A stretch of 64,000 nt of DNA from Bellilinea sp. (GTDB lineage: Bacteria; Chloroflexota; Anaerolineae; Anaerolineales; Anaerolineaceae): NCBI GenBank assembly GCA_026003615.1, contig BPHQ01000001.1, positions 620,001 through 684,000 on the forward strand, given 5' to 3'. The first letter of the stretch is position 1; each line of letters starts with the position of its first letter. Positions 1-64,000 of the stretch are shown one piece after another. The notes beneath the pieces are model-generated. The model worked only from the letters and a program-made list of their open reading frames with translations. It was not told the origin of the DNA and searched no databases. The translations under genes were made by a program, and so were the position numbers.

Positions 1-511
1 CTTCAGATGCCCAGCGGAAAACCAGGGTTTCGGTTTTGGCTTTCTCACCCCAGTAATCATCAAAGCGTTTAAAAATGATGCTGTCACCGCGCTTCCAGGA
101 ATCCAGCACATACGGACCGGTGCCGATTGGTTTTTCCAGAATTTGTTTGTTGGCCATAGCGGCTTCAATCCATTCTTTCGGTTGAATGGCAAAGGCTGTG
201 AAAGCCGCTTTCGACTCAAAAGCGGGATCTGGAACACATAAGGTGAACCGAACGGTCAGTTCATCAAGCGCGGCGATTTGCTTGATGATTCCGTTGTAGT
301 TATCGCAGGTTTCCAGGCCATAAACCATCGGTTCAAAGCCTGCCTGAGGTGGGGCGGTGGGCTGTTCAGCCGGCGGCTGCTCAGGCGGGGTGGTAGGTTG
401 TTGGGCGGGGGGCTGCTCGGTAGTTGGCGTGGCGGTTGGCTGACAGGCAGCTAAAACCAGGCTGGCAACCACCAAAACTGCCAAAACCCAAAAGAATTTT
501 TTGGCTTTCAT
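1..511 (-). CDS. ABC transporter extracellular solute-binding protein (peptide/nickel family 5-like), lipoprotein; C-terminus outside window
   Basis: Minus-strand reading from ATG at 511 gives MKAKKFFWVLAVLVVASLVLAACQPT..., a lipobox signal peptide followed by a P/Q/T-rich linker; open to window edge. Confidence 0.7.
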   Translation of the reverse strand, partial: MKAKKFFWVLAVLVVASLVLAACQPTATPTTEQPPAQQPTTPPEQPPAEQPTAPPQAGFEPMVYGLETCDNYNGIIKQIAALDELTVRFTLCVPDPAFESKAAFTAFAIQPKEWIEAAMANKQILEKPIGTGPYVLDSWKRGDSIIFKRFDDYWGEKAKTETLVFRWASE

Positions 512-689
512 CACTACTCCTCCTTGGATTTATTTGAAGAAATGAATCAGATGCGTTTAAGAACGGGTTGGGTATATCGCTGGGGGGTAACCACCTCCTT
601 TGGCGAGAGTAGATGGATAAACAGGGAATCTAACAGTCAATTATGCGTTAATTCTGCCAATAACGCAACCTTTTTGGGTCAGAATTTCA

Positions 690-2351
690 TCAAAATAACC
701 GGACGAAGATGAAACCAACCAGCCCTGCCCAGAGAATGTAATAAAGCATGGGCATTAAAGTGTAACGGATGATACTGCCTTCTCTTCCACTGAGGCCGAC
801 AACCGAAGCGGCTGCCACGACATTGAGAACACAAATCATGTTTCCGGCGTTTGCTCCCAGGGCTTGCAAGGCTAAAACAACAAAAGGAGAAAGATTGACC
901 TGGCTGGCAACGCTGACCTGAAATAGGGAGAACATCATGTTGCTGAAGGTAGCACTACCTGCAAGAAACGATCCGAGGCTGCCGATGAGTGGGGCAATAA
1001 GCGGCCAGTACATTCCAACGAGATCTGAAGCCTGACGGGCTAATTCGATTGGCATGCTTTCCAACCCGGCTGAATTGATTCCGGAATTGATGAAAATTCG
1101 TACCATTGGCAATGCACCGCCCAAGGCGATTGCGCTACTGATCAATCGTTGCAGGGATTGGGTAATGACCCCCCGACGATTTTGACTTTGTATTTGAAAA
1201 AACCAGAACGAAAAGAGCGCCACAATGACAAAAATAGTACCCGGTAGATAAAGAGGCTCTAACGAAGTGCTGATTCCCGTTCCGAGAAGATTTTCGAAGC
1301 GTATGGAAATGCTTTGCAGAAAGGATTTCAAAGGTAAAAAGGGCAGACGGGTAAGTACTAAGAGGATGGTGAGAAGTAGGTATGGTATCCACGCCTTGCC
1401 GAGCGGCATGGGATGTTCAATCATTTGTACTTCTTCTTTTTGGTCATCAAAATCCCAGATGTGTGTTGGAAGGAGGAATCCCTTACGGGCAGAGGGTATC
1501 ACGATCAACATGGCAACCAGCGCGCCAATCAAAGTCGGAAATTCCGGTCCCAAAAACAAAGCGACCACATAAGCGGGCAACAGGAAACTGATACCTGCAA
1601 AAAGGGCAAATTTCCACATTACCAGACCCTCCCGCCATGATTTATTCCTGCCGAAGAAACGGGTGAGCAGTAACACCTGAAACAGCGGGATCAGTGTTCC
1701 AACGAAAAGATCAATTTGGACGGATTGAGCGGCAACCGTTTCAATCACCTGAGGTAGAGTTAACCCGCCGGTAGCCTGAGCCACCAGACTTGCCATTTCG
1801 CCGCCTTGTTGCAACCCGCGGGTCATGCCGATTTGAAAAGTGGTTCCAAGAGCACCAAAGGTTACCGGACTGCTATTGGCCGTCAAAGCCAGCACGACCG
1901 CAGCAAGTGGAGGAAAACCAAGTGCAACCATCAGAGGGGCGGTGATCGCCGCTGGTGTACCAAAGCCGGCTGCACCTTCAATAAAAGCGCCGAATAACCA
2001 TGCAACAATAATCGCCTGAACGCGTCGGTCGGGTGAAATGCTAAAGAACATTGCCCGAATTCGCTCCATCGCGCCTGCAACAGTCATGGTGTTCAGGAGC
2101 AAGATGGCGCCAAATAAAATCCATAGGATCGAGAGGGAAATGATCAAACCTTCGAGGATGGAAGCAGCGACATGAAAAAAGGGTACTTTCCAGACTAGCA
2201 ATGCCAGAATTGCCGTAATCAGGAGACTTAACGGCATTGCTTTACTGGCCGGTAAACGCAATAGAACCAGCAAAATGAAGATGGCCAAAATGGGTGTGAG
2301 TGCGGTCAGAGTGGCTAATAAGTCCATAAAATCCATCCGGTGAAAGTTCAA
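690..2351 (-). CDS. L-lactate permease family (LctP) transporter; true start possibly 2333
   Basis: 553 aa multi-TM protein with LctP-like motifs ([61 protein letters not shown]). Confidence 0.9.
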
Positions 2352-2471
2352 GTTTGATTAGATGGGCTATTTTACCAGTAGTTCCAGACTTCTCGATAAA
2401 ATTGTAAATTCATTTACGGTAAGGAGACGGTATAATAAAAAAGCAATCAGGAGCGAGATGAGGGTGGATAA

Positions 2472-4070
2472 ATGATGGAAAAAACCAAGATTCTGGTCGT
2501 TGATGATGATCCTGCGATTCTTCGCTTATGTCAGCGGATTTTGGAGCGACATGGTTATGAAGTGAATACGGCTACCTCCGCAAGGGAAGCACTTCGGCTG
2601 GCGGAAGGCACCTTCTATGATTTGTTGATCACCGATATCCGCATGCCAGTTATGGATGGATTTGAGCTGGCATCTCGCTTTCGGCAAATTCATACGGAAT
2701 CAGCCGTAATTCTCATCACAGGGTTTGGGAGTGTTGAAACCTCCATTCAAGCCTTGCGAAAGGGGGTTGATGGCTTACTGGTTAAGCCCTTTGAATCTTC
2801 CAAGGAATTGATTGAAACAGTTCATCATGTTCTTGAAAACCGCCGCTACCAGATAGATTCCGCCCGTCTACGAGTATTGAGACCATTATTTGACGTCATG
2901 GAAAATATTTACAGCCGGGTTGAACTGGAACCACTCAAGCAGTATTTGCAGGATCTTTCGGGAGATTTATTGCACGCGGCGGAGACCGGTGTTTATAAAT
3001 TTGAAGATTCTTCAAAGACCTGGAAATTAGTGTTTGGTTGTGACTTGAATTTACTGGTTGAACCCCATCAGGTGGATTGGGATCGAATCGGAAGCACCTC
3101 GGAAGATGAACGCCTGAGGATTATCCAAACCGAACAATTGGATGATGTTATCCTTAAGAATTATTTACTCCAAAATGATCTGGATATCCTGCTTGTGCCG
3201 GTATTTCGTGAAAAGGCAAAGTTTATCCTCTACTTTTTACGTGCAAAAGGTGCAGAAAAGTTAAGTGAAGCCGACATTGAAATGGCAGCCATATTTTCAA
3301 GGCAAGCCGTCATTGCCATGGAAAATGCCCTTCTTTATAAAGATTTGGAGAGAATGTTTGAGCAAGCCAAAGAATCTCAACGGGCTATTCTGATGGCTGA
3401 GAAAATGAGCGCACTGGGCAGATTAATGGGAAGTCTGGCGCATGAGATGAATAATCCCTTACAGGCTGTCAGAAATTGTTTGCACCTTTCCCTGCGGGAA
3501 GATATAACCCAAGGGCAGAGGCAGGAATACCTCAGACTGGCCGTATTGGAGATCGAGAGATTATCTGCTTTGGCTCAAAATGCCTTGTCTTTTTATCGCA
3601 CCAATCATCTTGAACGGAAAAGGGTGGATTTATTATCGGTTATTGAATTAGTAAAGGAATTAATCAAGCCTCAACTGATCGCAAATGGAATCGAGGTGAT
3701 CCAAAATTTTCCTTCCTCGCCTGTCGAGGTGGAAATGATTCAAGACCATATTCAACAGGTTATCCTGAATGTGTTGCTTAACTCGATGGAAGCCTTGAAA
3801 AGCCTTCCGCCGCCGCGTAAAATCTGGCTTGATTTGATGGATCATCAATCTGATTGGGTCATCCTCTGTGTGGAGGACAATGGCAAAGGAATACCACCCG
3901 ATTTAGAAGAGAAGGTGTTTGAGCCATTTTTCTCAACTCGCCAGGGTGGAACGGGATTGGGTCTGGCGGTGTGTTATGATCTGGTTGTGGATATCCACAA
4001 AGGGGATATTCGTTTTGTAAAACCCACCTACGGAACCGGCGCACGGTTGCAGATTAGCTTGCCTCGATAA
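2472..4070 (+). CDS. Hybrid sensor: N-terminal receiver, GAF-like region, histidine kinase
   Basis: REC (ILVVDDDPAI...LLITDIRMPVMDGF...VKPF), HisKA (LAHEMNNPLQAVRN), HATPase (DNGKGIPPDLEEKVFEPFFSTRQGGTGLGLAV). Confidence 0.9.
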   Translation: MMEKTKILVVDDDPAILRLCQRILERHGYEVNTATSAREALRLAEGTFYDLLITDIRMPVMDGFELASRFRQIHTESAVILITGFGSVETSIQALRKGVDGLLVKPFESSKELIETVHHVLENRRYQIDSARLRVLRPLFDVMENIYSRVELEPLKQYLQDLSGDLLHAAETGVYKFEDSSKTWKLVFGCDLNLLVEPHQVDWDRIGSTSEDERLRIIQTEQLDDVILKNYLLQNDLDILLVPVFREKAKFILYFLRAKGAEKLSEADIEMAAIFSRQAVIAMENALLYKDLERMFEQAKESQRAILMAEKMSALGRLMGSLAHEMNNPLQAVRNCLHLSLREDITQGQRQEYLRLAVLEIERLSALAQNALSFYRTNHLERKRVDLLSVIELVKELIKPQLIANGIEVIQNFPSSPVEVEMIQDHIQQVILNVLLNSMEALKSLPPPRKIWLDLMDHQSDWVILCVEDNGKGIPPDLEEKVFEPFFSTRQGGTGLGLAVCYDLVVDIHKGDIRFVKPTYGTGARLQISLPR

Positions 4071-4072
4071 GG

Positions 4073-4858
4073 ATGATGACATCTATGCCCAGAATTTTGA
4101 TTGTAGATGACGAAGATGCAGCCCGAGTTACCCTGTTAAGAATTTTACAATTGGAAGGCTTCGACGCCGATGGTGTTGAAAATGGAACCGCGGCTCTCCA
4201 AGCACTGACACGGCTCAATTATGACTTAATGCTGCTGGATTTGCGCATGCCCGATCTTTCCGGTATTCAAGTTCTGGAAGAGACAGCTATTAAATACCCG
4301 CGATTGAAGGTCATCATTCTGACGGCGCATGGAAGTTTTGAAACAGCGGTTCATGCTTTACGATTGAAGGTGGCGGATTATTTGCTCAAACCGGTTTCAC
4401 CGGAGGTCATTTTGAATAGTATTCGCAAGGCGTTACAGGATGTTGAACCCAATCAATCGAGGGGGGTGGTCCTGGAACAACGACTGGATTATCAAGCAGA
4501 TAGTGTTCTGACAGGTGAAAACACACTGTTGCGCCTTTCGAATGGTGTTCAAATTGATTTAATGCGGCGTGTTATTTCGTGGAATGAAATTACAATCCAT
4601 TTAACACCAAATGAAGGAAAATTGCTTGGGGTTTTGCTGACAAATCATGCGGTCGTCATGCGCCATCAAGATCTGGTGCGGATGGTTTACGGTTACCGGC
4701 TTGGGGCAGAAGAGTCAGCCAAAATATTGCGTCCAATTTTTTCGCGCTTGAACCGAAAATTGGCTAATTTGCCGGGGGGCGATCAATGGATTCGCAATGT
4801 GCGGGGTTCCGGCTATGTTTTGGAAATTGAAGAGCGTGAAAGCGGGGTAATTCGTTGA
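4073..4858 (+). CDS. Response regulator, REC plus OmpR/PhoB-type winged helix
   Basis: ILIVDDEDAARVTLL...LMLLDLRMPDLSG...LLKPVSP; C-terminal LTPNEGKLLGVLLTNHAVVMRHQDLVRMVYGY...NVRGSGYVLE. Confidence 0.9.
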   Translation: MMTSMPRILIVDDEDAARVTLLRILQLEGFDADGVENGTAALQALTRLNYDLMLLDLRMPDLSGIQVLEETAIKYPRLKVIILTAHGSFETAVHALRLKVADYLLKPVSPEVILNSIRKALQDVEPNQSRGVVLEQRLDYQADSVLTGENTLLRLSNGVQIDLMRRVISWNEITIHLTPNEGKLLGVLLTNHAVVMRHQDLVRMVYGYRLGAEESAKILRPIFSRLNRKLANLPGGDQWIRNVRGSGYVLEIEERESGVIR

Positions 4859-4860
4859 GT

Positions 4861-5805
4861 TTATTTCTGCCACGGCAGGTGGGTGGTTGGCATGCGGGGC
4901 GGATTTAGCCAGGCGAGCCAGCCGGTTTGATGGCGTTTCTCAACCGGTTGTCTTTCAAAACCAACCAGAAGCAGGCTGGCACCAATACAAATTGCACCCA
5001 GCCATTGGAAGATATTCAGGGTTTCACCCAACCATAATCGCGCCAGAACTACGGTGACCATTAATTCGCCCAACCCTAAAAGCGCTGTTTGTAAACCGCC
5101 CAGTTTCTTGACGCCCATAAACAGAGTGAGACGGGCAAGAAAAGTAATTGCACCCATGCCGACTAGCGGCAGCCAGGAAGGATGACCTGCTGGCAGCTGT
5201 CGGTCAAAAAGCAAGTAACCTGTCAGAACAGTGATTGCCATGCCTAGCAAGGTGTAAAAGGTCACGGTGGGGGGTGGGGCTTCGTACAAAATTCTCTGGT
5301 TAATGATCAAATGCAGGGCATAGAAAGCGGCAGAAATCAGCATGAAAAGTGCGCCGAGCCAATCCATTGAACCAGTATTGCTATTCAGTAATAAGTAAGC
5401 GCCGGGTAGTGCAAGGCTCAGGCGAAAGAGAGTTAATCGCGAAATGGTCTGGCGGTCAAGCAGCAGCCAGAAGGCAACAAAGAGTGGATAAAAAGAGTAG
5501 AGCAAATGGCCGATGCTGGCTTCCAGGCGGGCGAGTGCAACATAATAAAAGATTGAACCAATGCCATTAATAAAACCTGCCAGAAAACAGCCAATCAAAC
5601 CAACGGGATAAATATACAAATAGGGTTTTTGAAAAAGCATAACGACGGCAAGGAGACTGACTGCCAGCGTTGTCCTCACTGCAACCACTGCCAAAGGGGA
5701 AAAACCGGCGAGCAAAGCCTGCTTGCCAAAAATGGGCAGCAACCCCAATAAAATGGCTGAGGATAAAGCCGCATTAATCCCCTGAGAGTGGATTTTTCTT
5801 TCCAT
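4861..5805 (-). CDS. DMT superfamily EamA-type transporter
   Basis: About 10 hydrophobic segments in two EamA repeats; 30 nt downstream of the PLP-REC gene on the same strand. Confidence 0.85.
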   Translation of the reverse strand: MERKIHSQGINAALSSAILLGLLPIFGKQALLAGFSPLAVVAVRTTLAVSLLAVVMLFQKPYLYIYPVGLIGCFLAGFINGIGSIFYYVALARLEASIGHLLYSFYPLFVAFWLLLDRQTISRLTLFRLSLALPGAYLLLNSNTGSMDWLGALFMLISAAFYALHLIINQRILYEAPPPTVTFYTLLGMAITVLTGYLLFDRQLPAGHPSWLPLVGMGAITFLARLTLFMGVKKLGGLQTALLGLGELMVTVVLARLWLGETLNIFQWLGAICIGASLLLVGFERQPVEKRHQTGWLAWLNPPRMPTTHLPWQK

Positions 5806-5835
5806 GAGGATGTGTAAACTCTCGGCGCCGGAGGA

Positions 5836-7524
5836 TTACTTTAAGAATGCCCGTACCTCGTCCAGCAAATCATCGCTCATAAAATCCCCTTTCTGCATCA
5901 GTGTTTGAATGTGCCCGCGCAAACGCTCTTTTTCTCCCGGACTCAGTTCCTTGGCCGTGATCACAATGATGGGTATCTCGGCGGTGTTTGGATCAGCCTT
6001 GAGAGCTTCCATGACTGCAAAACCGTCCATTTCTGGCATCATCAAATCAAGGATGACCAGATTGGGACGCTGGGTGCGGATAAGTTCAACGGCTTCCACA
6101 CCATTAGCGGCCTCAAAGAGTTCATAATCTCCCTGAGATTGTAAAATTCTCCTGATCAGCCGGCGAACATCCGGGTTGTCATCCACGATTGCGATGCGCG
6201 GGAAGCGATCAATGGCTACTTTACTGAGGGCAGCCAGTAAGCCTTCTTCAGCGCTTTCCTCCATTTGCTCCGACGGTAGGACAACATCTTTAGACCATCC
6301 TTCACCGAGGATGTTTCGCTCGATTGGCATTGTATGACCGCTGACATTGATCACCACGCTTTCGTGGGGGGCAATTTGTCCAGAACGCACCAGTTTTATC
6401 AATCCGGCGACGGCCACCCCTGCCGCTGGTTCGACCGAAAGACCTTCCATTTTTGCCAAAAAGTGCATGGCGCGAAAGGCTTCCTGATCACTGACCATTT
6501 CGAATGTTCCACCGGTTTGCAGAATTTGCTTACGTAAAAGAGTGTAAGTGCGGCCGGGGTCACCGGTTGCTAATGTCGCAATCAAGGTATGGGGCGAGCG
6601 AACCGGAGTCGCATTCTCAAGCCCCTGACGCCAGGCATGAACCATTGGGGCGCAACCTTCCACTTGAATCACGGCAATTTTGGGGATGCGGTCAATAATG
6701 CCCATACGATAGAGTTCTTCAAAACCTTTGTAAACCCCCAAAGGTCCCATGCCACCGCTGACTGATTGAATATACCAGTCAGGAGTTTTCCATGGAAGAA
6801 CGGATAATCCTTCGGTTGGTTGAAGAGAATTGCCTTTTTGCGCGGTGAATTGCTCGGCGATCTCGAAAGCAATGGTTTTCATGGACTCCACACTGGTGAT
6901 ACTCTTTGCGCCGGCATCCAGATACAAACCGCGCTGGCGGGCAAATTCTGCTGCAACCTGTTTTGCCTGATCATAAGAACCGGTTACTTTGATGACCTGA
7001 GTGCCATACAGCGCTACTTCGCGCATTTTTGCAGCTGGAACCAGACTGGTGAGAAAAGCCCATAACTTAATACTTGCCCGAGCTGCGTAGGCAGAATAAG
7101 CAATGGCAACATTCCCGGTTGAGGCAATGACAGCTTCCGTAATTCCTGCTTCTTTCAGTGCAGAGATAGTTACGGCAGCCTGACGGTCCTTGAAAGAGGC
7201 GGTAGGCCCTTGACGCTCGTCCTTTAGATACAGGTTGGGGTGACTGAGGATCATCCCTAAATTCAAAGCCCGAACCAGCGGAGTGCCACCTTCATTCAGG
7301 CACAGATCAGGGTTGGGGTTGAGGACGGGCAGCAATTCCCGGTAACGCCAAATGTTGAATGGACGGTGAGAAATCAAATCTGGCAGGTTTTTGCCAATTG
7401 TTTCATAATCATAAACGGCTTTACGCCAGACACTGCCACACTTTGGACAGGTAGATTGAAGCGGTGAAAAGGGGGATTGGTAACCACAATCCAGGCATTC
7501 AATGGAAAACGATAAATTCATCAA
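5836..7524 (-). CDS. Threonine-synthase-like PLP enzyme with C-terminal response-regulator receiver domain
   Basis: N-terminal zinc-ribbon-like CLDCGYQ...CPKCGSVW; PLP lysine motif KDERQGPTASFKDRQ; residues 444-562 are a REC domain (IAIVDDN...LVILDLMMPEMDGF...IIVITAK...MQKGDF), phospho-acceptor Asp493 codon at 6046-6048. Confidence 0.9.
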   Translation of the reverse strand: MMNLSFSIECLDCGYQSPFSPLQSTCPKCGSVWRKAVYDYETIGKNLPDLISHRPFNIWRYRELLPVLNPNPDLCLNEGGTPLVRALNLGMILSHPNLYLKDERQGPTASFKDRQAAVTISALKEAGITEAVIASTGNVAIAYSAYAARASIKLWAFLTSLVPAAKMREVALYGTQVIKVTGSYDQAKQVAAEFARQRGLYLDAGAKSITSVESMKTIAFEIAEQFTAQKGNSLQPTEGLSVLPWKTPDWYIQSVSGGMGPLGVYKGFEELYRMGIIDRIPKIAVIQVEGCAPMVHAWRQGLENATPVRSPHTLIATLATGDPGRTYTLLRKQILQTGGTFEMVSDQEAFRAMHFLAKMEGLSVEPAAGVAVAGLIKLVRSGQIAPHESVVINVSGHTMPIERNILGEGWSKDVVLPSEQMEESAEEGLLAALSKVAIDRFPRIAIVDDNPDVRRLIRRILQSQGDYELFEAANGVEAVELIRTQRPNLVILDLMMPEMDGFAVMEALKADPNTAEIPIIVITAKELSPGEKERLRGHIQTLMQKGDFMSDDLLDEVRAFLK

Positions 7525-7544
7525 TGGATAATCCTCATGGGGAA

Positions 7545-10500
7545 TTAAACCTGTATTCGGTGTAAAGCCTGCTCAAGGTGGTTGAGCAAGTCTTTTTCCC
7601 GCAGGTAACTTTTATTGAGCATATTCTGGCTGAAGCTAGCCAGTTGATGATGTTGTTCTGGTGTCAGGTCAGCACCTGTGAGAATGATGATGGGTATATT
7701 GCGGTATTCGTTATCGGTGCGAATTTTTTCGAGCAATTGAAAACCATCCAGCCCCGGCATAAAGAGATCAAGAATAACCGCATCCGGTTGGATATTGTGA
7801 ATCATCTGCAATGCTTTTTCGCCATCAAAAGCGGCAAAGATTTCAAAGTTTTTCTGCTCTGCAAGGGTTTTCTGGATCAGACGCTGATCTTCCAGCGAAT
7901 CATCCACAACCAGAATGCGATGAATCCGGTCCAGACGGTTCAGGCGGTAAACCGCATTGACGAGATCTTCTTGCAGGAAAGGTTTAACCAGATAATCAGC
8001 AGCCCCAAGACTGAATCCTTTTTCTTCTTCTTCCAAAATACTACAAATTATTACCGGAATGTCTCGGGTTTGGGGATCATTTTTCAAGGCATGAATGACC
8101 TGCCAGCCATCCACTTCGGGCATCATAATATCCAATGTGATTGCAAAGGGTTTGAGAGATTTGGCTTTTTCAAGGGCAAGTTTTGGCTGAGTAAGGGGAA
8201 CGACTTTGTAGCCACTGGTTTGTAAAAAGCGTTCATATAATTTTATGACTTGCAGATCATCGTCAATGGCCAGAATAACTTTTTCGGTTTTGGATAAAAC
8301 CTCATCCGATTTCAATTCGCTGGTCTGTTTTTCTGGCTGGTGGACTGGCAGGGTAAAGTAGAATGCGCTGCCTTTACCTACCTCACTCCACAACAAACCA
8401 ATTCGGCCGCCGTGCAGTTCAATGAAAGAACGGGAAATGGAAAGCCCCAAACCCGTACCACCGGTTTTTCGGGTTGGAGAATCGTCCACCTGAGAAAATG
8501 GCAGGAATAATTTTTCCCGTCCTTTTTCGTCAATTCCCTGTCCGGTGTCGGTAACGACAACCATGACCTCGGGTTTGTTATCAGGGCTGATTGACTTCTT
8601 CGCTTCGACTGTGATAGAACCGGCGTCGGTAAATTTGGCGGCATTGGAGATAAAGTTCAGTAAAACCTGTCGGATGCGAGTATTGTCCGCGATGACAACC
8701 GGCAAGTCCGGCTCTACCTGATGATGAAGTTTGATGGGTTTGTCTTTTACCAACCCCACTGCAGTGGACATGACAGAATTGACCAGATCAGCAATGTTGA
8801 CTTCTTCGAATTGCAGCTCCATTTTTCCGGCTTCGATTTTCGAGAGGTCGAGAACGTCGTTGATCAGCCCGAGCAGATGCTGACCGGAATTATAGATTGA
8901 GGTGAGATCCTGCCGTTGGAGGTCGTTGATTGGCCCGTCAATTCCTTTAAGGATTACACGAGAAAATCCAATGATTGAATTTAATGGGGTGCGTAACTCG
9001 TGGCTCATATTGGCGAGGAATTGAGATTTCAAGCGGTCAACCTCGCGCATTTCCTGATAGGCTTTTTGGGCGAGTTCGTAGGCGCGGGCATTTTCAATCG
9101 CCACGGCAATCTGGTCGGCAAGAATCTGTAACACACTCAGATCATCCTCCTGAAAGGCATTTGGCCGCTCCGATTGAATATCCAATGCACCGATGACGCG
9201 CTCGGCAATGCGCAGGGGAATGCCCAATTCCGAGCGTGTTTCTGGTAAGTGTGGATTGGGGAGGTATATTGGGCTTTCAGCAACATTATTGACCAACACT
9301 GGCTCGCCCGTATCGGTTACCTTACCAATGATAGATCGTGAACCAACCGCAATTCTTTGACGGCTTTGCATCACTTCCTGTGCGCCATGACCGCTGGCTT
9401 GTTGAATAATGGCATGGGTACCTTCATCGTTGACCAAAAAGATTGCCGTGTGATAAAAACCAAACCGCTCTCGAAGGAGATTGACAATACGATTGAGCAG
9501 TTCATCTTGAGAGAGGACGCTGGTCGTATCGCGGGCAATTTCTGCGGCAGCCTGAAGTTCGAGGGCTCGACGTTGAGCTTCCTTGAGCAGGCGTTGTCTT
9601 TCCAAAGCTACTGCCACACCGCTACTGGCAACATTCAGTACGCGGACCTCCTCCATGTCATAATTAGCAGGCTGACTGGAAGTGACAGCCAGGACACCGA
9701 CGATTTTCCCCGCACTAAACATCGGTACAAAAATGCCAGAAGCCACTCCCATATGGTGGAGGGTTTGTTTAGAAATGGGATCCAACCGACTATTTTCAAG
9801 ACTGGTTAAGACGATGGGTTCCTCTCGCAATTCTTTGAGGATCGGCAAACGATTGGTGGGTTGGCGCAGATTCACCCAATCCGAATTGTCATTAACTGAG
9901 GCGCTGGCAACAACTTCAAACTCCAGCGGATTGCCTTTTTGATCGTTGTAGATTTGGATGATTGTCACCCGTTCTGCGCGAGCAGGCAGGATTTCAGTCA
10001 TGACGAGATCAACCAAATCGGTAGCGTCTCCTGCCTGGGCAATGCCACTGCTGATTCGGTAATAGAGTTCCGTTTCAGCAAGGGCTGCCTGAGTTTGTTC
10101 GAACAGGCGCATGTTTTCAATCGCGGTAGCCATTTGATCCACCAGCGGTGGAAAGGTGCGCATTTCTCGAATGGTAAAGAAGTGCAATCCCTCAGAAAGA
10201 AAGAGTAGTGCGCCTAATTGTTTTCGGGCAGCCCACAGCGGTAAAACAGCAATGGAGCGCACTTTCATTTCTTCCAGTGCCGACCGAGTAGCGGGTAGAA
10301 TGGCTAGATCATAGATGTCGTTATGAAAAGCTGGTGTTTCAATGGAAAGCAGAGGATTATAGATGGTGTAATCCAATTCGCTGCCAATTATCGGCGGAAG
10401 GGGACCTCTTCCAGAATGCCAGGTTGCGGCAATTCGCAGCAGGGGTGTACTTAACGGGTCAGATTGCTCAAAGAGCACCAGAATGATCCGATTTATTTTT

Positions 10501-12449
10501 TCATCGGTGATGCCGCCGGCTATCGCACGTACCATCTCATGGTAATCGCCCGCCAATGCCAGATTGTGACTGATTTTATAAAGTGTTTCAGTCTCATCCA
10601 GTGAGGATCGCAATTGTTCAAGCAGATCTTGTCGTACAAAAGTATTCGCCAGAGCATCGGCAGCGACTTGCAGGACACCGATTTCGTCATTTTTCCAAAT
10701 TCGATCCGTTTTTTGCTCTAGTGCAATAAAACTTGGAATGTCCCGGTTGCCCGGCACAGCCAGTATCAGTATGGATTGAATGCCGCGCTGACGGAGGAAT
10801 TCTCTCTCCCGGCCTTCGAAATCTTCCGGCTGTCCCATAAACCAGCCTTTTTCTTTCAGTGCAGCCGCCCAATTTGGGAACAAAGCAGCAGAAAGCGGCT
10901 GACGCACAACCAAATCCGAACCGGGACGGAGCTGTGGCGCAATCCAATGGTCTGTCACAATCCAGTGCAAGCCCTGTTCATCTTCTCTTGCGCTGGCAAA
11001 GTAAATATAATCACACTGGGCTGCTTCCCCGAGGAAGCCTAACATGCCGGGGATACCGCGGATGCCGCTTTCCGTCAATGTAGCAACAGCCTGAGCAACA
11101 TTGGCTTGATAACGTTCGCGCTTTTCAATTGCTTGAAGGGCGCTCGTCACTTCTTGGAACAGATTGGCGTTTGCCAAAGCAATGGCTACCTGAGAGGCGA
11201 TTGTTGAAAGCAGGTCGGCTTGAATATCGGAATAAGCGGCGCCATGTTGAAACTCTTGCAGATAAATAACTCCTAAAACCTTTTCGGCAGTGACCATGGG
11301 GACAGCAAGCACGGCAGTTGGAAACGGTGGATCCGCATGAATTCCTTTAGCGGCGAAGGCGTTTGCCACATCATCCTGAATGCGTACAACCTCCCGATTG
11401 CGAACGACATAACTGATCAGATCATTTCCCAATGGTTGAGGTGGTAAGGGTTGATGAGTTGAGTTAACCGTGTGAACTGGGAATGTCAGGGTTTGCTGAT
11501 CGGCATCCAGCATTGCTATGGTCAAATTACGACAGTTTAAAAGTTGAATCAGTGCCTGCTGTAAAGTTGCGATAATCTCATCTTTATCGGTCAACCGGGA
11601 AATTTGCTGGCCAATCTCGTTCAAGGCTGCCAGGTCTTTGTTGCGGCGCAGGATCTCTTGTTCCGCACGAACTCTCTCGTTGAGTTCCTGTTGAACGGCG
11701 GCATACAACTCCGCATTTTCGATTGCAAGGCCAAGTTGATTGGCAACTTCCTGTACCAGCAATAATTCTTCTTCGCTCCACCGGAGTTTTTCTTCATCCC
11801 TCATAATTTTCAGGATGCCGATATCTTGTTGCCGTTTTTTGAGGGGAACGGTGATAATGGCGGGGCTTTCGAGGACGGATTTGGTATGCGATTTTATGGA
11901 TAGGGGCGGGGCTTTTTTTGCTTTCGATTGGAGTTGAGTACTGGATGGGGTTTGGGGTGGAGGTGTCTTATCCGGCTGGCTGGCGGCTTTCTTTACAGAA
12001 AATTGTGGAGTGGTGGGAGGAGTTTGTGTAGATTGATCATCCAATAATGGTTGGGCAATACCATGAAAACCGCTCTTTTCGCCGTTAGGGTCAAGTTTTT
12101 TGAAGATTGTCAGGCGGATCGGTACAGGGCTGCCACTTTTGGATTGAAACACAACGGGCAAGTCAACTGGAAATAAATCCTGTTGCAAGGCATTTTGTAA
12201 TTCGGCTTCCGATTCTCGGCTTAACCCAAATGAAGTAATTGGTTGGCCGATGACCTCATCCGGTAAGTAACCGAGACTGGCTTTAACTGTATCTTCGCAG
12301 GAAATAATGCAACCGCTTTGATCGGCTTCCCATTTCCACAGGGATTGAACCGGTGGCAGCGCAGAGTGAACGGCGGGGTGCTCGACAGCGTCTTCAACGA
12401 TGTTGGCAAAGAGATTTTCAAGCCGGTTGAGCAATTGCTTTTTCGACAT
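7545..12449 (-). CDS. PAS/multi-GAF hybrid histidine kinase with two C-terminal receiver domains
   Basis: 1634 aa; HisKA FLANMSHELRTPLNSIIGFS, HATPase GTGLGLSISRSFIELHGGRI, REC1 VILAIDDD...LDIMMPEVDGW...VKPF, REC2 ILVVDDS...VILDLFMPGLDGF...LNKSYL. Confidence 0.92.
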   Translation of the reverse strand: MSKKQLLNRLENLFANIVEDAVEHPAVHSALPPVQSLWKWEADQSGCIISCEDTVKASLGYLPDEVIGQPITSFGLSRESEAELQNALQQDLFPVDLPVVFQSKSGSPVPIRLTIFKKLDPNGEKSGFHGIAQPLLDDQSTQTPPTTPQFSVKKAASQPDKTPPPQTPSSTQLQSKAKKAPPLSIKSHTKSVLESPAIITVPLKKRQQDIGILKIMRDEEKLRWSEEELLLVQEVANQLGLAIENAELYAAVQQELNERVRAEQEILRRNKDLAALNEIGQQISRLTDKDEIIATLQQALIQLLNCRNLTIAMLDADQQTLTFPVHTVNSTHQPLPPQPLGNDLISYVVRNREVVRIQDDVANAFAAKGIHADPPFPTAVLAVPMVTAEKVLGVIYLQEFQHGAAYSDIQADLLSTIASQVAIALANANLFQEVTSALQAIEKRERYQANVAQAVATLTESGIRGIPGMLGFLGEAAQCDYIYFASAREDEQGLHWIVTDHWIAPQLRPGSDLVVRQPLSAALFPNWAAALKEKGWFMGQPEDFEGREREFLRQRGIQSILILAVPGNRDIPSFIALEQKTDRIWKNDEIGVLQVAADALANTFVRQDLLEQLRSSLDETETLYKISHNLALAGDYHEMVRAIAGGITDEKINRIILVLFEQSDPLSTPLLRIAATWHSGRGPLPPIIGSELDYTIYNPLLSIETPAFHNDIYDLAILPATRSALEEMKVRSIAVLPLWAARKQLGALLFLSEGLHFFTIREMRTFPPLVDQMATAIENMRLFEQTQAALAETELYYRISSGIAQAGDATDLVDLVMTEILPARAERVTIIQIYNDQKGNPLEFEVVASASVNDNSDWVNLRQPTNRLPILKELREEPIVLTSLENSRLDPISKQTLHHMGVASGIFVPMFSAGKIVGVLAVTSSQPANYDMEEVRVLNVASSGVAVALERQRLLKEAQRRALELQAAAEIARDTTSVLSQDELLNRIVNLLRERFGFYHTAIFLVNDEGTHAIIQQASGHGAQEVMQSRQRIAVGSRSIIGKVTDTGEPVLVNNVAESPIYLPNPHLPETRSELGIPLRIAERVIGALDIQSERPNAFQEDDLSVLQILADQIAVAIENARAYELAQKAYQEMREVDRLKSQFLANMSHELRTPLNSIIGFSRVILKGIDGPINDLQRQDLTSIYNSGQHLLGLINDVLDLSKIEAGKMELQFEEVNIADLVNSVMSTAVGLVKDKPIKLHHQVEPDLPVVIADNTRIRQVLLNFISNAAKFTDAGSITVEAKKSISPDNKPEVMVVVTDTGQGIDEKGREKLFLPFSQVDDSPTRKTGGTGLGLSISRSFIELHGGRIGLLWSEVGKGSAFYFTLPVHQPEKQTSELKSDEVLSKTEKVILAIDDDLQVIKLYERFLQTSGYKVVPLTQPKLALEKAKSLKPFAITLDIMMPEVDGWQVIHALKNDPQTRDIPVIICSILEEEEKGFSLGAADYLVKPFLQEDLVNAVYRLNRLDRIHRILVVDDSLEDQRLIQKTLAEQKNFEIFAAFDGEKALQMIHNIQPDAVILDLFMPGLDGFQLLEKIRTDNEYRNIPIIILTGADLTPEQHHQLASFSQNMLNKSYLREKDLLNHLEQALHRIQV

Positions 12450-13201
12450 ATTGGAGGATCTCCTGGGCTAATTCGCGATATTGCGTGGCAGATCGGCTTT
12501 TGGGGGCATGATAAATAATCGGCAAGCCGGCGATTGAACTCTCCCGTAGACGGGTATCAACCATAATAATGGTTTCCAGCACACCATTACCAAAATTTGT
12601 GCGCAATTGTTCGCTGAGAGTTCGATGAATCCGGTTGCGGCGATCGAACATGGTCAGTAAAAGTCGGTAAGTAAGGCCGGGATTGGTTTTCGCACGAACA
12701 CGACGGATTAAGCTCATCATATTTTTCAAAGCATATATCGAAAAATATTCGGCCTGAGTGGGAATGATGAGCAATTGTGAGGCTGTCAGGGCATTGACCA
12801 CCATCGAACCCAAAAAGGGGGGACAGTCAAAAATCACATAATCGAATGGCAGGTGGCTATTGTTAAAAGCCTTTTTAAGGGTATATTCGTAGTCCGGGTG
12901 AGCCGGTAAAATCCTTTCACTGAACCCTAGATCATGATTGGAAGGGATCAAAAATAAACCCGGAATACCGCTTTCCCGCCATAGTTCATGGATTGGAGAT
13001 TGTTGAGTAAAGGTGTTCAGTATGGTTGCATGTCCGTTGAGGGGGTCTGCGCCCAAAGCAAGAGTAAGGTTTGCCTGAGGATCTAAATCTACCAGCAATA
13101 CTCGTTTTCCCCGATTCAACCAGTGCAGCGCCCAATGAAAGCGCAGTAGTAGTCTTGGCAACGCCGCCTTTTTCATTGGTGATGGAGATAAAATAAGTCA
13201 T
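12418..13201 (-). pseudogene. ParA/Soj-like ATPase interrupted by a 1-nt frameshift (real or sequencing error)
   Basis: N-terminus MTYFISITNEKGGVAKTTTALSLGAALVESGK (frame of ORF 12986-13201) continues as RVLLVDLDPQANLTLALGADP in ORF 12418-13176; removing one A from GGGGAAAA (plus-strand TTTTCCCC 13105-13112) restores one ~260-aa frame. Confidence 0.85.
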
Positions 13202-16134
13202 ACCTGCCTCTCTCTTTTCGATCCGTTTGATCCATTGTTTCGTTTTTGAGAAGAAGAATCATTTTTCGTTGGCGACGATATGTCTTCTTTGTTTTCTTTC
13301 CAAATTACCTCGGCATGACTGGCGTTCAGAGTGCGTTTCAACTCTTGAACGGCGATTTCTATCATCGTGGTTGGGTCATTTGTGGAGCGAATCTTGCTGG
13401 TGATTTCCAAAACACGGCGCTCTCGCTCCGCGCGGCGGATAGTTTTTTCCAGCAAACGAGCATTTTCCAAAGCCAACCCAACCTGATCAGCGACTGCTTG
13501 AATTGAACGAATTTCCTCTTCGCTCCAAACCCGGTCGGCAATCTGGTCGTCTTCTATATGAATTACACCGACGGTTTCACCTCTCAACCTGACTGGAACG
13601 GCGAGGGTAGCCGGCAGATTTTCCTTTGCTGGTTGGATGACAATATCTCCGGAAAGCAACGCAGCAGAGATTTCTTGTTCTTGAATCCCTTCCAATGCAA
13701 TCAAGCCGTGAGGGGTTGCACGGTAACCAAGTATCGGACGCTCACCAGCTTCCTTGCCCCATTCCTGGCGCAAATAAAGGCGGTGAACTCGTTGAGATTC
13801 CTCCAGTGCTTGCAAAGTTTCGGTATACAATCGGTTGTTAAGAATAGCAATGGCAATTTGATCAGCTAAAATACTGAATAATTCAATGTCTTCTTGGGTG
13901 AAAGCGTTGGGTATTGTGCTTTGGACATCCAGAGCGCCAATTACCTCGTTGTTCGCCTTGAGGGGCAGCGCCATTTCGGATCGCGTTTGAGGTAAATCGG
14001 GGTTATTGAAGAAGACGGCATCTTTACCAACGTCCGTTGCGATACGGGCTTCGCCTGTGCCGGTTACATAGCCTACAATACCAATCTGCCCGACTTTGAG
14101 ACGGTGCTGGCGGGCAAGCATCCGCTTACCGCCCTCTGAATTGGCTGCTCGAAGAACGGCGTATTCCTTTTGTTCGTCCAACAAGAAAACCCCTACGTGG
14201 TAAAACCCAAACCGCTCACTGATGAGGACAGTTAATTGATTCAACAGACTTTCCAGTCTCTGAGTTGAAACAATTCCACGGGCTACATCGGATACGGTTT
14301 GCAGCTGACGCGTTCTGTAAAGTAACGCTTCATTCTGCTGGGCAAGTTCCTGCGTTCGCTCACGAACGCGGTCTTCCAGAGTATTGATCAAATTTTTCAA
14401 CTGGTTGGTCATGAAGTTAAATGCCTGAGCCAGTTTTCCAATTTCATCCCCCGTTTCTACTTGTGCTTGAGCATCCAGCTCGCCGGAGGAGATCAATTCG
14501 GCGGTTTGCTGCAACCGAACAATTGGACGACTGAATGAGCCAGAGACGACACTGGCAATCAAGCCGACCAACCCGGCAATCAGGGTGGAAATCAAGATGG
14601 ACAGTCTCCCCTGCCGAGCAACCAAACCGGCAAAGGAGGTCTGTTCGCGAACAAACACGAGATACCATGGCTTGCTTTTCAAGCGAGTGATTGCTCCAAG
14701 TTCCGGATGGTTGGGATCATCCGAATGAAACTCACCAGTGAAGAAGGGAGAGTTCAAATAATTTTCCAAACCTGCTGAAAGGGCAACATCATTCGTGCTC
14801 ATCTCGTAAAGAGGTAGATTTGGAACCCGGTTGGATTGAATTAATTTTCCCATCACGTCTGAGGGCAGTGGCATGACCAGTTTGTAAATGTTATTGGGAA
14901 TAAGGGTATCTGCCAGGCGCAGAAAGTTTTCATCTAGCAAGATGGGATAGGAACGGATGCCGACTAAATTGACTTCTTGCTGGAGCAATTCCTGCAAGAT
15001 CAGGGCATCGAATTTGGCGCGTAAAACACCAATCACTTGCTGGCGTTGATTGCGAATCGGGCTGGAGAAGTAGATGTAGCCATTGCGTGATTGCGGGTCA
15101 AAAATCACAGGGGAAGCATATACCTGGCCGGTTGTCATTGGAAGTGTAAAGTAATCGTATTTGGATTCATCCTGCCCAATTTGGAGGGGGTTAATATCCA
15201 AAACGGCTTTGCCTTCCCCATCTACCAAACCATACGAACGCAGATACCGCTGCTGACGCGAAGATAATGAACGCAGGGTCAGGCTGGCAGCTATTTCCTG
15301 AGAACTTTCAGCACGATATAAGGGTGAAAGCGACAAGTAGTTCGAAAAGACGCTTAAGGAAGCTTCGCTGGCGATGGATTGTTTATTTTCCTCAAAGAAG
15401 GAATCAACTTTAGAGGCAGTCTGCTGGGCGGCCAGCAAAAGAACTTGATTAGTTTGATTGCGCAAAGCGTCTTGAAAGAAGCGAGAATTGATGATAGAGA
15501 TAACTAACAGGGGGACAATTGCAATTGCAAGAGAAATTGTGAGTAGCTTGATACGTAGTGTGGCGGAGAGAACTTCCAGCATCAACAAGATGATGTAAAC
15601 CATCATCAGGATACCCAATAATACCGGTATATATAACTCGATTTGCGGCAATCGAATTTGCGGAACCGGGAAGAAATTACCGGAAATCACGACCATCAAG
15701 GCTGAAAAGAAAGCGAGGGTAATACCAGTATCCCTTCGCTGACCTTCGAGAGCCCCGGTAACCAGCAGGGTCAAAACCAGAAAGAGAATTATTGCAAGCG
15801 GCAAAGCGACATTAACAACGAGGGCACTGTAAGCAATAGCAACAATGGAAAGTGATGGGGCAAGCAAATAGGTGCGTTTCTCCGCTACATTATTCTCGGG
15901 GAAAGCCGCGGAAAAGAGTGATGCCAGAAAACCGGCCGCGCTGAAGAATGTAAGCGTAAAAATTTGCCAGTAAGGTTGATAAAAAGACGTTAACAGGAGA
16001 AGGATACTTGAAATTCCAAGGACAATTGCGGAAAGCCGGGCAATCCCTGCGGCAAACCGATCGCGACGATAAGAAGGCTCAGTGCCTTCTTGTGAGATTA
16101 TCCTCATAATATTGCTTTGATAGCCAATGTTCAT
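13198..16134 (-). CDS. Membrane sensor: N-terminal TM region, Cache-like extracytoplasmic domain, HAMP, GAF plus half-GAF; no kinase domain
   Basis: N-terminal hydrophobic segments, periplasmic region after MLEVLSATLRIKLLTISLAIAIVPLLV, HAMP after LIAGLVGLIASVVSGSFSRPIVRL, GAF ERFGFYHVGVFLLDEQKEYAVL...ALDVQS; 4-nt overlap with upstream gene. Confidence 0.85.
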   Translation of the reverse strand: MNIGYQSNIMRIISQEGTEPSYRRDRFAAGIARLSAIVLGISSILLLLTSFYQPYWQIFTLTFFSAAGFLASLFSAAFPENNVAEKRTYLLAPSLSIVAIAYSALVVNVALPLAIILFLVLTLLVTGALEGQRRDTGITLAFFSALMVVISGNFFPVPQIRLPQIELYIPVLLGILMMVYIILLMLEVLSATLRIKLLTISLAIAIVPLLVISIINSRFFQDALRNQTNQVLLLAAQQTASKVDSFFEENKQSIASEASLSVFSNYLSLSPLYRAESSQEIAASLTLRSLSSRQQRYLRSYGLVDGEGKAVLDINPLQIGQDESKYDYFTLPMTTGQVYASPVIFDPQSRNGYIYFSSPIRNQRQQVIGVLRAKFDALILQELLQQEVNLVGIRSYPILLDENFLRLADTLIPNNIYKLVMPLPSDVMGKLIQSNRVPNLPLYEMSTNDVALSAGLENYLNSPFFTGEFHSDDPNHPELGAITRLKSKPWYLVFVREQTSFAGLVARQGRLSILISTLIAGLVGLIASVVSGSFSRPIVRLQQTAELISSGELDAQAQVETGDEIGKLAQAFNFMTNQLKNLINTLEDRVRERTQELAQQNEALLYRTRQLQTVSDVARGIVSTQRLESLLNQLTVLISERFGFYHVGVFLLDEQKEYAVLRAANSEGGKRMLARQHRLKVGQIGIVGYVTGTGEARIATDVGKDAVFFNNPDLPQTRSEMALPLKANNEVIGALDVQSTIPNAFTQEDIELFSILADQIAIAILNNRLYTETLQALEESQRVHRLYLRQEWGKEAGERPILGYRATPHGLIALEGIQEQEISAALLSGDIVIQPAKENLPATLAVPVRLRGETVGVIHIEDDQIADRVWSEEEIRSIQAVADQVGLALENARLLEKTIRRAERERRVLEITSKIRSTNDPTTMIEIAVQELKRTLNASHAEVIWKENKEDISSPTKNDSSSQKRNNGSNGSKRERQV

Positions 16135-17837
16135 GAAACCTCCAATGGAAAATCCCCTTGGCGTATCTCTTCCGGAGGAAGAATCTGGACAACCACTTCT
16201 CTTAACCCTAGTTTTTGTCTGAGCTGCTGGGCGGTTGTTTTAAGAATGTGATCGAAATCCGTACTGGAACGTACTTGCGTGGCAAGGTCGCCTACCAGAT
16301 GTTCCCGTTCGGCACGGAGTTGTAATTCCTCTAATAAACGGGCGGTTTCCAGGGCAGAACCCAATCGTTCGGCAGTTGTGTTGAGAAGTCGTTGAATTTC
16401 TGGAGAAGGTTGACCGCCTTTGAATTTGACATTGAGCATCCCAATTACTTCTCCGCGGCTTTGAAGCGGCACATTTAACACATGGGGATCAGAAATGGTT
16501 TGGGAGGGATTGTTAACTGTGCTGATCGGCTCCACCTGTTTGCGGTTTGGATCGTAACGGAAACCGCGAGTTTTTCGACTGGTGCGGATGTAAACTCGCC
16601 AAGACTTGCGGGTTTCGGTTCGGTAACCGCTCTCCAAATCGGCAACGGTTTGCTGAAGCTGGTCAATCAGCCGGATGCGCTCTAAGGCAACGGCGAGCTG
16701 GTTGGCAATAATTTGTAACGATTGAATATCCACTTGTGAAAAGGCTTCTGGTTCGGTGGATTGAATATCCAGTGCGCCTAACACCCTCTCTCCGATTTTG
16801 ATGGGCAGGGCAATTTCAGAGCGGGTATGAGGGAGCAATGGATTTTTGAAGTGGACGGCATCTTTACCAACGTCTAGTGCAATGCGAGCCTCTCCGCGGG
16901 CGACCACATTCCCAACGATACCCTCCTCGCCCTTTTTCAGTCGGTGTCCCTGGGCAAGCATTTTTTCACCAGCCTCTCCCAGCGCGGAAACCAATACCGC
17001 ATATTCATCTGCCTCGTCCATCAGGAAAATACCGGCGTGATAGTACCCTAATCGGTCGCGAATCAGCTGGATCGTGTTACGAAACAGGTTTTCCTGGCTG
17101 GTTTCCATGGAGATTTGATGGGCAATTTCTCCGGCGGTTTCCATCAGGCTGGTTTGCCGAGTGAGCAAGCGAGTACGCTCCTCAATATGGGCTTCCAAAT
17201 TTTTTCTTTCCTCGCTCAAAAGTTGAGAAAGTTCTTTTTCAGAGGAGGCGGCCATGCTGTATGCCTTGAGAAGGTAACGATTAATGACTGCCAATGTCCA
17301 ATTGGCAAGAATGAAGGTCGCAATCCATCCAATAAAGGGAATGATTTCAAGAGGTTGTGGTTCAAGACCAAACGGTTGGAGTAATCCAAAATGGAGAAAA
17401 ATACCTGCCAGTATGATGAGTACCAGACTTACAAAAAAGGAGATGATTCCGGCGCTTTCGTTCCAAAACACAAAGGCAATTTGGACTCCAGTAAGCAAGA
17501 GGAGAAGTCCAAAGCTTTGAGTTTGACCAAGAAGAATAACTGTGATTCCAACCAACAGATAGAAGGCTACCAGAAAACCACTCCGCAAGGCGGTTGAAAG
17601 TTTTCGACGAAATGTAACGAGAAGTAACAGGGCGAGCAATGGCGCAAGCGCCAGTGGAATAAGAGGCTGCCGGTCAAGTGCATTCTGAAAAGCAATCCAC
17701 AGATAAGCAGCCAGCCCGATAATGCTGGTGAGGTTTAATATGGGTTGCAGAGCGCTACTCAGATCAACACCATCACCCGGCTCACGAAACGGGGAGGTAA
17801 TGGAGATAAAGGGGCGGGTAGGAGAATTTTCGCTCAT
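16131..17837 (-). CDS. Membrane-anchored GAF sensor protein, no transmitter domain
   Basis: Multi-TM N-terminus, coiled coil, GAF IRDRLGYYHAGIFLMDEADEYAVL...VLGALDIQS, half-GAF and C-terminal tail; 4-nt overlaps at both ends. Confidence 0.82.
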   Translation of the reverse strand: MSENSPTRPFISITSPFREPGDGVDLSSALQPILNLTSIIGLAAYLWIAFQNALDRQPLIPLALAPLLALLLLVTFRRKLSTALRSGFLVAFYLLVGITVILLGQTQSFGLLLLLTGVQIAFVFWNESAGIISFFVSLVLIILAGIFLHFGLLQPFGLEPQPLEIIPFIGWIATFILANWTLAVINRYLLKAYSMAASSEKELSQLLSEERKNLEAHIEERTRLLTRQTSLMETAGEIAHQISMETSQENLFRNTIQLIRDRLGYYHAGIFLMDEADEYAVLVSALGEAGEKMLAQGHRLKKGEEGIVGNVVARGEARIALDVGKDAVHFKNPLLPHTRSEIALPIKIGERVLGALDIQSTEPEAFSQVDIQSLQIIANQLAVALERIRLIDQLQQTVADLESGYRTETRKSWRVYIRTSRKTRGFRYDPNRKQVEPISTVNNPSQTISDPHVLNVPLQSRGEVIGMLNVKFKGGQPSPEIQRLLNTTAERLGSALETARLLEELQLRAEREHLVGDLATQVRSSTDFDHILKTTAQQLRQKLGLREVVVQILPPEEIRQGDFPLEVS

Positions 17838-19501
17838 TCTATAACTTCCTCCATTCGATCTTCAGCCGGGGGGATTAAGTGGACACTCACCTCAGCAACA
17901 TTGGGAAGATGACCAATTTCAAGAAGTGCGGCTTTGAGAATCTGATCAACGGTGTTCGCTCGGGAAAATTCAGCCGTCATCTCGCTAAGCCGTTGCTCTT
18001 CCAACGCCCGGCGCTGGGTTTCTTGAATCAAACGGGCGTTTTCCAGAGCAATGGCGGTTTGATTGATAACGCCATCAATAAACTCCATTTCCTCAGTCGT
18101 TAAGCTTTTACTGCCCACATCGAGGGTCAGGTTTCCAATCGCCTGATCACGAATGGTAAGGGGGATGTGGATGAGATTGGATTCTTTGCTATCCTGAGCT
18201 GCAGCAGGATTTTGATAGGAATATTCCATCTTGCCATAGATTGCAATGGTATCTTCCCAAGATTGCATGAGATAAGCTCGGTTAAGAGCGCGAATTTCTT
18301 CGAGATTTTGCTGGGTTTCCTGAAACAGGCGGGCATTCTCCAGGGCAGTGGCCAACGAATCGGCTATCCCCATCAAAATGCGAATATCATCCTGATCAAA
18401 GGCTTCGGGTTGTGTGGATTGGATGGTCAGAGCCCCCAAACAAACTCCACGGCTGATGATTGGGAGTGCCATTTCGGAACGGGTGAGCGGCAAGTAAGGG
18501 TTGTTGAAACGAACGGCCTCTGCACCGGTGTCCAGGGCAATTCTTGGTTCCTTGCGCGCGGTTGCCCAGCCGATCATCGAATTGCTTCCAACAGCCAGTT
18601 TATGACCAGCAGCAATCATTTGACGGCCGGCATCGCCGGTCCCGGCTTTCAGGACGGCAAATTCGCCGCGTTCATCAATCAGAAAAATACCGGCATAATA
18701 CAGGTCAAACTCTTTTTGAATCAAGTCAACGGACTGTTGAAGGAGTGTTTCGGGGTCGAGAAAGGTGTTGACCGCCCTGGCAATTTCTGCGGCGGTACGA
18801 ATCTGGTTTAGACGGCGTTGCAAGGCGGCCGTTCGTTCTTCAACATTTTTTTCCAAATTGAGGCGGGCAGCATTTAATTGCATGGTCAATGTGCGTTGTT
18901 GCAATAATGAACTTTGTAAACCATTCAAGATAGTATAAATAGAGATCAAAATAAAGCCGCCCACAAGGCTGAAATGAATGGCAACATTGACCCAGTTGGA
19001 GAAACTCATCGAATTCAGTAGAGTTTCCCTTAGAGGTTGGCTCATTCCGCCGTAATTCATTCCATATGCCATTCCCACTACGGTTGCAAAATTCAGTAAG
19101 ATGGCAAATACTCCGGCTCGCACTCCCCACAATAACCCGGCCAGGAAAACAATCGCTAAAATATAGGCAACAGCATTCCGCGTAACTCCGTAAACAACGA
19201 GGTTTTGAACACCCAGACCGTATAAAACGAGCAGAATGACCAGAGTGCGCAAGTTGAAAGCTAACTTTCTGAGGAACGGCATTGCAAGTGCAACAACTAA
19301 TGCACCCGTATATATGTAAATCGAGAGGCGATCTTGAAATTGGATTGCCCGTTGTACGGCGATGTAGTAAATAACCGTACTCCCCAATGCAATAAGGAGA
19401 AGCGTAGATTGTAAAATGCGCTCTCGCCAGACAGCTAATTCCCCTAAGCGGGAAATGTGAGAAGGGGTATTGGCAGGATTGATTTGGCGGATGAAGTTCA
19501 T
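17834..19501 (-). CDS. Membrane-anchored GAF sensor protein, no transmitter domain
   Basis: Multi-TM N-terminus, GAF IQKEFDLYYAGIFLIDERGEFAVLKAGTGDAG...LGALTIQS, half-GAF and C-terminal tail; 4-nt overlaps at both ends. Confidence 0.82.
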   Translation of the reverse strand: MNFIRQINPANTPSHISRLGELAVWRERILQSTLLLIALGSTVIYYIAVQRAIQFQDRLSIYIYTGALVVALAMPFLRKLAFNLRTLVILLVLYGLGVQNLVVYGVTRNAVAYILAIVFLAGLLWGVRAGVFAILLNFATVVGMAYGMNYGGMSQPLRETLLNSMSFSNWVNVAIHFSLVGGFILISIYTILNGLQSSLLQQRTLTMQLNAARLNLEKNVEERTAALQRRLNQIRTAAEIARAVNTFLDPETLLQQSVDLIQKEFDLYYAGIFLIDERGEFAVLKAGTGDAGRQMIAAGHKLAVGSNSMIGWATARKEPRIALDTGAEAVRFNNPYLPLTRSEMALPIISRGVCLGALTIQSTQPEAFDQDDIRILMGIADSLATALENARLFQETQQNLEEIRALNRAYLMQSWEDTIAIYGKMEYSYQNPAAAQDSKESNLIHIPLTIRDQAIGNLTLDVGSKSLTTEEMEFIDGVINQTAIALENARLIQETQRRALEEQRLSEMTAEFSRANTVDQILKAALLEIGHLPNVAEVSVHLIPPAEDRMEEVIE

Positions 19502-22500
19502 TGGCCGTTTTCCTCCGGGTGGTGACCGTTGTTCTGGTTGCCGGAGCTGGACACGATGGTGTCCTTACGCTCAAGTGATGAACCTTGTAGAACCGGATTG
19601 ATCTGTATCTGGGCTTTGCGTGCACCGACGACCCGGCTAATTTCATTCACCGACGTACGAAGAATGGTTTCAATATCCACTGAACGACGGATTTTACTGG
19701 TAATTTCGTAAAGCATTCGCTGGCGTTCGACTTGCTGACGAATTTGATCTACCAGACGGGCATTGGTCAAAATTGCGCCGAGCGAGTCCCCCAAAGCACC
19801 AATGATTTCTTGATCGTTTTCGTCGAATCGTTCAATCTGTTCACTTTCGAGCGAAAGTACTCCAAGCAACTCATCTGAAAATAGGACTGGCACCGCCAGG
19901 GCTGAGCGTGTTTCAGGGTGGACTGCTGGCGATGGCTCATTTGGTGAAAGATGACTGACTCGCATCGGATATCGCTCTCTGGCGACAAGTGCCGGCAGGT
20001 AATTGCTGGTTTGGATGTTGAATTGATTAATTTCTAATCCCTCAAACCCGATGGCAGTATGCAAAAACAGGTTGCCATCTTGATCGGCGAGATAAAAGGC
20101 TACTCGTTCCTCACCCAATGCCGTTCGCAGGTTATAGACAGTTCGTTGGATGGCTTCGCTGAGATTGGTGCTGGTTGAGGCGGCTGTGGTCATTTGGTGG
20201 AGTAAGCGATGTTTGACCAGATTTTCCTGAGTGCGTGCGTATAGATTGGCATTTTCCAATGCCATTACCAGTTGATCGGCGAGAATTTCCAGCGTGTGAA
20301 TATCCTCGGTTTGAAACGCGTTTATCCGGTCGCTTTGCACATCCAATGCACCGATCACCTTGTTCGCGGTTTTTAGCGGCACAACCAGCTCTGAGCGTGT
20401 ATCCGGGAGGAGGGGGTTGGGATAATAATTAGGATTTTGACGAGTATTGTTGGAAACCACTGTTTCGCCTCTGGCAACGGCCTGTCCAACCAGCGACCGC
20501 GATCCAACAGCCAGGCGATGTCCGACGGCTTTCATTTTCTGCCCAATATCTCCAGAGGCTTCATGTAACACGGCATATTTTCCAGTCGGCTCTACCAGGA
20601 AGACAGAAGCATGATAATAGCCAAACCGTTCACGAATCAGGTTCGTTGCATTGACCAGAACCTGTTCTGCCTGCAAAGACGAAGCAACATCGCGGGCGAT
20701 TTCAGCTGCAGTGAGGAGTTGTTGAGCCTGACGACTGCTCAGATTTTCCGTTTTCTTCAATTCGGTAATATCCTGGGAAATTACCAGCAAGGCATATGGG
20801 TTTTTATTGGCTGGATCTGTGTTGGAAAAAAGCGGAACACGAGAAACTAATTCCCAAAGTGTTTCACCATTATCAGCCTGGTATTCAACCAATTCTCCAA
20901 TGACGGGTATGCCCGAAGAAATTACCCGCATATCCTTCTGGTGACGAATGCTGCCAGTTTCACCGGGGATTAACTCCTCGTCGGTGTAACCATTTATCTC
21001 ACTGGCTGATGAATACCCAAGGCTGGCGATGAAGGAATTGGAAACCCGTAAATAACGGCCGTCCTGGTCTTTGAAGTAAATTTTCTCCGGTACGTTTTGC
21101 AGCAGGGCGTTTAGCAGGGTGTGTTCCTGATCGTATGCCTGTAAGGTGGAAGTCATGCTTTCAACCAGTTGCGCGTTGCGGATTGAGATTGCTATTTGAG
21201 GGGCAATGGTTTCCAGCAAGATCAGATCCTTCTCAGAAAATCGTTCTTCTTTTTGGGTGTCCTGCACAATGATTGCTCCCAGCACCTGACCGCCCAGCAT
21301 CAATGGTACACCCAGCCAGGATTTGGCTGGTTTACCGATGATTTTTGCGCCTAAACGCATGGCATCTCGCTCAACATCCGAGACGGCGTACATGTATTTA
21401 TAAGCGTTCCAGCTGGCTGGTAAATCCTTGGGTTCAAATTTCAAAGGTAAAAGAAGCGATTTTCGATTTTGGATAATATATGAGGTCAGTCCTTCACCCA
21501 GCGGAAAGGGCGGTATGGAAATCATCTTGCCATCTTCATAATGGTAAGGGAAGTGGATCGTTTGTTTGGTCTCATCGTAAATTGCGATGGAAAAAGATAA
21601 ATCTGCGCCAATTTGCTCGGTTACTTTTTGATGCACCAGTTGATAGAGGGGTTGAAGATTGAATTCGTTGCTGATGGCTTGACTGATGCCGGTCAGGGTT
21701 TCATAAGCAGACATTTGACTCCGCAAATTGCGGATATTGCCAAGTTTTTCCAAGGCAGCGCTTACGGTTTGTGACAGGTGAATGAAGGGTTGAAGATTCA
21801 CCGCTGAAAGTGGAGTCGGTTTGCGAGAGCCAATGACCAGAAGTCTGATAATTCGTTGATTGACCAGTAAAGGGAATATTGCAATGGAATTACAATTGCG
21901 GCTTTCAAACAGTGCAAATAAATCAGATATTTCGCTGATTTCTTCTTTCTGCTCAAGAATGATACAATCTTTCCCTGAAAACAGGGATTGAGGGTTCTCT
22001 ACCGGTACAGACGTTCCTTTGAGAGATTTTTCGCTAAAGCGTGCCTGTCGGTCGAGGAGATGGTTCAAGCGCAGGTTGTTCGGGTAGACATCAAACAAGG
22101 CTGAAACATATTCCACTTTGGATAAAGTTTCATCAAGAATCTGAGTAACCTGAGTCTCATCATTAGCCTGATTGATTTTTTGGGCAGCATTATATAAAAG
22201 GTTTTCTTCCTGGCGATCAAATTCAAATGGTTCAAAGTTGAAGTCACTGGAAAGGTTGTCCCGTACTTTCTCTTCGGAAGCCATTTCCAAACCGGATTCA
22301 ACCAGACCAATGGCCGAATCGGCTTTTTGAGAGATAGCCTGCCGTTCTACTTTACGATAGAGACGTCCCAGTTCATTGCGGAGAAGATTTAAAGCAAAAG
22401 CCAGTTTTCCAATTTCATCTTTGCTTTGAACGGTGAATTTTTGGCTCCAATCACCGTTGGCGAGTTTTTCGGTTTGTGATGAAAGATTTTCAACCGGTAC

Positions 22501-22770
22501 GATAAAAACCTGAATGAACAACCAGATCAAGGCGGAAGCCGTCAACAGACTTATTCCCAATCCTGCCCAAAATACCGGTTGTTCCAGAATCAAATCGAAA
22601 ATAGATTGCTCACTGGTGGTTGCTAATAGCGACCCAGCAATAAGAGTCGAAGAAAGTGCCAACAGCAGGGGGAGGGCTGCTAAAATGACCAAAAAGGATA
22701 TGGCCTTTCGCCTGATTCGTTTGGAGAAAGAAGGAGTTGTTTTTCGGGACGGAATAGATGGAACACTCAT
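19498..22770 (-). CDS. Membrane sensor: TM, HAMP, multiple GAF and one PAS domain, no transmitter domain
   Basis: HAMP VPVENLSSQTEKLANGDWSQKFTVQSKDEIGKLAFALNLL; PAS LLQNVPEKIYFKDQDGRYLRVSNSFIASLGYSS; GAFs incl. IRERFGYYHASVFLVEPTGKYAVLHEASGDIG. Start ATG 22770 preferred over ORF start 22797 (AAGGAT upstream, no overlap with preceding gene). Confidence 0.82.
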   Translation of the reverse strand: MSVPSIPSRKTTPSFSKRIRRKAISFLVILAALPLLLALSSTLIAGSLLATTSEQSIFDLILEQPVFWAGLGISLLTASALIWLFIQVFIVPVENLSSQTEKLANGDWSQKFTVQSKDEIGKLAFALNLLRNELGRLYRKVERQAISQKADSAIGLVESGLEMASEEKVRDNLSSDFNFEPFEFDRQEENLLYNAAQKINQANDETQVTQILDETLSKVEYVSALFDVYPNNLRLNHLLDRQARFSEKSLKGTSVPVENPQSLFSGKDCIILEQKEEISEISDLFALFESRNCNSIAIFPLLVNQRIIRLLVIGSRKPTPLSAVNLQPFIHLSQTVSAALEKLGNIRNLRSQMSAYETLTGISQAISNEFNLQPLYQLVHQKVTEQIGADLSFSIAIYDETKQTIHFPYHYEDGKMISIPPFPLGEGLTSYIIQNRKSLLLPLKFEPKDLPASWNAYKYMYAVSDVERDAMRLGAKIIGKPAKSWLGVPLMLGGQVLGAIIVQDTQKEERFSEKDLILLETIAPQIAISIRNAQLVESMTSTLQAYDQEHTLLNALLQNVPEKIYFKDQDGRYLRVSNSFIASLGYSSASEINGYTDEELIPGETGSIRHQKDMRVISSGIPVIGELVEYQADNGETLWELVSRVPLFSNTDPANKNPYALLVISQDITELKKTENLSSRQAQQLLTAAEIARDVASSLQAEQVLVNATNLIRERFGYYHASVFLVEPTGKYAVLHEASGDIGQKMKAVGHRLAVGSRSLVGQAVARGETVVSNNTRQNPNYYPNPLLPDTRSELVVPLKTANKVIGALDVQSDRINAFQTEDIHTLEILADQLVMALENANLYARTQENLVKHRLLHQMTTAASTSTNLSEAIQRTVYNLRTALGEERVAFYLADQDGNLFLHTAIGFEGLEINQFNIQTSNYLPALVARERYPMRVSHLSPNEPSPAVHPETRSALAVPVLFSDELLGVLSLESEQIERFDENDQEIIGALGDSLGAILTNARLVDQIRQQVERQRMLYEITSKIRRSVDIETILRTSVNEISRVVGARKAQIQINPVLQGSSLERKDTIVSSSGNQNNGHHPEENGQ

Positions 22771-22781
22771 CTGAAATATCC

Positions 22782-23258
22782 TTAATCCATTTCCCAAACA
22801 GGTTCACCGGCCAGTATTCGTTGAATCTGATCCGGAAAACGGTCGGGATCAAGTGGTTTTCCCAAGAAGCCGTCAAAACCGGCTTTACGGGCTTTGTTCA
22901 TTTGTTCAAGGCTGGCTTCGGCTGTGACAGCCACCACCGGAACATTCTTGAACCGTTCCGACTGGCGAATTTTATTGAATGCAGAATAACCATCCTCATA
23001 AGGAAGGCGAATATCCATTAAAATCAAGTCCAGACGCGGGAGAGTATCTGCAAATTCGACCACTTCATAGCCGGAAGTTTTCCATTCACAGTGGATGCCT
23101 AAAAATCCCAACATGCGAGCAATCAGCACAAAGTTGGATACATTATCTTCCACGACCAGAACCGTAATATCTTTTAGTAGATTTCCGGTTGTACCGGCCG
23201 CGGGAACAGGTTTTTGTGGGTTTGGATTTGTAGTGGTGTTCATAGTTGCGTGACTCAA
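22782..23258 (-). CDS. Stand-alone receiver-domain response regulator (CheY/DivK-like)
   Basis: TVLVVEDNVSNFVLIARML...LILMDIRLPYEDGYSAF...VVAVTAE...GKPLD; ATGA overlap with upstream REC gene. Confidence 0.88.
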   Translation of the reverse strand: MSHATMNTTTNPNPQKPVPAAGTTGNLLKDITVLVVEDNVSNFVLIARMLGFLGIHCEWKTSGYEVVEFADTLPRLDLILMDIRLPYEDGYSAFNKIRQSERFKNVPVVAVTAEASLEQMNKARKAGFDGFLGKPLDPDRFPDQIQRILAGEPVWEMD

Positions 23259-23632
23259 TTACTGGTTAAAAATTGGTTGACCTGCTCGATGAAGGTGTCA
23301 ATGTCAATTGGTTTCTCAATATAACCATCACAACCCGCGCGTAAGGTGCGTTCCTTGTCGCCGCGCATCACATTGGCGGTGAGGGCGATAACCGGGATGT
23401 GACTGGTCTTAGGAGTGGCCTTAATCTGCCGGGTGAGGGTGTATCCATCAATTTCCGGCATATTGATGTCCATTAGAATCAGATCCGGAATGCGTGTTTG
23501 GAGCAATTCCAAGGCTTTATGGGCGTTATCGGCTTCCAGTACCAAAAAGCCTTCATGTTCCAGCAGACGACGAACCAGCATTCGATTGTCAAAATTATCT
23601 TCGATGTAAAGGATACTCTTTCCCGCGGTCAT
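23255..23632 (-). CDS. Stand-alone receiver-domain response regulator (CheY/DivK-like)
   Basis: ILYIEDNFDNRMLVRRLL...LILMDINMPEIDGY...VIALTAN...EKPIDI; GGAGG upstream of ATG 23632. Confidence 0.9.
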   Translation of the reverse strand: MTAGKSILYIEDNFDNRMLVRRLLEHEGFLVLEADNAHKALELLQTRIPDLILMDINMPEIDGYTLTRQIKATPKTSHIPVIALTANVMRGDKERTLRAGCDGYIEKPIDIDTFIEQVNQFLTSN

Positions 23633-23701
23633 CAGAATTCGGCCTCCCTGGAGGTTTAGGACACAGTATGGCTGGAAATTATTTAGAATAATCCCGGTTA
23701 A

Positions 23702-23707
23702 ATTATA
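23702..23707 (-). promoter_or_regulatory. Putative -10 element (TATAAT) for the signalling operon
   Basis: Perfect TATAAT on minus strand about 70 nt upstream of first receiver ATG; only a weak -35 match (ATGAGC, 17-nt spacing). Confidence 0.35.
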
Positions 23708-23769
23708 GTATTTTCTTGGGCCTGGCTCATCATCCCTTGCATTATTGTTAAGTTATTGAAAAATAAAAC

Positions 23770-23804
23770 AAACCGACTGGTGCAAGGAGCTTGCCAGTCG
23801 GTTT
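23770..23804 (-). terminator. Intrinsic terminator downstream of tRNA-Gly
   Basis: AAACCGACTGG...CCAGTCGGTTT inverted repeat, followed by TGTTTTATTTTTC on minus strand. Confidence 0.7.
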
Positions 23805-23823
23805 AGGATTATGGAATTCTAAG

Positions 23824-23895
23824 AGCGGGTGATGGGACTCGAACCCACGACATTTTGCTTGGGAAGCAAACGTTCTACCGCTGAACTACACCCGC
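23824..23895 (-). tRNA. tRNA-Gly(CCC)
   Basis: Reverse complement GCGGGTGTAGTTCAGCGGTAGAACGTTTGCTTCCCAAGCAAAATGTCGTGGGTTCGAGTCCCATCACCCGCT folds as cloverleaf; anticodon loop TTCCCAA. Confidence 0.95.
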
Positions 23896-24019
23896 ATTGT
23901 GATGAGGATTATATGCAGTTGGGCAAAGAATGTCAAGCACCGCAATTTGCACTATGGTATAATTTTTGATTGATCTGTGAACAAATTTACAAAATCCTTT
24001 ATGGATTAAGGAGAACAAT

Positions 24020-25081
24020 TTGGCTTTCAATCCTTTCAACTGGCTGATGGGATTGTTTTCTCTGGATATTGGCATTGACCTGGGTACGGCGAATACGCTG
24101 GTCAATGTTCGCGGGAAAGGAATAGTCATCAATGAACCATCGTGGGTGGCGATTGAGAAACGAACCCGTCGTCCATTGGCGATTGGATTACAAGCAAAAG
24201 AGATGGTTGGACGCACACCTGCCAATGTGATTGCGGTGCGTCCATTGCGCGATGGGGTCATTTCGGAGTTTGAAATTACCCAAGCCATGCTCGGTTACTT
24301 TATTGGAAAAGCCCATCAACAATCCGTCGTGCCAATGCCCCGCCCGCGAGTGGTTGTGGGTATTCCTTCCGGTGCAACGGAGGTGGAAAAAAGAGCTGTC
24401 TACGATGCGGCAATGTCGGCTGGAGCGCGCGAAACTTATCTTATCGAGGAGCCTCGCGCTGCTGCTTTAGGTGCAGGTTTACCCGTTGCCGAAGTACAGG
24501 GCAGCATGGTTGTAGATATTGGCGGCGGTACAACTGAAGTGGCAATTATCTCGATGGGTGGAATTGTCGTGTCGCGTTCCCTGCGGGTAGCCGGTGATGA
24601 AATGGATCAGGATATCATCCAGTACATCCGAAACAAGTACAATCTGTTTATCGGAGAACGAATGGCGGAACTGGTCAAAATGCAGATTGGTTCGGCTTAC
24701 CCTTTGCCGGAGGAAAAGACAATGAGCGTTCGCGGACGAAACCTGGTCAGTGGATTGCCCGAGACACTTGAAATTTCCTCGGTTGAAATTCGAGAGGCTA
24801 TTGCCGGTTCGGTTCAAGTAATTGTGGATACGATTAAAGATGCGATTGATGAAGCCCCTCCAGAAATTGTAGCAGATTTGATTGAGACGGGTGTCTGCCT
24901 GGCAGGCGGTGGAGCGCAATTGCAAGGATTGGTTGAACGATTGTCCGACGAATTACATTTGCGAGTATGGGTTGCAGAAGATCCAATGACCTGTGTTGCC
25001 CGTGGGGCAGGAATGATTCTCGAAGATCTGGATAAATATGCCGATTTTCTGGTGGGTTTGGATCGTACAGGCAACCGATAA
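24020..25081 (+). CDS. mreB: Rod shape-determining protein MreB (TTG start)
   Basis: SLDIGIDLGTANTLVNVRGKGIVINEPSWVAI...VVDIGGGTTEVAIISMGGIVVSRSLRVAGDEMD; AAGGAG upstream of TTG. Confidence 0.97.
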   Translation: MAFNPFNWLMGLFSLDIGIDLGTANTLVNVRGKGIVINEPSWVAIEKRTRRPLAIGLQAKEMVGRTPANVIAVRPLRDGVISEFEITQAMLGYFIGKAHQQSVVPMPRPRVVVGIPSGATEVEKRAVYDAAMSAGARETYLIEEPRAAALGAGLPVAEVQGSMVVDIGGGTTEVAIISMGGIVVSRSLRVAGDEMDQDIIQYIRNKYNLFIGERMAELVKMQIGSAYPLPEEKTMSVRGRNLVSGLPETLEISSVEIREAIAGSVQVIVDTIKDAIDEAPPEIVADLIETGVCLAGGGAQLQGLVERLSDELHLRVWVAEDPMTCVARGAGMILEDLDKYADFLVGLDRTGNR

Positions 25082-25127
25082 TCAACCCTTGTTGTTGGGG
25101 TTGTTGTGTTAAAATGCTGAAAATGAA

Positions 25128-25976
25128 ATGAAAACCACCGGGTCTGGATTCTGGCAAACCACAACACTCTTGCTGGTAGGGGTTGGGCTGGTGCTTTTTG
25201 CTTTAAGTGGTTATTTGTCCCCTTTGGTTGGGAGCATACTATCACCGCTGGTTAATATTCAGGAATGGCTGGCGACCCGCTATATGGCTGTTTATGAATT
25301 TATCACAGTTCCACGGGATGTGGCTACGCTCAGGGCTCGCAATCAACAATTGGAGCAGGAAGTTACCAGCTTGCAAGCTCAAATCATTGAATTGCAGCAG
25401 CAACTGCGCGAAGCCCAAGTGTTATATGCTTTGCTGGATTTTGCTCGCTCAAATCCGCAGGGTGGTCAGTATGTCGCAGCTGCGGTGATCGGTAAAGACC
25501 CCAATCCTTTTCTAAAATATGTGTTTATTGATCGCGGTTCGGATGATGGATTGCGGCGTGGAATGCCGGTAATCACCAATCAGGGTTTGGTTGGGCAAAT
25601 TGATGCAGTTACCGCTACTGCCGCAAGAGTCAGGCTGATTACCGACCCTTCCTCAATTGTGAATGTGCGAATCGAACCCCACCGTAGTGAAGCCCAACTG
25701 GTCGGCTCGGTTACCGGGGATCTGACGGTTGAGATGGTGTCGCAGGAAGCGCCCCTTGCACCCGGTGACCTGGTTCTGACTTCGGGTTTAGGCGGAACAT
25801 TTCCGGCAGATTTGCTGATTGGACAGGTGATTTCTGTTCGTAAGCAATCCAACGAGCTGTTTCAATCCGCTGCGGTTCAGCCTGTGGTTGATTTTTCCAC
25901 CCTCCAGGCTGTTCTGGTCATCACTAATTTCCGGCCGGTGGATTTTACACCGCTCATACCTACTACCGTACCGTAA
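25128..25976 (+). CDS. mreC: Rod shape-determining protein MreC
   Basis: N-terminal TM, coiled coil, VIGKDPNPFLKYVFIDRGSDDGLRRGMPVITNQGLVGQI...DLVLTSGLGGTFPADLLIGQV. Confidence 0.93.
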   Translation: MKTTGSGFWQTTTLLLVGVGLVLFALSGYLSPLVGSILSPLVNIQEWLATRYMAVYEFITVPRDVATLRARNQQLEQEVTSLQAQIIELQQQLREAQVLYALLDFARSNPQGGQYVAAAVIGKDPNPFLKYVFIDRGSDDGLRRGMPVITNQGLVGQIDAVTATAARVRLITDPSSIVNVRIEPHRSEAQLVGSVTGDLTVEMVSQEAPLAPGDLVLTSGLGGTFPADLLIGQVISVRKQSNELFQSAAVQPVVDFSTLQAVLVITNFRPVDFTPLIPTTVP

Positions 25977-25983
25977 AGCTCAG

Positions 25984-26484
25984 ATGTTAGTCTCTATCCT
26001 GGGCATCCCCATTTTCACCATTCTACTGATGTTGCAACTGGCAATTGTCAGTCGTTTGCCGTTGCTGCAGGGAACAGCAGATCTGTTGATGTTGTTTGTG
26101 ATCGGTTGGGCGCTCCATGAGCGGGTCAAACAGGCCTGGCAATGGGCTGGAGTTGCAGGTATTCTGGTCTCGTTGGTTTCTGCAACTCCTTTTTTTGCGC
26201 CTTTAATTGCCTTCTTGATGATAACTGCCATTGCCAGACTTTTACAGCGGCAAGTTTGGCAAACCCCAATCTTAGCCATGCTGCTGATGACGTTTATTGG
26301 CACCATCCTCTATCACGGTATCACGTATTTTGCGCTGTTTTTCAATGGAACTGCGCTCCCTATTCAGGAGAGTATCTCTCTGGTAACATTGCCAAGTACA
26401 CTGTTAAATTTAATTCTGGCTTTACCCGTGTTTGTGCTTGTCAATGACCTGGCTCATTGGTTTTATCCGGTTGAGGTAATTTAG
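25984..26484 (+). CDS. mreD: Rod shape-determining protein MreD
   Basis: Small multi-TM protein between mreC and PBP2; ATG 25984 (MLVSILGIPIFTILLMLQ) preferred over long ORF start. Confidence 0.8.
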   Translation: MLVSILGIPIFTILLMLQLAIVSRLPLLQGTADLLMLFVIGWALHERVKQAWQWAGVAGILVSLVSATPFFAPLIAFLMITAIARLLQRQVWQTPILAMLLMTFIGTILYHGITYFALFFNGTALPIQESISLVTLPSTLLNLILALPVFVLVNDLAHWFYPVEVI

Positions 26485-26492
26485 TTCCCGAA

Positions 26493-28577
26493 ATGGACGA
26501 GAATTCCCCTTCCTCTGCACCTCAATTGCTCAGCGGTTGGCGTTTGATCATGACCTACCTTGTGATTGGTGGGGTTATCGCGTTTTATTTGTTTCGATTG
26601 TTCACCATACAAATTCTTCAAAATGAAGCCTATTTGATTCGAGCGGAAGATAACCGGACGAATGTTGTCCGGCTGCCAACCCAACGGGGTTTAATATTTG
26701 ACCGCAACGGCACGGTCCTGGCCCGGAATATCGCTTCCTACAATGTGGTGATAACCCCGGCAAATCTTCCGACAGATGAGGGGGCTGTGCAGGAAGTTTA
26801 TCGCCAATTGTCTGCATTAATCAATGTGCCCGTTAACAATGGGGAGATCAATGAAGAAACGGTGCGCAACTTTACACCGTGCTTCAATGATCTGGGAATC
26901 GCCCAAATTGTGTTCATCGGTGATTCACTGGCACCTTACAGCCCCGTTCGGGTTAAGTGCAATATTGACGAAACTACTGCCATGGTGATTCGTGAAAAGA
27001 GCGCCGATTTACCGGGGGTGGAAATTGAAATCGAACCGATCCGCGATTATCCTACCGGTGTGCTTACTTCGACGATTGTTGGTTTTTTGGGACCCATTCC
27101 GGCAATCGAGCAGGATTACTGGGAAAGCCTTGGTTTTGTTGCTAACCGGGATAAGGTTGGCTACGCCGGCGTGGAAAACAGCCTGAATGATATTTTGATG
27201 GGGAAAAACGGGCGGCGGGTTGTGGAAGTAGATAATGCTGGAAAAATCATTCGTGATGTTGAACCCCCTGTTGAACCTGTGCCGGGGAATAATATTCATC
27301 TCACGATTGATGTGCGTTTACAGGCAGCAGCGCGGGCAGCACTATTGAACAATATGCAGTTTTACAATATCCGTGTGGGTGATCCTGATCGTTATACTCA
27401 GGGGGTTGTGATTGTGATGGATGTCCGCACCGGTGAGATACTTGCGTTGGTTTCTCACCCCACCTTTGAAAATAATCGTATGGCGCGGTTCATCCCGGCA
27501 TACTATTACGAGCAGCTCACCCGTGATCCGGCCCGACCGCTGTTTAACCATGCTATTTCCGCCGAACATTCACCGGGTTCGGTTTACAAACTGGCAACTG
27601 CCATTGGAGCGCTCAACGAAGGGGTGGTCACCCCAGAGCAGGTACTTTTCGATCCCGGTGTGATTAAGTTGGAGCAACGGTTTGCTCCGAATGATCCCCG
27701 GCCTCGGTTTGAAGAATATGTTTGCTACACCTACAAGACTACCGGAGAAGGTCATGGAGACGTCAATTTTGTCAAGGGGGTGGGTGTTTCATGTAATGTG
27801 TATTTTTATAAATTGGGCGGCGGATATCAGGATGAGGTTCCAAACGGGGGTTTGGGTATATGGCGGCTCAAAGAGTATGCGCAGGCTTTAGGCTACGGTC
27901 GAACTTTTGGAATTGAACTACCCGGTGAGGCTGACGGGTTGGTTCCTGACCCGACATGGAAACGACGTACCGTTGGTGAGAACTGGGCAACGGGAGATAC
28001 TTACCTTGCTGCGGTGGGTGAGGGGTATGATCTGGCGACACCGTTGCAGGTTCTGGTTTCCGCAGCTACGATTGCCAACAATGGCCGGATGATGAAACCG
28101 ACTCTAGTCAAGGAAATTACCAATAGTGCAGGTGAGGTCATTCGTCCGTTTGTTCCTCAGGTAATCTGGGACATCACCAAGGATCCGGTTATCAATATCT
28201 ATGATGAAAATTTCTTCCAAACTGGAGAAAAGAAAACCGTGCAGCCGTGGGTTTTGGAAGAAGTACGTAAAGGCATGCGTTATACCACTGTTGAAGGTAC
28301 GGCAGCGTTGATCTTTGCAGGAGCCACTTTTGAATCGGCTGGTAAAACCGGCACGGCAGAGTATTGTGACAACGTTGCGCGTGAAAAAGGATTGTGTCAA
28401 CGGGGAAACTGGCCATCTCATGCGTGGTATGTGGGTTTTGCGCCATATAATAACCCCGAAATTGCGGTGGTAGCCTTTGTGTATAACGGTGGTGAAGGTG
28501 CTGTGCTGGCTGCTCCCGTTGTACGAAGAACGATGGAAGCTTACTTCGAATTAAAACAGATTGATGAAGGCGAGTAA
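26493..28577 (+). CDS. mrdA: Penicillin-binding protein 2 (transpeptidase)
   Basis: LPTQRGLIFDRNGTVLARN...ISAEHSPGSVYKLATAIGAL (SxxK)...SAGKTGTAEYC (KTG). Confidence 0.95.
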   Translation: MDENSPSSAPQLLSGWRLIMTYLVIGGVIAFYLFRLFTIQILQNEAYLIRAEDNRTNVVRLPTQRGLIFDRNGTVLARNIASYNVVITPANLPTDEGAVQEVYRQLSALINVPVNNGEINEETVRNFTPCFNDLGIAQIVFIGDSLAPYSPVRVKCNIDETTAMVIREKSADLPGVEIEIEPIRDYPTGVLTSTIVGFLGPIPAIEQDYWESLGFVANRDKVGYAGVENSLNDILMGKNGRRVVEVDNAGKIIRDVEPPVEPVPGNNIHLTIDVRLQAAARAALLNNMQFYNIRVGDPDRYTQGVVIVMDVRTGEILALVSHPTFENNRMARFIPAYYYEQLTRDPARPLFNHAISAEHSPGSVYKLATAIGALNEGVVTPEQVLFDPGVIKLEQRFAPNDPRPRFEEYVCYTYKTTGEGHGDVNFVKGVGVSCNVYFYKLGGGYQDEVPNGGLGIWRLKEYAQALGYGRTFGIELPGEADGLVPDPTWKRRTVGENWATGDTYLAAVGEGYDLATPLQVLVSAATIANNGRMMKPTLVKEITNSAGEVIRPFVPQVIWDITKDPVINIYDENFFQTGEKKTVQPWVLEEVRKGMRYTTVEGTAALIFAGATFESAGKTGTAEYCDNVAREKGLCQRGNWPSHAWYVGFAPYNNPEIAVVAFVYNGGEGAVLAAPVVRRTMEAYFELKQIDEGE

Positions 28578-28628
28578 TTTTCCAAAAAGCAGTTGTTCAT
28601 TTTAGAAACAAAACCTCGCAGGCTTTGC

Positions 28629-28634
28629 TATAAT
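28629..28634 (+). promoter_or_regulatory. Putative -10 element (TATAAT) upstream of minC
   Basis: GCTATAAT in mrdA-minC intergenic region; no good -35 hexamer. Confidence 0.3.
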
Positions 28635-28642
28635 CAATTCTT

Positions 28643-29377
28643 ATGATTACAAGAACGACGAATCAGGACGAAAGATCCGGTTATAAAGCCGATAACGAGA
28701 AGGACAGCCCAATTATGATCAAGGGCATTCGCGAGGGGTTACTTGTCACTCTTGGCGAAGGGGATTGGGATACGTTACAGGAGCGTTTATTAAGACAAAT
28801 AGAGGAAAAGGGTGCCTTTTTCCGGGGGGCACGCATGGCTGTGGATGTGGGTAATCGGATACTTCATGCAGCCCAAATGGGAGCCTTACGTGATCGGCTG
28901 TCTGACCGAGAGATTTCTTTATGGGCGGTTATCAGCCATTCGCCCGTCACCGAACAGACAGCGCAAGTTTTGGGGCTGGCAACCCGCCTATCTACTCCAA
29001 AGCCCGAACGAGTAGTAAGGCAGCTGGATACCCAACTGCCCGGTGAGGATGCTATTTTGATTCAAAGAACACTGCGCTCTGGTTTTCGGGTTTCAACCCA
29101 TGGCCATGTGGTGGTGATTGGGGATGTCAACCCCGGTGCGGAGATCATTGCCGATGGAAATGTAGTCGTTTGGGGAAGACTGCGTGGTACAGTGCATGCA
29201 GGTGCTCAAGGAAATGAACAAAGCATTGTGTGTGCATTGGAAATGAATCCCACTCAACTTCGCATAGCCAATATTTTTTATTCATCACCTGTTAAGAAGA
29301 AAAATAAGGGTGCTGAAATTGCCCGAATTTTTAAAAATGAAATAATCACAGAAATCTGGAATGTAAAAGGGAAATAA
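28643..29377 (+). CDS. minC: Septum site-determining protein MinC; start may be the downstream MIKGIREGLL
   Basis: C-terminal beta-helix TLRSGFRVSTHGHVVVIGDVNPGAEIIADGNVVVWGRLRGTVHAGAQGNEQSIVCAL; followed by minD, minE. Confidence 0.92.
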   Translation: MITRTTNQDERSGYKADNEKDSPIMIKGIREGLLVTLGEGDWDTLQERLLRQIEEKGAFFRGARMAVDVGNRILHAAQMGALRDRLSDREISLWAVISHSPVTEQTAQVLGLATRLSTPKPERVVRQLDTQLPGEDAILIQRTLRSGFRVSTHGHVVVIGDVNPGAEIIADGNVVVWGRLRGTVHAGAQGNEQSIVCALEMNPTQLRIANIFYSSPVKKKNKGAEIARIFKNEIITEIWNVKGK

Positions 29378-29386
29378 GGGAGGAGA

Positions 29387-30190
29387 ATGGCAGCAAAAGT
29401 ACTTACGATAACTTCAGGAAAAGGCGGTGTTGGAAAAACAACGACCACCGCAAATATCGCCGTTGCCCTGGCGGCGTTGTCCTATAAGGTTGTATGTATT
29501 GATGCAGACATCGGACTGCGTAATCTCGATGTGGTTCTCGGATTGGAAAATCGGATTGTCTACGATGTTGTTGACGTGGTCGAGGGACGTTGCAGGCTGC
29601 GCCAAGCCATGATTCGCGATAAACGATTGCCGGAATTGTACTTAATTCCGGCTGCCCAAACGCGGGATAAGAATGCCATATCGCCAAGTGACATGGTTCG
29701 TTTGTGTGATGAATTGAGGAATGAGGTTGATTGGATTTTGATTGATTCACCAGCGGGAATTGAACGCGGTTTTCGCAACGCTCTAGCCCCTGCGGATTTG
29801 GTGGTGGTCGTCACTAATCCAGAAGTCTCGGCGGTGCGGGATGCTGACCGCATCATCGGTTTGATCGAAGCCGAGGAGAAAGGACCGGCTCGCCTGATTT
29901 TGAATCGGGTCAATATGAATCTGGTCAAACGTGGAGATATGCTTAATGCGGATGATGTGCTCGAATTACTGGCGGTTGAATTGATTGGAATTGTACCGGA
30001 AGACGAGGCGGTGGTGGTATCAACCAATCGCGGGCAGCCGGTTGCGCTGGATGGGAAAAGCAAAGCCGGCCTGGCATTTCAGAATATTGCTCGCCGCTTG
30101 AATGGAGAGCAGGTACCGTTTCTCAGTCTCGACGAAAAGGATGGATTTTTTGCCCGCCTTGGCAGGATGTTCCGAACAGGAGGTGCTTGA
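29387..30190 (+). CDS. minD: Septum site-determining ATPase MinD
   Basis: ITSGKGGVGKTTTTANIAVALAALSYKVVCIDADIGLRNLDVVLGLENRIVYDVVDV; C-terminal amphipathic FFARLGRMFRTGGA. Confidence 0.97.
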   Translation: MAAKVLTITSGKGGVGKTTTTANIAVALAALSYKVVCIDADIGLRNLDVVLGLENRIVYDVVDVVEGRCRLRQAMIRDKRLPELYLIPAAQTRDKNAISPSDMVRLCDELRNEVDWILIDSPAGIERGFRNALAPADLVVVVTNPEVSAVRDADRIIGLIEAEEKGPARLILNRVNMNLVKRGDMLNADDVLELLAVELIGIVPEDEAVVVSTNRGQPVALDGKSKAGLAFQNIARRLNGEQVPFLSLDEKDGFFARLGRMFRTGGA

Positions 30191-30459
30191 TCATGGCTGG
30201 CTGGTTGGAACAACTGCTCGGTAAAAAAGATAAAAGTGCCGAACAAGCCAAGGAACGGCTAAAACTGGTCTTGATTCACGACCGGACGGATTTAACTCCG
30301 CATCAATTAGAAGTGATGAAAAATGAATTGTTGGAAGTGATCTCGCGGCATGTTGCGATTGACCCTTCTGCAGTTAAGATAGACATGGCACAGGATGGCC
30401 GTGAACAGCGGTTGATCGCCGATATTCCCCTCAAGCCTGCGAATGCCCGGCGGAGATAA
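30187..30459 (+). CDS. minE: Cell division topological specificity factor MinE
   Basis: AKERLKLVLIHDRTDLTPHQLEVMKNELLEVISRHVAID; 4-nt overlap with minD. Confidence 0.95.
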   Translation: MIMAGWLEQLLGKKDKSAEQAKERLKLVLIHDRTDLTPHQLEVMKNELLEVISRHVAIDPSAVKIDMAQDGREQRLIADIPLKPANARRR

Positions 30460-30471
30460 CGAAAAATTTCG

Positions 30472-31599
30472 ATGTTAAGACGAGAAGTTTGGCGTCACTT
30501 TGATTACTGGTTATTTGGGGTGGTTTTAATCCTTTGTGTGTTTGGGATTGTCATGATCCGCTCGGCGATTGCCGGTAATGAAGAACTGGCTGGCTCTGTT
30601 CAAAGCCAATCCATTTATGTAGCGTTGGGAATGGGGATTATTATCGTTACTGCTTCGATTAATTATCGAACGTGGTCGTCTCTTTCTCGATTAATGTATA
30701 TCTTTGGTGTAATCATGTTGGTTGGCATCAACATCATTGGCGAAGCCGCCTTCGGATCTACCCGCTGGTTTCGAGCAGGGGTTATCAATATTCAGCCATC
30801 CGAATTGGCTAAAATCATTATGATTATTGTGCTTGCAGATTATTTTTCCCGCACCGCCGATCAGCCTAAAAATTTGCTCTGGATTGGCAAGAGCGCATTG
30901 ATGACTTTTGGGATGGTGGTGTGGATTTTATTGCAGCCCAATCTAAGTACCTCTATTGTGGTAATTGTGATCTGGTTTGCTTTAATGTGGATCAGTGGCT
31001 TACCAACCCGTTACATCATCATTTTTGGAATACTCGGTGTGGCCATATTTGCTCTCTTAGTTGGTCTATTGGCGGCAGGAGTTGATGTGCCTTTCATAGA
31101 ACGATATCAGGTCAACCGTATTGTCAATTTCCTTTTCCCTGATCCAAATGCCCGCCACGGTGAAACCTATAATATTGAACAAGCCCTGATCACGATTGGA
31201 AATGGAGGATTGTTCGGCAAGGGATACGGGGCCGGCACGCAGGTTCAATTACGTTTTCTGAAAGTGCGTCATACGGACTTTATCTTTTCGGCCATGGCGG
31301 AAGAGTTCGGATTTGTTGGTACCACAATGGTTATTGGACTTTTGGTTTTCGTGGTCATTCGTTGCCTGCGGGTAGCGCAAAAAGCGAGTGATACCTTTGG
31401 TAGTTTGATTGCCTATGGTATCGCCATATTGATTTTCTTTCAAATGGCCGTTAATATTGGGGTCAATTTAAATGTATTGCCGGTTACGGGTTTAACCCTG
31501 CCCTTTATCAGTTATGGTGGTAGTTCGTTGATTTCATTGGTACTGGGGATTGGGCTGGTGGAAAGTGTCGCGGCTCATAGCCAGACCTTAGATTTTTAA
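30472..31599 (+). CDS. rodA: Rod shape-determining protein RodA / SEDS glycosyltransferase
   Basis: AAFGSTRWFRAGVINIQPSELAKI...VLPVTGLTLPFISYGGSSLISLVLGIGLVESV. Confidence 0.93.
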   Translation: MLRREVWRHFDYWLFGVVLILCVFGIVMIRSAIAGNEELAGSVQSQSIYVALGMGIIIVTASINYRTWSSLSRLMYIFGVIMLVGINIIGEAAFGSTRWFRAGVINIQPSELAKIIMIIVLADYFSRTADQPKNLLWIGKSALMTFGMVVWILLQPNLSTSIVVIVIWFALMWISGLPTRYIIIFGILGVAIFALLVGLLAAGVDVPFIERYQVNRIVNFLFPDPNARHGETYNIEQALITIGNGGLFGKGYGAGTQVQLRFLKVRHTDFIFSAMAEEFGFVGTTMVIGLLVFVVIRCLRVAQKASDTFGSLIAYGIAILIFFQMAVNIGVNLNVLPVTGLTLPFISYGGSSLISLVLGIGLVESVAAHSQTLDF

Positions 31600-31616
31600 A
31601 GTTCACAAGGAGCATT

Positions 31617-33131
31617 ATGGCTGAATCACTCTCTCCTGTGCGGGTTCGTTTTGCCCCTTCACCAACCGGGCATTTGCATATCGGCGGAGCACGCACAGCA
31701 CTCTATAATTATCTGCTAGCCCGGAAAACTGGCGGTCAATTTATTTTGAGAATTGAAGATACTGATCGAAAGCGTTATGTCCCGGGAGCGGAAGAGGAAA
31801 TCATCCGGGGGTTACGCTGGCTGGGGCTGGAATGGGATGAAGGCCCGGACAAGGGCGGTCCTTACGGCCCCTATCGGCAATCACAAAGGAAAGAGATTTA
31901 CCAGCAGTATGCCAGACAATTAATCGAAGAAGGAAAAGCCTATTATTGCTTTTGTTCTCCTCAACGATTGGAAGCCGTTCGTCAAGGGCAATTAAGTCGG
32001 AAAGAATCGCCACACTATGACGGCACCTGCCGTCGGCTTAATCCTGACGAAGCACAGGCACGGGCATCAGCCGGTGAACCCCATGTGATTCGCTTCAAGA
32101 CCCCCCAGGAAGGAACAACTACCGTTACCGACCTCCTGCGCGGGGAGATTTCCGTTGAAAATCGGGTTTTGGACGACTACATTCTGGTTAAATCGGATGG
32201 ATTGGCGTTGTATCATCTGGCTGCGGCAGTGGATGATCACCTGATGAAAATCACCCATGTCATTCGCGGTTCGGAGTGGCTGCCGACTTTCCCTCTGCAC
32301 GGTTTGATCCACCGTGCGTTTGGTTGGGAGGAACCGGTTTGGGTTCATCTCTCGGTATTTCTCAAGCCGAGTGGCAAAGGCAAGATGAGCAAGCGCGAAT
32401 CGGCAGAGTTGATTAAGGATGGTTATTCCATTTTTATTAAAGACTTGCAAAGCCTTGGATACCTGCCGGAGGCGGTTGTTAACTGGATTGCGTTGATGGG
32501 ATGGAGCTACGATGATCATACCGAGTTTTTCACCATGACCGATTTGATTGAAAAATTTAGTTTGGAGCGGCTAAACCCCGCTCCAGCAGCGATTAATTTC
32601 ACAAAATTCGATCATTTCAACGGCTTACATATCCGTCATTTGTCCGTTGACGAGTTGGCGGTGAGGGTCAAGCCATTTCTGACCGAAAAAGGGTATACCG
32701 TTTCTGATGAAATACTGCTGAAAGTGACTCCCTTGATTCAGGAACGCCTTCATACACTCGATGAAGCCCCAGAAATTGCCGGTTTCTTTTTCGTTGACGA
32801 GGTTCAACCAGCGGTTGAAGAATTGATTGTAAAGGATATGAGTATTCACCAGTCTTATGAACTGGCAGAAAGAATCCTGCAGATATTAAGAGACTTGCCG
32901 GATATGAAACTTTCAACTGCCGAACCTGCAATGCGCCAACTGGTAGAAGAAACCGGTCTGAAACCAGCGCAAGTTTTTGGGTTAGTGCGCGTGGCAGTCA
33001 CGGGACAGAAAGTCAGTCCACCCTTGTTTGAAAGCATGGAAATAATTGGTAAAGAAAAGGTAATTCACCGAATGGAAAAGGCGGTTGCCTTGCTGAAGCG
33101 AATGGCGGAACAAGCCGCAACGCAAGCCTAG
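31617..33131 (+). CDS. gltX: Glutamyl-tRNA synthetase
   Basis: [27 protein letters not shown]...[14 protein letters not shown]...KMSKRE. Confidence 0.97.
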
Positions 33132-33157
33132 ACAGCCTCAGGGAAAAGTGATAGAAT
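33129..33157 (+). promoter_or_regulatory. Putative sigma70-type promoter for tRNA-Gln
   Basis: TAGACA (33129-33134), 17-nt spacer, TAGAAT (33152-33157); -35 overlaps the gltX TAG stop; tRNA starts 16 nt after -10. Confidence 0.5.
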
Positions 33158-33172
33158 GTGGCACGTTAGATT

Positions 33173-33243
33173 TGGGGGCTCGTCCAACGGCAGGACAGCA
33201 GACTCTGGATCTGTTGATAGGGGTTCGAATCCTCTGCCCCCAG
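33173..33243 (+). tRNA. tRNA-Gln(CTG)
   Basis: TGGGGGCTCGTCCAACGGCAGGACAGCAGACTCTGGATCTGTTGATAGGGGTTCGAATCCTCTGCCCCCAG; anticodon loop CTCTGGA. Confidence 0.95.
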
Positions 33244-33253
33244 CCTGATGGCG

Positions 33254-33284
33254 AAAGCACCCTTGCTAATAGGGTGCTTTTCTC
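33254..33284 (+). terminator. Intrinsic terminator between tRNA-Gln and glnS
   Basis: AAAGCACCCT TGCTAAT AGGGTGCTTT followed by TCTC. Confidence 0.75.
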
Positions 33285-33306
33285 TAATCTGCAGGAGGTT
33301 TTCAAG

Positions 33307-34992
33307 ATGACCGATCAAACCCAAGAATCCAGCAACTTCATCCTTGATGCAGTGAGGGAAGATCTCGAATCGGGACGGTTTAATTATGTGCGAACCCGTT
33401 TTCCACCGGAACCGAATGGATATTTGCATATAGGCCACGCCAAAGCGATTTGCATTGATTTTGAAACAGCTCAGGCGTTTGGCGGGACGACAAACCTGCG
33501 CTTTGACGATACCAATCCCGTCAAAGAGGATGTGGAATATGTCGAAGCGATCAAAGAAGATATCCGCTGGTTAGGATTTGATTGGGGTGATCGGGAGTTT
33601 TACGCCTCGGATTATTTTGAGCAATTGTATGAGTTTGCTGTTCAATTGATCAAGAAGGGAAAAGCTTATGTATGCCATCTCAGCCCCGATGAAATCCGCG
33701 AATATCGCGGAACACTGACCGAACCGGGGCGGGAAAGCCCTTACCGCAATCGAACAGTTGAAGAGAACCTGGAACTCTTTGAACGAATGCGAAAAGGAGA
33801 ATTTCCAGAAGGGGCGTGCGTGTTACGAGCCAAAATTGATATGGCATCTGGAAACATCAATATGCGCGATCCGGTCATGTACCGCATCATTCATGCACCC
33901 CATCACCGCACTGGTAACAAGTGGTGTATTTACCCAATGTACGATTTTGCGCACGGCCAGTGTGACTCAATCGAAGGAATCACCCATTCTCTTTGTGATT
34001 TGGCTTATGAAGACCACCGCCCATTGTATGAGTGGTTTATCCGTGAGTTAGGTATTTTCCCCAGCCGACAGATTGAATTTGCCCGGCTCAACCTGACTTA
34101 TACAATTCTCAGCAAGCGATTCTTGAAACAATTGGTTGAAGAAGGGCATGTCCGTGGGTGGGATGATCCTCGTATGCCGACCTTGCGCGGAATGAGGAGG
34201 CGGGGTTACACTCCCGAAGCCATACGGAAATTTATTAGCATGGTTGGGGTTTCCAAAAAAGAGAGCGTGGTGGATGTCGCTTTATTGGAAAGCGCGGTGC
34301 GGGATGACCTTAATTTGCGGGCTCCGCGGGTTATGGGAGTAATTGACCCGGTAAAACTGATTATCACCAATTACCCCGTAGGTCAGGTAGAAGAGTTGGA
34401 GGCCATTAACAATCCAGAGGACCCCGCTGCCGGAAGCCGAAAGGTGCCTTTTAGCCGTGAACTTTACATTGAACGGGATGATTTTCGGGAAGAGCCCCCG
34501 CCAAAATACTATCGTCTTGCTCCCGGCCGGGAGGTGCGATTACGCTGGGGTTACATCATAAAGTGTGTGAATTATGTCAAGGACCCACAGACCGGTCTGG
34601 TCAGCGAAATCCATTGCACCTATGACCCTGAAACGCGCGGCGGTTATGCGCCGGATGGCCGAAAAGTTCAAGGTACCATCCATTGGGTGTCAGCACCCCA
34701 CGCATTGGATGCCGAGGTGCGCTGGTATGACCGCCTTTTCACCGTTCCCAATCCTAATCAGCCGGAAGAGGGGAAAACCTTTTTGGATTATTTGAATCCG
34801 GAGTCCATGAAGATTATCAAAGGATGTAAGGTGGAAAAAAGTCTGGGAAATGCAAAGCCGGGTGACCGGTTTCAGTTTGAACGGAAAGGTTTCTTTTGTG
34901 TTGACCCGGATACGACCGATTCGCTGCTGGTCTTCAACCTAACCGTTACCTTGCGGGATACCTGGGCAAAAATTGAACAGAAACTGAAGTAA
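33307..34992 (+). CDS. glnS: Glutaminyl-tRNA synthetase
   Basis: [42 protein letters not shown]...[41 protein letters not shown] 33307 with GGAGG; ORF upstream of it reads through the tRNA. Confidence 0.97.
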
Positions 34993-35013
34993 TTATTTTT
35001 TTGAGATACCAGC

Positions 35014-35045
35014 AAGGTGCCCGATGTATCATCGGGCACCTTTTT
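35014..35045 (+). terminator. Intrinsic terminator of glnS
   Basis: AAGGTGCCCGAT GTATC ATCGGGCACCTT then TTT. Confidence 0.85.
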
Positions 35046-35126
35046 AATCTTAGGAATTTATTTGAAAAATAGACTATTTATTTACTAAAACAATAAACAA
35101 TCTATAATATTATTATTGGTGTTTGC

Positions 35127-35501
35127 ATGGATGATGAACCTTTCTTTAAGTTTAATCAGTTTGAAGTTATTTGGGTTGGCCGTTTTTTCTGTGTAGTTTT
35201 GCTGTTTTTGATGGGGGCATTCTTTATCAATCAAATTGAAATTCTTTTTCAACAACCGGATATCATTGAAAATTACTTTCCTGTCAACCTGTTATTTCAA
35301 TTTGGAATGATTTGTGGATATATTGTTGCATTGAAAAAAGAAAAAGCAGGTTCTATTCTAATTGTAATTTTTTCATTCCTGTTTCTTTGGACCCTGGGCA
35401 TTCCTAAAATGTTCTTATTCTTTTTCATTATTTTGATCTCGCCCCTCTATTTTTTTGCCTATCATTGGTTTCGTGAATCGAGAGGAGGATCAGCAGAATA
35501 A
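35127..35501 (+). CDS. Hypothetical small membrane protein
   Basis: 124 aa, several hydrophobic segments, AT-rich locus; overlaps the 3' end of the convergent MFS gene by 40 nt. Confidence 0.5.
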   Translation: MDDEPFFKFNQFEVIWVGRFFCVVLLFLMGAFFINQIEILFQQPDIIENYFPVNLLFQFGMICGYIVALKKEKAGSILIVIFSFLFLWTLGIPKMFLFFFIILISPLYFFAYHWFRESRGGSAE

Positions 35502-36763
35502 ACGATTGGAGCGGTAAGGGGGGCTTTTTGAGGTATGCGGACAAAGAAAAAGAGAATTAACCAGGTTAACAGTCCAAACAAAGCTGAAACCAGGAAAGTC
35601 AGGCGGTAGCTCATCCAGTCTGCTAACCAGCCACCCAGTAAAGGTGCAAGAATTGCACTGGGGGCGATAAGAGTATTGGCCAACCCCACGTAGGTTGGGC
35701 GTTCCTGTTCCGTTCCAAATTCAAGGCTGACGGCAATACCAATCGTCCAGAACACCGAGCTTGCCATACCGGCAAAGACCATAATGGGGTAGAACCAGTT
35801 ATAGTCAGGAGCAAGCCAGGCTGCACCAGCGGCAATTACAGCGCATAATGCTCCAGTCATCAATACTGGCAGTCGGCCTTTACGATCTGCCAGCCAGCCG
35901 AAAGCTATATTGGAGACTACCTGAACAATAAACAGGATACTGGTCATGACACCAGCGGCTACCTCGCCCATTCCAAGGACTTTTACGGCATATACCGTAT
36001 AAAAAGCGGCTGCCATGGTGGCGAATTGGAACAGGATTCGGCTGATGATAAACCAGCGGAACGGTTGATCTTTTCGGATAATCACCAGCACTTTTCGCCA
36101 AAATACTTTTTGATCGTCTCCTTCCGGTGCTATCGGGTGATCGGGTTCGCGACTGAGCGAAAGAAAGACCCATGAGATTACCATCATTCCGCTGGCGAGC
36201 AGAAAACAGACCATAAAGTTGGTGGGAAAATCAAGGCGTTCCAGTATAAAGCCGGCTAAAATCGCACCAATTCCACCAAGGAGATTGGCCGCGGCCGACT
36301 GGGCTCCAAAAAAAGTAGCCCGGAGATTATGAGGAATGATTTTACCAATGAAATTCTGCCAGGCATTCGCGGTTAATCCACCCCCCACTCCTTGCCAGAC
36401 GAGGAGCGAGAATGCAATAATTAGGGTAAGGCGGTTATCAATTGCCGGAGACCACCACGCCAGTAAGGCCAGTCCTAAAAATGGGAGACGCTCTTGCACC
36501 GTCATAAACAGTACAAACGGCTTGAAACGTCTCATTCGGCTTACCCAGCGAGCCGTCATCAATTGCGGAAACTGCCAGCCAACGGCGTGTATTGCGGGAA
36601 CCAGCCCGATCCATGTGGCTGAATCGGTAAAGTTGGCGATAAAGAGAGGAATAACTGTGCTGAATGAGGCTAAACCGAGGGCAAATCCAAAAAAACCTCC
36701 GTCAATCAGGTTGACAATGGTGTTGAATCGTAAACTCTTTTGAAGGAGATTTTCCTGAGTCAT
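35462..36763 (-). CDS. MFS transporter
   Basis: 433 aa, 12-TM-like pattern, SNIAFGWLADRKGRLPVL motif. Confidence 0.88.
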   Translation of the reverse strand: MTQENLLQKSLRFNTIVNLIDGGFFGFALGLASFSTVIPLFIANFTDSATWIGLVPAIHAVGWQFPQLMTARWVSRMRRFKPFVLFMTVQERLPFLGLALLAWWSPAIDNRLTLIIAFSLLVWQGVGGGLTANAWQNFIGKIIPHNLRATFFGAQSAAANLLGGIGAILAGFILERLDFPTNFMVCFLLASGMMVISWVFLSLSREPDHPIAPEGDDQKVFWRKVLVIIRKDQPFRWFIISRILFQFATMAAAFYTVYAVKVLGMGEVAAGVMTSILFIVQVVSNIAFGWLADRKGRLPVLMTGALCAVIAAGAAWLAPDYNWFYPIMVFAGMASSVFWTIGIAVSLEFGTEQERPTYVGLANTLIAPSAILAPLLGGWLADWMSYRLTFLVSALFGLLTWLILFFFVRIPQKAPLTAPIVYSADPPLDSRNQ

Positions 36764-36841
36764 TACATCCGATTTTCACAAAAAAACCCCGGAATATACC
36801 AGCCTCATCCGGGGATACTGCCGAAAGAAGGGGTAAGATAA

Positions 36842-37075
36842 TTAGAACTCTTCTTCTTCGTCGTCAATCCAATCTTCGTCTTCTTCTTCCAGATCCTCTT
36901 CCAGGTCTTCCCATTCTTCAATTTCTTCTTCGTCCCACTCATCCTCATGTTCACTCTCGGCAGTGGGGGAGTAGGTGAGACAACCTGAGTCGGGGTCAAT
37001 TTCCACTAGGGCAGCACTGCAATAACCATCATCCAGGAAAGCACAATCAATATAATGGCAGCGGATTTTTGGCAT
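36842..37075 (-). CDS. Small protein: Cys cluster plus extremely acidic C-terminal tail
   Basis: 77 aa; C-X4-C-X7-C-X12-C motif; 27 of last 37 residues D/E; good SD (AGGAGG) upstream of ATG 37075. Confidence 0.75.
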   Translation of the reverse strand: MPKIRCHYIDCAFLDDGYCSAALVEIDPDSGCLTYSPTAESEHEDEWDEEEIEEWEDLEEDLEEEDEDWIDDEEEEF

Positions 37076-37092
37076 TCGTTCCTCCTGAGGAG

Positions 37093-37527
37093 TTAAGATT
37101 CATTGCCGCTCGGCTCAACCAGTCTCTTCACCGTATAAACAAACAAAATCACCATTGCGACGGCTGAAATCACGCAGAACGGACAAATCGCTTTTATAAC
37201 CGCAATTTCAAGGTACGTCAAGTAGGCTGAATAAATAACTCCGATTAATGTTACACCAAACAGAAAATAGTCGGTATATTTCTCCATCCACGGGTTGCGT
37301 TGTTCAATCCACAGCAAGAAGAGGACGAGTCCGTAAGCAGCCATGCCCAAAACGGCGATTGGAATTCCAAAAATTTCGGAATAAATACTGGTATTTACCG
37401 ACCAGCAATCGCCAACTCCCTGAATACACAAAGACCTGTTGTTACTTACCTTTAGGATTGTCAGGTAAATCGAGTCGATTAAGCCAATTAATGCTGTGAA
37501 CCATGCAGCCTTTGTCCAAAGCCTCAT
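37093..37527 (-). CDS. Vitamin K epoxide reductase (VKOR) family protein
   Basis: Multi-TM; GDCWSVNTSIYSEIFGIPIAVLGMAAYG and CPFC redox motif. Confidence 0.9.
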   Translation of the reverse strand: MRLWTKAAWFTALIGLIDSIYLTILKVSNNRSLCIQGVGDCWSVNTSIYSEIFGIPIAVLGMAAYGLVLFLLWIEQRNPWMEKYTDYFLFGVTLIGVIYSAYLTYLEIAVIKAICPFCVISAVAMVILFVYTVKRLVEPSGNES

Positions 37528-38795
37528 TCAGGTTTCTCCATTACCGGTAATGGTTCGTCGTCCAATAGCCACGCCTGAACGGTTTCTCCGGCAGGCAATG
37601 ATTTTACACCCGCTGGAATAATCAGTAAAGCGTTTGCCTGCACTAAGGAATATAAATTTCCGGAACCCTGATGACCTGTGAGGCGGGCTATAAAACCTTC
37701 TTGTGATTTGTAAACAATGGCACGCAAATAACTCTCTCTTCCATCCGAAAGTACGGGATGCTCAAGAATGACCGGCACGGTGACAGGTGGAGTGGGTTGC
37801 AGTCCGGAAAGTTTTGCAATGATCGGTCGAACGAATACCAAAAATCCCACGAAGGCAGAGACCGGATTTCCCGGCAGACTGATAACCGGAATACCCTCGT
37901 AAGAACCGAAGGTGAGGGGTTTGCCGGGACGCATATTCACACGCCAGAGTTTGACCTGACCGTGTTCTTCAAGCACCTGCCGGACAAAATCGAAAGCACC
38001 AACACTCACCCCGGCCGAGGTTAAGATCAAATCAGCACCGGCATTTTTTGCCATCTCGAACCGTTCCAATACAGCCTGATATTCATCCCTGGCAACTCCC
38101 AGACGGATGACTTCCGCACCTTCTCGCCGGGCTAATAGTCCCAATGAATAACTGTTCGCATCGAATATTTTTCCCGGTTGTGGAGGAATACCAGGCGTCA
38201 ACAGTTCGTCACCGCTGGAAAAGAGGGCAATTTTGGGCTTTCGGATGACGGGAATGCGGTCAAGCCCAAGTGTTGCCAGCATGCCAATATCCTGTGGTTG
38301 AAGTTTTCGGCCTTTGGCAAGCAATTTTTGTCCTTTTTGGACATCTTGTCCCCGCGGACGAACATTCTCTCCCGGCATGGGAAAACGGTAAAAAATCACT
38401 TCGGCGGGGAGGGGTGCTGAAGCGTCCCGATAGGGGTAGTTTGTATCCTCGACTGGCAGAACCGCATCCGCCCCTTCTGGTAACGGTGCACCGGTCATGA
38501 TGCGGACAGTTTCACCCTTTCCAAGGTGGAGGGTGGTCTGCATCCCAGCGGGAATATCACCCACCACAGGTAAAGTAAAATTTCCTCGCGTACCGGCACG
38601 AAGATCTTTTGAGGCACAGACCGCAAAACCGTCTACACTGGAATTAGAAAACAAAGGCAAGTCAAAGGGTGAGTGGATATCTTCTGCAAGCGTGCGGTAT
38701 AGTGCTTCAGAAATTTCGGTTGGTTCAGCTGGAAGAGTGTCGAATTCGGAAAGAATTTGTAACAGCGCTTGATTGACCGAGATAAGTTCTGTCAT
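37524..38795 (-). CDS. moeA: Molybdopterin molybdotransferase MoeA
   Basis: LPLFSNSSVDGFAV...VRIMTGAPLPEGADAVLPVEDT...SLPGNPVSAFVGF; start MTELISVNQALLQIL at 38795 avoids overlap with upstream gene. Confidence 0.93.
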   Translation of the reverse strand: MTELISVNQALLQILSEFDTLPAEPTEISEALYRTLAEDIHSPFDLPLFSNSSVDGFAVCASKDLRAGTRGNFTLPVVGDIPAGMQTTLHLGKGETVRIMTGAPLPEGADAVLPVEDTNYPYRDASAPLPAEVIFYRFPMPGENVRPRGQDVQKGQKLLAKGRKLQPQDIGMLATLGLDRIPVIRKPKIALFSSGDELLTPGIPPQPGKIFDANSYSLGLLARREGAEVIRLGVARDEYQAVLERFEMAKNAGADLILTSAGVSVGAFDFVRQVLEEHGQVKLWRVNMRPGKPLTFGSYEGIPVISLPGNPVSAFVGFLVFVRPIIAKLSGLQPTPPVTVPVILEHPVLSDGRESYLRAIVYKSQEGFIARLTGHQGSGNLYSLVQANALLIIPAGVKSLPAGETVQAWLLDDEPLPVMEKPE

Positions 38796-38811
38796 GGAAT
38801 TGTCTCCGTGA

Positions 38812-41019
38812 TCAACCCGGATTGGTGCGATGAGCTTCCAGTACATTTGGAAGATTTTCAATACGGGTCAGGACTCGGCTGAGCTGATTGATATCACTGA
38901 TTTCAACCACCATACGAATGGAAGCCAGGTTGTGGGTCACTTTCAAATTAATGTCGAGCAAATTTACTTCTTCGTTGCTCATGATCATTGAAATGTCGTT
39001 CATTAATCCCTGTCGGTCATATGCTTTAACCAAAATATGAACCGGGTAGGTCTGGTGAGGCTCCCCCCAGGTTACTTTGACAATTCGTTCTCTCTCTTTC
39101 AAGCGCAGTACGTTCGGGCAGTCCTGACGGTGAATTGTCGCTCCCCGTCCGCGTGTTATGTAACCAACAATTTCATCCCCTGGGGCCGGATTGCAGCAGC
39201 GAGCAAAGGTGGTTAATAATCCTTTCAACCCCAGTACCGTGACACCATTTCCAGAAGGTTTGCTTTCTTTGGGCTGATGTAAAGTGAAAATAAAGGGATC
39301 TTTCCTGGCATTTTCATCACTGATGCGGTTAATTACCCTACCCAGGCCAATATCCCCGCAGCCAATGGCAACATACAAATCTTCCGCATTTTTGAAGTCA
39401 AAATCTTGCGCCAGTTTTTCAACATCCACATCTGCAATCCCAAGGCGGCGTAATTCTTTTTCAAACATGGCTTTGCCCTGGGTAAGGTTTTGTTCGCGAT
39501 CTTGCTTTTTGAACCATGCCCGGATTTTCGATCGGGCGCGTTGCGTTTTGACCAATCCCAGTGAGGGATTAAGCCAGTCACGGCTTGGCCCTCCCTGCTT
39601 AGCGGTGAGAATTTCAACCTGATCACCGGTTTTGAGGGTGTAGTCTAACGTAACCAGTTTTCCATTGACCTTGGCTCCCCGACAGCGGTTGCCAATTTCT
39701 GTGTGGACATGGTAAGCAAAATCAATAGGGGTTGAGCCAGCGGGTAGGTCAATAATATCTCCGCGAGGAGTAAAGACATAAACCCGGTCCTGGAAGACAT
39801 CACTCTTCATGCCTTCCACAAATTCCTGGGCGTCTTCAATTTCCTGACGCCATTCCATTAACTTACGCAGCCAATTTATGCGTTGTTCATATAATTCGTC
39901 TTTAGGTCCTCGTTCTTTGTAACGCCAATGAGCGGCAATACCATACTCAGCGTTCTGGTGCATTTCCATTGTGCGGATTTGCACCTCCAGAGGCTTTCCG
40001 TCATCGTAAATAACTGCTGTATGCAGGGATTGATAAAAATTGTCCTTGGGTGCGGCAATGTAGTCGTCAAATTCCTGTGGGATGGGGCGCCAGTGAGTAT
40101 GGATCACACCTAACGCGGCGTAGCAGGACGGGATATCTTTAACAATACAGCGGACGGCGCGCAAATCGCGAACCATTTCAAAGGTTTTCCCTTTTTCAAT
40201 CATCTTTTTATAAATGGAGTAAATATGTTTCGGTCGTCCGCTGATTTCGGCTTTGATCCCATTTTCACGCAGGATGGTTTGCATCCGTTGAATAATTTGT
40301 TGAATTTGACGTTCGCGGTCTTGACGGCGTTCAGCCAGATTTTCGGCAATCTCCCGGTACTTTTCCGGGTTGACATAGCGGAAGGCCAGATCTTCGAGCT
40401 CCCATTTTATTTGCCAGATGCCGAGCCGGTTAGCGAGAGGAGCAAAGATATCCAGGGTTTGCTGGGCGATGCGTTTTCGCTTTTCTTCTGGCATGTAACC
40501 CAGGGTACGCATGTTGTGAAGGCGGTCAGCCAATTTAATAAGGACAACCCGGATATCATCCCCCATAGCCAAAAAGACCTTACGGAGGGTTTCGTTCGTC
40601 ATGTCCTTGCGGCGGCTTCGTGTTGTGATTTCAACCGGTTCAGGAAGCAGGTCTTCATCTGCAATGGCGCTGTCGCGATGCTGGTCACCGCGGGAAACTC
40701 GAGGAAGATTGGTTAATTTGGTAACACCATCCACTAATTTGGCAACTTCATCGCCGAATTCCTTACGGATGTCATCAAGGGTCACAATGGTGTCTTCGAC
40801 CGTATCGTGAAGCAATCCGGCAATGACAACCGCCGGAGGAACCTGCATCTCAGCCAGAATGGCCGCAACTGCCAGACAATGACTCACATAGGGTTCACCG
40901 GAAGCGCGTTTTTGGCCCTGATGGGCGGCTTCAGCAAAGCGATAAGCGCGCATCACCATCTCGCGGTCAACCACGGAGTAGTTTTGTGGCAGAATTTCCA
41001 TCAGGCTGTCAATTTTCAT
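38812..41019 (-). CDS. RelA/SpoT-family (p)ppGpp synthetase/hydrolase
   Basis: HD domain HQGQKRASGEPYVSHCLAVAAILAEM...AGLLHDTVEDT; synthetase YKKMIEKGKTFEMVRDLRAVRCIV; TGS and ACT domains. Confidence 0.96.
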   Translation of the reverse strand: MKIDSLMEILPQNYSVVDREMVMRAYRFAEAAHQGQKRASGEPYVSHCLAVAAILAEMQVPPAVVIAGLLHDTVEDTIVTLDDIRKEFGDEVAKLVDGVTKLTNLPRVSRGDQHRDSAIADEDLLPEPVEITTRSRRKDMTNETLRKVFLAMGDDIRVVLIKLADRLHNMRTLGYMPEEKRKRIAQQTLDIFAPLANRLGIWQIKWELEDLAFRYVNPEKYREIAENLAERRQDRERQIQQIIQRMQTILRENGIKAEISGRPKHIYSIYKKMIEKGKTFEMVRDLRAVRCIVKDIPSCYAALGVIHTHWRPIPQEFDDYIAAPKDNFYQSLHTAVIYDDGKPLEVQIRTMEMHQNAEYGIAAHWRYKERGPKDELYEQRINWLRKLMEWRQEIEDAQEFVEGMKSDVFQDRVYVFTPRGDIIDLPAGSTPIDFAYHVHTEIGNRCRGAKVNGKLVTLDYTLKTGDQVEILTAKQGGPSRDWLNPSLGLVKTQRARSKIRAWFKKQDREQNLTQGKAMFEKELRRLGIADVDVEKLAQDFDFKNAEDLYVAIGCGDIGLGRVINRISDENARKDPFIFTLHQPKESKPSGNGVTVLGLKGLLTTFARCCNPAPGDEIVGYITRGRGATIHRQDCPNVLRLKERERIVKVTWGEPHQTYPVHILVKAYDRQGLMNDISMIMSNEEVNLLDINLKVTHNLASIRMVVEISDINQLSRVLTRIENLPNVLEAHRTNPG

Positions 41020-41097
41020 GCTAAGCCCGTTCTTGCTGGTAATTTATTGTAGTAAGTATACCTTTTCCCGCCTGACTTTCAAGGTGTGAATTGAACA

Positions 41098-41802
41098 TTA
41101 AACCTTTACATTCAGCGGAGAATGACCATTGTTGTGGCGAGCGACGAGATTAGCCAACTGAGAGAGATCAATTTGGGCAAGACTGTCGAGGATCAGGTTT
41201 GCTTCAGAAAGGTCCAATCTTCTGCTGATCGGGTTAGGTATGGCTACACAGAAAAGACCGGCTTGTCGGGCGGCTTTGATCCCATTCGGAGAATCTTCCA
41301 GAACAACAGCCTCGGCAGGTTCTACTTCCAGCATTTGGATGGCTTTCAAGTAAAGGTCGGGGGCGGGCTTTACATTTCGAACATCTTCTTTGGTGAGGAT
41401 GAAGCGGAAATAGGATGTTAACCCCATACGTTCAAGGTGACCCTGCACCCATGCGCGCGGAGAGCTAGAGGCGACTGCTAAACCGATGCCAGTGCTTTTT
41501 GCTTCATTCAGCAAGTTGACCACACCCGGAAGAGGTTGTAATTGATTGGCTTTTATAGTGGAGCGTTTCTTTTGCTCCTTCCAGAGGATAGCGTTTTCGG
41601 TTAAGATGCCCGCGCGTTGATGAAGAATTGCGGCAGCATCGAATGCTGCTGCGCTGGTGCCGAGGCAAGCCACCCATTCTTCAAATTTGAGTTCTGCCCC
41701 AAATTCCCGAAACATTTCCTGCCATGTTTCAAATTCGGGGCTTTCGGTATCAATGATCAATCCATCAAAGTCAAATATTAAAGCGCGAATCGGTGAAGTC
41801 AT
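41098..41802 (-). CDS. HAD-superfamily hydrolase (beta-phosphoglucomutase-like)
   Basis: ALIFDFDGLIIDTE...VVLEDSPNGIKAARQAG. Confidence 0.9.
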   Translation of the reverse strand: MTSPIRALIFDFDGLIIDTESPEFETWQEMFREFGAELKFEEWVACLGTSAAAFDAAAILHQRAGILTENAILWKEQKKRSTIKANQLQPLPGVVNLLNEAKSTGIGLAVASSSPRAWVQGHLERMGLTSYFRFILTKEDVRNVKPAPDLYLKAIQMLEVEPAEAVVLEDSPNGIKAARQAGLFCVAIPNPISRRLDLSEANLILDSLAQIDLSQLANLVARHNNGHSPLNVKV

Positions 41803-41885
41803 GATGCTTATCCAGAAATAACCTGTTTAAACTTGCACCCTGCCTTTCCGCAGAGTGCGTTGACAATCATACCATAAGGCCGGGG

Positions 41886-43052
41886 TTATTTGAGCAATTC
41901 CTGACCGGCAAACTGACGCTGTGGGGAGAGGATTTGGAGAATACTCTCGTCTTCCGGCAAGGTTTTGTTCAATACCAATCGAGCCAAAAATTCTCCCACC
42001 CCAGGTCCGAGCATGAAACCCTGCCCACACATACCCACTGCCAGCAAGAAATTGCGCGGGTTATTGGCATAACCGATGATCGGAAAACCATCAGGAGTCA
42101 TGGGATAAAGACCTCGCCAGGTACGGCGAACACGAATATGTTTCAGCCGTGGCATTACTTCAATCATCCGGCGCGATACCATTGGGAGAAATTGACTGGT
42201 TTCTTCCGTATCGGTTCCCCAGATATTTGGGGAAGGGGTAATGCAAAACACAATCTGCCCTGTGAGATGCTGGTAAAAGTAAAAATTGGAAGAACCTGCT
42301 GCCGGGCGGATGTCTACAATCATCGGATTGAGAAAGCGGGAAACCGGTTCGGTGATAGCTGCTTCATGCGAATCGGGAAACACGGGCAGATTTATTCCGG
42401 CCAGTTCGCCGACCTGACGCGCATGCCCCCCCGCCGCATTGATGATAATATCCGCTGTATAAATAGAACGATTTGTGTGGACAGCCGTAATTTCATCATT
42501 TTTCAAGGTAAATTTCTCAACTGTTTCGTGAAAGTGAAACTCGGCGCCCAACCGGCAAGCGTGACGGTAAAAGGCATGAATTGCTAGCATTGGAGAAGCA
42601 CTACCATCTTCTGGAGAGTATGTGCCTCCAATCAGATCGTTTGGGTTCAAATCGGGTACAACTTCCAGTAATTGTTGTTTATCCAACCAGTGGATATTCA
42701 AACCAAAAGATTGTTGCTTAACCAATAAATCTTTGAGGATTTTTTCTTCATGTTCACGGTAAGCCACAAAAACATAGCCACCGCGATACCACTCTATGTC
42801 ATCTCCATAGGTTTCTTTCCAGGTTGAAAAAATGTCAATACTCCGTAAGCAAAGACGAATTTTGGCAGGATCAGAATGGGTTGCTCGTATACCGCCAATG
42901 GCGCGTTTGTTTGATTCCTGACCGGGGCTGGCGGCGCGGTCAATGACCAGAGTTCTCAGCCCATTTTGGGCTAGAAAGAAGGCTGCTGGTGTACCAATTG
43001 AGCCAGCACCGATAATGATGACATCATAGTGTTTATGGTTCGATTCAATCAT
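41886..43052 (-). CDS. FAD-dependent amine/amino-acid oxidoreductase (DAO family); start 43052 or 43061
   Basis: YDVIIIGAGSIGTPAAFFLAQNGLRTLVIDRA...GGIRATHSDPAKIRLC...GLYPMTPDGFPIIGYA; partner of adjacent gene. Confidence 0.88.
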   Translation of the reverse strand: MIESNHKHYDVIIIGAGSIGTPAAFFLAQNGLRTLVIDRAASPGQESNKRAIGGIRATHSDPAKIRLCLRSIDIFSTWKETYGDDIEWYRGGYVFVAYREHEEKILKDLLVKQQSFGLNIHWLDKQQLLEVVPDLNPNDLIGGTYSPEDGSASPMLAIHAFYRHACRLGAEFHFHETVEKFTLKNDEITAVHTNRSIYTADIIINAAGGHARQVGELAGINLPVFPDSHEAAITEPVSRFLNPMIVDIRPAAGSSNFYFYQHLTGQIVFCITPSPNIWGTDTEETSQFLPMVSRRMIEVMPRLKHIRVRRTWRGLYPMTPDGFPIIGYANNPRNFLLAVGMCGQGFMLGPGVGEFLARLVLNKTLPEDESILQILSPQRQFAGQELLK

Positions 43053-45147
43053 GGATTTCATCCTCGTTTTCCGGGAGGATTCCCGCAAAAACCCCAAGAG
43101 GAACTTCAATAAAGAGCGGTCGCCGCGTATTTTCAGTAACCTGTTCAAGGGGAACGCCCTCTTCTCGAAAGAGGCGTAAGATAATATTGCCGCAAGTTTT
43201 TGAGCCGCAGGCGCCCATGCCAGCCCGCGATATGGCTTTGATTTCATTGATGTCGCGATAACCTTGCCGGATCAACTGGCGAATCTCCCCGGCAGTTACA
43301 TGCTCGCAGCGGCAAACGATCGTTTCATTCTGGATTGCATCGGTGTAGCGGTCGAGCGGTCGGGTTACTTCGGGTGGCTGAAGACGTATCCCTGCGATGC
43401 GGGTGGCGATGGAACGCGGTGCCTGTACCCGTACGATTAAGGTTCTGTCATTATTGGGAATCGAATTGATTCCGACCAACGGGACATTGCCCAGTTCCAT
43501 TCCATTGGTGTCAATCACGGTAATGGTTTGTTTTCCTTCCAAACTTTCCCGGCTAAATTCATAGGGAATGGACACAATCGGATTTTGTGGATCTTTACGG
43601 CTATTTACAAGAGTAATGGCAAGACCCGGGCAACCAGCCACACATTTTCCACAACCTTTGCAATTGTAATTGTCGCCAATAAAATGCGGAACACCGCGAA
43701 TATCGTCGGTTTCGATGACGATCAATTCCAATGGACACAGGGTTGTACAGGGATTACACGGAATTTCCTGCTGGCAGTGGATCACTGGCACGATACCGCT
43801 ATCCAGTTCGGGTAACTGCTCCGAATATACTTTACCGGGTTTTGATTTGAGGATTTCCCCGGTGTGGTACCATTCTTTTGGGATTTCAACTTGTGAATGA
43901 CCAAGGTGACGGAGGATTTCCAGCCCCTTAATTTTTCCCGAAAAAATGGCAGCGGATGCCTCGGCAATTTCTTCAGCATCCCCGGCTACAAAAGCAGGCA
44001 GGTTGTACCTGACGGCTTTTTGATAGAATTCGTTAACGGGGTCGAGACCGACTGCAATCAGAACGCAATCACATTTGAATGATTTTTCAGTGCCTTGGAC
44101 TGGCTTGAATTTTTCATCCACCTGCGCAATGGTTACTGATTCGACCTGATTCTTCCCGTGGGCGCTTAAAATGGTATGAGATGTGTAAATTGGCACGCCC
44201 ATGCGTGCCAGTTTATCTTTATGGACTTTGTAACCTCCACACTCTGGCAAAGCTTCAACCAGGCCGACCACCTCAATCCCGGCTTGCAATGCATGATAGC
44301 CGGCAATCAATCCAACATTTCCCCCGCCAACGATAAATAATCGTTCACAAGGTTTAACCAAGTCACGATTGACCAGGGTTTGAAAAGCGCCTGCGCCGAT
44401 GACTCCCGGCAGGGCATTTCCATCGAAGGCCAGGAATTTCTCGCGAGCACCGCAAGCTACCAGAAGAACCTGTGGTTGAATCAGAACATACTCCTGATTG
44501 TTTTTCAAAATGCCTACTTTTTGATCTTCAAACACTGCCAGGGCAGTGCTGTTCAACCAGATTTCGACAGAAGGATATGATCTAACCTCTTGTTCGAGAC
44601 GAGTGGCAATATCAATTCCCCGTGTTCCGGCGAAAACTGCCTCGCTCGAACCAAAAAACCGGTGGGTCTGTAGGACGAGTTTTCCCCCAAGCCGATGTTT
44701 ATCGTCCACCAGTAAAACCGGTATGTCGCGTTTTCCCAATTCAATGGCAGCGGACAGACCAGCCGGCCCGCCTCCGATGATCAACACCGGATAGCACAGT
44801 GTTTTGATCTCCCTCATTGGAGGAAGAAGATTATCTTTTGGCAACGACGGTAGACCGTTTATTGGATATACTCTAATCCCCTCTTTGACCAGCTCCATGC
44901 AGGATTTGACGGGTTTTCCGTCAGCAATAACCATACATTGGGCGCATTGCCCGTTAGCACAAAAAATTCCCAGAGGAGAGCCGTCTCTGGGATGGTGTCC
45001 GAATATATGAATGTTATTCGCAATCAAAGCGGATGCAATGGTTTCGCCTTCGTGGGCGGTGAGAGGTTGGTCCTGCCAGTAAAATGTGAAGTTTCTTTTT
45101 TCAATTGCCGGCAGGATGGGGTGCTTTTGAATTCTCCTTGAAGACAT
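43045..45147 (-). CDS. Multidomain oxidoreductase subunit: N-terminal 2Fe-2S, NAD/FAD oxidoreductase, ferredoxin-like 4Fe-4S, BFD-like [2Fe-2S]
   Basis: CANGQCAQCMV...VLIIGGGPAGLSAAIELGKR...CKGCGKCVAGCPG...CRCEHVTAGEIRQLIRQG...GMGACGSKTCG. Confidence 0.88.
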   Translation of the reverse strand: MSSRRIQKHPILPAIEKRNFTFYWQDQPLTAHEGETIASALIANNIHIFGHHPRDGSPLGIFCANGQCAQCMVIADGKPVKSCMELVKEGIRVYPINGLPSLPKDNLLPPMREIKTLCYPVLIIGGGPAGLSAAIELGKRDIPVLLVDDKHRLGGKLVLQTHRFFGSSEAVFAGTRGIDIATRLEQEVRSYPSVEIWLNSTALAVFEDQKVGILKNNQEYVLIQPQVLLVACGAREKFLAFDGNALPGVIGAGAFQTLVNRDLVKPCERLFIVGGGNVGLIAGYHALQAGIEVVGLVEALPECGGYKVHKDKLARMGVPIYTSHTILSAHGKNQVESVTIAQVDEKFKPVQGTEKSFKCDCVLIAVGLDPVNEFYQKAVRYNLPAFVAGDAEEIAEASAAIFSGKIKGLEILRHLGHSQVEIPKEWYHTGEILKSKPGKVYSEQLPELDSGIVPVIHCQQEIPCNPCTTLCPLELIVIETDDIRGVPHFIGDNYNCKGCGKCVAGCPGLAITLVNSRKDPQNPIVSIPYEFSRESLEGKQTITVIDTNGMELGNVPLVGINSIPNNDRTLIVRVQAPRSIATRIAGIRLQPPEVTRPLDRYTDAIQNETIVCRCEHVTAGEIRQLIRQGYRDINEIKAISRAGMGACGSKTCGNIILRLFREEGVPLEQVTENTRRPLFIEVPLGVFAGILPENEDEIHD

Positions 45148-45380
45148 GGGTGATCCTTTTCTGAGGTTAAGGATTTGCCTGCCAATGCCACATTGATTGT
45201 AACAGGAGCGATACATCCTATCTACTGAAATATGGCCGCTTTTTTACTCACGAGTGTCACCATTCCTTTGAAGGAATCTTCATCGAATGCCAGAAATCAA
45301 AGAAAAGCAGAACATCAAAACTGTGTTAAAATCGTACAGACAGCTATCATTGAAGAGATGTATTTTTGGAGGGTATCAAC

Positions 45381-46349
45381 ATGCGCAGAATTGCTGTGTT
45401 AACCAGCGGGGGGGACGCACCCGGTATGAATGCTGCCATTCGGGCAGTGGTCCGAACGGCAGCGATTCGTGGATGGGAAGTTTATGGGGTGCGTAACGGA
45501 TATGAAGGATTGATTGATGGAAAGATTTTTCCTCTTGGTGCTAGAGATGTGGGAGGGATTTTACAGCGCGGCGGTACAATTCTCGGCAGTGCTCGCTCAC
45601 CCGAATTCAAGACCGAGGCCGGGCAATTGAAGGCGATTCGTTCCTTGAATCAATTTGGGATTGAGGGTCTGGTAGTGATTGGTGGAAATGGCTCTCAGAC
45701 CGGTTCTCTGGCACTGCACCGGCATGGTTTTCCGGTTGTGGGAGTGGCTTCAACCATTGATAACGATCTCTACGGATCAGACATCACCATTGGAGTGGAT
45801 ACGGCATTGAATATTGCCCTTGAAGCCATTGACCGCTTGAAAATAACGGCATCTTCACATCAACGCGCTTTTTTGGTGGAAGTAATGGGGCGTGACTGTG
45901 GTTACCTGGCTTTGATGGCGTCCATTGCCGGCGGTGCAGAGGCTGTTGTCATCCCTGAGGTTGAAGTAGACCCGGAAGAGATTGCACAACGATTGGTGCG
46001 GGCTTATGAACGCGGTAAAGCCCACGCAATTGTGGTTGTTGCCGAAGGCGCTAAGTACAACGCTACCAAGCTGGGCTCCTATTTCGAAAAGCACCGCGAG
46101 CGTTTAGGTTTTGATTTAAGGGTTACCATTCTTGGGCATGTTCAGCGCGGAGGTGATCCTGGGGCGTACGACCGGATTTTAGCAAGTCGTCTAGGGGCAG
46201 GCGCGGTGGAAGCCCTTGAAAGGGGTGAATACGGTGTGTTGGTGGGTATGATTAAAAGTCAGGTCACCACGACCCCGTTGGAGGAAGTGGTCAGCAATAA
46301 GAAACAAATTGACCTGAAATTGTTTGAACTGGCAAAAATGCTGGATTAA
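45381..46349 (+). CDS. pfkA: 6-phosphofructokinase
   Basis: MRRIAVLTSGGDAPGMNAAIRAVVRTA...GGNGSQTGS...VASTIDNDLYGSDITIGVDTALN...LGHVQRGGDPGAYDR. Confidence 0.95.
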   Translation: MRRIAVLTSGGDAPGMNAAIRAVVRTAAIRGWEVYGVRNGYEGLIDGKIFPLGARDVGGILQRGGTILGSARSPEFKTEAGQLKAIRSLNQFGIEGLVVIGGNGSQTGSLALHRHGFPVVGVASTIDNDLYGSDITIGVDTALNIALEAIDRLKITASSHQRAFLVEVMGRDCGYLALMASIAGGAEAVVIPEVEVDPEEIAQRLVRAYERGKAHAIVVVAEGAKYNATKLGSYFEKHRERLGFDLRVTILGHVQRGGDPGAYDRILASRLGAGAVEALERGEYGVLVGMIKSQVTTTPLEEVVSNKKQIDLKLFELAKMLD

Positions 46350-46353
46350 TCGC

Positions 46354-47434
46354 CTAGCGTTTCCAGCGCAAATAGGCCTCGATAAAGCCGTCCAACTCAC
46401 CATCCAGGACGGCTTGTGTGTTTCCGGTTTCATAATCGGTGCGATGATCTTTGACCAGTTGATAGGGGTGCAGGACATACGAGCGAATCTGGCTGCCCCA
46501 CTCAGCTTTTTGATATTCGCCACGCAGGGCTTCCAGTTCTTTTTCCTGCTGCTCCTGTTTTAATGCCGCCAGGCGGGCTCTCAGAACGCGGAAGGCATTT
46601 TCGCGGTTTTGGGTTTGGGATCGCTCATTTTGACAGGTCACTATAATTCCGGTGGGAAGGTGCAACAAACGCACCGCAGTGGCGTTCTTTTGCACATTTT
46701 GACCCCCCGCTCCGGATGATTTGAAAATGTCAATGCGGACATCCTCTGGATTGATGACGATTTCATCATCATCCTCAATTTCTGGGAGGACTTCCACTAA
46801 AGCAAAGGAGGTGTGACGACGATGGGCTGCATCAAAGGGAGAAAGCCGGACGAGCCGATGAACTCCTTTTTCGGATTTCAGGTAGCCGTAGGCATATTTT
46901 CCATTGACAGCGATTGTAACGCTTTTGATGCCGGCTTCTTCCCCTTCGGTCATATCCAGAATTTCCGTTTCGTAACCGGAACGCTCTGCCCAACGCAGGT
47001 ACATGCGTTGGAGCATGGCCGCCCAATCCTGCGAGTCGGTTCCACCTGCTCCCGCGTGAATTGCCAACAGAGCGTTGCCCTTGTCATACGGCCCGGAAAG
47101 AAGGGTACTCAATTCCTTTTGTTCGAGGATTTTTTTCAGGTCTTCCACCTCTTGTTCGATCTCCGGCAACAAACTCTCGTCTTCCATTTGTGCCAGATCG
47201 AGCAAATCTGTGATTCTCCTTTCAAGTTTTTCCCACTCCTGAACTTCTTCCCGTAGAGCGGAAAGTTTTTTCATCAGTTGTTGGGCGTGGACAGGGTCAT
47301 CCCATAAAGCCGGATCTTCGGCTTGTTTTTCCAGCAATTCTAATTCAGACTTCTTGTTAGCGAAGTCAAAGATGCTCCATAAGATCATGGATTTGACGGG
47401 TATACTCCGTCAGCTGATCAATTAATTCCTGCAT
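46354..47434 (-). CDS. prfB: Peptide chain release factor 2 with programmed +1 frameshift
   Basis: ATG 47434 MQELIDQLTEYTRQIHDLMEHL then CTT TGA C (TGA 47366-47368) with upstream GGAG; +1 frame continues DFANKKSELELLEKQAEDPALWDD...GAGGTDSQDW...GAGGQNVQKNATAVRLLHLPTGI. Confidence 0.95.
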
Positions 47435-47457
47435 ACTTCCTCCCGTAAATCAATGCG

Positions 47458-48366
47458 TCAGGCAAGAATGCCATCCACAAATGCCTCGCGGTCGAAAGGT
47501 TGAAGGTCGTCCGGCTGCTCGCCCAATCCGGCAAACAGGATCGGAATACCCAATTCTTTTTGAATGGCAAAAGCCATGCCACCGCGGGCGGATGAGTCCA
47601 GTTTGGCGAGGATAATTCCAGTGATCTGCACGGCTTCTTTGAAGGCTTTAGCCTGCTGAAGTGCATTTTGTCCGGTGGTAGCATCCAGCACAAGCCAGGT
47701 GGCGTGCGGTGCGCCTGGCAGCGCCTTGCCGCTGACACGATAGACCTTTTTTAATTCTTCCATCAGGTTGTAGCGGGTATGCAAACGACCGGCTGTATCA
47801 ATAAAAACGATATCCATATTACGGGATATGGCTGCCTGTATGGCATCGAAAGCAACTGCACCGGGATCAGCGTTAGGTTGTCCGCTGACGATGGGCAAGT
47901 TGAGGCGTTCGGCCCAAACTTCCAGTTGGTCTACGGCTGCTGCACGAAAGGTATCGGCTGCACCAAGCAGGACTTTTTTGCCATGTTGGGAATATTTTTT
48001 CCCTAATTTGGCAATGGTAGTGGTTTTACCGGAGCCATTCACTCCGACAATTAACACCACTGCCGGTTTGTAATGGTCCAACTCAATCGGCGGGGCGGGG
48101 TCAAGGCGTTGAATCAGTTCACTGCGCAGCAGATTGCGCAGTTCGCTCGCTCGTATGATGCCCTGTTGGGCTGCTTTTTTCTGGAGGACACTGAGTACTT
48201 CCTGGGTGGTCTGAATGCCCAAATCAGCCTGAAGAAGGAGCGCTTCCAGTTCTTCCCAGGTGAATTCATCAATCTCGGTCGCTCCAAATACGGTTGCCAG
48301 TCTGCCAAAGGCGGCTTTACTGGTTCGGTTGAGAGCCTCTTTCCATTTTGAGAACAGTTCTGCCAT
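47458..48366 (-). CDS. ftsY: Signal recognition particle receptor FtsY
   Basis: VVLIVGVNGSGKTTTIAKLGKKYSQHGKKVLLGAADTFRAAAVDQLEVWAER...IVFIDTAGRLHTRYNLMEELKK. Confidence 0.96.
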   Translation of the reverse strand: MAELFSKWKEALNRTSKAAFGRLATVFGATEIDEFTWEELEALLLQADLGIQTTQEVLSVLQKKAAQQGIIRASELRNLLRSELIQRLDPAPPIELDHYKPAVVLIVGVNGSGKTTTIAKLGKKYSQHGKKVLLGAADTFRAAAVDQLEVWAERLNLPIVSGQPNADPGAVAFDAIQAAISRNMDIVFIDTAGRLHTRYNLMEELKKVYRVSGKALPGAPHATWLVLDATTGQNALQQAKAFKEAVQITGIILAKLDSSARGGMAFAIQKELGIPILFAGLGEQPDDLQPFDREAFVDGILA

Positions 48367-48376
48367 AGCGGGATGA

Positions 48377-49465
48377 TTATATCATAAGGGGATTGGGAGG
48401 GGAGTTCTGATCTTGTTGAATTGCCAGCTGGCCGCAACCGGCTTGAATATCAATGCCGCGCCGGATACGGATGGTGCAGGGAATACCATTGCGTTCCAAT
48501 TCGGCTTTGAACGCCATGGCACGTTCGCGTGTACTGCCTTTGCCGGTGTATTTTTTTGTGGGATTGAGAGGAATCACATTGACATGGCACAATAAACCTT
48601 CCAAAAGCCTGGCGAGTTTACGGGCGGTTTCCACAGAATCATTCACATTCTGGATCAAAGCCCATTCAAAGGTGATGCGGCGGCGGGTTTGGGCAACGTA
48701 ATCCCGACAGGCAGCCATCAATTCGTCGAGCGGATATTTTTTGTTAACTGGCAGCATTGAAGTGCGTAATTCATCATCGGCCGCGTGCAGGCTGATGGCC
48801 AGATTTATCTGCCGCTGTTCTGCTGCAAAGCGCCGGATCATAGGAATCAGTCCTACGGTTGAGATGGTGAACCTTCGCGCACCTAAATTCATACCGAAAG
48901 GGTGGTTGAGCCGATCAATGGCTGCCATGGTTGCTTCGTAGTTGTGGAATGGTTCACCCATTCCCATTAAGACGATATTGGTAACCGATTCGCCTTCCTT
49001 GTGGAGCAGGTTTGCATAATAAATGACTTGTTCCACAATCTCACCGCTGGTCAGGTTGCGTTTGAAGCCCATTTGACCCGTAGCGCAGAATACGCAACCC
49101 ATTGCACAGCCCGATTGGGTAGAGATACACAATGTCCGGCGTTTTTCATACTTCATCAGAACCGCCTCGATTGCCTTCCCATCCGGTAAATTGAAAAGGG
49201 TCTTGGTCGTTTCCCGGTCAGAGGAATGGAGCACCTGAATCGGTTCTAGCGAAACAAATCGAAAGGTATTTGCCAGTTGATTTCTCAACGAAACTGGCAG
49301 GTTGGTAAATTCTTCTGGACTTCGCCAATAATTTTTATACAGTCCTTCCCAAATTTGGCGTGTACGGAAGGAGGGTTGCTGCCAATCCTTAATTAAATGC
49401 TCAAGGTCGGCATAATCAATATCGTAAATCAGGGGTTTCGAAGAGAGTGGTACTACTTCAACCAT
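48377..49465 (-). CDS. rlmN: Dual-specificity 23S rRNA (A2503)/tRNA (A37) C2-methyltransferase RlmN
   Basis: Radical-SAM CAMGCVFCATGQMGFKRNLTSGEIVEQV...NIVLMGMGEPFHNYE. Confidence 0.95.
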   Translation of the reverse strand: MVEVVPLSSKPLIYDIDYADLEHLIKDWQQPSFRTRQIWEGLYKNYWRSPEEFTNLPVSLRNQLANTFRFVSLEPIQVLHSSDRETTKTLFNLPDGKAIEAVLMKYEKRRTLCISTQSGCAMGCVFCATGQMGFKRNLTSGEIVEQVIYYANLLHKEGESVTNIVLMGMGEPFHNYEATMAAIDRLNHPFGMNLGARRFTISTVGLIPMIRRFAAEQRQINLAISLHAADDELRTSMLPVNKKYPLDELMAACRDYVAQTRRRITFEWALIQNVNDSVETARKLARLLEGLLCHVNVIPLNPTKKYTGKGSTRERAMAFKAELERNGIPCTIRIRRGIDIQAGCGQLAIQQDQNSPPNPLMI

Positions 49466-50257
49466 TCAAGAATTAACACCCACCAATTCACCAAGGGAAT
49501 TGGCAATCCAATCTGGTTTGGGTTGAAATTGCTCGGCTTCAGCCCGTGTGGTTACACCGGTGAGGACTAAGGCGGTTTTGCAGCCAGCGTTCACCCCTCC
49601 TATAATATCGGTGTCCAAACGGTCACCGATCACAAGGGTTTCGTGGGGTTGCGTTTTCATTTGTTGGAGCGCCAATCGAAAAAGATGAGGATAAGGCTTC
49701 CCCATAATTTGAGGCGGTGTTCCACTGGCTGCTTCAATGGCGGCCAGAATGGAACCGGCACCGGGGGTTAACCCTTCGGGGGAGGGAAAGGTTTTATCCG
49801 GATTGGTTCCAATAAAGGGGATACCTTTTTGAATCAGGAAAGATGCCTTGCGTAATTTTTCGTATGTAAACTGGCGATCTAACCCCGCTACCACAGCCAC
49901 TACACCATCTTCGGAGTAATGAAAACCGGCTTGTTCGAGGGCTTCAATTAAGCCGGTTTCACCAATCCAATAAACTGCGCCCCCCTCAGGATACAATTGT
50001 TTGAGATAATGAGCCACTGCCATGGGCGAGTTGATAATCTGTTGAGGGCTGACATCCACCCCAAAGGAGCGCAGTTTATCCACATACTGCTTGACGCTGC
50101 CGGTAGCGTTGTTGGTGGCAAAGGTGAATTTTAGCCCAAGGCTTTTGATTCTTTCAAAAATCTCGGCGAGGTTTCCAATGGGTTGTTTCCCCCGCCAGAG
50201 GACGCCATCCATGTCTAAAATGAGGGCTTTGATTTGCGGAAAATAATCGAGGAGCAT
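49466..50257 (-). CDS. HAD-superfamily hydrolase class IIA (NagD-like)
   Basis: ALILDMDGVLWRGKQPIGN...TFATNNATGSVKQYVDKLRSFGVDV...MGKPYPHLF...VIGDRLDTDIIGGVNAG. Confidence 0.9.
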   Translation of the reverse strand: MLLDYFPQIKALILDMDGVLWRGKQPIGNLAEIFERIKSLGLKFTFATNNATGSVKQYVDKLRSFGVDVSPQQIINSPMAVAHYLKQLYPEGGAVYWIGETGLIEALEQAGFHYSEDGVVAVVAGLDRQFTYEKLRKASFLIQKGIPFIGTNPDKTFPSPEGLTPGAGSILAAIEAASGTPPQIMGKPYPHLFRLALQQMKTQPHETLVIGDRLDTDIIGGVNAGCKTALVLTGVTTRAEAEQFQPKPDWIANSLGELVGVNS

Positions 50258-50311
50258 GTCAACAAGGGTGATGTTTCCGGCAGGGTCAATCGAAACCCTG
50301 CCAGAAAGAGG

Positions 50312-50917
50312 TTATTTTTTCGGTGGGGTCAGGACCTGATCCACCAGCCCGTATTCAACGGCTTGCTGCGCATCCATGTAAAAGTCTCGTTCGGTATCGC
50401 GCTCGATAACTTCCAGCGGCTGGCCGGTACATTCGGCGAGAATTTCGTTTAAGCGGGATTTCAAGCGCAGGATTTCTTTGGCCTGGATTTCGATGTCCGA
50501 AGCCTGACCGGAAGCGCCACCCAGCGGCTGGTGCATGTGGATGGTAGCATGGGGCAGGGCATAGCGCTGTCCTTTGGTGCCGGCTGCCAGTAGAACTGTT
50601 CCGAAGGAAGCTGTAACGCCAACCGCTACCGTGCTGATTTTATTGGGAATCATCATCATGGTATCGTAGATTGCCATGCCTGCGTAGATCATTCCGCCGG
50701 GGGAATTGATGTACATTTGGATACCCTTATCAGGATCTTCTTTGCTCAGGTAAAGCAATTGAGCAACAATCAGGTTGGCAATCTGGTCATCAATTGGGGT
50801 ACCAACAAAAACGATGCGCTCTTTCAATAAAAGTGAGTAGATATCGTAAGCACGCTCGCCGCGGCCGGTACTTTCGATGACCATAGGAATGATGTTTTGA
50901 AAAGCCGGAATGGTCAT
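50312..50917 (-). CDS. clpP: ATP-dependent Clp protease proteolytic subunit
   Basis: [31 protein letters not shown]...[19 protein letters not shown]...[29 protein letters not shown]. Confidence 0.97.
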
Positions 50918-50952
50918 GGTTTCTCCTTTGGCTGGTCGAAAAAATTTGAGGT

Positions 50953-52389
50953 CTATTCCTCTGCAGGCTGATTTTGACCTTCTTCGTGAACTGGATCGCT
51001 ACTGGTCTGAGATTCGGTGGTCGCACTTTCTTCAGCAGGTTGTTCTTCGGTGTTCTGACCGGTTGCAATGGCTTTCAACCGATCCAGAATCATTTGGTTC
51101 AGCCTGCGATTGATATTGTAAATCAATACTTCCTGGGTGAGTTGGTTTTGTTCAGCCTTTGTGGGTTTTTTGTTCATTGGGATGGATTGTAAATCACGAA
51201 GTGAGTCTTGAATGGCTTGTTGATAATTTACTTCATCAATTTTGATTTGTTCCACATCGGCGAATTTTTCCATGATGAGGGATCGTTCCAGTCGCCTTCG
51301 AGCAATCGGTGCGAGTTCTTCCCGAATGAAGCTTTCACGGTCTTTGTTGACCATTTTGAGATAGGAGTCCAGTTCCATCCCCTGTCGGCTAAGGTCGTGT
51401 TGAAAATCCTCTAATAAATGTTCAATTTCGTGTTCAAGCACCTGTGGTGGGTATTTGATGGTTGCCTGGGCTTGCAGCCGCTCAAACAGCTGATTGAAAA
51501 AGGTCTCATCGGCCTTTTCTTTTTTAGTGTTTTCTAATTGTTCCCGAATGGCTTTCTTAAGATCATCCAATGATTCAAATTGACCGACGTTCTGGGCGAA
51601 ATCGTCGTTTAATTCAGGCAGGATGAGGGATTTAACACTTTGAACGGTTACCTGAAATTCGACTTCCTTTCCACGCAGAGATTCATCTTCTTCCTCCTGC
51701 GGGTAGGTGTAAGTTACTGTGAAAGCATCCCCCTCTTTCTTGCCAAGTAAATTTTCGGAAAAGCCGGGAAAGGGGAACGAGCGGTTCTCCATCAGATCAC
51801 TGCCTAAAATGAATTGGGCAGGCCGTTCAGGGAAAACCATTTCATCCTCACCTTCTGGGGGATGTGTCAGTTTTCCGGAGAATTTGACATAAACCAGATC
51901 ACCTTCCTGCGCGGGACGGTCAACCGGTTCAGCCGTAGAGTAATTGGTTTGCAGCCTTTTGAGGAAGTCGGTTATCTCGTGTTCTTCGACGGCTTCCGGT
52001 GTATATTCCAAACGAATGTCCTTGTAATTGCCCAAGTCAACTTCCGGTTCTAATGGCACAAGGAAGGAAAATTTCGGAGGATCAAGACTGAGTATTTTTT
52101 CCAGATTACCGGCTGCACCGGGTTTTATTTGGGCTTCTTCTAAAATTTTTGGATAGTATTCGTCAATCAAGTCTTCAATGGCTTGCTCAATCAGAGCCTC
52201 ATCACCCACGACCCGTCGTACCACATCATAAGGGGCTTTACCGGGACGAAAACCGGGGATGCGGGTTTTTTCAGCGATCTTGCGGGCTGAGCGGCGTTTA
52301 TATTGTTCCAGAAGTTCGCTCTCAAATTCAGCAATCACATTGACCTGATGGTCATCACGAGGTTGGATTTCGAGTTTCAACTTGATCAT
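50953..52389 (-). CDS. tig: Trigger factor
   Basis: [22 protein letters not shown]; PPIase and C-terminal chaperone regions; upstream of clpP. Confidence 0.95.
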
Positions 52390-52413
52390 CCTTTACAAAG
52401 ATTTTTATGTGAG

Positions 52414-52495
52414 TGGGGAAGGCGGGACTTGAACCCGCACGCCTTTCGGCACATGATCCTAAGTCATGCCTGTCTGCCAGTTCCAGCACTTCCCC
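52414..52495 (-). tRNA. tRNA-Leu(TAG)
   Basis: Reverse complement GGGGAAGTGCTGGAACTGGCAGACAGGCATGACTTAGGATCATGTGCCGAAAGGCGTGCGGGTTCAAGTCCCGCCTTCCCCA; class II tRNA with variable arm; anticodon loop CTTAGGA. Confidence 0.94.
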
Positions 52496-52639
52496 GCTGG
52501 TTTGCGCGCCAATTATACCACCTATCATCGTTGAAGAGTATAACGGCTGGGGATTTTTCATTTTTCAAGAATATTTATTCTATCTCTGAAAACAGGCTGG
52601 TATAATTGCGCCAATCATTTTTTTTCATCGAGGAGTACT

Positions 52640-53056
52640 ATGAGCCGCATTATTAACCCGGAGAGCGCCGGAAAACAACGAAATCAACTAACCAAAGGGG
52701 TTGTTTTGGCGATCCGGGAACTGATGAAGCAAGAACAGGCCGATGAAACCACCCGCGATCTGGCAGCGTTCATTGGTCTGGCATTGACTGAAATTGGGGA
52801 AACCATTGATGTTTCGGTTCAGGCATGGGAAAAGCGTGGTTACTGGGTAAAGGCGGAGCGCTTTCGCATAGAGTGGGATTGGGTCAATCAACTTGGACGT
52901 GCTGTGCTGGAGGCACTTAATGACGAGGATTGGAATCAATTGGCTTTGCTCTCTGTCCGAATTGCTCAAAAATTACAGAAGATTCAAGTTGCAGAACGCA
53001 ACCGGCTAGGTACCCCTTGGAAAGGGGCCTGGCAGCGGCTTTTAGAAACAAAATAA
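52640..53056 (+). CDS. Conserved hypothetical protein (138 aa)
   Basis: ATG 52640 with GAGGAG upstream, TATAAT at 52601-52606, ends at a strong terminator. Confidence 0.75.
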   Translation: MSRIINPESAGKQRNQLTKGVVLAIRELMKQEQADETTRDLAAFIGLALTEIGETIDVSVQAWEKRGYWVKAERFRIEWDWVNQLGRAVLEALNDEDWNQLALLSVRIAQKLQKIQVAERNRLGTPWKGAWQRLLETK

Positions 53057-53058
53057 TA

Positions 53059-53100
53059 AAAATCGGGCTGGGCAGAAGTTTATTTGCCCAGCCCGATTTT
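53059..53100. terminator. Bidirectional intrinsic terminator
   Basis: Perfect 16-bp stem AAAATCGGGCTGGGCA / TGCCCAGCCCGATTTT between convergent genes. Confidence 0.85.
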
Positions 53101-53115
53101 ATTGATCCATGTCCC

Positions 53116-55227
53116 TTATTTTTTCTTGAGAATGATGCGGGCGTCCACCACTTTCAGCCCTTTGCCGGATTCGTAAACCAAGACAGGATTGGCATCCGAT
53201 TCGCTAACCTCATCAGCCAGATCGAGAATCATGGTCGAGTACTGGCAAATTACATCAGCCAGTGCATGACGATCTCGCGGAGCTTCTCCGCGTACACCGG
53301 CAATAATGGGGGCACCCCGAATCTCGTCCAACATGCGTAAAGCCTGACTGGAAGTGACCGGGGCAACACGGAACGTTACATCCTTGAGAACCTCGACAAA
53401 GATGCCGCCCAGACCGAACATCATGGTTGGGCCAAAGGTCGGATCATTAACCGAACCCAGAATGACCTCAGTTCCCCAAGGGGCCATTTCCTGCACGGCA
53501 ATTCCATGAATGTTAGCCGTTGCCTTGTATTCCTTGGCGTTCTTCATGATCGTTTTGAAGGCATCGCGAACGCCCGCATCGTCCTTGATATTGACTCTTA
53601 CACCACCTGCATCTGATTTGTGCAGGATGTCGGGAGAGACGATTTTCATCACAACCGGATAGCCAATTTCACGGGCCAGAGCCACAGCCTCATCCTCGTT
53701 GCGTGCCAGGCGGGTGGGTGTAACGGGTAAACCGTAACACTCGAAAACTTCCTTGGCCTCGATCTCGGTCAGTGAGTCACGGCCTTCGCTGCGGGCTTTG
53801 TTGATAATCTTCAAGGCTCGTTCGCGGTCCTGAGCCAAACACGGCATGGCTTCCTCGCGGACAATTTCTTTCATGCGGGCATACTCTCGCAAGGCGGCAA
53901 TGGCATTGACCGCCAGATCGGGAGCTCCATAAGCCGGAATGCCGTTTTCAACCAGCCAGCGCATGGCTTCTTCGGATCTTTCACCGCCCACAAAGGAGAC
54001 GGTCACCGGTTTATCGGTTACGCCGGATTCCACGATTGCCTGCTTGATTCCTTTTGCAATATCCAGCGGATCAGTCATGGCGGTTTCACAGTATAGTACA
54101 ACCATACCATCCACCCATGGGTGGGCAAAGGCAAAGCGAATGGAAGCCTGATACCATTCTCGACCGGCCATACCCGTGAGATCAACCGGGTTTTTAGCCG
54201 ATCCGAATTCAGGCATGTGCTTCTTTAACTCAGCCTGCACATCGGCGGGGGCAAATTTGAGCGGGACACCCGATTTTTCGGCGGCATCGGTGGCCAGCAC
54301 GCCAACACCACCACCGTTGGTAATGACCAGCAGATTGTCGCCTTTCATCGGCGGTTGGAGAGAGAGGGATAAGGTACGGTTGAACAAATCGTTCAGGTCA
54401 GTTGCCTGTACCACGCCGGCTTGCTGGAAGGCAGCCCCATACACTTTTGCGGCACCGGCCAGGGACCCGGTATGCGAAGCGGCAGCAGCTGCTCCATGCG
54501 CTGAAACACCCGCTTTGAGAGCGATGATCGGTTTTGTGGCATTACGGGCGGCCTCAATAAAACGTCGTCCATCGCGAAAACCTTCAATGTACAGTGAGAT
54601 ACAGGAAGTATTTGGGTCTTCGTTCAACCAGGTGATCAGGTCGGCAAAGTCCACATCGGACATGTTGCCGATTGAAATGAGTTTATCAAAACCAACACGG
54701 CGGATGTAACTGGCAGCATCAATAGCAATCAGCAATGCTCCGGATTGGGAAACCAGCGAAGCCTTACCTTCTAAAGGAAGGAAGGGGGCAAATGAACCGT
54801 TCATCTTGTCGGAGTTTGAAAGCACCCCGACGATGTTTGGCCCCAGCACGCGAATCCCATAACTGTTGGCTTTTTCAACCAGCTCGCGTTCAAGTTCTTT
54901 CAAACCAACTTCACTGAAACCGGAAGTAATGACAATCATCCCTTTTGCGCCTTTAGCGCCCAACTCATCAATGGTGGATAAGACCGCTTTCGCCGGAATG
55001 GTTATGATGGCTGCATCAATCTCCTCAGGGATGTCACGGATAGAAGGATAAACCTTTAATCCCAAGATCTCCGTTGCAGAAGGATTGACGGGGTAGATTT
55101 TTCCTTGATACCCGCCTTCGATTAAGTTTTTCACAACCGTGTAACCAATTTTTCCGGGTGTTGCAGATGCCCCCACCACAGCAATTTTACTGGGCCTGAG
55201 CAGGCCGTTTAAAGCTTTATGATCCAC
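53116..55227 (-). CDS. Acetate/acyl-CoA ligase (ADP-forming), fused alpha-beta
   Basis: CoA-binding SKIAVVGASATPGKIGYTVVKNLIEGGYQGKIYPVNPSA, succinyl-CoA ligase-like middle, ATP-grasp C-terminus; GTG start 55227 with AGGAGG. Confidence 0.92.
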   Translation of the reverse strand: MDHKALNGLLRPSKIAVVGASATPGKIGYTVVKNLIEGGYQGKIYPVNPSATEILGLKVYPSIRDIPEEIDAAIITIPAKAVLSTIDELGAKGAKGMIVITSGFSEVGLKELERELVEKANSYGIRVLGPNIVGVLSNSDKMNGSFAPFLPLEGKASLVSQSGALLIAIDAASYIRRVGFDKLISIGNMSDVDFADLITWLNEDPNTSCISLYIEGFRDGRRFIEAARNATKPIIALKAGVSAHGAAAAASHTGSLAGAAKVYGAAFQQAGVVQATDLNDLFNRTLSLSLQPPMKGDNLLVITNGGGVGVLATDAAEKSGVPLKFAPADVQAELKKHMPEFGSAKNPVDLTGMAGREWYQASIRFAFAHPWVDGMVVLYCETAMTDPLDIAKGIKQAIVESGVTDKPVTVSFVGGERSEEAMRWLVENGIPAYGAPDLAVNAIAALREYARMKEIVREEAMPCLAQDRERALKIINKARSEGRDSLTEIEAKEVFECYGLPVTPTRLARNEDEAVALAREIGYPVVMKIVSPDILHKSDAGGVRVNIKDDAGVRDAFKTIMKNAKEYKATANIHGIAVQEMAPWGTEVILGSVNDPTFGPTMMFGLGGIFVEVLKDVTFRVAPVTSSQALRMLDEIRGAPIIAGVRGEAPRDRHALADVICQYSTMILDLADEVSESDANPVLVYESGKGLKVVDARIILKKK

Positions 55228-55414
55228 GAGCGTGCCTCCTGATAGGATTATAAGATGAGGATTCGAATTCTGTTCCTTCTCCAAAGGTTGAAACGGCAAA
55301 GGTCAGAATGGTGCAAGGTTGTCAGTCAAACTGATATAAGGATACCGCATTTGTGATGAATTTTAAGTTAACAAAAATCCCTTTTTTGAGGTATTTTCAT
55401 CATAATTTGAGGAA

Positions 55415-56398
55415 TTAACCGGCTTGATATACCTGAGGATTGGCACAAAAAGTCAATTTTTCTCCCCCTAAACCGGCAATCAGATTTTCGGCGGCGATGA
55501 ATGCCATTTTTTGACGAGTGAAAGTACTTGCGCTGGCAATGTGGGGTGTGATGATAAGGTTGGGAAGTTGTAACAAAGGGTGGCCGGCTGGGATGGGCTC
55601 CGGGTCAAACACATCCAGTGCGGCTGCAGCAAGTTTTTTTGACTCCAATGCCCATTGAAGTGCCTGATGATCTACCAGGCCGCCCCGCGCCGTATTGATA
55701 AAAATAGCCCCTTCTTTCATTTGCTCAAAACGCTGACGATTGATGAGGTGATGTAATTGGGGGGTGTAATAGGTATGAAGGCTGATAAAATCCGACTCCT
55801 GAAGGAGTGTATCCAGATCCTTGTATTCGACATTAAGGGTCTTCTCGGCCTGTTCATCGCGTTGAGGGTCGTTGTAAAGGACTTTCATGGAAAATCCTCG
55901 GGCACGGCGGGCGACCGCTTGTCCAATTCGTCCAAAGCCAATGATGCCCAAGGTGGCGCCATGAACATCTACACCGGTGAGTACATTTGGCCCCCATGCT
56001 CGCCAAATGCCTTGATGGACTTCACGGTTGGCTTCGACAACCCGCCGGGCAGCTGCCATTAACAGTGCCCATGCAAAATCGGCTGTGGTTTCTGTCAGTA
56101 CCCCTGGTGTATGACCTACCGGGATACCCCGGCGGGTAGCGGCATCCACATCAATATTGTCAAACCCCACTGCCATCTGGCTGATGACCTTAAGACGGGG
56201 AGCGTTTTCTATGACCGAAGCCGTGATGGGATCGGTAAGCATGGTTAAAAGACCTTCTGCTTGTTGAACTTTCTCCAAAATAACATCCGACGGAGGAGGG
56301 TTTTCCCCCGGCCAGATTTCGACTTCGGCAACTTCAGAAATTTTTTGGATCGCCGGCTCAAATATCTGTCGAGTCAACCAAACGAAGGGCTTATTCAT
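55415..56398 (-). CDS. D-2-hydroxyacid dehydrogenase (glyoxylate reductase-like)
   Basis: ATLGIIGFGRIGQAVARRARGFSMKVLYNDPQ...FINTARGGLVDHQALQWALESKKLAAAALDVFDPEP. Confidence 0.92.
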   Translation of the reverse strand: MNKPFVWLTRQIFEPAIQKISEVAEVEIWPGENPPPSDVILEKVQQAEGLLTMLTDPITASVIENAPRLKVISQMAVGFDNIDVDAATRRGIPVGHTPGVLTETTADFAWALLMAAARRVVEANREVHQGIWRAWGPNVLTGVDVHGATLGIIGFGRIGQAVARRARGFSMKVLYNDPQRDEQAEKTLNVEYKDLDTLLQESDFISLHTYYTPQLHHLINRQRFEQMKEGAIFINTARGGLVDHQALQWALESKKLAAAALDVFDPEPIPAGHPLLQLPNLIITPHIASASTFTRQKMAFIAAENLIAGLGGEKLTFCANPQVYQAG

Positions 56399-58271
56399 GG
56401 GACGATTTCTCCAAAGCAAGTTGGATTAAGTCTTGTATGCGCGGTGCAAGTTCACCCGGGTTGGGGTGCAAACCTTCGACTAATAGGGCATTTTCAAAAA
56501 GCAGTTCTATTGTAGCAGGGAGAATCGGCGAATCAGGAGGTAATTGAAGCATGGATGTCAATATCGGATGCTGAATATTGAGTTCAAGAATGGGTTTCGG
56601 AGGTTCAAATTTTTGATTGAGCAGCCGGTACACCTTTTGAATTTCCGGCTGGAGCGCTCCATGTGGCATGACCAGCCGTAGAGGGGACTGAAGCGGATGG
56701 TTTGAAAGGCGAACATCTCTGACCCGCTCACCCAATACCCGCTTGAAACGTTCCACAAGGTCAATGCCATTATTATCCGCTTCAGAAGCCGGCGAGGTTT
56801 GGGTAGATTTCTCTTGGGGTAGTTTTAGATCCTCGCCGGCAGCATTAACCAGATCATGACCGTTATAGCTTGTCATTCTCAATACAACGAATGGATCGAG
56901 AGGGTCGGTCATAAAAAGGACATCCATGCCGCGGTTGCGGAAGATTTCCAGATGCGGGCTGTTTTCAAGACTCTTTTGATGATCCCCGATTAGATAATAA
57001 ATGCATGTCTGGTTTGCGGGAGATTTTAAAAGGTAATCGTCCAGCGAAATCCATTCCTGCGGGTGATTGAGCGAGTGAAAACGCAGGAGAGGCTGCAAAG
57101 CAGTTACGAGGTCGGCATCAGTGGCGATGGCTTCCCGAATACTACGCCCGTGAGCCACCCAAAAACGATGATAATCTTCCGGTTTGTCCTTCGCGAGAGT
57201 CTTCAGGGTTTCAATAATTTTGTTGGTCAAGATCCGTTTGATTTGTGCCATGACCCGGTTGGACTGGATTGACTCGCGAGAGACATTGAGGGGGATATCT
57301 TCCGAATCTACCACACCATCAACAAAGTGGAGGAAGGCAGGCGGCAACAAGTCTTTACAGTATTCCTGAATCAGGACTTTCCTGGCGTAAAGTTTTAGCC
57401 CCTCTTCTTTCCTCAACCCAAGGGGATTGCGTTCCGGGTTGGATGGAATGTATAACAGTGCGTATAGTTGCACAGGCGCATCAATGGCAAGGTGAAGTTT
57501 AAGGAGATAATCTTGAAAATCGAGAGTAAACTGACGGTAAAAATCTCGATATTCCTCATCTGAAACCTGATGAGGGGGCTGGCGCCATAAAGAAGTGCGA
57601 CGGTTGATGGCTTCTGTTTCGTTACCAATGTAAATCGGATAAGGGATGTAATCGGAATGTTTTTTGATAATCTGGCGCAGCCGATTTTCGTCACAAAATT
57701 CGGCTGCATCTTCTTTTAGATAAATTTTTACGGTCGTTCCTCGTTCCGGTTTATCGGCTGGTTCAATAATAAAGCTTTCTTGACCGCTTGAAATCCAGCG
57801 AGCCGGAACGTCCTCGGCACGGTAAGAACGCGATTCGACCTCGATTTTTTCGGCTACCATGAAGGCTGAATAAAAGCCAACCCCGAATTGTCCGATGATA
57901 TCATTGAGTTTGGTGTCTCCTTTTTGGGCAGACTCTAAAAACGCTTTGGCTCCCGAATGTGCAATCGTGCCGAGATTTTGAGCCAGTTCCTCCGCATTCA
58001 TGCCAATCCCGCTATCGCGAATGGTCAAAATGCGCTGCTGTGGATTGCACTCGATCCAGATAGCCAATTCTCTTTCGGGATCCACAATTTCGCGATTGAT
58101 CAGGGTCTCAAAGTGAAGGCGAGTTAAGGCATCCGAAGCGTTTGAAATCAGCTCTCGTAAGAATACTTCTCTTTCCGTATAAAGAGAGTGGATCAGGATG
58201 TTCAGCAACTGGCGCGTTTCGGCTTTGAAGGGAGTGGGCTGGGAGAAGATTTCTGAAACGGGTTGAGACAT
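56391..58271 (-). CDS. htpG: Chaperone protein HtpG (Hsp90)
   Basis: ETRQLLNILIHSLYTEREVFLRELISNASDALTRLHFE...RDSGIGMNAEEL...GQFGVGFYSAFMVAEKIEV. Confidence 0.97.
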   Translation of the reverse strand: MSQPVSEIFSQPTPFKAETRQLLNILIHSLYTEREVFLRELISNASDALTRLHFETLINREIVDPERELAIWIECNPQQRILTIRDSGIGMNAEELAQNLGTIAHSGAKAFLESAQKGDTKLNDIIGQFGVGFYSAFMVAEKIEVESRSYRAEDVPARWISSGQESFIIEPADKPERGTTVKIYLKEDAAEFCDENRLRQIIKKHSDYIPYPIYIGNETEAINRRTSLWRQPPHQVSDEEYRDFYRQFTLDFQDYLLKLHLAIDAPVQLYALLYIPSNPERNPLGLRKEEGLKLYARKVLIQEYCKDLLPPAFLHFVDGVVDSEDIPLNVSRESIQSNRVMAQIKRILTNKIIETLKTLAKDKPEDYHRFWVAHGRSIREAIATDADLVTALQPLLRFHSLNHPQEWISLDDYLLKSPANQTCIYYLIGDHQKSLENSPHLEIFRNRGMDVLFMTDPLDPFVVLRMTSYNGHDLVNAAGEDLKLPQEKSTQTSPASEADNNGIDLVERFKRVLGERVRDVRLSNHPLQSPLRLVMPHGALQPEIQKVYRLLNQKFEPPKPILELNIQHPILTSMLQLPPDSPILPATIELLFENALLVEGLHPNPGELAPRIQDLIQLALEKSSHE

Positions 58272-58385
58272 CTCGCACGTCCTCCGGTTTTGGTCTAAAA
58301 ATGACGACCTGATATTACCCGAATTTTGTTAGATTTCTATCAAAATTCGAGAATAATTGAAGCATAAAATAGAAGTTACAACCTG

Positions 58386-58934
58386 TTATCCGGGCTTTTT
58401 ACCGTAAAGCGCCATGTTTTGTCTAACGATCAGGTACGGTACTTTCAAAATCCCCAAATCTGGGAGGAGGGGATTGGAAATTTCGACATCGTAAAGAGAG
58501 GTGAAAGCCTCACGAGTAACATCCAGATATTTACTCACGGAGGATAGTGCTGAAAGGCGAAGGTGACCATCAAATCGAAAAGTATCTACCCAAAGGGTGA
58601 CAGGTTCCATGATGCGATTGGGTTCGGTGGGGTCGAAATCGGGTGATTCTTGATGAGGTGGGATCAAATGATAAGCAATGATCTGATTGGCAAAGATGCT
58701 CAATTGGGTATGGGATATTGGTTTTGGCTTTGTTCCGCCTGCTGGAAAGAGCATTTTTGCGTTGAACAGGGTCAGCACTTCGGGAGCCACATTGGTTCGC
58801 AGCCAGGTGCTGACCCGTATGGCTTCCTTAACCACCACTTCTCCCCAAAGGAATTTACCGGGAAGATATACCATCAGTGGAACGACTTTTTCATCGGGTG
58901 CCGGCTTGATGGTGTGTTTTTCTGGTGTTGTCAT
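58386..58934 (-). CDS. Conserved hypothetical protein (182 aa)
   Basis: Long ORF on the strand of its neighbours, no overlap with a better ORF. Confidence 0.7.
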   Translation of the reverse strand: MTTPEKHTIKPAPDEKVVPLMVYLPGKFLWGEVVVKEAIRVSTWLRTNVAPEVLTLFNAKMLFPAGGTKPKPISHTQLSIFANQIIAYHLIPPHQESPDFDPTEPNRIMEPVTLWVDTFRFDGHLRLSALSSVSKYLDVTREAFTSLYDVEISNPLLPDLGILKVPYLIVRQNMALYGKKPG

Positions 58935-58948
58935 TTTTACCCCTTATT

Positions 58949-59974
58949 CTAAACCTTGACTGCATAGCGTTCTTTGATGGCTGGAATGAGGTATTCATTA
59001 AACGCGCGGTCTTTATCGTATTCTGGCGACCATCCCCAATCCTTTCGGGCCGCGGTATCGTCCACATCCGCAGGCCACGAATCGACAATTGCCTGCCGGC
59101 TGGGATGGGGCTTGAAGGTGATTTGAGCCTTTGGAAAAGCCTTCATCACAATTTCATAAATTTCCTGAGCGGTAACGCTGAAACTGGTCACATTGTAAAC
59201 CAGATGTTTCAAATTTTCTTTGGGGGCGCTTTCCAGCATTAAAAGCGACCGAACCGCATCCGGCATGGCCATGAAAGGCAGACAGGTGTCAGGACGGACA
59301 AAGCACGCATAAGGGATGCCTTGTGCGGCATGATGAAGCATTTCCGGGCCGTAGTCGCTGGTACCGCCGGTTGGAATGGTATCTGCGCTGATGAGGCCAG
59401 GAAAACGAATACAACGAAAATCAATTGTGTTGGGGGTGTGGTCGGCAGCCAGCTGACGGTAGTAGCGAGTGTAATACCGGCCTAAATGCTCACAATATAA
59501 CTTATTGCAGCCATACATAGTGGTAGGTTCAAGCCACATCCACTCCTTAATTTTTCCCGCAGTGAGTTTGGTTTCCAAATTGGGTAAACCATACGCGGCG
59601 ATTGACGAGGGGTAGATGAATTTTACGGGGCGTCCCTGCCAACCGGACTGTTCAACCGCCAATCGTAAGAGATTAAGAGTGCCTTCAACATTGACTCGAT
59701 GGGCGGTTTCGGGATTGTATTCTGCTTTTGTCGAGAGGATAGAAGCCAGATGATAAATCGTGCGGATTTCGAACTCCGCAACCAGTCTGCCGAGTAACAT
59801 GCCATCCAGAATATCCCCTTGAATGGAACGCAGGCAATACGGACGCAGGGAGTCATCCAGTGGCTGCACATCCAGTGCAACAACATCTACTTTGCCTTCT
59901 CTGCCAAGATGAGTGATCAAACCATGACCAATTTCACCGTTTGCACCAGTGACCAGAACCACTTCTTTTCGCAT
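58949..59974 (-). CDS. NAD-dependent epimerase/dehydratase (SDR extended)
   Basis: VVLVTGANGEIGHGLITHLG...YHLASILSTKAEYNPETAHRVNVEGTLNLLRLA...YGCNKLYCE. Confidence 0.9.
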   Translation of the reverse strand: MRKEVVLVTGANGEIGHGLITHLGREGKVDVVALDVQPLDDSLRPYCLRSIQGDILDGMLLGRLVAEFEIRTIYHLASILSTKAEYNPETAHRVNVEGTLNLLRLAVEQSGWQGRPVKFIYPSSIAAYGLPNLETKLTAGKIKEWMWLEPTTMYGCNKLYCEHLGRYYTRYYRQLAADHTPNTIDFRCIRFPGLISADTIPTGGTSDYGPEMLHHAAQGIPYACFVRPDTCLPFMAMPDAVRSLLMLESAPKENLKHLVYNVTSFSVTAQEIYEIVMKAFPKAQITFKPHPSRQAIVDSWPADVDDTAARKDWGWSPEYDKDRAFNEYLIPAIKERYAVKV

Positions 59975-60228
59975 GGGACTCTCGCTTTCTCCGGGAAGGA
60001 AATAGGTGGGAATGGGGAAACAAAATCCTTAGGACTGGAATCAGTTTCCTTAAACCACACCTTAATTGTATCGGTAAAGTTCAACCTGTCACCTTACAAA
60101 CGTCATTATTTTTGGTTGTCAAGGGTTAGTCTGCTGTTTATGGGTGTATTGCGGAAATTCCCATTGTGCAGACCTATTCGGTTCATCTACATCCACTTTC
60201 ACCTTTAACGACGTAATGGTAATTCAAA

Positions 60229-60261
60229 AACAGGGTTTCGAAATCTTCTCGAAACCCTGTT
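60229..60261 (-). terminator. Intrinsic terminator of secDF
   Basis: AACAGGGTTTCGA ... TCGAAACCCTGTT, T-run on minus strand. Confidence 0.8.
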
Positions 60262-60308
60262 GAAAGGCTAATGGTGAGTCTTAAAATCTCATTTCAAGGT
60301 TGAGTCAA

Positions 60309-61247
60309 TCAAGCGCTGGCATTTTGCTTACGAAACCAGGTGCGCCACTCTTTGTTTTCCCACACCACCAAAATTGGTGCTGCCACGAAAATTGAGGAGT
60401 AAGTTCCACTGAATAAACCGACCAGCAGAATGACTGCAAATTCTCGCAGGGTAACCCCGCCGAACAAGGCTAGCGCAAGCAACATAAACTCCACTGTCAT
60501 CAATTGGGTGTTGATGGAACGCTGCAACGTTTGAACAATGGAGTGATTGGCCAGTTTTTCAAAGGGGAGTTTGCGTAAAAATGCACTGTTTTCTCGGATT
60601 CGGTCAAAAACTACAATTTTATCCTGGGTGGAAAAACCAATGACCGTCAGCAAGGCGGTAAGGAACAGAGAGTCCATTTGCCATCCCCACAGGACCGACC
60701 CAATGCCGGTGATGCTGAAAACCACCAGTATATCGTGGAGCATGGCAATGATGGCGCAAATTCCATAACGGAAAGCGTGGGGGATTCCGCGAAAAGCGTA
60801 GGTGATGTAAAGTACAACCGCTAACGCCGCTACGGCAACCGCAAGGGCTGCCCGGTTTGTTACCTGAGCCGCAATGACCGGACCGACACTGTCAAAGCGG
60901 TTGACCGTAATTTGCTCAATCCCGAACCTTTCTTCCATTGTGCTGACAACTTTGTTTTTGGCTTCCTCATCCATGAAAGGAGAGCGAATGACCAGAAGAT
61001 CCCGTTGACCTGAAGGGCCGGCAGCGGTTTGAACCTGTACTTCTCGGAAGCCCAATTCATTGTAAATTTGTACAACTTCCTCGGTGGGAGGCAAATTGGT
61101 GGTGGGGAATTGTAGCTCGAGAATGGTGCCGCCGCTAAAGTCAATTGCAAGTGGCAGTCCGTTGATGGCCAGGATGATCAGGCCGGGTAGAATTACCAGC
61201 AAAGATAGGGCAAAAAAGTAATAGCGTTTTCCAAGAATATCTAACAT
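60309..61247 (-). CDS. secF: Protein translocase subunit SecF
   Basis: IDFSGGTILELQFPT...FSTQDKIVVFDRIREN. Confidence 0.95.
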   Translation of the reverse strand: MLDILGKRYYFFALSLLVILPGLIILAINGLPLAIDFSGGTILELQFPTTNLPPTEEVVQIYNELGFREVQVQTAAGPSGQRDLLVIRSPFMDEEAKNKVVSTMEERFGIEQITVNRFDSVGPVIAAQVTNRAALAVAVAALAVVLYITYAFRGIPHAFRYGICAIIAMLHDILVVFSITGIGSVLWGWQMDSLFLTALLTVIGFSTQDKIVVFDRIRENSAFLRKLPFEKLANHSIVQTLQRSINTQLMTVEFMLLALALFGGVTLREFAVILLVGLFSGTYSSIFVAAPILVVWENKEWRTWFRKQNASA

Positions 61248-61258
61248 GGTGTTTGCCT

Positions 61259-62596
61259 CTATATTCCGAATAATTCGGGACGTTTTTCGGGTTCCTTGAT
61301 GGATTCAAGGAATAGACTTAACAGTGTGCGGGTGACAAATAAAGCCGTAAAAAGGCTGACCGCAACGCCCAGTGCGAGGGTAAGGGCAAACCCCTTCACA
61401 AAACTGGCCCCAAAAGCAGATCCAAACCAGAACAGAATACCACTGGTAATAAGTGCGGCGATGTTCGAATCGCGGATGGAAGGCCAGGCACGCCGCCAGC
61501 CAAGATCAATTGCCTGCCGTACGGTTCGGCCATTCCGCAGTTCTTCTTTCAATCGCTCAAAAATGAGAATATTCGCATCCAATGCTGAACCAGTACTGAG
61601 CAAGAAACCCGCAATGCCCGGTAGAGTCAGTGTAACCGGGATGGCTTTGAAGATGGCAAAAGTCAATAAGGCGTAGAAAATCAGCGCCAGATCCGCAACA
61701 AAACCGGGCACCCGGTAGTAAATTGCCATGAATAACATGACTATGGAAAAGCCAATCAAACCGGCTATCAGCGATTTCTGAAGGGAATCCTGACCAAGGG
61801 TTGGACCGATAACGCGAATCTGTTCGATGTTGAGTGGGATTGGAAGAGAGCCATACCGCAATTGAACGGCAAGGGAGTTAGCGCTATCAGCGGTGAAACC
61901 ACCGCGAATCACACCCTGTCCATCTTTGATGGGTTGTTCAATGACTGGCGAGGAAATTACCTTTTTATCCAGCACGATGGTCAAATACTTGCCGACATTT
62001 TGAGTGGTCCATTCTTCAAAAATTTTGCCGGCTTCCGGGTTGAATTCAATGGCGACTTCGTATTCGTTTAGTTGGCCGCGAACGACCCCTACCGATTTCA
62101 AATCCTTACCGGTAAGGATGGTATGATAGCGGATTTTGCCATCTTCTTCGGTGGGCTGGGTGACGGGTTCGGGTAAACCGAAATCAGTCAAAATTTCAGT
62201 ACCGGGAGGTAAGGGGGTGTTCCCAGTATCAACAAATTCCAGTTGCCCAACCTGTCGAATTGGATTGATGACTTCTTCAGTATTTGTGGCTCCGGGGAAT
62301 TCACCGACTATGATTCGTTCCCCCGCTGTTTGAAATACCACTTCGCTGACACCTAACGCATTGGAGCGATTCTCCAGAATCGCCGCCGCATCCTGTAAAT
62401 TTTGTTGAGTGACGGCGATTTCCGGTGGAACACTCAGGATGACTTGCATTCCCCCCCGCAAATCCAACCCGAGTACTGTTTCCAGCTTTTTCTCAAAGGA
62501 TCCAATTTTGATTCCCGGATTGTTGGGCAAATCTACCCAAACTGCCAGAGCAAAAATTAGAAGAATAATGATCAAATTGACGAGACGACGATTCAT
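61259..62596 (-). CDS. secD: Protein translocase subunit SecD
   Basis: LGLDLRGGMQVILSVPPE...STGSALDANILIFERLKEELRNGRTVRQAIDLGWRRAWPSIRDSN. Confidence 0.95.
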   Translation of the reverse strand: MNRRLVNLIIILLIFALAVWVDLPNNPGIKIGSFEKKLETVLGLDLRGGMQVILSVPPEIAVTQQNLQDAAAILENRSNALGVSEVVFQTAGERIIVGEFPGATNTEEVINPIRQVGQLEFVDTGNTPLPPGTEILTDFGLPEPVTQPTEEDGKIRYHTILTGKDLKSVGVVRGQLNEYEVAIEFNPEAGKIFEEWTTQNVGKYLTIVLDKKVISSPVIEQPIKDGQGVIRGGFTADSANSLAVQLRYGSLPIPLNIEQIRVIGPTLGQDSLQKSLIAGLIGFSIVMLFMAIYYRVPGFVADLALIFYALLTFAIFKAIPVTLTLPGIAGFLLSTGSALDANILIFERLKEELRNGRTVRQAIDLGWRRAWPSIRDSNIAALITSGILFWFGSAFGASFVKGFALTLALGVAVSLFTALFVTRTLLSLFLESIKEPEKRPELFGI

Positions 62597-62718
62597 TAAT
62601 GCCAGGCCTCCGATTCATACAAATGCCAGCGCTCTGCTGGCGATGGGTGAGATTATACTCCCATTAGGGCAGGTTTGGTAGGGAGGCATTCACTAGGACG
62701 AATATTTTGGATTTTCAC

Positions 62719-62748
62719 TTGACAGTTTTAATTGGGTGAAGGTACAAT
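62719..62748 (+). promoter_or_regulatory. Sigma70-type promoter for rpmF
   Basis: TTGACA (62719-62724), 18-nt spacer, TACAAT (62743-62748). Confidence 0.65.
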
Positions 62749-62810
62749 AGGGCGGCTTTTTGAATTGGAAATTTGCCGGAATATGGCCAGTGTGAACAGG
62801 AGTAACAGGA

Positions 62811-63008
62811 ATGGTACCACTTCCAAAGCGGAAATTATCAAAGGGACGGCGTGACCGTCGGCGGGCACATGATGCACTGCAGAATACCAATCTGGTTCAG
62901 TGCAGTCAATGCGGTGAAATGCGATTACCGCATACCGTATGCCCGAATTGCGGATATTACCAGGGTCGCGAAATTATCAGCATGGAAAAAGCCGAGAAGA
63001 AGAAATAA
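62811..63008 (+). CDS. rpmF: 50S ribosomal protein L32
   Basis: VPLPKRKLSKGRRDRRRAHDAL...CSQCGEMRLPHTVCPNCGYYQGREI. Confidence 0.96.
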   Translation: MVPLPKRKLSKGRRDRRRAHDALQNTNLVQCSQCGEMRLPHTVCPNCGYYQGREIISMEKAEKKK

Positions 63009-63033
63009 TTTGAGGCATGGTTTTTGATGTTTG

Positions 63034-63063
63034 AAAAAGGCTGCCCGAAGTGGCAGCCTTTTT
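63034..63063 (+). terminator. Intrinsic terminator of rpmF
   Basis: AAAAAGGCTGCC CGAAGT GGCAGCCTTTTT. Confidence 0.85.
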
Positions 63064-63070
63064 GTGTTTA

Positions 63071-63292
63071 CTAGAGCGCCCAGGCCAACATAAAGCCGAG
63101 AATCGCCAAAATCAAGCCGAGATGCAAGAATAAATTGCTCTCAATGAACCAGCCGCTCAAGAAAAATTGCAGGATGAAATTCAATAAGATCAAAACCAAT
63201 CCGATCAACGGCAGTAATCCCTTTCGATTTGCCAGAAAGGAAGATACTTTATCCAGAAAATGCGAGAGATTTTCAAGCATATCCTTATTCAA
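63071..63292 (-). CDS. Small membrane protein, hypothetical
   Basis: 73 aa, two hydrophobic segments, 4-nt overlap with the upstream hflX. Confidence 0.65.
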   Translation of the reverse strand: MNKDMLENLSHFLDKVSSFLANRKGLLPLIGLVLILLNFILQFFLSGWFIESNLFLHLGLILAILGFMLAWAL

Positions 63293-64000
63293 ACCTCGCT
63301 TTTCGCAGGAGCAGGGCGTTTCAGGTAAGGGCGATAAGCATTCAATAAACGCCCCGGCAGTGAGCCTTTGATTTTGATGTATTCTCCAAATGGATGACTT
63401 TCCTCTACTTTTCCGAATTCATGGAATTGAGCGATTAGCTGTCCTTCGCGATAGGGGATGTAAACGGTTACCGGCGCAAAGTTTTCGAAAAGAATGTTTT
63501 CAACTTCGCGCAACAGAGTAGGCAGACCTTCGCCAGTTTTTGCTGAGATAGCCACAGAACGGGTGAATTGACTTAATGCACTGCGAATTGCTTCTGTGTC
63601 GGAGATGCGGTCCACTTTATTCAACGCGGTCAGGGTGGGTATGTCTTCGCAGCCGATATCCAGGAGAGTCTGTTGAACGGCTTTCCACTGCTCCCAGGCA
63701 TTAGGGTGGGTCACATCCAGCACATGCACCAATAAATCGGCTTCGGTAATCTCTTCGAGTGTTGCTCGAAAGGCGGCAATCAATTGGGTAGGTAATTTTT
63801 GAATAAAGCCAACCGTATCGGTAAAAAGGACAGTATGACCGGCAGGTAGTTCAACCCGGCGGGTGGTTGGGTCGAGCGTGGCAAACAATTGATCGGCTAC
63901 ATATACATTTGCTTTGGTGAGAGTGTTCAATAAAGTGGATTTGCCGGCATTGGTATAACCAACCAGTGCAACGATGGGAATGTTGGAGCGGCGACGCTGT
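63289..64000 (-). CDS. hflX: GTPase HflX, N-terminus outside window
   Basis: Minus-strand reading from the edge gives GYTNAGKSTLLNTLTKANVYVADQLFATLDPTTRRVELPAGHTVLFTDTVGFIQKLPTQLIAAFRATLEE. Confidence 0.93.
   Translation of the reverse strand, partial: QRRRSNIPIVALVGYTNAGKSTLLNTLTKANVYVADQLFATLDPTTRRVELPAGHTVLFTDTVGFIQKLPTQLIAAFRATLEEITEADLLVHVLDVTHPNAWEQWKAVQQTLLDIGCEDIPTLTALNKVDRISDTEAIRSALSQFTRSVAISAKTGEGLPTLLREVENILFENFAPVTVYIPYREGQLIAQFHEFGKVEESHPFGEYIKIKGSLPGRLLNAYRPYLKRPAPAKSEV

Follow-up and report, generated by a model that had tools for sequence, protein, structure and literature searches.

A threonine-synthase-like PLP enzyme fused to a phospho-receiver domain in Chloroflexota: a candidate enzymatic output of two-component signalling

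Introduction

Regulation of fold-type II PLP enzymes through a C-terminal regulatory domain is well known from threonine deaminase (PALP-ACT), where an ACT domain occupies the allosteric position, and from cystathionine beta-synthase (PALP-CBS), where the PLP domain is followed by CBS domains. Receiver (REC) domains, in turn, have been found on metabolic enzymes of both bacteria and archaea (PMC5847659), and PLP decarboxylases of fold type I carry a REC-derived domain (PMC8503589). In this work we describe a locus in which a fold-type II PLP enzyme resembling threonine synthase is continued by a complete REC, and we analyze its distribution, conservation and genetic surroundings.

The fusion gene and its surroundings

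The window, that is the whole stretch of 64,000 nucleotides of Bellilinea sp. that was analysed, contains on its minus strand, at 5836..7521, the gene of a PALP-REC fusion of 561 amino acids (P0001), composed of a ribbon (residues 1-60), a PALP domain (75-395), a linker (about 402-440) and a REC (443-544). Two starts are candidates, a TTG at 7524 (562 amino acids) and an ATG at 7521 (561 amino acids), both preceded by AGGA; the phospho-acceptor is Asp493 when counted from the former and Asp492 from the latter, and residue numbers in this text are those of the 561-amino-acid form. An earlier reading made from the letters alone (the sequence-only reading) had proposed one uninterrupted ORF at 5836-7524 joining a PLP enzyme to a REC, the strand being absent from it. 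The coordinates proved right, and both domains were found by Pfam profile search with E values far beyond chance (PALP, 1.1e-61; Response_reg, 5.2e-22). The motifs it had pointed out are present as well: the PLP lysine is K111, within SFKDR, the zinc-ribbon-like N-terminal cysteines are C9, C12, C25 and C28 (CxxC/CxxC), and the REC keeps the acidic pair D447/D448, the phospho-acceptor D492, T522 and K544. The AlphaFold2 model of P0001 was confident (mean pLDDT 86.5), and threonine synthases were the best structural match of its PLP part. The linker was poorly predicted, and its length, taken from E401 to D448, varies between 40 and 62 residues across the fusions.

The gene of the hybrid kinase, placed 20 nt upstream in the same reading, indeed ends at 7545, 20-23 nt from the fusion start. 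It encodes a hybrid histidine kinase of 1634 amino acids (7545..12449, minus strand; PAS, GAF domains, HisKA, HATPase_c, REC, REC), the likely partner of the fusion. Both genes belong to a same-strand run from 23632 to 4861 that holds two REC genes, four genes of GAF-containing proteins, a ParA-like gene, the kinase, the fusion and an EamA transporter. The run, all of it on the minus strand, begins with a single-domain REC protein (23255..23632) and continues with a second one (22782..23258), a HAMP-GAF/PAS protein of 1099 amino acids (19498..22797), a MASE11-GAF membrane protein (17834..19501), a membrane GAF protein whose start and stop overlap its neighbours (16131..17837), a dCache-HAMP-GAF membrane protein (13198..16134) and a ParA/BcsQ-like ATPase gene (12418..13201), after which come the kinase and the fusion. 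The EamA (DMT superfamily) transporter (4861..5805), recurrent in the module, lies 30 nt downstream of the fusion.

The ParA-like gene presents an apparent one-base frameshift near its 5' end (13201-13080, minus strand), close to an A run and soon after the Walker A motif (KGGVAKT). Its listed ORF of 252 amino acids starts in a different frame, and in relatives the gene is intact, with about 260 amino acids; the frameshift may be a sequencing error or a real mutation. On the plus strand, at 2472-4858, a REC-HisKA-HATPase protein and an OmpR-type response regulator are encoded convergently with the fusion operon, and this pair recurs at the same place in close relatives.

Distribution and conservation of the fusion

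The sequence-only reading had proposed a genome survey of the architecture along with the Pfam search, and the survey showed it to be recurrent. The class was sampled with 201 genomes, nearly all of them 90% complete or more. Of these, 69 (about a third, distributed over 44 of 134 genera) contained a match at E <= 1e-100; nearly all the matches listed spanned both domains and a few were partial. A full-length match was also present in seven genomes outside the class in the sample of the phylum. Full-length relatives keep both domains within one ORF, and the split of the domains in all close relatives that had been contemplated was not seen; a chimeric assembly is ruled out, as the fusion recurs across many genomes. 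Among the matches listed in a scan of a genome collection, the fusion occurred in many Anaerolineae and, within the class Chloroflexia, in Herpetosiphon giganteus DSM 589, and below the fused loci came unfused relatives of about 35% identity (Actinomycetota, archaea and others). No plasmid record covering 80% of the query was found.

In the tree of the PLP domain, where the row of P0001 was shorter than its full intended length and the other rows were unaffected, a branch with SH-aLRT 100 set all fusions apart, with no unfused member among them. In one subclade the fusion protein has two RECs (about 710 amino acids), and its gene is usually followed by one for a single REC. An apparent unfused member (G269:C290) was discarded after checking against the contig, whose end cuts the ORF, and a long form of 1695 amino acids in locus L067 corresponds to read-through of an open GC-rich upstream frame and not to a domain fusion.

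Both halves of the protein are conserved. In 105 aligned fusions K111, the loop S134-T135-G136-N137 and S255, G256 and G259 are invariant, with a single A at position 257 of the phosphate loop; of the ribbon cysteines C12, C25 and C28 do not vary, and C9 is nearly invariant. The profile match, K111, the phosphate loop and the fold match place the PLP part within the fold-type II PLP enzymes (PALP). In the REC, D448, D492 and K544 are invariant in 105/105, position 447 being D/E and position 522 T/S, so that, allowing for these alternatives, all 105 keep the five residues that PMC12632262 asks of a receiver. Mean identity to P0001 is 63% in the PLP domain and 55% in the REC. From the conserved PLP and receiver residues and these identities both parts would be functional, and the fusion REC looks phosphorylatable. 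As to its origin, in a tree of the RECs of the module, built on few alignment columns, 42 of 47 single-REC fusions had as their nearest non-fusion REC the final REC of the kinase upstream. The 22 kinase RECs of this kind all had fusion RECs as their nearest. Both results suggest that the fusion REC arose by duplication within the module.

In 78 of 95 distinct loci the gene immediately upstream, on the same strand, encodes a kinase; after identity clustering this holds for 45/59 at 75% and 13/18 at 60%. An earlier count, which allowed a wider distance, gave a median gap of 20 nt between kinase and fusion. Seventeen of the 95 loci have no adjoining kinase. Downstream of the fusion, among 86 distinct loci, an EamA transporter was found in 42, an RR-kinase in 29 and a single REC in 20. 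None of 13 unfused relatives has a kinase, REC or EamA gene nearby. The upstream sensors and genes differ among loci, ABC substrate-binding proteins and a predicted methyltransferase being among the variants, and PALP-REC is constant. A gene of the S-adenosyl methyltransferase family stands two genes upstream, before the kinase, in L074 (9729-10541), L053 (245-1048) and L069 (11305-12141); the assignment is by PF04672 for L074, the other two being alike by their N-terminus.

A receiver-controlled enzyme and its alternatives

A real and conserved fusion, a REC of phosphorylatable appearance and a conserved kinase neighbour fit with a two-component system whose output is an enzyme. Our preferred reading, to which we assign a probability of about two in three, is that PALP-REC is a response regulator with a PLP-enzyme output, switched by the adjacent kinase; in it we infer the phosphotransfer, the direction of control, the substrate and the link to the transporter. 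The upstream hybrid kinase would sense a cue via its PAS/GAF domains and phosphorylate Asp492 of the C-terminal REC. The phosphorylated REC would then behave as an allosteric domain tuning the PLP enzyme, by analogy with the ACT and CBS domains at the C-terminus of related enzymes. The product or the substrate of the enzyme may be carried by the EamA transporter encoded alongside. Against this reading weigh the loci without an adjoining kinase, by which adjacency is not obligatory, and the variable, poorly predicted linker, by which coupling between PALP and REC could be loose; moreover, the hybrid kinase has two RECs of its own and no HPt domain was seen, which speaks against a clear path of phosphate to the fusion.

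The flexible linker and the many further REC and kinase genes of the module would also suit a PLP domain that works as the sensor, amino-acid binding modulating the phosphorylation of the REC, which would signal to the single-domain RECs or RR-kinases in a phosphorelay; domains attached to RECs may act as inputs (PMC5847659). We consider this unlikely, since all catalytic PLP residues are invariant in the 105 sequences and conservation is higher in the PLP domain than in the REC, beyond the needs of a binding-only role. Another possibility is an unphosphorylated REC, left as a remnant with a structural or ligand-binding role, as perhaps in the REC-derived wing of inducible amino-acid decarboxylases. 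It has a precedent in PLP enzymes with REC-derived domains (PMC8503589), and in P0001 the usual beta-5 position holds no aromatic switch residue. Conservation of the five phosphorylation residues in every fusion and of the adjacent kinase nevertheless makes such a remnant most improbable.

The identity of the reaction bears on the last alternative, a second threonine synthase, that is the ThrC reaction placed under two-component control. Threonine synthases are the closest relatives in fold and sequence, and some fusions pass the thrC cut-off marginally (Herpetosiphon, 170.6 versus 167.1). P0001, however, stays below the cut-offs of both the thrC model (150.7, cut-off 167.1) and the PRK08197 model (248.5, cut-off 303), and the genome of the window has a separate thrC beside thrB, away from the fusion. 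Furthermore, in the alignment of the 105 fusions DxG..E occupies the position of the classical NS..NPYR motif, which is present in the genome's own ThrC and which we take to bind the substrate phosphate; the C-terminal loop is GHT[FM]P in most members. Given the scores, the own thrC-thrB and the replaced motif, a different substrate is expected, probably some amino acid that is not O-phosphohomoserine. Hence threonine synthase, the activity named in the sequence-only reading, was not upheld, and we hold a second ThrC to be highly unlikely.

A thrC match above the cut-off was found in 27 of 28 fusion-bearing genomes, a few of these matches being weak, so that not all are proven classical ThrC. 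In the genome of L163 (G037), which has the fusion, no thrC match exceeds the curated cut-off; the best one, of 165.1 bits, adjoins the fusion. An unfused threonine-synthase-like gene lies just downstream of the fusion in L134 (8885-10252), L144 (8772-10028), L145 (9043-10257), L165 (8958-10226) and L163 (4011-5543); that of L144 is of the PRK08197 type (573, cut-off 303).

Should the kinase gate the enzyme, a large and poorly studied phylum would possess a two-component response exerted by metabolic flux within one protein and not via gene expression. A further idea, speculative and distinctly unlikely as it stands, is that the module forms a sense-make-export circuit: the kinase-controlled PLP enzyme would make an amino-acid-like molecule, exported by EamA and possibly serving as an intercellular signal, the sensors being swapped among lineages and the enzyme switch kept. 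The fusion makes a defined test of receiver-controlled catalysis possible, in an enzyme fold that is well understood and with Herpetosiphon as a member available in culture. It probably also brings to the threonine-synthase superfamily a new activity, which automatic annotation could label threonine synthase.

Comparison with known systems

The fusion is like threonine synthase (ThrC TIGR00260; PRK08197/NF006050; PDB 6nmx, 2d1f, 2zsj, 1uim) in its fold, PLP lysine loop and STGN loop, and it shares the N-terminal CxxC/CxxC ribbon with the PRK08197-type protein of L144. It differs in forming a separate, long-stemmed clade, in the scores of P0001 below both cut-offs, in its phosphate-loop and substrate-site motifs, in the fused REC and in having no thrB alongside. 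The arrangement resembles that of PALP-ACT and PALP-CBS enzymes, but the C-terminal domain of those enzymes is ligand-binding, not a phospho-receiver.

No description of a PALP-REC fusion was found in the literature searched, which did not include the two principal output surveys that PMC5847659 cites for response regulators, and an earlier listing is possible. Likewise, no fold-type II PLP enzyme is among the outputs named in the literature covered, PMC5847659 included. Novelty is more limited than supposed in the sequence-only reading: RECs on metabolic enzymes (PMC5847659) and REC-derived domains on PLP decarboxylases (PMC8503589) were already known; as far as searched, the new element is a REC on a fold-type II PLP enzyme. 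With the extended (winged) AAT-fold Arg/Orn/Lys decarboxylases the fusion shares the combination of a PLP amino-acid enzyme and a REC-derived domain; those enzymes are of fold type I, their receiver-like domain is N-terminal and the part of PMC8503589 covered describes no kinase control, whereas the fusion is of fold type II with a C-terminal REC. As in the enzymatic-output response regulators (PMC5847659) a canonical REC is joined to an enzyme, although here the REC is C-terminal. Finally, the archaeal fusions of REC with metabolic enzymes that have been described were narrow in distribution (PMC5847659), whereas PALP-REC is spread over many families of a phylum.
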